DNA of 34,352 bases from the NCBI GenBank assembly GCA_002869895.2, contig NEWP02000003.1, positions 25,028 to 59,379 of the forward strand, given 5' to 3'. The notes beneath the pieces were generated by a model, which searched no databases, was not told the DNA's origin, and saw only the letters and a list, made by a program, of their open reading frames with translations. Each line of letters opens with the position of its first letter. Within the stretch, counting starts at the first letter, position 1. Positions 1-34,352 of the stretch are shown here, one piece after another. The stretch comes from Nitrospira sp. CG24E. Lineage in GTDB: Bacteria; Nitrospirota; Nitrospiria; Nitrospirales; Nitrospiraceae. The position numbers and the translations under genes were made by a program.

Positions 1-14
1 ATCCCCGAACTCAT
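1..14 (-). CDS. Start of a toxin-like gene, cut by window edge
   Basis: The stop codon of the antitoxin gene (TGA, 11-13) overlaps an ATG at 12-14 in the ATGA arrangement typical of translationally coupled toxin-antitoxin pairs. Only four codons are visible (M-S-S-G) before the window ends. The toxin family cannot be told from this; a VapC (PIN) or MazF-type partner is possible. The call rests entirely on the overlap and on the identity of the upstream gene. Confidence 0.45.
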
Positions 15-217
15 AGCCGGTCATAGTCGGCGTCGGCAGGGTTGTCCCAGACACGTGTGAAGGCGGCGGTAGCAAGTTGGCTAGCGGCCTGGGTCAAACC
101 TCGCTCGCCAGCCTGCCGGTGTGCTAGAAAGTCGACGAAATCTTCGACCTCAGCCAGCCGTTCCGGAGGGAGACCCCGGAGCTTCTCTAACAGAGTCTGT
201 TCATGGACTTTGGTCAT
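11..217 (-). CDS. Small type II antitoxin (DUF2281/VapB-like)
   Basis: This 68-residue acidic protein has an N-terminal helical part (LLEKLRGLPPERLAEVEDFVDFL) that resembles DUF2281-type antitoxins. Its C-terminal tail, with the core VWDNPADADYDRL, is a motif seen in many short antitoxins, where it wraps the toxin. The family normally binds its own promoter and neutralises the toxin encoded just downstream. Here the next gene starts within its stop codon, which fits a coupled operon. I am fairly sure it is an antitoxin and unsure of the exact family. Confidence 0.7.
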   Translation of the reverse strand: MTKVHEQTLLEKLRGLPPERLAEVEDFVDFLAHRQAGERGLTQAASQLATAAFTRVWDNPADADYDRL

Positions 218-326
218 TGCTTCTCAACTTCGAGATGATTGAAGCCTACACGCGTCTGCGCTAAAGATCAATTGCTTCTCCGCAATCACCTATGATTAGG
301 TGTCCCGTCCGCCTGTCCGGTAGGAA

Positions 327-552
327 AAAGAAAAGGGGACAGCTACTTTATGTTCGGTGGGCGCCCGCGTCGGCGCAACGTGGATTCAAGTCCCAGCGTG
401 GCAGCGAGCCGTTGTTGCCACTCGTGAGGGAAAGCAGGGACATTCTACTTTTTCAGATTGGCTGGGTCTATGCGGAGTGAGGGAATCGAAGTGAGGATGA
501 GAGAGGCGCAATCAAATCGGCCCGCCACGCGCCGGGAAATTCAGAATGTCCC
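327..552. repeat. Remnant of a REP/RAYT-associated type repeat
   Basis: The stretch 218-730 has no convincing gene. It contains AAAAGGGGACAGCTACTTT near 331-349 and an inverted pair: GGGACATTCT at 437-446 and AGAATGTCCC at 543-552. GGGGACAG-CTACTTT and GGGACATTCT motifs are typical of non-coding DNA around REP-associated tyrosine transposase (RAYT) genes in many bacteria. No RAYT gene is present here, so this is at most a leftover of such an element. The identification is by motif recognition only. Confidence 0.4.
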
Positions 553-730
553 CCTTTCCTCCCTCGATTGTTCAGTGGACAATAATAGAAGAGCAAGAAA
601 TTCGTGGTCAGGCTGAGATGGTCAGGATTTGACTGAGCAGTACGAGCTGATGAGGGTCAGGTCTTGCAATCAAACATTTCCCGCCTGTCATCGGAATGTC
701 GAGGCATGCGCGCTGAATTGGCTTGTGTGG

Positions 731-1030
731 TCAGGCTGGCGTCAGCGCATCCTTCACGCGACGAACCTTGATCTTTCCCACGCGTTTTTCCATCTGCGCC
801 AGATCGTAGGCCGCCTGCATCCGCAGCCAGGTTTCGGCGCCGCCGCCAAACGCCTTTTCCAGTCTGATCGCCATTTCGGCGGAAATCCCCGCCTTGCCGC
901 TCACTACGTTACTCAAGGTCTGACGGGTGATGTCGAGTACCTTCGCCCCTTCCGCAACGGACAACCCCAGCGGTTCCAAGCAATCGTGCCGCACCGACAA
1001 TCCCGGATGGGGCGGGTTCTTCATACGCAT
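731..1030 (-). CDS. higA: HigA-family antitoxin (XRE helix-turn-helix)
   Basis: This 99-residue protein begins with the HPG motif (NPPHPG) characteristic of HigA/VapI antitoxins. A helix-turn-helix follows: LSVAEGAKVLDITRQTLSNV, then SGKAGISAEMAIRLEKAFGG, ending in TWLRMQAAYDLAQ. It should bind the HigB toxin and repress the higBA promoter. It lies 11 bases downstream of higB in the usual toxin-first order. A GAGGAG ribosome site precedes the ATG at 1030; an in-frame ATG two codons later is possible. Length and motif order match intact family members. Confidence 0.9.
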   Translation of the reverse strand: MRMKNPPHPGLSVRHDCLEPLGLSVAEGAKVLDITRQTLSNVVSGKAGISAEMAIRLEKAFGGGAETWLRMQAAYDLAQMEKRVGKIKVRRVKDALTPA

Positions 1031-1041
1031 GGTTGATCTCC

Positions 1042-1320
1042 TCAGTGATAGTCAATCAGATCGACATCGTAGGCACCGCCGTTTTCGAATCGGAAAATGA
1101 TTCGCCAGTTGCCGGACACACTTACGGCCCAGAACCCGGCCAATTCCCCCTTCAAGGGGTGGAGTCGATAGCCTGGCAGCCCTATGTCTTGGACGGTCAC
1201 GGCCTCGTTCAGTCGAGCCAGGATACGGGCAATTTTGTCAGCTTGTGCTGCGGGCACCTTCCGCCGATCATCGTCCTCAAAGAATCTCGCCAGCCCCTTG
1301 TGGCTGACGCGTTCAATCAC
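1042..1320 (-). CDS. higB: HigB-family toxin (RelE superfamily)
   Basis: This 92-residue protein matches HigB toxins, which are ribosome-dependent mRNA nucleases of the RelE fold. Visible hallmarks are HKGLARFFEDD at the start, a LxxLN helix, the PGYRLHPLKGELAGFWAVSVSGNWRIIF core and the final YDVDLIDYH. The start is a GTG at 1320 with an AGGATGG site upstream. It is followed by the cognate higA antitoxin, so the module looks complete. No lesion is seen, so it may be functional. Confidence 0.9.
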   Translation of the reverse strand: MIERVSHKGLARFFEDDDRRKVPAAQADKIARILARLNEAVTVQDIGLPGYRLHPLKGELAGFWAVSVSGNWRIIFRFENGGAYDVDLIDYH

Positions 1321-1510
1321 CCAGCCATCCTGCGCGCCATCGGCCTACTTGTCAAGCATGACTTTACATCGTGGCGCAGTTCACGACATTGTGCCTTCGA
1401 CAGCAATTCCCACCCTTTCCCGATTTCGGAATGGTGTCTTCCGGGAGAAAGGCGGGAGAAAGAGGTCAGGTTGAGGTGGCCCCACCTCTTCTGCATTCAT
1501 CTGGGTCATT

Positions 1511-1561
1511 TCGTTCAACCAAACAAACCAAATAAACCAAATGAATAAGACAAACCAGACT
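1511..1561. repeat. CA-rich intergenic repeat (AAACCAAAT type)
   Basis: A run of near-tandem 9-10 base units (CAAACAAACC, AAATAAACC, AAATGAATAAG, CAAACCAG) lies between higB and the next gene. Only the C/A-rich arm is clear here; related sites at 2074, 20041, 25842 and 31212 also carry a T/G-rich arm. Open frames in it (IWFIWFVW or NKPNKPNE) are products of the repeat and are not taken as genes. Confidence 0.75.
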
Positions 1562-1567
1562 GCCTGA

Positions 1568-1975
1568 CTACAGTCCCACCAGCGTTTTAATTTCTGCCCG
1601 TAATGAGTCCCGCTGCTCAACTGCCCAGGCGTCGAGTCGTGAGAACAAATGAGCCAGCGGTCCGGTGAAGGGAGCCACGACTTTGTCGCGGCGCTCTGAC
1701 AACATGCCGTCCGTTTCGGCGATCCTCATCTTTTCATCTGCGATATGTCGCGACAGGAATTTGGAAATCATGAGCTGCTGACCCGGTGTTCCAGTGATAG
1801 TCCCCAAGATCCTACTACGAAGCACGTCCAGTTCCTCTGGAATCGCGACCTTCACGCGCACTGCCTGGGCCGTCGGCCAGGAGGCCCGTTGGATCGAATA
1901 GTCATAAGAAAACACCAACTCGCGAGGTTCGCGGTAGGGACCGGTCACATCCGTAATCTTCATTCGGGCATCCAT
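1568..1975 (-). CDS. Hypothetical protein, 135 aa
   Basis: I do not recognise this protein. It starts at an ATG with a GGAG site 6-7 bases upstream. The first half looks like beta strands (VFSYDYSIQRASWPTAQAVRVKVAIPEE); the second half is helical and charged (LISKFLSR, ADEKMRIAETDGMLSERRDKVV, then LDAWAVEQRDSLRAEIKTL). No signal peptide or membrane segment is seen. It stands alone between repeat elements, on the same strand as the flanking toxin-antitoxin and heme genes. Its good ribosome site and sensible composition argue for a real gene. Confidence 0.6.
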   Translation of the reverse strand: MDARMKITDVTGPYREPRELVFSYDYSIQRASWPTAQAVRVKVAIPEELDVLRSRILGTITGTPGQQLMISKFLSRHIADEKMRIAETDGMLSERRDKVVAPFTGPLAHLFSRLDAWAVEQRDSLRAEIKTLVGL

Positions 1976-2060
1976 GGCAATCTCCAGTCGGCTGCAGAAA
2001 ACTCAGTTTATAGGCGAACACCGTTTGATTCTTGTATAGCGATACCATGCCAACATAACT

Positions 2061-2193
2061 GCAGGATGCTCAATCTGGCTTGTTTTGTTTATCTGGTTCC
2101 TCTGATCTGTCTGGTTTAACCAAACAAACAAGACAAACCAAATAAACCAAATAACGGTCTTCTTCTGTTGGCGGACTTTTTCAACATCCTGCT
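2061..2193. repeat. Element with GCAGGATG ends enclosing a TG/CA palindromic repeat
   Basis: The left end GCAGGATG (2061-2068) and right end CATCCTGC (2185-2192) are inverted copies. The right end continues the motif GGCGGACTTTTTCAACATCCTGC also seen at other sites. Inside, 2074-2154 holds a T/G-rich arm (TGTTTTGTTTATCTGG) followed by its C/A-rich counterpart (CAAACAAACAAGACAAACC, AATAAACC), able to fold into a long imperfect hairpin. The right end overlaps the stop codon of hemG. This may act as a bidirectional terminator or be a small mobile repeat; both are inference. Confidence 0.6.
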
Positions 2194-3643
2194 AGGATCG
2201 TTCTCCCGACAGATAGCGCACCACACGCTCAGCCACGATCGCTCCGTCACGAATACAGTCCGGAATCCCGACGCCTCGATAGCCGGCGCCAGTGAGGAAG
2301 AGTCCCCCATAGCGACTGAGTGCCGCCTCGATCTGGTTCAGCCGTTCGAGATGTCCCAGCGTATACTGCGGCATGGCTCTCATCCAGCGAGTGACTTCCA
2401 CATACCCAGGCTCCGCAGTTACGCCGCACATACTGGCCAGTTCTGCTCTGACCCGCGCGACCAAGGCTTGGTTATCCAACTGTAAAATAGCCTCCCGCCC
2501 GACTCCGCCGACGTAGCAACGTACGAGTAGCTGGTCCGGTGGAGCGCGGTGCGGCCACTTGAGCGATGTCCAGGTTGCCGCAATGAGGTCGCGGCCCTCT
2601 GCACGAGGGACGACAAAGCCGAAACCTTCCGCTGCGGCGCCGGATACAGCCGCGCGTGGATAGGCCATGGCGATCGTTGCTGTGGAGGAATAGGGAATCA
2701 TCTCCAGCAACCCGCCGGCGATCGGCGTGAGGGGGCGAACTAGTTCAGCCGACACATAGGCCGGGGTGGCGAGCACGAGACTGTCCGCGGACAAAGCCGA
2801 ACCATCGTTGAGGATGAGGTCATACATCCAACGACCTGGCTGATGGGATCGCACGCGCAGTGCGTCGACGGCACAGTTTTCCCTGAGGATGACTCCTTGA
2901 TCCGTCAATCGGCGGACGAGGGCGGAGACCAGATCCGATAGACCGTTCTTCAGACTGATGAACATTGTACGTTTTGGGCCTGAGTGTCTGGCAGCGGAAC
3001 CGGCTTTCCTGGTCGCCATCATCCCGCGAATCACACTCCCGTACTGCTGTTCCAGCTCGACAAAACGCGGGAACGTCGCCTGTATGCTCATCTGCTCCGC
3101 ATCTCCCGCATAGATACCGGCCATCAAGGGTTCGAGCATCCGCTCGAAGGCCTGCCGGCCGACACGCCGACGGAAGAAGGCCGCCAGCGATTCATCTTCC
3201 GATGAATGCTTCGCAGGGACGGCTAAATCCAGCCCCATTCGTGCGAGCCCTGTCCAACTCAAGAGTCCGCTTCGGAGAAAGGGCCCCAACTGGCTGGGAA
3301 CAATGACGACTAATCCCTCCGGCAGTTCATGCAGCCGGCCCTGGGAATAGACAGAGGCTCTTTTGCCCGTCTCGTTGGTATTGATGAGCTGATCGGTTAG
3401 TCCCAGCTTGTGGCAGAGTTCGAGGCCGGCCGGCTTCTGAGAGAGGAAGGAATCTGGTCCCGCTTCCGTGACGAGATCGCCGACTCGATGGGTGACGATC
3501 TTGCCACCCCAGGTCGAAGCGGCGTCGATGACCGTACAGCGGATGGGGATGCCGGCAGCAGCTGCCTGTTCGTAAAGGGCATAGGCAGTCGAAAGACCCG
3601 ATATCCCTCCACCGATCACGGCGACTGTACGAAGATTGTTCAC
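2192..3643 (-). CDS. hemG: Protoporphyrinogen oxidase (FAD-dependent, HemG/HemY type)
   Basis: This 483-residue flavoprotein oxidises (copro)protoporphyrinogen IX in heme synthesis. The N-terminus has the FAD dinucleotide site VAVIGGGISGLSTAYAL (about residues 8-24), then TWGGKI and TEAGPDSFL, both typical of the oxygen-type HemY family. The C-terminus GLFLTGAGYRGVGIPDCIRDG is the family's second FAD-binding segment. Length is normal. The start is a GTG at 3643 with no clear ribosome site, 31 bases after hemE, so the two are probably one operon. Whether it acts on coproporphyrinogen or protoporphyrinogen cannot be told here; no ferrochelatase gene (hemH) is in the window. Confidence 0.93.
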   Translation of the reverse strand: MNNLRTVAVIGGGISGLSTAYALYEQAAAAGIPIRCTVIDAASTWGGKIVTHRVGDLVTEAGPDSFLSQKPAGLELCHKLGLTDQLINTNETGKRASVYSQGRLHELPEGLVVIVPSQLGPFLRSGLLSWTGLARMGLDLAVPAKHSSEDESLAAFFRRRVGRQAFERMLEPLMAGIYAGDAEQMSIQATFPRFVELEQQYGSVIRGMMATRKAGSAARHSGPKRTMFISLKNGLSDLVSALVRRLTDQGVILRENCAVDALRVRSHQPGRWMYDLILNDGSALSADSLVLATPAYVSAELVRPLTPIAGGLLEMIPYSSTATIAMAYPRAAVSGAAAEGFGFVVPRAEGRDLIAATWTSLKWPHRAPPDQLLVRCYVGGVGREAILQLDNQALVARVRAELASMCGVTAEPGYVEVTRWMRAMPQYTLGHLERLNQIEAALSRYGGLFLTGAGYRGVGIPDCIRDGAIVAERVVRYLSGERS

Positions 3644-3674
3644 AAGATGGGGATGTCTCTAGAAGAGAGACGCA

Positions 3675-4712
3675 TCACGTTCCCGAGCGTTGACTGAGGG
3701 TATGGACCATCTCAATGGTCGCGGCCACATGGTCGATGGGCGTCGTCGGCAAGATCCCATGGCCCAAATTAAAGATATGTCCAGGGCGGCCGCCGGCCCG
3801 GCGCAGAATATCTGCAACGCGCCGTTCGATCTCATGCAACGGCGCATACAGGGCTAAAGGGTCGAGATTCCCCTGCACTGCGACATCGTGTCCTACGGTG
3901 GACCAGGCCTCGTCCAGATGGATGCGCCAGTCGATTCCGATGACATCCCCGCCTGCCTCTCGCATCTGGCGGAGCATGGCCGAGGTGCCTGTGCCGAAAT
4001 GAATCATTGGCACCCCTTCCCGCTTCAGCCCTTCAAAAATCAACTGGACATGCGGCATCACATATTCGATGTAGTCGCCGATCGAAAGGCATCCCACCCA
4101 ACTATCGAACAGTTGAATCGCCTGCGCGCCGGCTTTGATTTGCCGGCGTAGATAGCCGGTGATCACCCGCGCAAATTTATCCATGAGCTGATGCCAGGTC
4201 TTCGGCTCGCCATACATCATCTGTTTGGTGAGCAGATAATTTCGCGAGCTTCCACCCTCGATCGCGTAACTGGCAAGGGTGAACGGCGCCCCGGCAAATC
4301 CGATCAGCGGCACCCGCCCGTTCAAGGCCAGTCGAGCCTGCCTGATCGCCTCCGCCACATACTCAAGTTCGCCCCCATCGATGATCTTGAGCCGGTCCAC
4401 GTCCGCCTGGTTTCGCACCGGATTATGGATAACCGGTCCCTCGCCTTCTGCAAACTCCAGGCTGAGGCCCATCGGTTCAAGCGGTAAGAGGATGTCGGCA
4501 AAAATGATGGCGGCGTCGAGGGGAAAACGGTCGATCGGCTGGAGAGTAACTTGGGCTGCCAACTCCGGGGTCTTGCACAACTCGAGCATCGAATGTTTGG
4601 CGCGGAGCGACCGGTACTCGGCCATGTAGCGACCAGCCTGACGCATAAACCAGACCGGCGTACAGTCGACTGGCTCACGCCGGCAGGCCCTGAGAAAGCG
4701 GTCGTTGATCAT
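3675..4712 (-). CDS. hemE: Uroporphyrinogen decarboxylase
   Basis: This 345-residue enzyme removes four carboxyl groups from uroporphyrinogen III to give coproporphyrinogen III. The HemE signature PVWFMRQAGRYMAEYR is at residues 19-34, with the substrate-contacting arginines R24 and R28. The catalytic aspartate lies in FADIL (D73). The second signature GFAGAPFTLASY and the C-terminal HIFNLGHGILP are also intact. Length is standard. It is the first gene of a minus-strand pair with hemG. No strong ribosome site is seen before the ATG at 4712. Confidence 0.97.
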   Translation of the reverse strand: MINDRFLRACRREPVDCTPVWFMRQAGRYMAEYRSLRAKHSMLELCKTPELAAQVTLQPIDRFPLDAAIIFADILLPLEPMGLSLEFAEGEGPVIHNPVRNQADVDRLKIIDGGELEYVAEAIRQARLALNGRVPLIGFAGAPFTLASYAIEGGSSRNYLLTKQMMYGEPKTWHQLMDKFARVITGYLRRQIKAGAQAIQLFDSWVGCLSIGDYIEYVMPHVQLIFEGLKREGVPMIHFGTGTSAMLRQMREAGGDVIGIDWRIHLDEAWSTVGHDVAVQGNLDPLALYAPLHEIERRVADILRRAGGRPGHIFNLGHGILPTTPIDHVAATIEMVHTLSQRSGT

Positions 4713-5096
4713 GTCGGCATTCTAGAGACGCGGGGGCGAGGGTGTCAATTCGTAATGGACGAAGGCTCTGTCCAAGTCATCCTGTGTTGCTGGTCGAAAA
4801 AGAACCGGCCGATGGGCCTCCGGAGGCTCGAAGAAGTGAGAGATATTCGGTGGAATGAATTGCACATTTTGTCCGGCCTGCTTTAGGGGGAGGCAGGGTA
4901 AAATGTCGTACCCCCTCTGCCGGAAGATGGCGGGATAGTGGGGGCAGGTGGCAAGAAACTTTGTGGGGGAGGATCCCCGGAATTGATTAAAAAATAAGTA
5001 AGAAATAAGAGGGGGTACTTGATTTTATTATCTGCAGGCTATTATTGTACACGTGAATTAGTCGGGCTTTTTGCTCCCCACTACGTGTAATCGATT
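4713..5096. other. Gene-free divergent intergenic region with an 11-bp inverted pair
   Basis: This 384-base stretch separates hemE from the PilZ gene and holds no gene. A perfect inverted pair GTACCCCCTCT (4908-4918) and AGAGGGGGTAC (5008-5018) is separated by 89 bases. A 12-base palindrome GCCTCCGGAGGC is at 4816-4827. An AT-rich part (4983-5047) could hold a promoter for the PilZ gene: TTGATT at 5019 and TTATTG at 5042 with a 17-base spacer, a weak match. Confidence 0.45.
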
Positions 5097-5429
5097 ATGC
5101 CAACCCAGCAAGAACGAAGGGATAGTGATCGTATGCCCAGCATGCAGGCATGCCCATACGAGCTGACGAATCCCGAGGGCAGCGACAAGGTGAAGCTTTC
5201 GAGAGGGCAGGGGTACTCGATCAATGTGAGCGGTGGGGGCATGCTGCTCTTGCTTCCCCAGAAGGTGGGCAAACGTCAGGTGTTTGAGGTTCAGGTGCCT
5301 TCGAAGGCGAAGAAAAAAGAACGTACCAAACTTGTGGAAGTCTGTTGGACCCAGTCCATTCCAGTCAGCGCCCGCGTCAAGATGTATCTGGTAGGCACTC
5401 GTTTTCTATTTGAACCGCCCACTCGGTAA
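5097..5429 (+). CDS. PilZ-domain protein
   Basis: This 110-residue protein is a single PilZ domain, a c-di-GMP receptor fold. The two binding motifs are present: an RxxxR element in ERRDSDRM near the N-terminus and NVSGGG, fitting (D/N)xSxxG, near residue 43. Beta-strand pattern and length match stand-alone PilZ proteins. The first ATG is chosen because a later ATG (5133) would lose the arginine motif, although no clear ribosome site is visible. It is alone on the plus strand, so its output partner is unknown. In the family, such proteins affect motility, secretion or polysaccharide synthesis. Confidence 0.8.
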   Translation: MPTQQERRDSDRMPSMQACPYELTNPEGSDKVKLSRGQGYSINVSGGGMLLLLPQKVGKRQVFEVQVPSKAKKKERTKLVEVCWTQSIPVSARVKMYLVGTRFLFEPPTR

Positions 5430-5534
5430 CCTCAGACGAACCCTCTGATCTCCTGCGTCTCTGTCAAACCTCTCGTGCGAGACGTTCCGTTTCTCTCGTC
5501 TGTCCATACCTTCGCTGACCCAGCCGAAGCAGTA

Positions 5535-6200
5535 TCAGTCGAATTCTTCCCATCCGCTTAAGCGGCTGCCGAACACGAGTATGCGTTTGTTGGTGGTGAC
5601 GAGGATGAGGCCCTGCTCAATATCCAACCGCGTGACCTGCTCGTGGATGCCGAGTGTCTTTGAAGAGAAGTCGCCGAGCAGAGAGGTAAACCCCACGAGC
5701 CGTTCGTTGGTGACGAACACCGCCCCATAATCGGTCGATCGGGCCACCGCGATCGTTTCTTGTATGCCGAGGGGTTCATCGAGCCAGATTCCGTTTGTTC
5801 CGCGAAACCCGTACAGATGCTTATCCGTTCTCACCACACAGAACGTGGGCAACACCAGCCGGTCGAGGACCCTTTCATAGAGCTCACGGTCCCTTTTGCT
5901 CCAGGCAAGGGTGCGGCTGGAAAAACCCAGCAGCCGGCGCGAGGTCACGACAATTGCATTGATGCCACTGGCGTCAGAGCTGCTCACAGTTTCTTGCACG
6001 TCGAGGGGAATCTCCCGACGGCCGCTCAGTAAACTGCTGGCGATGGCTCGGCCCGATTCAATCTTGACGGTGACCTCGTTGCCATAGTCGGCAGCCTGTG
6101 TGAAACATGGCCAGAAGAGCCAGGCCAGCGTCGCCAACAGCAGTCGAGGAAGGAGGAGGGTCGAGTGTTCTGCGCGTGATGTAGCCATAGCCTGGATCAT
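5535..6200 (-). CDS. Exported beta-repeat protein of unknown function
   Basis: The protein starts best at the ATG at 6200 or 6188. It opens with a signal peptide: a long hydrophobic stretch (LLLPRLLLATLAWLFWPCF) and cleavage near TQA-AD. The mature part has at least four related units of about 45 residues with the pattern VTxxRLxGFSS...LxWxxxxLGIxE: VVTSRRLLGFSS, VRTDKHLYGFRG, FVTNERLVGFTS and VTTNKRILVFGS. This suggests a partial beta-propeller or stacked sheets in the periplasm. The 68 codons upstream of 6200 in the same frame look non-coding and are left out. I do not know its function. Confidence 0.65.
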   Translation of the reverse strand: MIQAMATSRAEHSTLLLPRLLLATLAWLFWPCFTQAADYGNEVTVKIESGRAIASSLLSGRREIPLDVQETVSSSDASGINAIVVTSRRLLGFSSRTLAWSKRDRELYERVLDRLVLPTFCVVRTDKHLYGFRGTNGIWLDEPLGIQETIAVARSTDYGAVFVTNERLVGFTSLLGDFSSKTLGIHEQVTRLDIEQGLILVTTNKRILVFGSRLSGWEEFD

Positions 6201-6244
6201 TCTATCGCATGTCAGCGTGGTGGTGTGTACTGGTCTGGTTGCGA

Positions 6245-6275
6245 AAGGACGTAAAACGTAAAGCGTAAGATGTGA
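6245..6275. repeat. Short ACGTAAA/GCGTGAG-type repeat
   Basis: Near-tandem units ACGTAAA, ACGTAAA, GCGTAAG lie just upstream of the exported protein gene. Related GCGTGAG-type runs occur at 12130-12150, 23640-23665 and 24436-24450. All are intergenic or at gene edges. Confidence 0.5.
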
Positions 6276-6503
6276 ACCGAGGGTCAGCTGCCGAGCTGCG
6301 GCTTTGTATGGGACAAAGCGTGTTCCTGGCCGAGGAGGTTGTTTAGCAGACTCAGGACTGGCGGGTGAAAATTGTGCATTTCTCACCACCCAGCAAGCCT
6401 GCACTACTCATGACGATTCGTCGCAAGATTGCAGGGTACGTTGTGACATAGGCACGTGGGTGGCAAGAGAAAGGACAGGGAAGAAGGGGCTGTTTACCAG
6501 AGT

Positions 6504-6518
6504 CTGCAATCTTTGCAG
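6504..6518. promoter_or_regulatory. CTGCAA-N3-TTGCAG dyad, copy 1
   Basis: A perfect 6-bp-arm dyad (CTGCAA TCT TTGCAG) lies between the divergent exported protein and TPR-like genes. Two more copies are at 10783 and 11493. Size and symmetry suit a dimeric DNA-binding regulator such as a Fis-type activator. Which protein binds it, and which gene it serves, is not shown by the sequence. Confidence 0.5.
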
Positions 6519-6559
6519 GATCGGATAAGAAGCGCGTACTCAAGGTCGGGCTAGATCAC

Positions 6560-6581
6560 AATACGAAAGCTTCCTCGTATT
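6560..6581. promoter_or_regulatory. Inverted repeat AATACGA-N8-TCGTATT
   Basis: Perfect 7-bp arms with an 8-base loop lie 93 bases before the start of the next plus-strand gene. The following CACCTTTTTC resembles a weak U-run, so this could be a small terminator or an operator. Neither is certain. Confidence 0.4.
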
Positions 6582-6673
6582 CACCTTTTTCATATATTCA
6601 ATGAGATACACACGGGCGGCAATGAGCGTGTGCTCCGACACCGGTGTTGCTTTATGGAGCAGAGGAGGTGCGG

Positions 6674-7189
6674 ATGTGCATGTTAGAGGATGAGCTGAGC
6701 ATCGACCTGGCGACTCGATTGCGGGCGATGCACAGAGTCCTTGACTGTATCGTTCCTGATCCGCCTACCAAGGTCGTTGATGAGGTGATCAACATAGTGT
6801 TGGGGGCAGTTGGGCGGCAGGCGATGACGCAAGCTGTCACGATCCTCGAAGAAGTGGTGAACAGCAATTCATATTGGTTGAGAGGGTATCTGTTGCTCGC
6901 CACCATCTATCCGTACTCCCTAAACGCCGAACAGGCCATCGCAACAGCGGAGAAAGGTCTCGCCGCATGCGCCATGGGCCTTCGCCTATTCACTGCGCCA
7001 AAGGGGGTCGAATCGGTAGAACAGATCAAGGCGCATGTCGTGCACAGTCGCATTCGAACCCCAGTGGAACGGTTCAGACGATATGAACGTATGTTTCGGC
7101 ATCGGTTGGCGACGCTTCAGATCCGCTGCGGTAATCTCGATGGAGCCATTGAACAGTGGTCTGCCATCGAAAAGGTGCCTTGCGTCTAA
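6674..7189 (+). CDS. TPR-like helical protein, 171 aa
   Basis: The protein is all-helical. It contains one clear tetratricopeptide-like pair: SYWLRGYLLLATIYPYSLNAEQAIATAEKGLAAC (about residues 74-108) and LATLQIRCGNLDGAIEQWSAIEKV at the end. Such repeats usually mediate protein contacts. The ATG at 6674 is chosen because an AGAGGAGGTG ribosome site lies immediately before it; an upstream in-frame ATG at 6644 has none. There is no signal peptide. Its function is unknown, and its neighbours (an IS630 remnant downstream) give no clue. Confidence 0.6.
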   Translation: MCMLEDELSIDLATRLRAMHRVLDCIVPDPPTKVVDEVINIVLGAVGRQAMTQAVTILEEVVNSNSYWLRGYLLLATIYPYSLNAEQAIATAEKGLAACAMGLRLFTAPKGVESVEQIKAHVVHSRIRTPVERFRRYERMFRHRLATLQIRCGNLDGAIEQWSAIEKVPCV

Positions 7190-7211
7190 AGAAGGATGGA
7201 CCAGGAACGAA

Positions 7212-7350
7212 CTAGTGTAGTGTCTCAATAACGGCTTTACGGTGACGGACTTTCCCTAGAATCACGTCGGCGGTTTTGGTCCACACAAAGGGTTTGGGGC
7301 TCTTGTTGTTGAGCCGGATGAACGCGTTGATGTGCGCGAACTTTCGCAAC
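7212..7350 (-). mobile_element. IS630-family transposase 3' remnant
   Basis: Read on the minus strand, the segment ends in INAFIRLNNKSPKPFVWTKT, then ADVILGKVRHRK, then a stop. NxSPKPFVWT with a following AxxILxKV is the conserved C-terminus of IS630-family (DDE) transposases. Only about 45 residues remain. The catalytic DDE residues and both terminal repeats are missing, so it is inactive debris. Its stop lies 23 bases after the TPR-like gene. Confidence 0.8.
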
Positions 7351-7394
7351 GAGATACTGGTCTGATTCACAGACAAATACAGGAGGCGTCACGC

Positions 7395-7583
7395 ATGAAA
7401 CATTCTCCCTGTTGGTCAAACGATAACCGGGCAAGAGCGATGAAATATTGCGACCGGTGCGCCTGCCGCTCCATAGCACTCTTCTATGACGACCTCACGT
7501 TGCAGGAACTTTGTCAGGAGTGCTGCGAGCGGTTGAAACGCAAGCGTGACATGGCTCCCCGTCGAGTGGACTTGAAGGTGTGA
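7395..7583 (+). CDS. Small Cys-rich protein, 62 aa
   Basis: An AGGAGG site at 7381-7386 precedes an ATG at 7395. The product has six or more cysteines: one near the start (SPCW), then YCDRCACRS, then ELCQECCERLKRK. The paired CxxC motifs suggest a zinc ribbon or a small metal-binding protein. The tail is basic (RLKRKRDMAPRR). I cannot assign a family. It sits between the IS630 remnant and the kinase gene. Confidence 0.6.
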   Translation: MKHSPCWSNDNRARAMKYCDRCACRSIALFYDDLTLQELCQECCERLKRKRDMAPRRVDLKV

Positions 7584-7864
7584 GAGGGGCCGCCGACCGT
7601 TACGGATCTTCCGGCGGAACTTGGCATAGCCTGGACCCGGGTCTGTGAGAGAATTTCCTTCGGAGTCTCTGCTCGAAAGATGAACCCCTGCTGCGGCATC
7701 CGTCACGGACTTTCCTACCCCGGTGAATAGGTCGATTGTCGCGTCACGATAGGATGATGTTGATCGGCCGGGCGATTCCGCCGGGTGGTTCAGAGTGCTC
7801 GGTATACAGCCTTGACTCTGCGTGTTAGGATATTGGGTCGTTATACTTCTGACGTGATGCCGGG

Positions 7865-9262
7865 ATGTTTAGACCTAATCCAGAATCCACCTTCTTCCGA
7901 AGAATCCCCTATCGGCTCATTGCATCCGTCCTTGTGATTCTGGCATTAGTTATCTGCGTTATTTTGTTCTTTAGTCTGGAACGGGAAAAATTCCTCCTGC
8001 AGGATTTCGCTCAAGGCAAGACGGCTCCCACGGAGCTATTCCCGGCTCTCTGGCAGTCCCGCAGCGACCTGATCGTTGTGACGCTCCTCGTATTTTTGGT
8101 GAGTGCAATCGGAATCGCGGCGATCATCACCTTCCTCCACTACGACAGCACCAAACGGACCCTCGAAGAAGTGAAAGGGCTGGCGCGAAACATCCTACAG
8201 AGCGTTCCGACCGGCGTGCTCACGATAACTCCTAGCGGATTGATCACGGCGGTCAATCCGACGGCGGAGACAGTCCTCAAACGATCGGCGGCTGATTTGC
8301 TCGGGAATTCTTACGAATCCGTATTTGCCGAGGGAGAGACCATCCGGGCGGTGCTTGAAGGGGCACTCAGGCATCACCAGTATGTCAGTCAGAAAGATTT
8401 GCCCTATGAGAGCCAGGACCGGACCCCGCACACCATCCGAGTGAGCACGGCCGAGCTCACAGGGGACGATGCGGAACCGGACGGTGTCATCCTGCAGGCT
8501 CAGGATGTCACCGACTGGCTTGCGCTCGAGCAACGAGTCCGCATCGCGGATAAGCTGGCCGCATTACACACGTTGTCGGCGGGAGTGGCCCATGAGTTGC
8601 GGAATCCCCTGAGTGCCATGGACTTGAATCTCCACCTCTTGGAAGAGGAACTCGGGGAGCGCGCCTCCCTGCCGGTGCAGGGAGCGCGTTATCTCCATGT
8701 CTTGAACGCGGAATGCCGCCGTCTCTCAGTCATTCTCGACAACTTTATGAAGTTTGCCCGCCCTGGGTCGGTCGGTCTACATGAAGTGAACATCTCCGCC
8801 CTGATCGAGCACATCATGGCGCTGATGCAATTCGAGGCAGAGGAGCGGAAGATCCGGCTTGAACAGACGATGGAGGAACCGTTGCCGTCCGTTCTGGGCG
8901 ACGAGACGGCCATCAGTCAGGTTCTGGTGAACATTGTCGTCAATGCGTTTCATGCCATGCCGAACGGCGGCCTCTGCCGCGTCGCGGCCGAGGCCCGTCA
9001 CGCCAACGGCACGCGCTGGCTCGTGGTGTCGGTGAAGGACACGGGAATCGGTATCAAAAAAGAAGAGCTCGCGCGGGTGTTTGAACCGTTCTATACGACG
9101 AAGTCCAGTGGAACCGGCCTGGGTCTCGCCATCGCCTATCGCATCATGGAAGATCATGGTGGCACCATCCAGGTATCCAGCACGCCGGGGATTGGTACCA
9201 CCACGATGCTGACGTTTCCTGTTGCAGTCGAGAAGGCGCAGTCCTTGGCGATGATCTCATGA
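7865..9262 (+). CDS. Membrane sensor histidine kinase (PAS, NtrB/AtoS-like)
   Basis: This 465-residue kinase has two membrane segments (about residues 17-37 and 69-91) enclosing a short periplasmic loop of about 30 residues. A PAS domain follows (about 105-220: LQSVPTGVLTITPSGLITAVNP). The HisKA helix is GVAHELRNPLSAMDL with phospho-acceptor H243. The HATPase part has the N box (VVNAFHAMPNGG), G1 (DTGIGIKKEE) and G2 (GTGLGLAIAYRI). The small periplasmic loop suggests sensing through the PAS domain or membrane. Its stop overlaps the start of the sigma54 response regulator, so the two are almost certainly partners. No ribosome site is obvious before the ATG. Confidence 0.93.
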   Translation: MFRPNPESTFFRRIPYRLIASVLVILALVICVILFFSLEREKFLLQDFAQGKTAPTELFPALWQSRSDLIVVTLLVFLVSAIGIAAIITFLHYDSTKRTLEEVKGLARNILQSVPTGVLTITPSGLITAVNPTAETVLKRSAADLLGNSYESVFAEGETIRAVLEGALRHHQYVSQKDLPYESQDRTPHTIRVSTAELTGDDAEPDGVILQAQDVTDWLALEQRVRIADKLAALHTLSAGVAHELRNPLSAMDLNLHLLEEELGERASLPVQGARYLHVLNAECRRLSVILDNFMKFARPGSVGLHEVNISALIEHIMALMQFEAEERKIRLEQTMEEPLPSVLGDETAISQVLVNIVVNAFHAMPNGGLCRVAAEARHANGTRWLVVSVKDTGIGIKKEELARVFEPFYTTKSSGTGLGLAIAYRIMEDHGGTIQVSSTPGIGTTTMLTFPVAVEKAQSLAMIS

Positions 9263-10617
9263 AACCACGCGCGAATATTCTCGTCGTGGATGACGAGATC
9301 AATATCCGTGGAGCGTTGGTCACGATGCTTGAGAAGAAGGGACACCAAGTGCGCGGAGTGGCCACGGCAGAAGAGGGGCTGACGCAACTGGAAGGAATCC
9401 CCGCCGAGTTGGTGATCACCGACCTTCGGATGCCGGGAATTAGCGGTATGGAGTTTCTGCGGTGCCTCAAAGCCACCTGGCCGGATACGGAAGTCGTGGT
9501 GATGACTGCCTACGGGTCCATTGATACGGCAGTCGAGGCGATGCGCTGTGGAGCCTATGACTATCTTACGAAGCCCATCGATCGCGAGCGGTTTCCCATC
9601 GTGATCGACAAGGCGCTGGAGCGGCACGCATTAACGACCGAGAACAAGCAGCTCCGAGATCGCCTCGAGACCAGGACGCGCTTCGATCACATGGTCGGCG
9701 AGACCGAGCTCATGCAGCGGGTCTACAGTCTGGTAGAGATGGTGGCGGACAGCGACGTCACGGTGTTACTCATGGGAGAAAGCGGGACCGGCAAGGAACT
9801 CATCTCCCGGGCGATCCACCATAAGAGCCTCAGAGCCGACGGCCCGTTCATCACGATGAATTGTGGCGCCCTGCCGGACAATCTCTTCGAAAGCGAGTTG
9901 TTTGGCTATGAAAAAGGCGCGTTTACCGGCGCCATGGCGACCAAGATGGGGCGGTTCGAACTTGCCGACGGCGGCACGCTGTTGCTGGATGAGGTAGGTG
10001 AGCTCTCCCTCAAGCCACAAGTTGATTTTCTGCGTGTATTGGAGACGAAGGAATTCAGTCGCTTGGGCGGAACGAAGCTGCTCAAGGTGAATACCAGGAT
10101 CATCGCCGCCACCAATCGTAATCTTGAAGAAGCAGTCAAGCAGGGAGACTTCCGGGAAGACCTCTACTACCGGCTCAATGTCGTGCCGATTCGCCTCCCG
10201 CCGCTCCGTGATCGAGCGGACGATATTCCCCTGCTGGTAGCCCGGTTTCTTGTGGATTGTTCTGCGCAGCATCACCGTGAGCCGAAAGATGTGTCACGGG
10301 AGGCGATGCGGCTCTTGCGGTTGTATGGGTGGCCTGGAAACATTCGCCAGCTCAGGAACCTCATGGAGCGGTTGGTGGTCACGGTGAAAGATACGATGAT
10401 TCAGCCGGAACACTTGCCGGAGGAAATCCAGGCCAGCAAGGAGGACGCGCGTACGATGGTGGTGACTCTGGGGACATCTCTGGATCAACTTGAGCGAGAG
10501 GTGATTCAGCGGACGTTAACAGAAATCACGAACCATCGAGAGAAGGCTGCAAAGCTACTGGGTATCAGTCTCCGAGCCCTCCAATATAAGATCAAAGAAT
10601 ACGGTATCCGGGACTAA
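9259..10617 (+). CDS. Sigma54-dependent response regulator (AtoC/NtrC type)
   Basis: This 452-residue activator starts in an ATGA overlap with the kinase. Its receiver domain (1-120) has acidic D11/D12, phospho-acceptor D55, T83 and K105. The AAA+ domain follows: Walker A GESGTGKE at 173-180, the sigma54-contact loop GAFTGA at 220-225 and Walker B LLLDEVGE at 241-248. The C-terminus is a Fis-type helix-turn-helix (NHREKAAKLLGISLRALQYKIKEYGI). All residues needed for phosphorylation, ATP use and sigma54 contact are present. It should activate sigma54 promoters when phosphorylated by its partner. Nearby CTGCAA dyads are possible but unproven binding sites. Confidence 0.95.
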   Translation: MKPRANILVVDDEINIRGALVTMLEKKGHQVRGVATAEEGLTQLEGIPAELVITDLRMPGISGMEFLRCLKATWPDTEVVVMTAYGSIDTAVEAMRCGAYDYLTKPIDRERFPIVIDKALERHALTTENKQLRDRLETRTRFDHMVGETELMQRVYSLVEMVADSDVTVLLMGESGTGKELISRAIHHKSLRADGPFITMNCGALPDNLFESELFGYEKGAFTGAMATKMGRFELADGGTLLLDEVGELSLKPQVDFLRVLETKEFSRLGGTKLLKVNTRIIAATNRNLEEAVKQGDFREDLYYRLNVVPIRLPPLRDRADDIPLLVARFLVDCSAQHHREPKDVSREAMRLLRLYGWPGNIRQLRNLMERLVVTVKDTMIQPEHLPEEIQASKEDARTMVVTLGTSLDQLEREVIQRTLTEITNHREKAAKLLGISLRALQYKIKEYGIRD

Positions 10618-10782
10618 GCACACGCTCTATTCAGCCGCTCAATTTGACCCTCCCTCGTGTGACCCGTTGCTCTGCCCGATTCTCACCTTTTTCGTCTGCG
10701 CACTCCCCCCTGCGCTCATCGGCACGGATGATTGTTGAGTATGCCGAAGCCCTGTGTCTGCTTGGCCGGGAGGACCCGCGAT

Positions 10783-10797
10783 CTGCAATTTTTGCAG
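10783..10797. promoter_or_regulatory. CTGCAA-N3-TTGCAG dyad, copy 2
   Basis: A perfect dyad (CTGCAA TTT TTGCAG) preceded by GAT lies 166 bases after the sigma54 regulator gene and before the ISL3 remnant. The flanking GAT is shared with the copy at 11493. No -24/-12 box was found close by. Confidence 0.5.
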
Positions 10798-10876
10798 CAG
10801 TGAGGATCTGTCAGAGAGCAGGATCTACTCCCCACTTCAGAAACACCGTAAGCCTGTAATTCCGGCGCTTTCTGGC

Positions 10877-11393
10877 TTAGCATGGGTAGAGATCGAGCCC
10901 TCCGCAGTGGAAGTAGATGGCCGTCTTGAAGTACTCAAGGCTTTGGACGCCGTACGCCGTGTTCTTGATCTTCTGAATCTGGCTGTTGAGACCCTCGCTC
11001 ATCGCGTTGGTGACCGGATGTTGGTAGTCGGTCAGGATGTTCTCAATGTGCCGACGAATCGTTTCTGCGGCCTTACGCATGGGCGCCAGCCGGCTATGTG
11101 TCGCCCAGAAATCTCACCGCTTCCAGAACGTCCTGCCAGCTGTGGGGTAGACCTAGTACCCCAGACGGCGCAGCGCCTACTTCATGGCTCACGCCCGCCC
11201 AACTTTCAGTTCCTGGTGTATCAACGCGCCACCTACGTCGTATTGACGCCGCCGATCGAGGACCAAGCGCTCGAACAGTAGCGTGAACCACGACCGGGCC
11301 TTCGCGCAATGCGGGCACGTCCACGGCGCGTGCCCCGAATGCTCCGTCACCTCCCTGTGCTTCTTTCCGATTCTTTCTGAAGTTCATTTTCAA
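10877..11393 (-). mobile_element. Decayed ISL3-family transposase
   Basis: On the minus strand two transposase parts survive in different frames. The 3' part reads WATHSRLAPMRKAAETIRRH, then HPVTNAMSEGLNSQIQKIK, ending in YFKTAIYFHCGGLDLYP. The motif TNAxSEGLNSxIQ and the FHCGGLDLYP end are hallmarks of ISL3 transposases. An in-frame stop lies just before this part. The 5' part (about 11200-11385) reads PWTCPHC and WFTLLFERLVLD, similar to the zinc-finger/FTxLFE region of the family. The middle and catalytic region is missing, so the element cannot move by itself. Terminal repeats were not identified with confidence. Confidence 0.8.
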
Positions 11394-11492
11394 ATCTTGC
11401 CCATGTCAGAGTGTCTGATTGCCCGTCAGGCGCTCGACCACACCTCGTTTTTGCATAGAAGCAGAGGCTACACGCCTGCGAAGAGTATAGAT

Positions 11493-11507
11493 CTGCAAAT
11501 AATGCAG
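11493..11507. promoter_or_regulatory. CTGCAA-N3-(A)TGCAG dyad, copy 3
   Basis: This is a near-perfect dyad (CTGCAA ATA ATGCAG, one arm mismatch), again preceded by GAT. It lies 280 bases upstream of the first gene of the 11.8-16.7 kb cluster, within a plausible enhancer distance. The other copies are at 6504 and 10783. Confidence 0.45.
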
Positions 11508-11695
11508 AGGGATCTTCAGCCGCTGCCATACAATCTGCCTTGCTCTTCAGGTCGATGTCGTAAGTCCTCGATTTTCATCGCCACAAGTCCGTCGAGATGG
11601 GCATTCGTCCTGCGGCATCTTCCATGCATTCTTCCTGTTCGAGCCGTGACCATTCGATCGGAGATGGAGGACGTCATATCCAAGAGGGCTGGGCA

Positions 11696-11711
11696 GACCC
11701 AGGACTCCGCC
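11696..11711 (+). repeat. 16-bp direct repeat, copy 1
   Basis: GACCCAGGACTCCGCC occurs here and again at 12323-12338 in the same orientation. Each copy lies 48-62 bases before a start codon (11773 and 12386). Flanks are loosely alike (GGCTGG upstream). A duplicated leader or operator is possible. Confidence 0.5.
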
Positions 11712-11772
11712 GGGTGAGTGATGGAAGACCGGGAGTGATTCTTCACGCCATATCGGATTACAGGGGGAGACC

Positions 11773-12102
11773 ATGAAGACCGTACCGCCACGAACAGCCT
11801 TGGCCTGGGTCCGCATTCCTGATGGCACGAAAGTGAAACACCGGCATGAAGGGCATGTCGGATTCATCGATGGGCTCACCGAGATCGTCAGCGGGCCCAA
11901 CCGGAATCCGGATGGGAAGACGCAATATCGCATGAATATTGGAGCGCCGGATCGGCAGCTCGTGACCGAGGGCGACTTGTCTGTTCTCATCGACGATGAA
12001 GAGATCGTCATCATGCTACGCCAGAAGACACCCTATCGCCGCGCGGTCACACAATTGCTGCATAGTGTGCTGGCCTCGGATCGCTTCGTCAAGCCGGCCT
12101 AA
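11773..12102 (+). CDS. Hypothetical protein, 109 aa, first gene of OFOR-like cluster
   Basis: The gene starts at an ATG with a GGGGGAGA ribosome site. The protein is soluble. Its first half is beta-rich (TALAWVRIPDGTKVKHRHEG, then VGFIDGLTEIVSG); the end is helical (RRAVTQLLHSVLASDRFVKP). The segment RQLVTEGDLSVLIDDEEIVIML resembles nothing I can name with certainty. It is the first of nine closely packed same-strand genes leading to the oxidoreductase-like protein. A CTGCAA dyad and a 16-bp direct repeat lie upstream. Function is unknown. Confidence 0.65.
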   Translation: MKTVPPRTALAWVRIPDGTKVKHRHEGHVGFIDGLTEIVSGPNRNPDGKTQYRMNIGAPDRQLVTEGDLSVLIDDEEIVIMLRQKTPYRRAVTQLLHSVLASDRFVKPA

Positions 12103-12234
12103 CAGCGTGATACTGAATCAGGAGGCAGACCGTGAAGCGTGAGACATGGAGAATGGCATGATCCGATGTTCGGGGTTCGAAGTTCCGAAAACCTCGACCT
12201 CTTCCCCGGCGTGCGCGTGGGAGACTGGTGGCCA

Positions 12235-12249
12235 TTTTCAGCATCCTGC
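12235..12249. repeat. Isolated right end of the CAGGATGCTGAAAA repeat
   Basis: TTTTCAGCATCCTGC matches the right end of the complete element at 33169-33291. No matching left end was found upstream in this intergenic stretch (12103-12385), so this is a solo end. Confidence 0.5.
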
Positions 12250-12322
12250 GAGAGGGCATCATGAGGAGGCCGGTCACAGCACCCAACTCAGCAGATAGCA
12301 GCCAGCAGGACTTGGCTGGACT

Positions 12323-12338
12323 GACCCAGGACTCCGCC
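12323..12338 (+). repeat. 16-bp direct repeat, copy 2
   Basis: This is the second copy of GACCCAGGACTCCGCC, 48 bases before the start of the epsilon-like gene at 12386. It supports the idea that the leader was duplicated when the cluster was assembled. Confidence 0.5.
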
Positions 12339-12385
12339 GTGCGGGAGTATTCACCAACAGCACACAATGCAGAAAGGAACGACTC

Positions 12386-13075
12386 ATGAACCCATTGGAT
12401 AGCGCAAAGCGTGAACGACTGATCGACGTCGGCCCGGCAGGGTTCCATCCGCCCTGTGCGATGCAGCTTGGTGTCACTCATCCCGATTCCGGATTCGGGC
12501 TGCTGTACGGGGACCACGCCCCGGAGGATGAGGTCATCGCTGAGTCCGCAAAGCAACTGTTTACCCGGAAAAATCCCACGATTTTCCCTGGGCCGTTGTA
12601 TCTATGGGCCTGGCATCCGGAATGGATGGCGAAAGGGCAAGCGCTGTTAAAACTTGCTGCGGAGATCCCGGGGGTCATGATCATTCCGATGCCGGACTAT
12701 CGGCCCAAGTATCCCAAGATCGATCCGGAAGAGGTCATCAACCCGAATCATCCGAACCTGACAATTTGGGGAAACAAAATCGAAGTGGCCCTGTTCATCG
12801 GCATTCACTGCCATTACGCCAACCTGGCGTTGCGGATGGTACGGGCCGGAACGAACTGTCTCACGGTTGCCTACTGCCATGACATTCATGAAGACGCGAT
12901 GCTCAGCGTGCAGGATCTCGATGTGAAGAAGATGGACCATGTCATCGACATTTTTCGAACCGTCCGGAAGGAACTGGGCATCGAGATGCCGAAAGACGGG
13001 AAAAATGTCCGGCTGACCGGGACACAGGTTCGCGCGAACCACGGGGTCGAGCGAATGAATCCACAGCCGGCTTAA
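12386..13075 (+). CDS. CO dehydrogenase beta/acetyl-CoA synthase epsilon-like protein, paralog 1
   Basis: This 229-residue protein resembles the 'CO dehydrogenase beta subunit/acetyl-CoA synthase epsilon subunit' family, a DHS-like Rossmann fold. In some chemolithoautotrophs members accompany five-subunit 2-oxoacid:ferredoxin oxidoreductases. Its core is NPTIFPGPLYLWAWHPEW, then IPMPDYRPKYPKIDPEE and NPNHPNLTIW, and finally IGIHCHYANLALRMVRAG. The same blocks occur in the paralog at 16152. An AGAAAGGA site precedes the ATG. It has a roughly 40-residue extra C-terminus (about 190-229) lacking in the paralog. No iron-sulfur motif is seen, only scattered Cys and His (HCHY, AYCHD). A structural or nucleotide-binding role in a complex is inferred. 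Confidence 0.75.
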   Translation: MNPLDSAKRERLIDVGPAGFHPPCAMQLGVTHPDSGFGLLYGDHAPEDEVIAESAKQLFTRKNPTIFPGPLYLWAWHPEWMAKGQALLKLAAEIPGVMIIPMPDYRPKYPKIDPEEVINPNHPNLTIWGNKIEVALFIGIHCHYANLALRMVRAGTNCLTVAYCHDIHEDAMLSVQDLDVKKMDHVIDIFRTVRKELGIEMPKDGKNVRLTGTQVRANHGVERMNPQPA

Positions 13076-13127
13076 AGGCTGCGAGTCCGGCTTGGGAAGG
13101 AACATCAAACAGAACAGGAACACGATC

Positions 13128-13418
13128 ATGGCGGCGAACGCTGAACGCTCGGTGGAACCACCAACACACAGGTACCATACGCCGAGCGAGGAATGGATCG
13201 CACGAATCGGCCGGCTTCAAGATGCCTTGGCGGTTTGTCCAGCGGATATCTCTGCGAGAAGTGAACTGGCGACATTGTTGGAACAACTGGGACAACCGGA
13301 AGAGGCCCTGTGTCATTGGAACGCGGTCGTGGCCTGCGATCCCAACAGTCTGAAGGCTCGAGAAGGGGTTGCTCGATGCCGGCAACGAACCGGGCGACCT
13401 CTGCAGTCCGCTCTGTGA
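13128..13418 (+). CDS. Single-TPR protein, 96 aa
   Basis: The ATG at 13128 follows AGGAACACGATC; an earlier in-frame ATG at 13092 is less likely. After a charged N-terminus, residues about 28-90 form two TPR-like helical pairs: RIGRLQDALAVCPADISARS, then ELATLLEQLGQPEEALCHW and NAVVACDPNSLKAREGVARC. Spacing and the A/L/P positions are typical of TPR. It could scaffold the proteins of this cluster. The stop is 8 bases before the next start, so the genes are co-transcribed. Confidence 0.7.
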   Translation: MAANAERSVEPPTHRYHTPSEEWIARIGRLQDALAVCPADISARSELATLLEQLGQPEEALCHWNAVVACDPNSLKAREGVARCRQRTGRPLQSAL

Positions 13419-13426
13419 GAGGGACC

Positions 13427-13699
13427 ATGCCCACGATCTGGGGCCAGCTCGAGAAAGTAGACGAATTGTTTGCGCGTTCGCCGCATATCAAGGTGAAAAC
13501 ATCATTACCTGGCGGAATCGTCATACGGGTCCGCGCGAACATTGGGGCAGAGACTCTCATCGCCAGAGGAACCGAGTCGGTTGATGTGTCGGGTCTACGG
13601 GAGGGCGAGTTTGTGGAAGTGTCCTATCGGCATGGTAGGGAGGGAATACTGGATGCCGTCACGATCTACGTTCGACCGGAGCAGACCGTCGTGAGCTAG
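13427..13699 (+). CDS. DUF5666-like small beta protein, paralog A
   Basis: The gene starts at 13427 (MPTIWGQLEKVD), behind a GAGAGGGA ribosome site. The 90-residue product is beta-rich with no signal peptide. Its pattern of GQLEKVD..., then VRANIGAETLIARGTESVDVSGLREGEFVEVSY and a final DAVTIYV resembles DUF5666-like (OB/S1-type) domains, in which a small barrel ends in 'G(E/D)xVxV...A..I.V'. It is a tandem paralog of the next gene; both start with x-(T/V)-IWG. Intracellular location and function are unknown. I rate the family resemblance as tentative but the gene as real. Confidence 0.7.
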   Translation: MPTIWGQLEKVDELFARSPHIKVKTSLPGGIVIRVRANIGAETLIARGTESVDVSGLREGEFVEVSYRHGREGILDAVTIYVRPEQTVVS

Positions 13700-13757
13700 C
13701 CCGGGCACGGGCGGTTGAGTCTCACCATTCGTCAGTAGCGTGTAAAGAGGGATCAGC

Positions 13758-14042
13758 ATGTCGGTAATCTGGGGCCATGTCGAGTTGGTCGTGAACCGAT
13801 CGGAAACTCTTCCGATCCTGATCCTGAACACGAGGATATCATTGGGGATTCGCCATACGCAGTGCAACGTGGGAGTGGGTGCCAGGATTTTGAAAGGCTT
13901 TGAGCGGGTGAACCTCGATCAAATTCATCGAGGCGATTTCGTGGTGGTGACTCTTGCGGAGCATACCGGATGTCTGGAAGCCGAAAGGATCGAGGTCATC
14001 ATATTTCAAAAAGATCCGGTGATGGGAGTTGGTGAAGGGTGA
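13758..14042 (+). CDS. DUF5666-like small beta protein, paralog B
   Basis: This 94-residue protein starts MSVIWGHVELV and follows the plan of the preceding gene: VRANIGAETLIARG there corresponds to CNVGVGARILKGFERVNLDQ here, and LREGEFVEVSY corresponds to IHRGDFVVVTL. The pair arose by duplication and has diverged. An AGAGGGATCAGC site precedes the ATG. It carries no catalytic motif I can see. Its place in the cluster, between the TPR protein and the oxidoreductase-like protein, suggests a role as assembly or binding partner, which is inference. Confidence 0.7.
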   Translation: MSVIWGHVELVVNRSETLPILILNTRISLGIRHTQCNVGVGARILKGFERVNLDQIHRGDFVVVTLAEHTGCLEAERIEVIIFQKDPVMGVGEG

Positions 14043-14094
14043 TGCCCACCGATGCCAATCAGTTACGTCCGATGAGCGAAAAGGACCAAGGACT

Positions 14095-14229
14095 ATGACA
14101 GTGGGGAAACTATGGTGGTTCGAACCGGAAGATGCGCAGCAGTTGGTCAACGACGTGCTGAACGACAGTTTCAACCAGTTGCTGCACAGTACCAGAGTGG
14201 AGGGCCACGTAGTCAGGCTTCGCGAGTAG
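14095..14229 (+). CDS. Small hypothetical protein, 44 aa
   Basis: The ATG at 14095 follows AAAAGGACCAAGGACT. The product begins MTVGKLWWFEPEDAQQLVND and has a helical middle (LVNDVLNDSFNQLL). It is too short for a family call. It is in the same orientation and spacing as its neighbours, which supports its being translated, but a chance ORF cannot be excluded. Confidence 0.5.
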   Translation: MTVGKLWWFEPEDAQQLVNDVLNDSFNQLLHSTRVEGHVVRLRE

Positions 14230-14270
14230 GCGGGGTGGGGATCATCATTAACACAACAGAGGAGGAATTC

Positions 14271-14366
14271 ATGGCAGCCAAGCGTAAGGCGGCAGCGAAG
14301 AAATCTAAGCCGACAGGGAAGACATCCAAGAAGACCACCGCAGCGCGGGAAAAGAAGAAAAAGTAA
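14271..14366 (+). CDS. 31-aa Lys/Ala-rich basic peptide
   Basis: An ATG at 14271 follows an excellent ribosome site (AGAGGAGGAATTC). The product is almost only K, A, T, S, R, P and G and resembles the tails of histone H1-like or Lys-rich DNA-binding proteins. With about 15 lysines or arginines in 31 residues it should bind nucleic acid or another acidic partner. The strong translation signal argues against a random ORF. It could also be a basic docking peptide for an acidic protein of the cluster. Function unknown. Confidence 0.6.
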   Translation: MAAKRKAAAKKSKPTGKTSKKTTAAREKKKK

Positions 14367-14382
14367 TCCTGGAACCACCGTC

Positions 14383-14667
14383 ATGCTCTTGAAGAGAGAG
14401 ACCGATGTCCTGGTCGTGCAGTACCCGAGAGGCTGTACGGCGATCGTTTGGTTCGATCCGGACGCAGGGTCGATCACGACGAGTCATGCGGGTCTGCGCG
14501 CCACGCTTCGACGAGGAGTTCAGAGTTGGGAGGGGAGTCTGATCTCGCCCCACGATGGGCATGCCTTTTTGGCTGCGGTGTACGACCATCTGTTTCTCAA
14601 CGGGTATGCCGTCCAGTGGATGAAAGTGACAGCAGTCCTAGAGGTGGAAACTAGGTATCGTGTCTAG
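14383..14667 (+). CDS. Hypothetical protein, 94 aa
   Basis: The protein has a beta-rich N-terminus (ETDVLVVQYPRGCTAIVWFD) and a middle reading LRRGVQSWEGSLISPHDGHAF. A helix follows (LAAVYDHLFLNGYAVQWM). The pattern 'xGxxxSPxDGxAFLxAxxxHLF' recalls a small recurrent uncharacterised domain, but I cannot name it. Its stop overlaps the GTG start of the next gene by eight bases, so the two are translationally coupled. It may therefore be a dedicated partner of the oxidoreductase-like protein. Confidence 0.65.
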   Translation: MLLKRETDVLVVQYPRGCTAIVWFDPDAGSITTSHAGLRATLRRGVQSWEGSLISPHDGHAFLAAVYDHLFLNGYAVQWMKVTAVLEVETRYRV

Positions 14668-16159
14668 TACGAAACAGGTCGATATGGCCCCGTTTTCAGC
14701 ATGGCTTCCTGCGCATCCCAATCAGGATTTCGATCTGGCGGTGAAGTTCGTCGGGAGAAGCGCATCGGGTCTCATCGATGAACTTGCGCCCATCGTCCAA
14801 GCCTTGATCCTTCACGGTTGCCAGGTGATGGTTCAGACCGGCAGGCTGAATGGTGGTACAGGGCACTTGGTGCTGCGTCTCAGAATCGCGTCTCGCCCCT
14901 TCTATTCGATGGGGCATGGATGCGATGTGGTCGTATATCTGGATCAGGACCCTCCTGAATTCTGGCGATTCGGTCTGCAGCCGGGCAGCGTGCTTGTCTG
15001 GGAGCCGTCTGAACAGTTGCGTCTTCACCCTCTCCTGCCTGACGGGATCATTGCCTACTCGGTTCCTCTCCGGGAACTGAACGCGCAGTACAGCCAGGAA
15101 ACATGGGGAAAAGGGTTTGTGGCAATGGGAGTGCTGGCCCAGCTGCTTGGCTTTTCCGAGGAGGCCCGGCGGGTCTGTCTGAAGTCCCTCCCAGCACCCC
15201 GTTTGTTCGACAGCGGATATCAGTTCGCGTCCCGCTCGCTCGTCAAGCATGACATCTATTCCCTTCCACTCGCCACGCGCGGGGATGCGCGGGTCGTACT
15301 GAGTCCGGAGAACGCTGTGAAGCTCGGGTTTGCCGCGAGTCACTGCGAGTCTGGAACGGACTGCGCCGGCGAGCTGGAACGATCACCGACACAGTGGATA
15401 GCCAGACACCTCGCTATGGCTGACAAGATGGTCTCGGTGCTGCACAGCGAGCAGTTTCCAGACGTCCAGGCCTATCGAGGCCCGCAGGGGAAAGTCTTCG
15501 CGCTGTTTCGTGGAGATGATGCCTCGATCTTGGCCTCGCTGAATAGCTGTTCCAATCCGAGAATCCTTGTCGCGGCTGATGCGGTCGACGCATTGCGACT
15601 GTTGGTCGTCGGGCATCGATTGATCGAGGCGAACCGGGCCGGGGTGGTGGGAGTCGTGGTCGAAGAAGCCCTCACGGCACGTCTCGAAAGTGTCTGGGTC
15701 GGAGCATTGGCAGCGGCCAGGAGCGGGAAAAAAGCGGATGCCGCAGATGGAATCGACGGAGCAGCAGAAGATGGGACCGCGACCATGCGGGCCGAGCGTG
15801 AGGGGGAGGACGACGCGGAGGTCGGATTTATCGCCTGGGGGGCGACCCAAGGTGTAGTTCGTGACGCACTGACGCTTTGCCGGAATCTCGGCATGAGCGT
15901 AGCCGCTTTGTATCCCAAGCAGATTGTACCGTTGCCGGTGGCGCAGTTGGAGTTCTTCGCTGGTAGCGTAAAACGCGTGGTGGTGGTGGAGTCCGGTCAG
16001 ACGAGGGAGCATGCGGATCGCATCGAGGGGGCCTGCTCATTTCGACTCTCTGTGGTCATGCCGGATAAGGGGACGACCCTGACGCCGATGGACTTGTTTA
16101 TGAGGGAAAACCTTGGAGCAACAGACGACAACCAATCGAAAGGAGTCCAGGATGAGTGA
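14660..16159 (+). CDS. OFOR alpha/gamma-like protein (2-oxoacid:ferredoxin oxidoreductase family), divergent
   Basis: This 499-residue protein resembles a fused gamma-alpha subunit of 2-oxoacid:ferredoxin oxidoreductases. Residues about 28-180 fit the gamma domain (VKFVGRSASGLIDELAPIV, then a DVVVYLDQ strand). Residues 215-345 fit a degraded alpha N-domain (ENAVKLGFAASHC). Residues 386-450 fit alpha domain II (VGFIAWGATQGVVRDALTL, then MSVAALYPKQIVPLPVAQLE, then KRVVVVESGQ). A low-complexity acidic linker (about 352-385) separates the last two. No TPP-binding beta subunit or ferredoxin is encoded in the window. The alpha motif that normally follows EA..GA..AGC is poorly kept, so catalysis is doubtful. 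The GTG start overlaps the previous gene, and the stop overlaps the next. Confidence 0.65.
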   Translation: MSSTKQVDMAPFSAWLPAHPNQDFDLAVKFVGRSASGLIDELAPIVQALILHGCQVMVQTGRLNGGTGHLVLRLRIASRPFYSMGHGCDVVVYLDQDPPEFWRFGLQPGSVLVWEPSEQLRLHPLLPDGIIAYSVPLRELNAQYSQETWGKGFVAMGVLAQLLGFSEEARRVCLKSLPAPRLFDSGYQFASRSLVKHDIYSLPLATRGDARVVLSPENAVKLGFAASHCESGTDCAGELERSPTQWIARHLAMADKMVSVLHSEQFPDVQAYRGPQGKVFALFRGDDASILASLNSCSNPRILVAADAVDALRLLVVGHRLIEANRAGVVGVVVEEALTARLESVWVGALAAARSGKKADAADGIDGAAEDGTATMRAEREGEDDAEVGFIAWGATQGVVRDALTLCRNLGMSVAALYPKQIVPLPVAQLEFFAGSVKRVVVVESGQTREHADRIEGACSFRLSVVMPDKGTTLTPMDLFMRENLGATDDNQSKGVQDE

Positions 16160-16727
16160 GTATGAAATGACCGTTGGTCCGGAAGGGTATTTGGCCACTC
16201 CCGTTTCATCACGGGGGGTCGTACTGCCGTCGAAGGGGGAAGGCCTTGTCTTGGGGAAGATCGTCCCTGAGCAACAGGCGATTGACGAGGCCGCGCGGCG
16301 GCTTCTCAACGCCAAGAATCCCACAATTTTTCCAGGACCGTTGGTGCTGTGGGCCTGGAATGAACAGGCCAAGCAAGAGGCTAAAGTCATCAAGGCATTG
16401 GCCCAGGCGATCCCGGCCAAGCTCATTCCAATGCCGGATTACCGTCCGAAGTACCCGAAGATTGAACCGGAGAAGGAAATCAACCCGAACCATCCGAATC
16501 TGACCATCTGGCAGAACAAGATCGATGTCTGTCTCTTCGTCGGTGTCCATTGCCACCAATCCAATATCGCGTTGAAGATCATCCGTGGCGGGGCCAACTG
16601 TTTCACCATCGCGCTTTGTACCTTCAATGGCGATGACGAGGCACACATCACGATCCGTGACCTAACAGCCGCTACGATTCAGCGTATAGTAGATGCGGTT
16701 GAAAGGTTGAAGGGAACGAGACCCTAG
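16152..16727 (+). CDS. CO dehydrogenase beta/acetyl-CoA synthase epsilon-like protein, paralog 2
   Basis: The ATG at 16152, behind AGGAGTCCAGG, overlaps the end of the previous gene by eight bases; an upstream ATG at 16113 is rejected. The 191-residue product shares long blocks with the protein at 12386: NPTIFPGPLVLWAWNEQ, IPMPDYRPKYPKIEPEK, NPNHPNLTIW, VGVHCHQSNIALKII. The conserved HCH and the PGP/DYRPKYPKI motifs suggest a fixed nucleotide- or partner-binding site. It lacks the long C-terminus of paralog 1. Its overlap with the alpha/gamma-like gene makes it the best candidate for a direct subunit of that protein. Confidence 0.75.
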   Translation: MSEYEMTVGPEGYLATPVSSRGVVLPSKGEGLVLGKIVPEQQAIDEAARRLLNAKNPTIFPGPLVLWAWNEQAKQEAKVIKALAQAIPAKLIPMPDYRPKYPKIEPEKEINPNHPNLTIWQNKIDVCLFVGVHCHQSNIALKIIRGGANCFTIALCTFNGDDEAHITIRDLTAATIQRIVDAVERLKGTRP

Positions 16728-16824
16728 GACTGGAGTTGAGGAAGGGTACCTGGGCCTACGGAGGAACAAGCGCATTGGACGGCGGAGCTCTTGCTGACGC
16801 CGGTCCTGTCGGCCGGCATGCTGA

Positions 16825-17034
16825 TGTTGGGGACGCAAAGCCAACTATATGCTCATTCTGGCCGGAAAGATCGTGGACCAAACCACCATGGAATATTTGC
16901 ACACGTTCCAGGATCGTGCCATCGAAGCGGGACACACCTGTGTCCTCGTCGGAATAGAACAGTTCCGATGCCTCTCGGATCACAATCTGGCCTATCGCGT
17001 GAAAGCTACGGAGAATGCTATTGCCTTCGCATGA
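16825..17034 (+). pseudogene. 3' remnant of a membrane-transporter C-domain (STAS-like, possibly SulP)
   Basis: The open frame from 16825 (CWGRKANYMLILAGK...) to a stop at 17032 gives YMLILAGKIVDQTTMEYLHT, then AIEAGHTCVLVGIEQFRCLS and DHNLAYRV. The alternation of strand and helix and the end 'GxxxFxxLSDHxLAYR' resemble the STAS tail of SulP-type anion transporters. No membrane part is present upstream, and a stop precedes the frame, so it is probably a 3' fragment. A stand-alone 61-residue protein from the ATG at 16849 is the alternative. Family assignment is tentative. Confidence 0.4.
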
Positions 17035-17087
17035 GGATGCGCATCTTCACTCATTTTTCTGTTGATGGCCCCTAGAGAGGTGCCTCA

Positions 17088-17279
17088 ATGAACTCGCTAC
17101 GCAGGAATCGATTTCAGAGGCCAGAGGAGATGGCAGACCGAGACATTCAAAAGGACATGACTACGTTTAGGTATTGCGGATCATATCTCGTGCCATCCCG
17201 CACAGGAGTGTGCCCATTTTGCTCTAAGGCAATTCCAACTGTTGTTTGTGTGTTGTTTAACTGCGCGCTGTGTATTTGA
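17088..17279 (+). CDS. Small hypothetical protein with CxxC, 63 aa
   Basis: AGAGAGGTG precedes the ATG at 17088. The product has a charged N-terminus (RRNRFQRPEEMADRDIQKD) and then four cysteines including CPFC (TGVCPFCSKAIP) and CALCI. The CPFC could bind zinc. The last residues are hydrophobic and may not be native. I am unsure that it is translated. Confidence 0.35.
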   Translation: MNSLRRNRFQRPEEMADRDIQKDMTTFRYCGSYLVPSRTGVCPFCSKAIPTVVCVLFNCALCI

Positions 17280-17359
17280 GATGTCACTCACTCAAGGAGT
17301 GACTTAACAACTGGGGGAAGTCAGCGTACAATTTTCTTAACCAAAGATGGAGGCGTGCC

Positions 17360-17845
17360 ATGCTGGCCATCCGATTGGTGAAGCTCATCGAGAAGCACTC
17401 CAAACAGCTTTCCTGCGAACTCACCGAGAAGGTGTGGAACTCTCCTCGGTGCAGCGATCTGCACAAAGTCCCGTCGAACGAACTCGAAGCCCGCACTCAC
17501 GAGATCTACCGCAACCTGAGTGACTGGCTGCTGGACAAGACCGAGGCCGAACTGGAGCGGCGTTACACCGAGCTTGGCGCGCGCCGCGCCGAGCAGGGTG
17601 TGGCCTATAGCCACTTTCTCTGGGCCATTACCTCCACCAAGGAACACATGCGCGCCTTCGTCCAGCGCGAAGGTCTGTCCGATACCGCCATGGAACTGCA
17701 CGGGGAGCTGGAGCTACTGTTCCTGCTCGGCCAGTTCTTCGATCGCGCCTTGTACTATGCCGCTGTCGGTTACGAACGCGAGCGCGACCGCGTAGGGGGG
17801 AGGCAAAGAAGGCGTAGGGGGGATGAGCAGAGAACATTCGTCTAA
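17360..17845 (+). CDS. Helical RsbR-N-like protein, 161 aa
   Basis: GGAGGCGTGCC lies just before the ATG. The protein is all-helical: IRLVKLIEKHSKQL, then YRNLSDWLLDKTEAELERRY and AYSHFLWAITSTKEHMRAFV, ending in LFLLGQFFDRALYYAAVGYE. This order, with HFLWA and the FFDRALYY helix, resembles the N-terminal domain of RsbR-type co-antagonists and some kinase sensor domains that are globin- or hemerythrin-like bundles. No output domain follows, so it is a lone sensor domain or a binding partner. The tail after residue 145 is Arg-rich (RRRRGDE). Family call moderate. Confidence 0.55.
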   Translation: MLAIRLVKLIEKHSKQLSCELTEKVWNSPRCSDLHKVPSNELEARTHEIYRNLSDWLLDKTEAELERRYTELGARRAEQGVAYSHFLWAITSTKEHMRAFVQREGLSDTAMELHGELELLFLLGQFFDRALYYAAVGYERERDRVGGRQRRRRGDEQRTFV

Positions 17846-18028
17846 CGTCTCAACTGGTGGAAACTCGTAAGTCGAAAAGCGGGCTTCAAGCTGCTGCCCA
17901 GGGGCGAGGTGCTACAGGATTCGTCTCTCGAATTAGGCGCTACAGGAAGCCATCGCCAAACCCTGCTGTCGATTTTCCTGTCGTTGCAGGAGACTCAGAC
18001 GTACAAACATGTGAAAGGAGAAAACATT

Positions 18029-18276
18029 ATGAAGCCACAGAAGACCTCATCTCAGAGAGTAGAGAAGCAGCCGCATGTTTCAGCGGCAACCCAGCGTGCC
18101 ACAGCCCCGTCGTTGGTGAAGCTGCGCGTCAATTGCGATCTTCAAACGAGGATCTGCATGAGCGGATTGCCCTACGGGCTTATGAGTTGTATGCCCAATG
18201 GGGTTGGCGTGAAGACCATGCGTTGGACGATTGGTTAGATGCAGAACGGGAAATTCTGGGCCTGCACTTACTCTGA
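18029..18276 (+). pseudogene. DUF2934 gene broken by a frameshift
   Basis: AAAGGAG precedes an ATG at 18029 (MKPQKTSSQRVEKQPHVS), very like the start of the intact paralog at 30729. Around 18105-18130 the reading frame must shift by one base to continue as ARQLRSSNEDLHERIALRAYELYA and DHALDDWLDAEREIL, a clear DUF2934 domain. Family proteins are short with an N-terminal Lys/Ser tail and this C-terminal domain; their function is unknown. The two frames fuse to give a product of normal size. It is either a pseudogene, a sequencing error or a shifted translation. The in-frame ORF starting at 17857 is not the natural start. Confidence 0.65.
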
Positions 18277-18344
18277 GGCACTCAAGAAGCCGCCTCAAGA
18301 CATTGAGCCATGATCTGTAGGAGTGGGGATTCTTCTGAGCCGAG

Positions 18345-19550
18345 TCACTTCGCAATCGTGATGCTGGGGACTCCGACACGAGGCACATCGGTGACGGTCA
18401 TTTGGAACAAGAGATACAGCATTTGAAAGGCCTCGCGGTTCCAGCGTGCGAGTGGTCCAGTGGTGTTTACGGCGTAGTATTTTCCGTGGGACTGAATCGA
18501 CAGGTCGACTCCCGAGGGACTGTGATCCGCCAGCATAAGTTCCATGGTATGGACGGGGTTTTCGTGGACCATCGGGGTTCGCGGATCCTTGTCGACATGG
18601 TATTCGGGGTCGTCCCCAAGCGATCGGCCCAGAAATTGGAGCATTCGATTAAAGCTCCGCAACCGGAAATCTCCCTTGAGAGGGTATTCCCCTCCAACAT
18701 GTCCGGGACGAATGTCGAAGTAGACATCGTTGGGGTGCCCCTCCTCCGATTCGTCGATCAACCGAGCCCGTTCATCAGGTGAGAGGGTGGCCGGGTCATA
18801 GTTGGTGATGAGGGTTCGCCCCAGAATTTGTTTGCGAAGGGTATAGGTGTTGTCTTTCTGGCTATAGGTCACCAGATACTCTTTCTGTAACATCTGAAAG
18901 CCTTCGGCTGTGACCGAGTTGGCGGGAATCGTCCAGGTTCGATTGTAGACGAGCGGTTCGGTATAGAGCTGGTTCTGATCTTGGATGGCCGAAAGGTGTG
19001 TGACCACGCGACGGAACATCTCATATTCTGTCCGTTCCGCCGGCTGATTGCGGTAAGCAACCTCCTGACCATGCTCCTTGATTCGAAGTTCTTGCGCCAT
19101 CAGCCTGAGCAACAGATCGATGTCGTATCGCTGCCGGAGGAGAAGGAGGAATTTGCTTTCCTGGTAGGGAGTCAGGAGCCGCTTGGTAAACTCTTCCCCT
19201 TCGATCGGCACGATGCTGATGGTGGGGTTCTCCGCGACAGTGCCGCCGAAGATCGGCATGAGGGCCCTACTGGCTTCTCCCGTGAGCGCCGGAGTGGCTC
19301 CGGCGCTGATACGAAAATCGAAGGTCGCGGCGATATTCGAGACGCCCGTGAAGTGAATGGGTTGATGTTGATGGGCGCGGGCGATGTTGATGAGCAGTTG
19401 TTTGGCGATGGCATCCGTGATCGCCTCATCATAGCTCGTGACGGCGCGAGTTAAGGTGATGGGAGAAAGACAGCCGGTCAGGGCCAGGCTGCAGAAGACT
19501 CCCGCCAGGGTCAATCCTGTGGAGGATGTTAAACGTTGTCCCCTTGTCAT
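18345..19550 (-). CDS. Large lipoprotein of unknown function
   Basis: The best start is the ATG at 19550 (MTRGQRLTSSTGLTLAG), giving a type II signal peptide with lipobox LTGC. An upstream TTG at 19577 would add nine residues. The mature protein is about 370 residues, mixed alpha/beta, rich in charged residues, without transmembrane segments. It should be anchored at the outer or inner membrane. Motifs such as PTISIVPIEGEEFTKRLLTP, then FLLLLRQRYDIDLLLRLMAQ and YFDIRPGHVG are visible but I do not recognise the family. It is on the opposite strand to its neighbours and is probably transcribed alone. Confidence 0.75.
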   Translation of the reverse strand: MTRGQRLTSSTGLTLAGVFCSLALTGCLSPITLTRAVTSYDEAITDAIAKQLLINIARAHQHQPIHFTGVSNIAATFDFRISAGATPALTGEASRALMPIFGGTVAENPTISIVPIEGEEFTKRLLTPYQESKFLLLLRQRYDIDLLLRLMAQELRIKEHGQEVAYRNQPAERTEYEMFRRVVTHLSAIQDQNQLYTEPLVYNRTWTIPANSVTAEGFQMLQKEYLVTYSQKDNTYTLRKQILGRTLITNYDPATLSPDERARLIDESEEGHPNDVYFDIRPGHVGGEYPLKGDFRLRSFNRMLQFLGRSLGDDPEYHVDKDPRTPMVHENPVHTMELMLADHSPSGVDLSIQSHGKYYAVNTTGPLARWNREAFQMLYLLFQMTVTDVPRVGVPSITIAK

Positions 19551-19577
19551 ATAGAGCACCGTCGAGCGGCCCGACAA

Positions 19578-20040
19578 TCATTCCGCAGGTTTGTAGCATA
19601 ATCGGCATGGGATGCCTAGCAGGGTGTTGACAGACTACGTAAGCATGACACTGATCAACGCCGTGAAGCGTATCTCGTTGTTCGAGAAGGGTGAGCGAGA
19701 CAAGCTAGACGTGCGCGACAGTTCGAGGTTCGATGGGCAGAGTTCGAAGGCCGAAGGTCAGAAAACCCAGAACTCAAGACTCAGAACTCAGAACAGTCGC
19801 TCATCTCGCAAGTCCCGCCCGAATAACGAGATGCGCTTCACGACTCACGGTGCTGCGGCCTTGCCTGGGTAAGGCATGTGCAGTGGTCCCGCCTTTGCAA
19901 ATCCTTGCTTGGTAGTCGGCAAAAATCTCAATAATGAAGCGAATATTGGGGTATTTCTCCCCAAGAAGCGAGCGCGGCTGTGGCTTTTCGCGTCAGAACA
20001 CCCTTGACCCCTTCTAGGGTAAAGGGCTAGCCTCTCGTCT
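19578..20040. other. Gene-free stretch with repeat remnants
   Basis: No gene is supported here. AGCAGGGTGTTGACAGAC at 19618-19635 looks like a diverged left end of the CAGGATGCTGAAAA element. The part 19721-19800 holds GTTCGAGGTTCGA-type and CAGAACTCA-type short direct repeats. An imperfect hairpin (CCCTT-ACCC / GGGT-AAGGG) is at 20001-20026. A sigma54-like box is given separately. Confidence 0.55.
19884..19898 (+). promoter_or_regulatory. Candidate sigma54 promoter (-24/-12)
   Basis: TGGTCCCGCCTTTGC has GG and GC 10 bases apart (GG 19885-19886, GC 19897-19898), a good -12 (TTTGC) and a partial -24 (TGGTCC). It lies about 285 bases before the sigma54 response regulator gene at 20181, rather far, with a repeat hairpin between. 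One such match in this much sequence can arise by chance. Confidence 0.3.
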
Positions 20041-20160
20041 GTGGTTTGTCTGGTTGATCTGGTTTGTTTGGTGCATTTGGTTGATTTCGTTCATCCGGAT
20101 GACCCAGTTAGTCTGCTTCAACCAAATGAACAAGCCAAACCAAACAACCTGAATAAACGA
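20041..20160. repeat. TG/CA palindromic repeat upstream of a sigma54 regulator
   Basis: A T/G-rich arm (20041-20092: GTGGTTTGTCTGGTTGATCT and GGTTTGTTTGGTGC) is followed, after about 25 bases, by a C/A-rich arm (20119-20158: CAACCAAATGAACAAGCC, AAACCAAACAACC). The arms can pair imperfectly into a long hairpin. It ends 20 bases before the ATG of the regulator gene and so may lie in its leader RNA. Confidence 0.8.
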
Positions 20161-20180
20161 GATCGGAAAAGGAGTGCAGC

Positions 20181-21560
20181 ATGACCGAAGAATGGGGTGC
20201 AATTCTCGTCGTCGATGACGATGGGGAGATGCGGGAGCTAGTGCATGATGTCCTCAAGGACCGCGGGCATCAGGTCACGACGGCGGGGAGCGGACAAGAG
20301 GCCTTGACGCTGTTGACCGAGCAGGACCATGCCGTCGTGTTGACCGATTTACGAATGAAGGGGATGTTGGGGACGGAACTGCTCGCGGAGATCAGGCGTC
20401 TGTATCCGGACATCGGGGTCATCCTCATGACCGCCTTTGGGTCGGTGGATACGGCAGTCGAGGCTATGAAGCGAGGCGCGAGCGACTACTTGACCAAGCC
20501 TGTGAAAAACGATGAGTTGGTTCGCGTGGTGGAACGGTGCATCCGTGAAGCATCGCTACGACGTGAGGTGAACAGGCTCCGGCGCGAGATCCATAAGGAA
20601 TACAGTTTTCATCAAATCATCGGCAAGAGCAAACCGATGCAGGAGATATTCGACTTGATCCGGCGCGTGGCCGACAGCCCGACGAATCTGTTGATCACCG
20701 GAGAGAGCGGGACCGGCAAGGAGTTGGTGGCCAAGGCCATCCATTACAATAGCGATCGCCGGGATGCGCCGTTTGTCCCTGTCAACTGTGCGGCCATTCC
20801 GGAACAGCTGCTCGAAAGCGAGCTGTTCGGTCATATGCGAGGCGCCTTTACGGATGCGAAGGTGGATAAGCGGGGCCTCTTTGAAGAGGCGCAGAAGGGC
20901 ACGCTATTTCTCGATGAGATCAGTGAACTGCCGTTGCTGTTGCAGGCTAAGATCTTGCGGGCGATCCAGGAGAAAGAGATTCGTCGTGTGGGAGCCAACA
21001 AACCGATCTCCGTCGATGTGCGCATCATTGCGGCGACGAATCTCAACCTGACGGAAGAGGTCAAGACAAAGCGTTTTCGGGAAGACTTGTATTATCGCCT
21101 CAATGTCATCGAGCTATCCCTCCCTCCCCTGCGTGAGCGTCGGGAGGACATTCCGCTGCTCGTGAACGTCTTCATGAAGAAGTGTGCGGAGTCTCGCGGG
21201 AAACAGGTACAGGGTGTGAGCGAATCTGCGCTGGCCATGTTGGTGGATTATGCCTGGCCTGGCAACGTGCGGGAATTGGAAAATGTGATCGAGCGGGCCG
21301 CCACACTCAGCCGAAGCGAGCAGATCGTTCCCGACGATCTGCCGTCAACGATTCAAGGGGCTCGCGGCGATCGGCGGGTGCTCGACGATGCGGCTGAGCG
21401 GACCCTACGGCTGGATGAAGTGGAAAAAGAATATATTCTCAAGATCCTCGAGAAGACCGGCGGCAATAAGTACCAGGCGGCTCATACGCTCGGAATCGAT
21501 CGCAAGACGCTCTATCGGAAGCTCGCCGAAATCGAAGGCAAGCCTCACCCTGAAGAATGA
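20181..21560 (+). CDS. Sigma54-dependent response regulator (AtoC/ZraR type)
   Basis: This 459-residue protein has a receiver domain with D12-D14, D56, T84 and K106, then an AAA+ domain with Walker A GESGTGK (174-180), sigma54 loop GAFTDA and Walker B TLFLDEIS. The C-terminal Fis-type helix-turn-helix is GGNKYQAAHTLGIDRKTLYRKL. The loop carries D in place of the more usual G (GAFTGA), a variant seen in working members, so activity is likely. AAAGGAG lies before the ATG at 20181. The 3-PAS kinase gene follows after 281 bases on the same strand, a probable partner. Confidence 0.94.
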   Translation: MTEEWGAILVVDDDGEMRELVHDVLKDRGHQVTTAGSGQEALTLLTEQDHAVVLTDLRMKGMLGTELLAEIRRLYPDIGVILMTAFGSVDTAVEAMKRGASDYLTKPVKNDELVRVVERCIREASLRREVNRLRREIHKEYSFHQIIGKSKPMQEIFDLIRRVADSPTNLLITGESGTGKELVAKAIHYNSDRRDAPFVPVNCAAIPEQLLESELFGHMRGAFTDAKVDKRGLFEEAQKGTLFLDEISELPLLLQAKILRAIQEKEIRRVGANKPISVDVRIIAATNLNLTEEVKTKRFREDLYYRLNVIELSLPPLRERREDIPLLVNVFMKKCAESRGKQVQGVSESALAMLVDYAWPGNVRELENVIERAATLSRSEQIVPDDLPSTIQGARGDRRVLDDAAERTLRLDEVEKEYILKILEKTGGNKYQAAHTLGIDRKTLYRKLAEIEGKPHPEE

Positions 21561-21841
21561 CCGCCTCTGTCCGGTCGTCTGGCTGTATCATTCTTGACGG
21601 TTCGTGATGCAATGGCTGGCTGGGCGCGACAAACGTGACCGGAAGGCTGACGGGGGACAGGCTGAAGATCAAGGATCAGATAGCAGAACGCTTCAGCCTT
21701 CGCCTGATTCATCCGTCGCGCTTTTCCCGCCAGCCTTGCCCGTCTCACTTGAGTCAAGCATCGGTGAGTGCAGCTGACGCGTTCATGCATAATGAGGGCT
21801 GAGAGCGATCCACTATAAACCAGCGCAGGAAAGGCTCACTT

Positions 21842-23644
21842 GTGCAGAAACAAATTGAAAACATTTTCGAAGCATCAGCGGACGCGATCGGCTACGCCGC
21901 GCTCGATGAGGCCATCCTCCTCGTCAATCGTGCATTTACCGAACTGACTGGGTTCTCGAGGGAAGAGTTGCTTAGGATGAATGCGCGGGACTTGATTCCC
22001 GATCAACAGAAAGAGAAGCGGGACCGCCTCGTGGCTCAAGTCCTCCAGACCGGCAAACCGGTTGAATACGAAATCGACTACCTCCGGAAAGACGGCTCTC
22101 AGGTCCCCGTGTCTATCAACGTATTTGCAGTCAAGGGGGATGATGGGGCGCCGATCGGTCTTGCGGCGATCGTACGCAACCTTGCTGAGCGCAAGAAGGC
22201 GAACGAATTGTTTCACCTATTGGTCGAATCTGCTCCGAACGGGATGCTGATGGTGAATGAGAAAGGCGCCATCCTCATGGTGAATCGGCAGATTGAGCAG
22301 CAGTTCGGCTATGATCGTACGGAACTGATTGGGCAATCCGTTGAAGTGCTCGTGCCTCAGCGCGTTCGATCTGCTCACGCCGAGGACCGGGGCGAATACG
22401 TTGCCCATTCGGACCTTCGTGCCATGGGAAAAGGGCGGGACCTCTATGGTGTGCGAAAAGACGGACAGGAGTTTCCTTTGGAGATCGGCCTCAACCCGAT
22501 CCAAACCCCGAATGGCAAGAGAGTGCTGGCTTCTGTCGTGGATATCGGTGAGAGAAAACGGGTAGAACGGATGCTTCAGAAGGAGCGGGACTTCAGCGAC
22601 GCCGTACTGGAGACAGCCGGGACGCTTGTGGTGGTGCTGGATCGGGAGGGGCGGATTCAACAATTCAATCGCGCCTGCGAACAGACGACCGGCTACTCCT
22701 CTGAAGAGGTGATGGGCCGACATATCTGGGACCTGTTCTTGATTCCCGATGAAGTCGATGGAGTGAAGGCAGTGTTCGAGCGGGTCCGGGGCGGCGAATC
22801 GCGCTGCGATTATGAAAATTACTGGAAAGGAAAGGGTGAGGCCCTGAGACGAATCTCCTGGTCGCATACGGTGCTGAGGGATTCCAGCGGCACCGTCGAA
22901 TATATTGTCAAAGCCGGGCTCGACATTACTGACTTCAAACGCATGCAGGAACAGCTCCGGTGGACGGAGCGGGTTGCGGAGCTTGGGACACTCGCCTCCG
23001 GCATGGCGCACGAAATCGGGACGCCGATGAACGTGATCCTCGGGCGCGCGGAATATCTCCTTCAACGCACGGTCGATGAAGGGATGAAGAGGGGGCTTGC
23101 CACGATCGTCACGCAGGTTGAACGAATCACTAAGGTGATGAACCAGCTCCTGGCTTTTGCCAGGCGAAAGACACCGGAGCGGCGGGCCGTCGATCTCGGC
23201 GAGATCGTGGACGAGAGCCTGGAGATGTTCGAGGAACGGATCGCTCAAAGTCGGATCACAGTCGATAAGACGATTGAGCCGTCATTACCTCCCGTGCTCG
23301 CCGATCGGGACCAACTGATCCAAGTGCTCATCAATCTTGTGATGAATAGTATCCATGCGATGCCGGAAGGGGGACAGCTCAGCTTGAGCCTTACTTGTGA
23401 GGGCAGCCACGTCTGCCTCCGCCTGTCCGATACAGGCCATGGGATACCGGAAGAGATCCGTTCGAAAGTATTCGAGCCATTTTTCACGACGAAAGATTTT
23501 GGCAAAGGGACCGGTCTTGGCCTCACGGTCGTGAAGGGTATCATCGAGGAACATGGTGGGACCATTTCTGTAGAGAGTGTTGTCGGCAAGGGCACGACGT
23601 TTTGGCTCCGATTCCCTCTTGACAAAGCCTCGTTGAAAACGTGA
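21842..23644 (+). CDS. Soluble PAS-PAS-PAS histidine kinase
   Basis: This 600-residue kinase has no membrane segment. Three PAS domains lie at about 1-118, 122-242 and 248-368, each closed by a short helix (ERKK, ERKR, DFKR). The HisKA site GMAHEIGTPMNVILGRAEYLL has phospho-acceptor H390. The HATPase boxes are NLVMNSIHAMPEGG, DTGHGIPEE and GKGTGLGLTVVKGI, all intact. GTG start at 21842 behind AGGAAAGG. It follows the sigma54 response regulator by 281 bases and is its most likely partner. The HEIGTPMN core is shared almost exactly with the 775-residue kinase at 27700-30027. The signal is cytoplasmic and unknown. Confidence 0.93.
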   Translation: MQKQIENIFEASADAIGYAALDEAILLVNRAFTELTGFSREELLRMNARDLIPDQQKEKRDRLVAQVLQTGKPVEYEIDYLRKDGSQVPVSINVFAVKGDDGAPIGLAAIVRNLAERKKANELFHLLVESAPNGMLMVNEKGAILMVNRQIEQQFGYDRTELIGQSVEVLVPQRVRSAHAEDRGEYVAHSDLRAMGKGRDLYGVRKDGQEFPLEIGLNPIQTPNGKRVLASVVDIGERKRVERMLQKERDFSDAVLETAGTLVVVLDREGRIQQFNRACEQTTGYSSEEVMGRHIWDLFLIPDEVDGVKAVFERVRGGESRCDYENYWKGKGEALRRISWSHTVLRDSSGTVEYIVKAGLDITDFKRMQEQLRWTERVAELGTLASGMAHEIGTPMNVILGRAEYLLQRTVDEGMKRGLATIVTQVERITKVMNQLLAFARRKTPERRAVDLGEIVDESLEMFEERIAQSRITVDKTIEPSLPPVLADRDQLIQVLINLVMNSIHAMPEGGQLSLSLTCEGSHVCLRLSDTGHGIPEEIRSKVFEPFFTTKDFGKGTGLGLTVVKGIIEEHGGTISVESVVGKGTTFWLRFPLDKASLKT

Positions 23645-23690
23645 GGCGTGAGGGATGAGGCGAGTGCTGAGTGCAGAAACTTGAGGACCT

Positions 23691-23735
23691 CACAGATAAG
23701 ACAGACGAGATAGACCAGATCAACCTTCATCTGTC
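23691..23735. repeat. Weak CA-type repeat
   Basis: ATAAGACAGACGAGATAGACC and AGATCAACC form a decayed copy of the CA-rich arm, with no clear TG arm. It lies after the 3-PAS kinase gene, beside a GCGTGAGG-type repeat (23640-23665). Confidence 0.4.
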
Positions 23736-23792
23736 CGGCCAGTTGTCCAACACCTCAGCTCTAACCTTCCGATAATGTGGGTTGATGCGCCT

Positions 23793-23811
23793 CTGTCGCG
23801 ATCTGCGACAG
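23793..23811. promoter_or_regulatory. CTGTCGC-N5-GCGACAG dyad
   Basis: CTGTCGCGATCTGCGACAG is a perfect 7-bp-arm dyad, with a further CTGTCGC half-site at 23826-23832. It lies about 200 bases before the receiver protein gene at 24011, a typical distance for an activator or repressor site. No -24/-12 box of good quality was found after it. Confidence 0.5.
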
Positions 23812-24010
23812 AACCGACGTGGGAGCTGTCGCAATTTTCATCAGGCCTTGGGGGATTTTTGTCCGCTACCCAGCCCATCACAAGAAAACTCAAGCAAGTT
23901 GCCCGGTTCTGAAAGCTGTTGCTCGCATCTGTGGAGCAAACGGTCTTGCACGGGTTGTGCATGATCTTCCACTACAAGAAACAGATGAGGGTCGGAGAAC
24001 GAGGAGATCG

Positions 24011-24421
24011 ATGGCACAGCAAAGAAAGCGAGCCGTGGTGCTTGTCGCTGAAGATGATCGGGAGATGCGGAGTCTCCTCTGCGATGAGCTGTACGATCTG
24101 GGGGTCTCTATCCAAGAGGCGGCTGATGGAGACGAGGCCTTACGGCTGGTACTTGAGTCTCGCCCTTCACTGATCCTCACGGACCTTCGGATGCCGGCCG
24201 GGGGGTTGGATTATGTCGCCAGGCTCAGAACCTTTGCTCCTGGTGTGCCGATGGTGCTGATCACCTCGTTTGGAGATCAGCAGACGAAAGCCGGTGCGTC
24301 GGCCATCGGCGTCGAGGCTTATTTCGATAAGCCGTTTCGACTCAGTGAACTCAGAAGCGCCATACGACGTCTCTTAGGCTCGGCATTAGATGGGAAAATC
24401 AGCTCAGACACTATTCGATAA
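24011..24421 (+). CDS. Stand-alone response regulator receiver
   Basis: ATG at 24011 behind GAGGAGATCG; a longer ORF start upstream is rejected. The 136-residue receiver has E14/D15/D16, phospho-acceptor D58 (LTDLRMP), T85 and K107, so it can be phosphorylated. There is no output domain, as in CheY or Spo0F. The next gene, a PAS-sigma54 activator without receiver, starts 29 bases later, so the two probably work together, the receiver controlling the activator through contact or phosphotransfer. The kinase may be the 3-PAS protein just upstream. Confidence 0.88.
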   Translation: MAQQRKRAVVLVAEDDREMRSLLCDELYDLGVSIQEAADGDEALRLVLESRPSLILTDLRMPAGGLDYVARLRTFAPGVPMVLITSFGDQQTKAGASAIGVEAYFDKPFRLSELRSAIRRLLGSALDGKISSDTIR

Positions 24422-24450
24422 ACGTTCGACCTAATCGCGTGAGGTGTGAG

Positions 24451-25836
24451 ATGGCCGGATCTCAAGAGCCCCTTTCCATAGTCTATCCCCATACGGACCC
24501 CATCCTCGCAGCCAGGCTGGAGGCCATCAAACAGTTGGCCGGCGGGGTCTCGGATCGAGTGGCCGTGTTGGATCGCGATTTTAACGTGGTCTACGCAAAT
24601 GAATCGGCTTGGCCCGGGGAGGCATCCCGATTGTCCGGCCACCGGGCGAAGTGCTATGAGGCCTTTGCTCACCGGAGCGATCCCTGCGGCGCCTGCCCTG
24701 CGACGAAAATGTATGAGTCCCCAGATGTTCGATCCGTGGCCTGTTCCTCGGGAGGGGATGGTGCAGCCTGTGGGATGCATCAGGCCTTTCCATTGCTCTC
24801 GACCAGCGGAAGGGTCGAGTCTCTGTTGGTGTTGTTCAAGCAGCCGCCGAAGGCTGCGAAGCAAAAGAGTGGTGAGCGTGCTGAGATGAAGCAGGCATCG
24901 AAACTGGGTGGGTTGATCGGAACAAGCGCGCCGATGCGGGAAGTTCTCGATATGATTCGCCTTGTGGCGGACAGTTCCGCAACCGTCTTGATTCAGGGAG
25001 AGAGCGGCACAGGCAAGGAACTGGTGGCCAACACGATTCACCGCACCAGTTATCGGCGGGATAAGCCGTTTATCGTTGTCGATTGCGGTTCGCTCCCGGA
25101 AACGCTGTTGGAAAGTGAGTTGTTCGGCCATGTGAAGGGGGCCTTTACGGGGGCTCATGCCTCCAAACGTGGACTCTTCGAAGAGGCGGACGGGGGGACG
25201 ATTTTTCTAGACGAGATTGCCGACACGTCTGCGATGTTTCAGGCCAAGCTGCTGCGGGTGCTTCAGGAGGGGGAGATCAAACGAGTCGGGGGTAACCAAA
25301 CGATTAAGATCGATGTGCGAGTCATTTCCGCGACGAACAGGGATCTGGTCGAACTCATCAAGGCCAAGACCTTTCGGCAGGATCTGTATTACCGACTTGC
25401 GGTACTACCCTTTTCTCTTCCTCCGCTCCGTGAGCGGAGGGAAGACATCCCTCTTCTCGCGCAGCATTTCGTTGTATCATCCTGCAAGCGTCACCGACAG
25501 CCGGTCCGACAGGTATCGCCGGATGTGATGCAGGCGCTCACCCAGGCCCCATGGCCGGGCAATGTGCGGGAGCTTCAACATTACCTTGAGCGAGCGGTCG
25601 TCACCACCACCGGCCCCGAACTCAGTTGCAAGGATATTATGGAGATGGGATCCCCTCCGGCGGGTCATGACCTCCGCGCCGTTTCGCGCAGGGCCACCCA
25701 CCAAGCAGAACGTGCTCGGATTTTTCACGCGCTCCAGCAAATGGCGGGCAATCGTGCAAAGACGGCCAAGCTCCTCAAGATCAGCCGGGCCAGCCTCTAT
25801 AATAAGCTCCGTACCTATGGCATGCAGGATGCGTGA
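24451..25836 (+). CDS. PAS-AAA-Fis sigma54 activator without receiver
   Basis: The ATG at 24451 (GAGGTGTGAG before it) is preferred to a GTG at 24439. The first 130 residues form a PAS-like domain with the motif [19 protein letters not shown] (C68, C79, C82), where paired Cys may hold metal or sense redox; C98 and C107 add to it. The AAA+ domain has GESGTGKE (183-190) and GAFTGA (230-235). The Fis helix-turn-helix is [20 protein letters not shown]. There is no phospho-acceptor. It acts as a ligand- or redox-sensing enhancer-binding protein. It is encoded just after a lone receiver. Confidence 0.9.
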
Positions 25837-25841
25837 GCCAG

Positions 25842-25908
25842 CTCGTTTCTCTTGTTTATTTAGTTCGTGTGGTTTCTTTGGTTGAACGAGACTAACCAAA
25901 AGAACTGA
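25842..25908. repeat. TG/CA palindromic repeat
   Basis: A T/G-rich arm (CTTGTTTATTTAGTTCGTG and GGTTTCTTTGGTTG) is followed by ACTAACCAAAAGAAC. It lies between the PAS-sigma54 gene and the NarL-like remnant, like the other copies in intergenic DNA. Confidence 0.7.
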
Positions 25909-25953
25909 CCTCGCCAGTTTTACCAGGGGCATATGAGACGCAAAGGGAAGCAA

Positions 25954-26547
25954 ATGGCCATCCAAGATTCGAGCGCTTGCGCGCTCAGAATCGCGCTAAT
26001 TAGTAACAATCACGTCATGCGCAGTGGATTCCACGTGATCTTGAAGGAGTTTTCGCTCGTTGCAGAAATTACTGAAGTCGCCGTGAGCTCTCAGGCAGTG
26101 GAGATCATCGCCCGTGAAAAGCCGCAGATCGTCGTCGTCGATCTGAAACTGGCCGATGCAGACACGCCAGCGCTCATCAGAGCGTTGCGCACCGTGGCCG
26201 CCAACTTGCGCATCTTGGCGTTGAGTGGATTGGACGATGAAAGGTTGACACGTGAGGCCTTAGCAGCGGGCGCCGAAGGAGTCGTGTTCACCATCCAACC
26301 TGCAGTCGTACTGCTTGCCGCCATTGAATCCCTGTGCGGCGGCCTGACCAGCTATAGGCCTTCGGCCAGAAGCAATACTCTCAACCGGGCGGGGTTTATT
26401 GAAAGCCTTACCTCTCGAGAACGAGAGGTCCTGCAGTCACTTGCGAAGGGTTTCACAAACGCTCATCCTGAGAATCCTTTCTCGCTCCGCTCAGTCCATT
26501 CCATGAAGCTGAGGGTCTCGCCCCTGTTGACTCGGATGGCCTTGTGA
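25954..26547 (+). pseudogene. Decaying NarL/FixJ-type response regulator
   Basis: From ATG 25954 (a second ATG at 25933 is possible), residues 12-125 form a receiver fold with phospho-acceptor D63 (VVVDLKLAD). The acidic pair is NN (ISNNHV, residues 18-19) in place of DD, and the usual Lys is not seen in GVVFTIQPA. Residues 151-169 start a LuxR-type HTH (SLTSREREVLQSLAKGFTN). The next helix (K-E-I-A-x-x-L...) is replaced by an unrelated tail (AHPENPFSLRS). The regulator is therefore truncated and probably cannot bind DNA. The cause, frameshift or insertion, is not resolved. Confidence 0.7.
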
Positions 26548-26589
26548 ATTTACTCTGCGAACGCAGACTAGCCTGCGGAGCGTTTGGGT

Positions 26590-27588
26590 ATGATGACCTC
26601 TATGTTACTTGATCGGCGGGAGTTTACACCGGCAACCTTGCTCCGCAATCCCCATTTTATGACGGTGCTCCCACTCTGTTGGCCCCGGCAAGCGCTCCTT
26701 GCCGGAATCCCGACCGAGTCGCGGCTCTTCACCACCGAACCGCACACCCAACTTCTCGGCTTCTGCCACTGGCAGCTCCACCGCGCCGCCTGCCCGACCG
26801 TGGTGCTTGTTCACGGCCTGGAAGGTTCCAGCGAGTCGCACTATATGCGCGGCATCGCCGCGAAGGCCTATCGGGCGGGATGCAATGTCATCCGGCTGAA
26901 TCAACGGACCTGTGGCAGAACCGAGCATCTGACGCCGACGCTCTACAACAGCGGCCTGAGTCAGGACTATCGCACCGTCGTCCAGGAATTGGCGCGCGTG
27001 GACGGACTCGACCGCATCTGGCTGGTCGGCTACTCGATGGGAGGGAACCTTGTCCTGAAAGCCGCCGGGGAAGCCGGCACATCGGACGCCGCCTTGGCCG
27101 GCGCAATCGCGGTCTGCCCGACGATCGACCCTCCGAAATGCGTCGAGGCTTTGGAGCAGCCACGCAACAGGATGTACCACCGACGTTTTCTCGTAAAATT
27201 GAAGACACGAATTCGGCGAAAAGCCGCGCTCTTCCCTGGCAAGTGGGATCTCACGGGCCTCGCAGAGATCGCTAGGCTGAGGGACTTCGACGCCCGCTAC
27301 ACTGCTCCCGATGCAGGGTACGCCAGCGGAGACGACTACTACAATTGTGCAGGAGCCCACCATGTGCTCGATAGCATCGCCGTTCCCACCCTCATCGTTA
27401 CGGCCCAAGACGATCCCTTCATTCCCTACTTCATGTTTACAATCCCCGCCATTCAGCACCATTCGAAGATTCGAATGATCGCGCCTCGCCATGGGGGCCA
27501 TTGCGGATTCTTTCACTGGGCTCCTAACGGAGAAGACCCCTACTGGGCAGAGAACCGGATTGTGGACTTCTTGCAAGAGCATAGGTGA
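26590..27588 (+). CDS. YheT-like alpha/beta hydrolase
   Basis: The ATG at 26590 or 26593, behind GGAG, is favoured over a TTG at 26584. The protein has the YheT/UPF0017 pattern: FTPATLLRNPHFMTVLP at the start, oxyanion HGLEGSSESHYMRG, nucleophile GYSMGGN, then VTAQDDPFIP with the acid and RHGGHCGF with the histidine. All three catalytic residues are seen. Such proteins are cytoplasmic esterase-like enzymes of unclear substrate. About 330 residues is normal length. It lies between the NarL-like remnant and a convergent kinase gene. Confidence 0.9.
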   Translation: MMTSMLLDRREFTPATLLRNPHFMTVLPLCWPRQALLAGIPTESRLFTTEPHTQLLGFCHWQLHRAACPTVVLVHGLEGSSESHYMRGIAAKAYRAGCNVIRLNQRTCGRTEHLTPTLYNSGLSQDYRTVVQELARVDGLDRIWLVGYSMGGNLVLKAAGEAGTSDAALAGAIAVCPTIDPPKCVEALEQPRNRMYHRRFLVKLKTRIRRKAALFPGKWDLTGLAEIARLRDFDARYTAPDAGYASGDDYYNCAGAHHVLDSIAVPTLIVTAQDDPFIPYFMFTIPAIQHHSKIRMIAPRHGGHCGFFHWAPNGEDPYWAENRIVDFLQEHR

Positions 27589-27699
27589 GGAGAATCGGGC
27601 GCAGTACCATTCCTCCAGGAGATGCGATGAGTCGGCTCTGCGACCTGGTCGAGACGAAATTTCTCTCAGCTGCGGAAGAGAGCGTGGAAAGTGCTGTGA

Positions 27700-30027
27700 T
27701 TATGATTCGGCGAAAAAAGGAAGGCAGATTGTAAAGGTGGTGCCACGGCCCGGCTCGCTCTCGACGGCGATGGAGCCTCCATGCTCCTCGATAATCCCCT
27801 TCACCACGCTGAGCCCCAGCCCGGTCCCTTTCCCAGCTTCTTTTGTTGTAAAGAATGCGTCAAATATTTTTGACACATGGTCCTTGGCAATGCCCTTTCC
27901 TGTATCGGTAACGGCGAGTACGGCTTTCCCGTCCGTGGGAGTCAAGCCGAGGCGGAGGGTGCCTCCGTCCGGCATGGCATGGATCGCATTGACGATCAGA
28001 TTGATGAGCACCTGACTCATCTGGTTTGGATCGGCCAGCACCGGGGGACAGTTCTCATCGCAGGCCAGCTCCACGATCGTTCGATGCTGGGTGAAGCGTT
28101 CTTGGAAGAACTCCAAAGCTTCATGGATTGTGTCTCGCAGATGGAGCATTCGGCGTTTGGATGGGCCGCGTCTGGCAAAGGCCATCAGTTGTGTCATCAG
28201 CTTGGTAATACGCTCCACTTGAGTGACAATCGTCTGCAGCCCTTTCTTGGTCGGTTCATCGGACGTCCGTTCCATCATATATTCGGCTCGGCCCTGGATG
28301 ACGTTCATCGGAGTCCCGATTTCATGGGCCAAGCCGGAAGCCAAGGTTCCTAATTCCGCCAATCGCTCGGTTTTACGCAGCTGCTCCTCGTTCCGCTTTC
28401 GTTCGGTGATATCCCTGACGAACCGTGAGAGGCCGATGATCTCTCCCGTGCTGTCTTTGATCGGGAAGACGGTCACGGAGACATAAATGGGCGTTCCGTC
28501 CTTTCTGACCCGCAGGGTTTCGTGCGGAGCGATCGATTCGCCTCGACCGACTCGCGCGAGAATCGTCCGTTCGAGCTCATGAGATTCCGGCGGGATCCAT
28601 GTCAAGAGGGGCAGCCCCAGCACGTCCTGAGCCGAGTAGCCGGAGATCCGCTCCGCTGCAGGGTTCCAGCTGACGATGATACCTTCCAGGCTTTCCCCCA
28701 CAATGGCGTCATCCGACGAGGCGACGATGGCGGCCAGATGGGCGCGCGCCTGCTCCAAACGTTTCCGCTCCGTGATGTCTAGCATGGTGCCGACCATACG
28801 GATCGGGCGACCGGTCTCGTCCCACGTCACTTCACCACGGCAGTGGAGATCACGAATCTCACCAGTGGGGCGGCGGATACGGCATTCGAAATTGTAGGGC
28901 GCGTACAGATTCAATCTGAAATTGATGGCGGCCATCACCCGCTCCCTATCATCAGGATGGAGCGCTTTGACAAAGGTGTCGTGGCTTGGCGTGATACTGT
29001 GGGGCTCATAGCCAAAGATGCGGAACTGTTCGTCTGACCACTGTTCGGCGCCGGTGCGGATGTCCCATTCCCAACTGCCGAGATGCATCATGGCTTGGGC
29101 TGCCAAGAGATCTGCGGTCCGTTCCCGCACCCGCACTTCGAGCTCGTTATGGGCACGACGCAACGATTGCTCCGCCTGTTTACGTTCCGTAATATCCCGG
29201 GCGACTCCGAGATATCCGAAGATCTGCCCTGTCACATCACGCAAGGCTGTGACGACTAGGAGCACGGTCAGGTGTGAACCATCTTTCCGTACATAGGTCC
29301 ACTCTCGCTCTTCGGCATTGCCCTGGCGGGCTGATTCGATCAACGTAGCGAAACCTTCAATCTTCCTCGTAAGTTGCACCGACAACTGTATCGCGCGCTC
29401 CGTGACTTCGGACGGGAGGTGAAAGGCCAGGGGCGTGGCTCGTCCGATCATCTCGTCTGCCGAATAACCCAGCATCCGTTCGGCCCCCGTGTTGAATACT
29501 GTAATGGTCCCATCGAGCCCGGTGGCAATAATCGCTGCATGGGTCGAGGCATTCAGAACCGCTTCGAGTTGGCTATTGGACGTACGGATTGTGTCTTCCA
29601 TCGCTTTGCGGGCTGTGATGTCGCGAATGGCGGCTGAGACGAGGCGTCCGTTTGGGGTCTCGACGGGACTCAGGCTGACTTCGACGGGAAAGACTGTGCC
29701 GTCTTTCCGTAGAGCCTGCAAACTCAGTCCTGATCCCATCGGGCGGGTGGATGGTTTGGCAAAGTAACCAGCCCGATGGTCTCGATGACTCAAATGCGCG
29801 CTCCGAGGAATCAGTATTTCAATTGGCCGCCCTACAAGCTCGGTTCTCGTATAGCCGAACAGCTGCTCTGTCTGAGCGTTCGCCAGGAGGATCGAGCCAT
29901 CTTGGGCGACAACCACGATGGCGTCCGGCGCTGTTTCGAGGAGCGCACAGTAGAGGCTTTCGTCGGCGGAAAGCGACAGTGGGATGGCCCCAAGCGAATG
30001 AATCGGCTGTTCTGGGTTGTTATGCAT
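27700..30027 (-). CDS. 4-PAS soluble histidine kinase
   Basis: This 775-residue kinase lacks membrane segments. PAS domains lie at about 22-140, 152-283, 308-422 and 430-543, each ended by DIT(E/A)RK. A short coiled stretch (RAHNELEVRVRERTADL) lies between the second and third. The transmitter GLAHEIGTPMNVIQGRAEY has H568, followed by N, G1 and G2 boxes (NLIVNAIHAMPDGG, DTGKGIAKDH, GKGTGLGLSVVKGI). It is nearly the same as the transmitter of the 3-PAS kinase. No response regulator follows, so it is an orphan. ATG start at 30027, reading away from the sigma54 promoter at 30365. Confidence 0.93.
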   Translation of the reverse strand: MHNNPEQPIHSLGAIPLSLSADESLYCALLETAPDAIVVVAQDGSILLANAQTEQLFGYTRTELVGRPIEILIPRSAHLSHRDHRAGYFAKPSTRPMGSGLSLQALRKDGTVFPVEVSLSPVETPNGRLVSAAIRDITARKAMEDTIRTSNSQLEAVLNASTHAAIIATGLDGTITVFNTGAERMLGYSADEMIGRATPLAFHLPSEVTERAIQLSVQLTRKIEGFATLIESARQGNAEEREWTYVRKDGSHLTVLLVVTALRDVTGQIFGYLGVARDITERKQAEQSLRRAHNELEVRVRERTADLLAAQAMMHLGSWEWDIRTGAEQWSDEQFRIFGYEPHSITPSHDTFVKALHPDDRERVMAAINFRLNLYAPYNFECRIRRPTGEIRDLHCRGEVTWDETGRPIRMVGTMLDITERKRLEQARAHLAAIVASSDDAIVGESLEGIIVSWNPAAERISGYSAQDVLGLPLLTWIPPESHELERTILARVGRGESIAPHETLRVRKDGTPIYVSVTVFPIKDSTGEIIGLSRFVRDITERKRNEEQLRKTERLAELGTLASGLAHEIGTPMNVIQGRAEYMMERTSDEPTKKGLQTIVTQVERITKLMTQLMAFARRGPSKRRMLHLRDTIHEALEFFQERFTQHRTIVELACDENCPPVLADPNQMSQVLINLIVNAIHAMPDGGTLRLGLTPTDGKAVLAVTDTGKGIAKDHVSKIFDAFFTTKEAGKGTGLGLSVVKGIIEEHGGSIAVESEPGRGTTFTICLPFFAES

Positions 30028-30185
30028 TTGGTCTTCGGGTCCGGTAGGACGACAAAACCTCAGAGAGTTAGGGCTACGCAGGTCTTCGCGATCTGGGCTA
30101 TACGTACTCCGGTTTTTATTCTAAGGCAACCCTCCACAATCTTGTGGTGTCGTTCATGTCCCCTCCCATATGTGGATTGGTCCCT

Positions 30186-30221
30186 GTTCCCAGGAACGTT
30201 CTGAAAAGTTTGCGCTGGAAC
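30186..30221. promoter_or_regulatory. GTTCC/GGAAC half-site cluster (candidate enhancer)
   Basis: GTTCC-CA-GGAAC (30186-30197) is a perfect dyad. It is followed by GTTCT (30198-30202) and GGAAC (30217-30221), making four half-sites in 36 bases. They lie 146-181 bases upstream of the -24 element of the sigma54 promoter, a usual spacing for enhancer-binding proteins. The binding protein is not known. Confidence 0.5.
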
Positions 30222-30364
30222 ATTCTTTCCTTGATGTGTAAGCAGCGGACGGATTGTTACATGTTTGCGACGCCATACATGGCTGCGGCAATTAGCATCA
30301 GTCCCACGTGAGCGCCTGGCGATTGCCTTGTTGTTTAGTCTAAGTATTTTCCTCAGTCTGCAAG

Positions 30365-30381
30365 TTGGCATTGAAGCTGCA
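30365..30381 (+). promoter_or_regulatory. Sigma54 promoter (-24/-12)
   Basis: TTGGCATTGAAGCTGCA has GG at 30367-30368 and GC at 30379-30380 with the required 10-base spacing. The -24 TTGGCA is a full match and the -12 CTGCA a close one. The expected start is near 30392, 34 bases before the ATG at 30426. This is the best sigma54 promoter in the window. Confidence 0.75.
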
Positions 30382-30425
30382 TTGTGGCTGGGCCATGCAC
30401 CGCATCTCATCAAAAGGGGGAACAG

Positions 30426-30665
30426 ATGCAGGTTCAACAGAGTGCCGACCTCCGAGTGATGGAGGTCGTCGTTCGATCGCCGGGGACTGCGCTGGATGAC
30501 ATCGTGCTCGAATGTCCGGATCTCACATGGAACCAGGTCTTTATCGCGATCGACCGCCTCAGTCGAGAGGGGTCGCTCAAGCTGACGCTCAAGGGGCGAG
30601 GGCTCTATACGGTTCACCTCTCGAACAAATCATTGCAGGAAGCGCAGCGGCAAACCCTCGGCTGA
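30426..30665 (+). CDS. Winged-helix-like small protein, 79 aa
   Basis: ATG at 30426 behind AAGGGGG. The sequence LRVMEVVVRSPGTALDDIVLE, then CPDLTWNQVFIAIDRLSREG and SLKLTLKGRGLYTV, has the helix-helix-helix-wing order of a winged-helix DNA-binding domain. SREGSLKLTLKGRGLY forms the wing. The rest of the chain is short, so it is almost a bare domain. It lies directly after the sigma54 promoter and 63 bases before the DUF2934 gene, so both are likely co-transcribed. It may regulate its own operon. No family name is sure. Confidence 0.7.
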   Translation: MQVQQSADLRVMEVVVRSPGTALDDIVLECPDLTWNQVFIAIDRLSREGSLKLTLKGRGLYTVHLSNKSLQEAQRQTLG

Positions 30666-30728
30666 ATCATTCGCTCGTTGGAAGAGCCAGCTCAGACACC
30701 ACAACCCTATGAAAGGAAAGAGATCGTC

Positions 30729-30977
30729 ATGAAAACACAGACCGCAAAACCGACAGTTGAAAAGAAGTCGCACAACCAGCTATCGAAGCAGGACGCAGAA
30801 GTCTCAGCGCCCGCCAAGTCCGCGCGTCAGGCGCAACCCTCATTCGACGATCTCCATGCTCGCATCACGGCGCGGGCCTATGAGTTGTATGTCGAGCGGG
30901 GTTATCGAGACGGCTGTGGGCTGCAAGATTGGGTGGATGCAGAACGGGAGATTTTGAGTCGTGAGTTTCCCGTATAG
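30729..30977 (+). CDS. DUF2934 protein, 82 aa
   Basis: AAAGGAAAGAG precedes the ATG at 30729. The first half is low-complexity and basic (TQTAKPTVEKKSHNQLSK). The C-terminal half DDLHARITARAYELYVERGY then GLQDWVDAEREIL is a DUF2934 domain (RAYELY...DWxxAEREI). Function unknown; the family is widespread in Nitrospirota and some proteobacteria. This is the intact paralog of the frameshifted copy at 18029. It probably shares the sigma54 promoter with the winged-helix gene, which would place it under stress or nitrogen/redox control. Confidence 0.85.
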   Translation: MKTQTAKPTVEKKSHNQLSKQDAEVSAPAKSARQAQPSFDDLHARITARAYELYVERGYRDGCGLQDWVDAEREILSREFPV

Positions 30978-31049
30978 GCGCCTGTCCGGCCGCTCATTCT
31001 TGCGCTGGCCATTATCGGGATCTCACTGACCGCTTGATCTGTTGCTTTA

Positions 31050-31080
31050 CGCGACAGTGGCATTAGTTGCCACTGTCGCG
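31050..31080. terminator. 13-bp perfect palindromic hairpin
   Basis: CGCGACAGTGGCA (31050-31062), loop TTAGT, TGCCACTGTCGCG (31068-31080). It lies after the DUF2934 operon, 70 bases after its stop, so a terminator is likely, but no T-run follows (GGATTCCCC). An operator or a processing site is the alternative. It contains GCGACAG/CTGTCGC like the dyad at 23793, but arranged divergently. Confidence 0.5.
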
Positions 31081-31211
31081 GGATTCCCCAAAATCCCACC
31101 CTCATCCCAAAAATTTCGCTTGAAGTCCTCAATACATCTGCGAAAAAATCCTGTCTGAAGGTTCCATGCCGGGGTCTCTCCTTTGCAATCGCAGCCTGCA
31201 GGCATGGCAGA

Positions 31212-31300
31212 CGAGACGGGTTTATTTGGTTCATCTGGTTTGTTTTGTTTATCTGGTTAGGCTAAATCAACCAAACAGACCAAATAAACAGGAGAAACAA
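31212..31300. repeat. TG/CA palindromic repeat upstream of ftsH
   Basis: A T/G-rich arm (TTTATTTGGTTCATCTGG, TTTGTTTTGTTTATCTGG) is followed by a C/A-rich arm (AAATCAACCAAACAGACC, AAATAAACAGGAG). It ends about 55 bases before the ftsH start, in a position to affect its leader RNA. Confidence 0.8.
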
Positions 31301-31355
31301 GTTGATCCTCGCATCTTGCACGAACGAACTGTGACATCGAGAGGAGGTCATTGCG

Positions 31356-33167
31356 ATGCCGGTGAATAAGAAAATGTCCTTTTCGATCCTGTATGTCTTT
31401 CTTGCAATTTTTTTGATCGTCCTCACACACGATTTCATCGTGGCTACCCAGAAGCCCGAAGAAATTCCCTACAGCGAATTCAGGACACTCGTGGCGGCCG
31501 GCAAAGTGGCCGAAGTCGCAGTTACTCATCAGCGATTGATCGGGAAGCTGAAGTTGGAAGACGGAGCCAAAGAGCAGAAGCTGTTTACGACCGTTCGGGT
31601 TGAAGATCCGGATCTCATCAAGGAGCTCAGCGCGCGCAATGTCACGGTTACCGGCGTGATCGAAACGACCTTCTTGCGCGATCTCCTCTCCTGGGTCGTT
31701 CCTGCGCTCGTCTTCGTCGGCATTTGGATTTTTGCCATCAAGCGATTCGGTCAGGGCCAACAGGGGGGGTTCATGACGGTGGGGAAGTCGAAAGCGAAGA
31801 TCTTCGTCGAGCAGGACATCAAGGTCACGTTTGCGGATGTGGCAGGCGTGGATGAAGCGAAGGAAGAACTGCGCGAAGTGATCGAGTTTCTGCAGACGCC
31901 GGAAAAGTTCACACGTCTCGGAGGAAAGATTCCGAAAGGGATCTTACTTGTCGGCCCGCCCGGGACCGGCAAGACACTCCTGGCTCGTGCCGTGGCAGGA
32001 GAGGCAGGGGTGACCTTTTTCAGCATCAGCGGGTCTGAATTCGTGGAAATGTTCGTTGGGGTTGGGGCAGCTCGCGTGCGGGATCTGTTCGAGCAGGCGA
32101 AGGGCAAAGCGCCCTGTATCATCTTCATCGACGAACTGGATGCGCTGGGGAAAGCCCGCGGGATGGGGCCCATGGCCCATGAGGAGCGTGAGCAGACCCT
32201 GAATCAGTTGCTGGTCGAGATGGATGGCTTCGACCCCCGGGTCGGCGTTATTCTGATGGCGGCGACGAATCGGCCTGAAATTTTGGATCCGGCACTCTTG
32301 CGGGCCGGCCGGTTCGACAGGCAAGTCTTGGTCGACCGACCGGATAAGATCGGCCGCTTGGCCATCTTGCGTGTCCATGCGAAGAAGGTCGCTCTGGGCT
32401 CCGATGCAGACCTTGAAGTGATTGCCGGGATGACCCCCGGTTTCTCCGGCGCCGATCTCGCCAATATCATCAACGAAGCGACACTCTTGTCCGTGCGCCG
32501 AAATAAGGAAAAGGTGGGCCTTCCCGAGTTGCAGGAGGCGGTGGAGCGGGTCGTCGCAGGGTTGGAGAAGAAGAACCGGGTGCTCAACAAGATGGAAAAA
32601 GAGCGGGTCGCTCACCATGAAGTGGGTCACGCATTGGTCGCGCTGTCGTTTCCAGGGTCAGACCCGATCCAGAAGATCTCGATCATCCCTCGCGGGATTG
32701 CCGCCTTGGGCTATACCCTTCAGCTCCCGACCGAGGATCGCTTTCTGATGGCGAAGAGCGAGTTAGAAAACAAGATCGCCGTCTTGTTCGGCGGAAGGGT
32801 TGCGGAAGAATTGATTTTCGGTGAGGCCTCCACGGGAGCGCAGAACGATCTGGTCAAGGCCACGGACCTGGCCAAGAGCATGGTCAAGTCTTATGGGATG
32901 AGCGACAAGCTGGGGACGATCGCACTCGATCGTGCACGACAGCCTCTCATGATGCAAATCCAGGCGCCTCAGGAGAAAGGCGATTATTCGGAGGAGACCG
33001 CCCGTGAGATCGACTGTGAAGTGCGCCGGATCATCGACGAGCAGTACGAACGCGTGAAACGGCTCTTAGCTGAAAGGAAGCCCGCACTCATAGAAGGCGC
33101 AAAAGTTCTGCTCGAGCGAGAGGTGATTAGCGGGAGTGATCTTAGGGCCATCATGGACAAGTTCTAA
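31356..33167 (+). CDS. ftsH: ATP-dependent zinc metalloprotease FtsH
   Basis: This 603-residue membrane protease degrades misfolded and short-lived proteins. Two membrane segments (about 9-29 and 111-128) flank a short periplasmic domain. The AAA+ module has Walker A GPPGTGKT (200-207), Walker B IIFIDEL (255-261) and the second region of homology ([20 protein letters not shown]). The zinc site is HEVGH (421-425), with the third ligand in the GAQNDL segment. All are intact. The Walker B region reads [10 protein letters not shown] where most FtsH have EIDAVGRxRG, as in some secondary copies, so this may be an accessory paralog. AGAGGAGGTC precedes the ATG. Confidence 0.96.
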
Positions 33168-33168
33168 T

Positions 33169-33291
33169 CAGGATGCTGAAAAATGCCGCCAGCTTCGTTC
33201 TCGCATCGTTCAGGCCCTCAACGTACCACAAGGGTACGCCTCGGGCCTTCACTCGCTGCGGCCTTGCTGGACAGCCTTTTTGAGCATCCTG
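33169..33291. repeat. Complete 123-bp CAGGATGCTGAAAA element
   Basis: Inverted ends CAGGATGCTGAAAAA (33169-33183) and TTTTTGAGCATCCTG (33277-33291) match at 14 of 15 positions. The inside holds a smaller hairpin (GTACC...GGGTAC). It directly follows the ftsH stop and may work as a terminator. Parts of the same family are at 2061-2193, 12235-12249 and 19618-19635. No ORF is inside, so it would have to be mobilised in trans if mobile. Confidence 0.75.
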
Positions 33292-33383
33292 CGGCCATTA
33301 TGAAGCCGGTATCGTTCGATAAAATTCAAATGATGTTTTATGTATAACCGAGTTTTCCCGTGGCCTTCTAGATGGAGTGGAAG

Positions 33384-33803
33384 ATGAAAAATCGCAAGAT
33401 GTGGCACGGAGCGTTCGTGCTCTGCGCTCTGGCTGGAGGGCTATCAGGCTGCGGAACCTGGATGCATTCCGACAAACAGTCGGTCACCATTTTCACCACC
33501 CCGCCTGAGGCAGCGGTCGTCATCGACGACTACCTGCACCTCACGGCCCCTGGTACTGTCACATTAAGCCGTAAAGAGAACCATCTTGCGCAGGTAAAGA
33601 GGGACGGCTTCGAACCGACCACTCTCAAGATCGATCGCACCTGGTCCTGGTGGGTCCTCGGAGACATTTTCGGCTGCCTGGTAATCTTTTCACCGATCTG
33701 TATCATGAACGACATGGACCAGGGCGGCTACTATACCTTCGACGACAAAATCTATCTCACGCTCGATCGTCGCACGGCCTCGGAGCCGCCTGTATCGAAA
33801 TAG
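33384..33803 (+). CDS. Small PEGA-like lipoprotein
   Basis: The second ATG (33384) is used because GGAGTGG precedes it. A type II signal peptide ends in lipobox LSGC (about residue 23). The mature part starts with a PEGA-like strand set: VTIFTTPPEAAVVIDDYLHL, TAPGTVTLSRKENH, VKRDGF. The middle is hydrophobic (WVLGDIFGCLVIFSPICIMN) and may be a membrane loop. PEGA domains mediate surface or envelope binding in other bacteria. A membrane-anchored role is likely; the partner is unknown. Confidence 0.7.
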   Translation: MKNRKMWHGAFVLCALAGGLSGCGTWMHSDKQSVTIFTTPPEAAVVIDDYLHLTAPGTVTLSRKENHLAQVKRDGFEPTTLKIDRTWSWWVLGDIFGCLVIFSPICIMNDMDQGGYYTFDDKIYLTLDRRTASEPPVSK

Positions 33804-33816
33804 CCTACAGACCGAC

Positions 33817-34352
33817 TCAGCCCTGTTTCTGCGCGAGGAGATTCAACCACCGTCCCTTACGTTCCTGGTTCGTCACCACCCTCAACTCAAGAATAGTCCA
33901 TCCGGCTCGACGAACCGCGCGGGCGAGTTCGTCTTTTTTCCAACGAGCAACATAACGTCCAGGGAGCCATCCATCTGTCAGAAGGCAGCTCTTCATACCA
34001 TAGGTCACAGTCGCGGCGAATAGGCCGCCTGGACGGACAAGCCTGCATAGATCGCCCAGGATGCGACGTGCGTCTGGTTTTGGAAGATGCATCAGAGAGG
34101 CGGCAGCCCAGAGGCCATCGAAGGACATTGCTTGAAAGGGAAGGTCACGGAGATCTGCGCGGACTAGCGGCAATGAACGATACCGACGCCGTCCCGCCGA
34201 GAGCAGGGCCCTCGTTCGATCCACTCCCACCACGCGATACCCGCGCTGAGCAAGATCGCCCGCATCCCTGCCCCCTCCACAGCCAAGATCCAACAGTCTC
34301 GCATCGGCGGGAAACCGCCGCAACCATTCAACTAATAACGGCGGGCGGCGAT
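33817..34352 (-). CDS. Class I SAM-dependent methyltransferase, 5' end outside window
   Basis: The frame remains open through the right edge (PPLLVEWLRRFPADARLLDL), so the gene is cut at its 5' end and the M at 34323 is not necessarily the start. Visible motifs are I (LLDLGCGGGRD), II (VVGVDRTRALLSAG), LVRADLRDLPF, and FDGLWAAASLMHLP. This is the Rossmann methyltransferase fold. The C-terminus (YVARWKKDELARAVRRAGW) is typical. Substrate unknown. It lies convergent to the lipoprotein gene, with a 13-base gap between the stops. Confidence 0.85.
   Translation of the reverse strand, partial: RRPPLLVEWLRRFPADARLLDLGCGGGRDAGDLAQRGYRVVGVDRTRALLSAGRRRYRSLPLVRADLRDLPFQAMSFDGLWAAASLMHLPKPDARRILGDLCRLVRPGGLFAATVTYGMKSCLLTDGWLPGRYVARWKKDELARAVRRAGWTILELRVVTNQERKGRWLNLLAQKQG

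Follow-up and report, generated by a model that had tools for sequence, protein, structure and literature searches.

Why does a Nitrospira genome keep, on a single strand, a fused OFOR-like protein with a protein resembling the CODH epsilon subunit on either side, when no catalytic beta subunit is encoded beside them? The question is posed by 12386-16727, the core of a unit in the window, which is the whole 34,352-nucleotide stretch of Nitrospira sp. CG24E analysed here. The features of the unit are collected in Table 1.

Organization of the locus

The (+)-strand genes of this cassette are tightly packed, with 8-nt overlaps at P94/GA499 and GA499/delta2. This agrees with the original prediction of a compact run of nine genes from 11773 to 16727, from which two corrections depart: the first gene lies outside the unit, and the true start of the unit is further upstream, at a previously missed two-component system (7865-10617) that adjoins the cassette in relatives. 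The excluded gene, a 109-aa ORF, has no match in 12 related loci and is located within a 627-bp insert that carries a 26-bp direct repeat at both ends (11687 and 12314), and it is therefore not counted as part of the unit. Because 23 of 175 Nitrospiraceae genomes carry the cassette in an intact or nearly intact form, the grouping is not due to chance. The dN/dS values of delta1 (0.07-0.21), delta2 (0.04-0.12), GA499 and P94, which are all well below 1, indicate that the cassette is under purifying selection in the minority of genomes that retain it, with GA499 less constrained than the deltas.

Among the small proteins, the predicted TPR protein was recovered by Pfam. The two genes that follow it encode paralogues, as proposed, and their assignment to DUF5666 was abandoned because neither matches that family. 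A relative of P94 is also found upstream of Ehr genes in another family (f8).

Table 1. Features of the cassette, its regulator and its upstream region.
Feature	Position	Strand	Basis or remark
NtrB-like sensor kinase, PAS/HisKA/HATPase	7865..9262	+	Pfam; adjoins cassette in relatives
NtrC-type sigma-54 activator, Response_reg/Sigma54_activat/Fis HTH	9259..10617	+	Pfam; adjoins cassette in relatives
Palindrome TCTGCA-AATAA-TGCAGA, candidate activator-binding site	11492..11508	+	conservation
-24/-12-like element CGGCATCTTCCATGCA	11613..11628	+	121 bp after palindrome start; conserved spacing
109-aa ORF	11773-12102	+	window-specific insert, outside unit
delta1, OFOR delta homologue, POR type, CODH/ACS epsilon fold	12386..13075	+	PF02552, tree, dN/dS
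TPR protein, 96 aa	13128..13418	+	Pfam; kept in 12 loci
Small protein, 90 aa (first DUF5666 candidate)	13427..13699	+	no Pfam match; in most cassette loci
Paralogue of the 90-aa protein, 94 aa	13758..14042	+	weak constraint, dN/dS about 0.8
44-aa ORF	14095..14229	+	conserved in near relatives only
31-aa Lys/Ala-rich ORF	14271..14366	+	conserved in near relatives only
P94, 94 aa, family unassigned	14383..14667	+	locus comparison
GA499, KorA-type pseudoenzyme of fused gamma-alpha OFOR build with an eroded TPP domain	14660..16159	+	Pfam, profile, alignment, fold
delta2, OFOR delta homologue, OGOR-type lineage	16152..16727	+	PF02552, fold comparison, tree, dN/dS

An eroded oxidoreductase

GA499 had been read as a fused gamma/alpha OFOR protein with a degraded alpha part, and the homology searches bear this out. 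Its family profile matches the fused gamma-alpha KorA of 6n2n over its length (9.8e-91), its structural model superimposes on 6n2n_A with a Z of 24.5 over 413 residues, and Pfam finds PFOR_II above the cut-off (4e-6) together with a weak POR gamma match, so that the homology and fold of the gamma and alpha C-terminal parts are kept. Pfam finds no match in GA499 to POR_N, the TPP domain of the alpha subunit; about 105 residues are missing relative to an intact homologue, the KorA of G117; and the YPITP motif has been replaced by a Cys-containing loop, with C229 and C235 conserved instead. GA499 also has no Fe-S motif and is therefore unable to carry electrons itself. The family nevertheless retains 39-89% identity across eight genera.

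The predicted absence of a beta subunit was likewise confirmed: no gene for the TPP-binding PF02775 domain is present in or near the cluster, and the OFOR betas of this genome are encoded on another contig, solely within the two separate operons for its complete POR and OGOR. Neither a complete operon with its beta gene just outside the cluster nor clear catalytic motifs in GA499 were found. GA499 is thus apparently a non-catalytic relative of the CO2-fixing enzymes of Nitrospira. Together with the homology of its neighbours to the delta subunit of five-subunit POR and OGOR, these losses support the suggestion of an OFOR-derived, non-catalytic system tied to enzymes of the reductive TCA cycle; nothing specific was found for the further suggestion of a regulatory complex.

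The flanking delta-type proteins

The description of the flanking pair as CODH-epsilon-like holds for PF02552 (CO_dh epsilon; 5e-35 for delta1 and 3e-41 for delta2) and for the fold (CdhB; PDB 1YTL, 9C0R; Z about 11), but both proteins are closer to the OFOR delta subunit. In a tree limited to Nitrospirota, both cassette deltas cluster with POR/OGOR delta subunits, one of each type being kept, and in two distinct clades delta1 branches with the POR delta from the same lineage. Among solved structures, the CODH epsilon subunit surfaced by fold comparison only, a sequence search of the delta family against solved structures having given no credible match, and Pfam finds no CODH or ACS gene among the cassette genes. 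An identity as CODH/ACS parts was set aside in favour of OFOR delta on the basis of homology and the tree. Catalytic alpha, beta and gamma genes accompany the operon deltas at loci L005 and L006 but not delta1 and delta2.

In one genome, a delta gene lies next to DabB-DabA. This neighbour and the invariant HCH...C...C and MxDYRP residues of the family hint at a carbonic-anhydrase-like role, which is left as speculation because no carbonic anhydrase appears among the fold matches listed.

Linkage to Ehr in relatives

Nine other Nitrospiraceae genomes have enough sequence to show what surrounds the cassette, and in all of them it lies between the NtrBC-type regulator and Ehr, a hydrogenase-4-like membrane complex with HyfB/C/E/F/G/I-like genes that lacks NiFe ligands; HyfB-HyfC-HyfE-HyfF follow the cassette in each. 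Even where the cassette has decayed (G265), the regulator remains on one side and Ehr on the other. A wider survey of gene order in Nitrospirota showed that the cassette recurs and that intact counterparts occupy similar loci in two other families: in G117, G393, G395 and G398, KorA-KorB-delta1-delta2 stand directly upstream of Ehr genes, with a full-length KorA that retains YPITP and a KorB with a GDGD motif and four Cys. Reduced forms, PFOR_II-only proteins sandwiched by two deltas, also occur in G129 and G271. In G271, stand-alone OGOR-type and POR-type delta genes lie immediately 5′ of HyfB. A KorAB of the same genus (G214, contig C171) was set aside because its short contig carries no delta genes and no Ehr.

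Because of the linkage in relatives and the intact OFOR-Ehr loci in other families, gene order and homology identify the cassette as descended, with loss of beta, from an OFOR-Ehr locus. No gene for an Fe-S input subunit was seen around HyfI, and Ehr therefore needs a partner; for another Ehr, formate dehydrogenase has been proposed as such a partner (PMC6349859). The shared operon points to a possible physical connection of Ehr with CO2 fixation.

Regulator and candidate promoter

The adjacent NtrBC pair is predicted to activate transcription of the cassette at a sigma-54 promoter. The candidate activator-binding palindrome is invariant in six close relatives, is preceded by a second, degenerate copy, and stands about 120 bp ahead of the -24/-12-like site before cassette-bearing and cassette-less Ehr loci alike. 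The element CGGCATCTTCCATGCA has four mismatches to the consensus and a score not above chance, so that its main support is conservation and spacing; identification of a sigma-54 site by consensus score alone was rejected, window scores being not above chance.

Possible functions of the cassette

The most likely function of the cassette, judged from gene content and gene order, is to act as a scaffold between Ehr and delta-type subunits of POR/OGOR. An ancestral OFOR would have worked with the Ehr membrane complex, as the loci still co-encoded in other families suggest, and the TPP and beta parts would then have been lost in the cassette lineage. The gamma and alpha C-terminal domains that GA499 has kept may form the platform for assembly of delta1 (POR type) and delta2 (OGOR type), and this non-catalytic scaffold may dock OFOR components, probably the POR and OGOR of the cell, at Ehr. 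Low-potential electrons could thus pass between the docked OFOR and Ehr, with the proton motive force driving reduction of ferredoxin or OFOR through Ehr, or in the reverse direction. This history, from Ehr partner to docking scaffold, is put forward tentatively, as a possibility that falls somewhat short of probable. Points that weigh against it are that GA499 lacks an Fe-S motif and is less constrained than the deltas, that Ehr was not found in this genome, and that the cassette is dispensable, being missing from most genomes with the regulator and decayed in some.

It is doubtful, though conceivable, that delta1, delta2 and GA499 instead assist the assembly, storage or protection of the five-subunit POR and OGOR, which are oxygen-sensitive, with no electron coupling to Ehr. 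Expression in E. coli of the Hydrogenobacter enzyme required a delta subunit, which has no known cofactor motif (Ikeda, 2006, cited in PMC3578206), the cassette keeps one delta of each type, and it is intact in this genome although Ehr was not found. In most Nitrospiraceae, however, two operon deltas alone serve POR and OGOR, and the consistent linkage to Ehr would be left unexplained.

It is unlikely that, once KorB and, in this genome, Ehr had been lost, the cassette became a decaying remnant that does little or nothing here. It is orphaned: Ehr was not found in the window or in the genome as assembled (best HyfB match, 31%), DNA homology to relatives ends at the end of delta2, and transposase-like remnant ORFs and the 627-bp insert separate the candidate promoter from delta1. 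The distribution is also patchy, and the cassette is dispensable because most genomes with the regulator lack it and it has decayed in G070, G145 and G265. Against decay in the window, all main frames are intact there, and the low dN/dS values and the sequence identity kept by the GA499 family point the same way. If the scaffold reading is correct, the cassette in this genome would have a residual role with POR/OGOR only, or be on its way out, because Ehr genes were not found.

A pseudo-OFOR that detects CoA, an oxoacid or the redox state and signals to the NtrBC pair would account for the constant presence of a PAS-domain kinase and activator next to the cassette and for the new Cys pair in GA499. 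This role is improbable; some genomes that lack the cassette still carry the kinase pair, an orthologue of the kinase being present in 71 of 175 Nitrospiraceae genomes as against 23 for the cassette. Although beta subunits are encoded elsewhere in the genome and GA499 keeps its gamma and alpha C-terminal folds, a catalytic hybrid in which GA499 pairs with a POR or OGOR beta is highly improbable, since GA499 has lost YPITP along with much of its thiamine-binding domain and has no POR_N match.

The scaffold reading can be extended to the Ehr of Nitrospiria in general, which would be an OFOR partner: families f4 and f8 would have an ion-coupled OFOR-Ehr system, and Nitrospiraceae a pseudo-OFOR adaptor that joins POR/OGOR to Ehr and so supplies low-potential electrons for CO2 fixation. 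This broader proposal is rather unlikely to hold.

Comparison with known systems

No description of the cassette was found in the open-access literature searched, so that its comparative linkage to Ehr is provisionally a new result. Two questions meet at this locus, namely the role of delta in aerobic five-subunit OFORs and that of the widespread Nitrospira Ehr, and the union of OFOR-derived proteins, POR-type and OGOR-type deltas, an NtrC-type switch and Ehr offers testable pieces for both. As the source of low-potential ferredoxin for the reductive TCA cycle in nitrite oxidisers, a 2M complex I is the current proposal (PMC12342949). The cassette is also a clear stepwise example of the passage from an enzyme to an apparently non-catalytic component.

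GA499 shares the fused gamma-alpha build of the two-subunit KorAB, the 2-oxoglutarate:ferredoxin oxidoreductase of Magnetococcus marinus (PDB 6N2N/6N2O), with a whole-length profile and fold match, but the cassette lacks beta, has an eroded TPP-binding domain, adds two delta proteins, and has a regulator beside it, joined in relatives by Ehr. Delta1 and delta2 are homologous to the delta of five-subunit POR/OGOR (alpha, beta, gamma, delta and epsilon; Hydrogenobacter, Aquifex and Nitrospira), whereas the cassette has no intact alpha, beta or ferredoxin subunit, and relative to those deltas delta2 forms its own lineage and delta1 sister groups. Fold and PF02552 are common to the delta proteins and CODH/ACS epsilon; the delta family differs in its invariant residues, and the cluster in having neither CODH nor ACS. 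In relatives, the cassette sits within the operon of the Nitrospirales Ehr (Ech hydrogenase-related) complex, between the regulator and a hyfB-like gene; the window contains no Ehr genes, and the part of PMC12342949 consulted, which treats this complex, does not mention OFOR-type partner genes. The formate dehydrogenase-Ehr system proposed for Margulisbacteria (PMC6349859) likewise has a soluble oxidoreductase as candidate Ehr partner, whereas the candidate here derives from an OFOR and is apparently non-catalytic in Nitrospiraceae.

Composition of the locus

The source genome is of the Nitrospira type (3.45 Mb, 98% complete), and the gene run considered here is set out in the table; the genes from delta1 to delta2 are referred to as the cassette. 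An ORF at 11773-12102, with which the original prediction opened the cluster, is excluded from the unit because it lies inside a repeat-flanked stretch of 627 bp and has no counterpart in any of 12 related loci. This window-specific stretch (11687-12340), which carries the excluded 109-aa ORF and has a 26-bp direct repeat on both flanks, keeps the candidate promoter and delta1 apart. The DUF5666 assignment of the two small paralogues was not borne out by any Pfam match to that family. Minus-strand ORFs at 10877-11393, which separate the activator gene from the conserved promoter block, look like pieces of an ISL3-type transposase. At 20181-25836, a multi-PAS kinase is encoded between two more sigma-54 activator proteins.

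Features of the gene run, in window coordinates
Feature	Position	Remark
Sensor kinase	7865-9262	First gene of run
NtrC-type activator	9259-10617	
Palindrome TCTGCA-N5-TGCAGA	11492	
-24/-12-like element	11613	
delta1	12386-13075	PF02552 (Pfam)
TPR protein	13128-13418	
Two small paralogues, then two very small ORFs		Between TPR protein and P94
P94 (94-aa protein)	14383-14667	
GA499 (fused gamma/alpha OFOR-like protein)	14660-16159	PFOR_II (Pfam)
delta2	16152-16727	PF02552 (Pfam)

GA499 and the delta proteins

GA499 resembles fused gamma and alpha subunits of 2-oxoacid:ferredoxin oxidoreductases (OFORs). Its Pfam match to gamma is weak and POR_N is unmatched. Its family profile has a full-length match (9.8e-91) to Magnetococcus KorA, itself a gamma-alpha fusion. 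The predicted model (pLDDT 81.7) aligns with 6n2n_A over 413 residues (Z 24.5, rmsd 3.9). Relative to the intact homologue of genome G117, about 105 residues are missing, chiefly from the thiamine diphosphate (TPP) domain; where the YPITP motif would be there is a loop that carries the conserved cysteines C229 and C235, and the gamma Gly-rich motif is likewise absent. The degraded alpha part and the lack of a beta subunit, both proposed originally, are confirmed. Because the TPP domain is eroded, both motifs are gone and no beta gene lies nearby, we infer that GA499 is not catalytic.

Four PF02552 proteins are encoded in the source genome. The other two genes lie on another contig in complete five-subunit-type operons, ordered beta, gamma, ferredoxin-like, delta, alpha (L006) and gamma, beta, alpha, delta (L005), whose identities as pyruvate (POR) or 2-oxoglutarate (OGOR) type are assigned from homology and the literature. 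The subunit named delta of Aquifex five-subunit OFORs is described as like the CODH/ACS epsilon subunit and of unknown function (PMC10052474), and that of the Hydrogenobacter enzyme as required for expression in E. coli (Ikeda 2006, cited in PMC3578206). The label CODH-epsilon-like, given earlier to delta1 and delta2, holds for their fold (1ytl_A, Z 11.1, rmsd 2.8, 124 aligned), which is common to many Rossmann-like domains; their nearer relative is the OFOR delta subunit, and in the tree they group with POR and OGOR deltas. delta1 is the sister of the POR delta from its own lineages, and delta2 falls within the OGOR-delta half, in a group made up of cassette delta2 proteins of four families (support 98/92). 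Invariant in 22/22 deltas (alignment A2) are, among others, M94-x-D96-Y-R98-P, H133-C134-H135, C150 and C156. The H-C-H, the two later cysteines and MxDYRP suggest a metal or ligand site, of which no description was found in the portions of the literature consulted.

Linkage to Ehr and proposed history of the locus

In all nine other Nitrospiraceae genomes with enough downstream sequence, the cassette, preceded by the kinase-activator pair where the contig extends, is followed by a secreted-looking protein, HyfB, HyfC, HyfE, HyfF, usually HyfG and, where the contig extends, HyfI. These genes are those of Ehr, an Ech hydrogenase-related membrane complex, described as present in about half of Nitrospirales and of unknown function (PMC12342949; PMC10284858). 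The HyfG-like protein has matches to the 49-kDa and 30-kDa families of complex I; the three sequences inspected show no CxxC ligand pair, and no ferredoxin-type subunit gene adjoins HyfI at the loci examined. In cassette-less genomes, the kinase-activator pair adjoins a TPR gene and Ehr. G145 has another OFOR set (gamma-alpha-beta) of ordinary appearance ~8 kb downstream of Ehr (L163, 12600-15727). In G249, a DabA-like protein of 1108 aa, identified by eye, is encoded ~4 kb downstream of Ehr HyfI (L165, 4951-8277).

In the source genome, DNA homology to relatives extends no further than 16725, where delta2 ends, the window yielded no remnant of Ehr, and the best HyfB match (only 31%) is taken to be complex I. 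For these reasons the cassette is regarded as orphaned here, unless Ehr is missing from the assembly alone.

In four genomes from two other families (G117 and G393; G395 and G398), an intact set precedes HyfB at the same kind of locus; it consists of a KorA that has YPITP, a KorB that has GDGD together with four cysteines, delta1 and delta2. The alpha C-terminal domain stands alone between two deltas in G129 and G271, and stand-alone OGOR-type and POR-type delta genes lie directly 5' of HyfB in G271. In the simplest history, an OFOR-Ehr locus would first have lost beta and later the TPP domain, with the alpha C-terminal domain and the deltas retained; family f5 and Nitrospiraceae may have undergone their losses independently. 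In family f20, delta genes occur alone beside NuoL/DabB-like genes (L075 of G037, 2023-9510, minus strand; L070 of G019, 8288-13327), in tandem in L070 and apart from OFOR alpha/beta genes, with DabA, an inorganic carbon pump, alongside at one locus.

Regulation, distribution and selection

At many loci, whether or not the cassette is present, the palindrome lies 120-122 bp 5' of a -24/-12-like element, and several have a second palindrome 42-44 bp upstream; for the palindrome, chance counts of at most about 0.14 per region are expected. The -24/-12-like element of the window is not significant when scored alone. Because of the palindrome at a set spacing and the sigma-54 interaction domain (Pfam) of the activator, the kinase-activator pair is predicted to be the likely regulator of the cassette. 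An extra palindrome, TCTGCA-N5-TGCAGG (6503-6519), lies ~125 bp before a 181-aa ORF at 6644 to which no Pfam family matches, and no good -24/-12 site turned up there.

GA499 is present in 23/175 Nitrospiraceae genomes (8/22 genera). In the single phylum surveyed (296-genome sample), the number of PF02552 proteins is two in typical Nitrospiraceae and at least four in most cassette genomes. Approximate pairwise dN/dS values of 0.04-0.12 (delta2), 0.07-0.21 (delta1) and 0.21-0.33 (GA499) point to purifying selection on the main genes, weaker on GA499; one small paralogue gives ~0.8. The cassette is partly broken in three genomes (G070, G145 and G265) and is therefore losable. Two divergent cassettes occur in each of G218 (C16, C113), G376 (C52, C13) and G348 (C84, C61), which may reflect horizontal transfer or MAG contamination, the two being indistinguishable.

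Possible function

All claims on the cassette and locus derive from sequence. Our preferred reading, held tentatively, is that GA499, delta1 and delta2 form a non-catalytic scaffold that would recruit OFOR components to Ehr; electron transfer there, and its direction, are guesses. A role in assembly or protection is rather unlikely. The linkage to Ehr is constant, including stand-alone deltas 5' of HyfB, and one POR-type delta is paired with one OGOR-type delta, both of which favour the scaffold over a pure assembly factor. That the cassette is a remnant is somewhat less likely again. The putative scaffold protein GA499 shares the fused gamma-alpha build of Magnetococcus KorA (6n2n_A) and differs from it in its eroded TPP domain.
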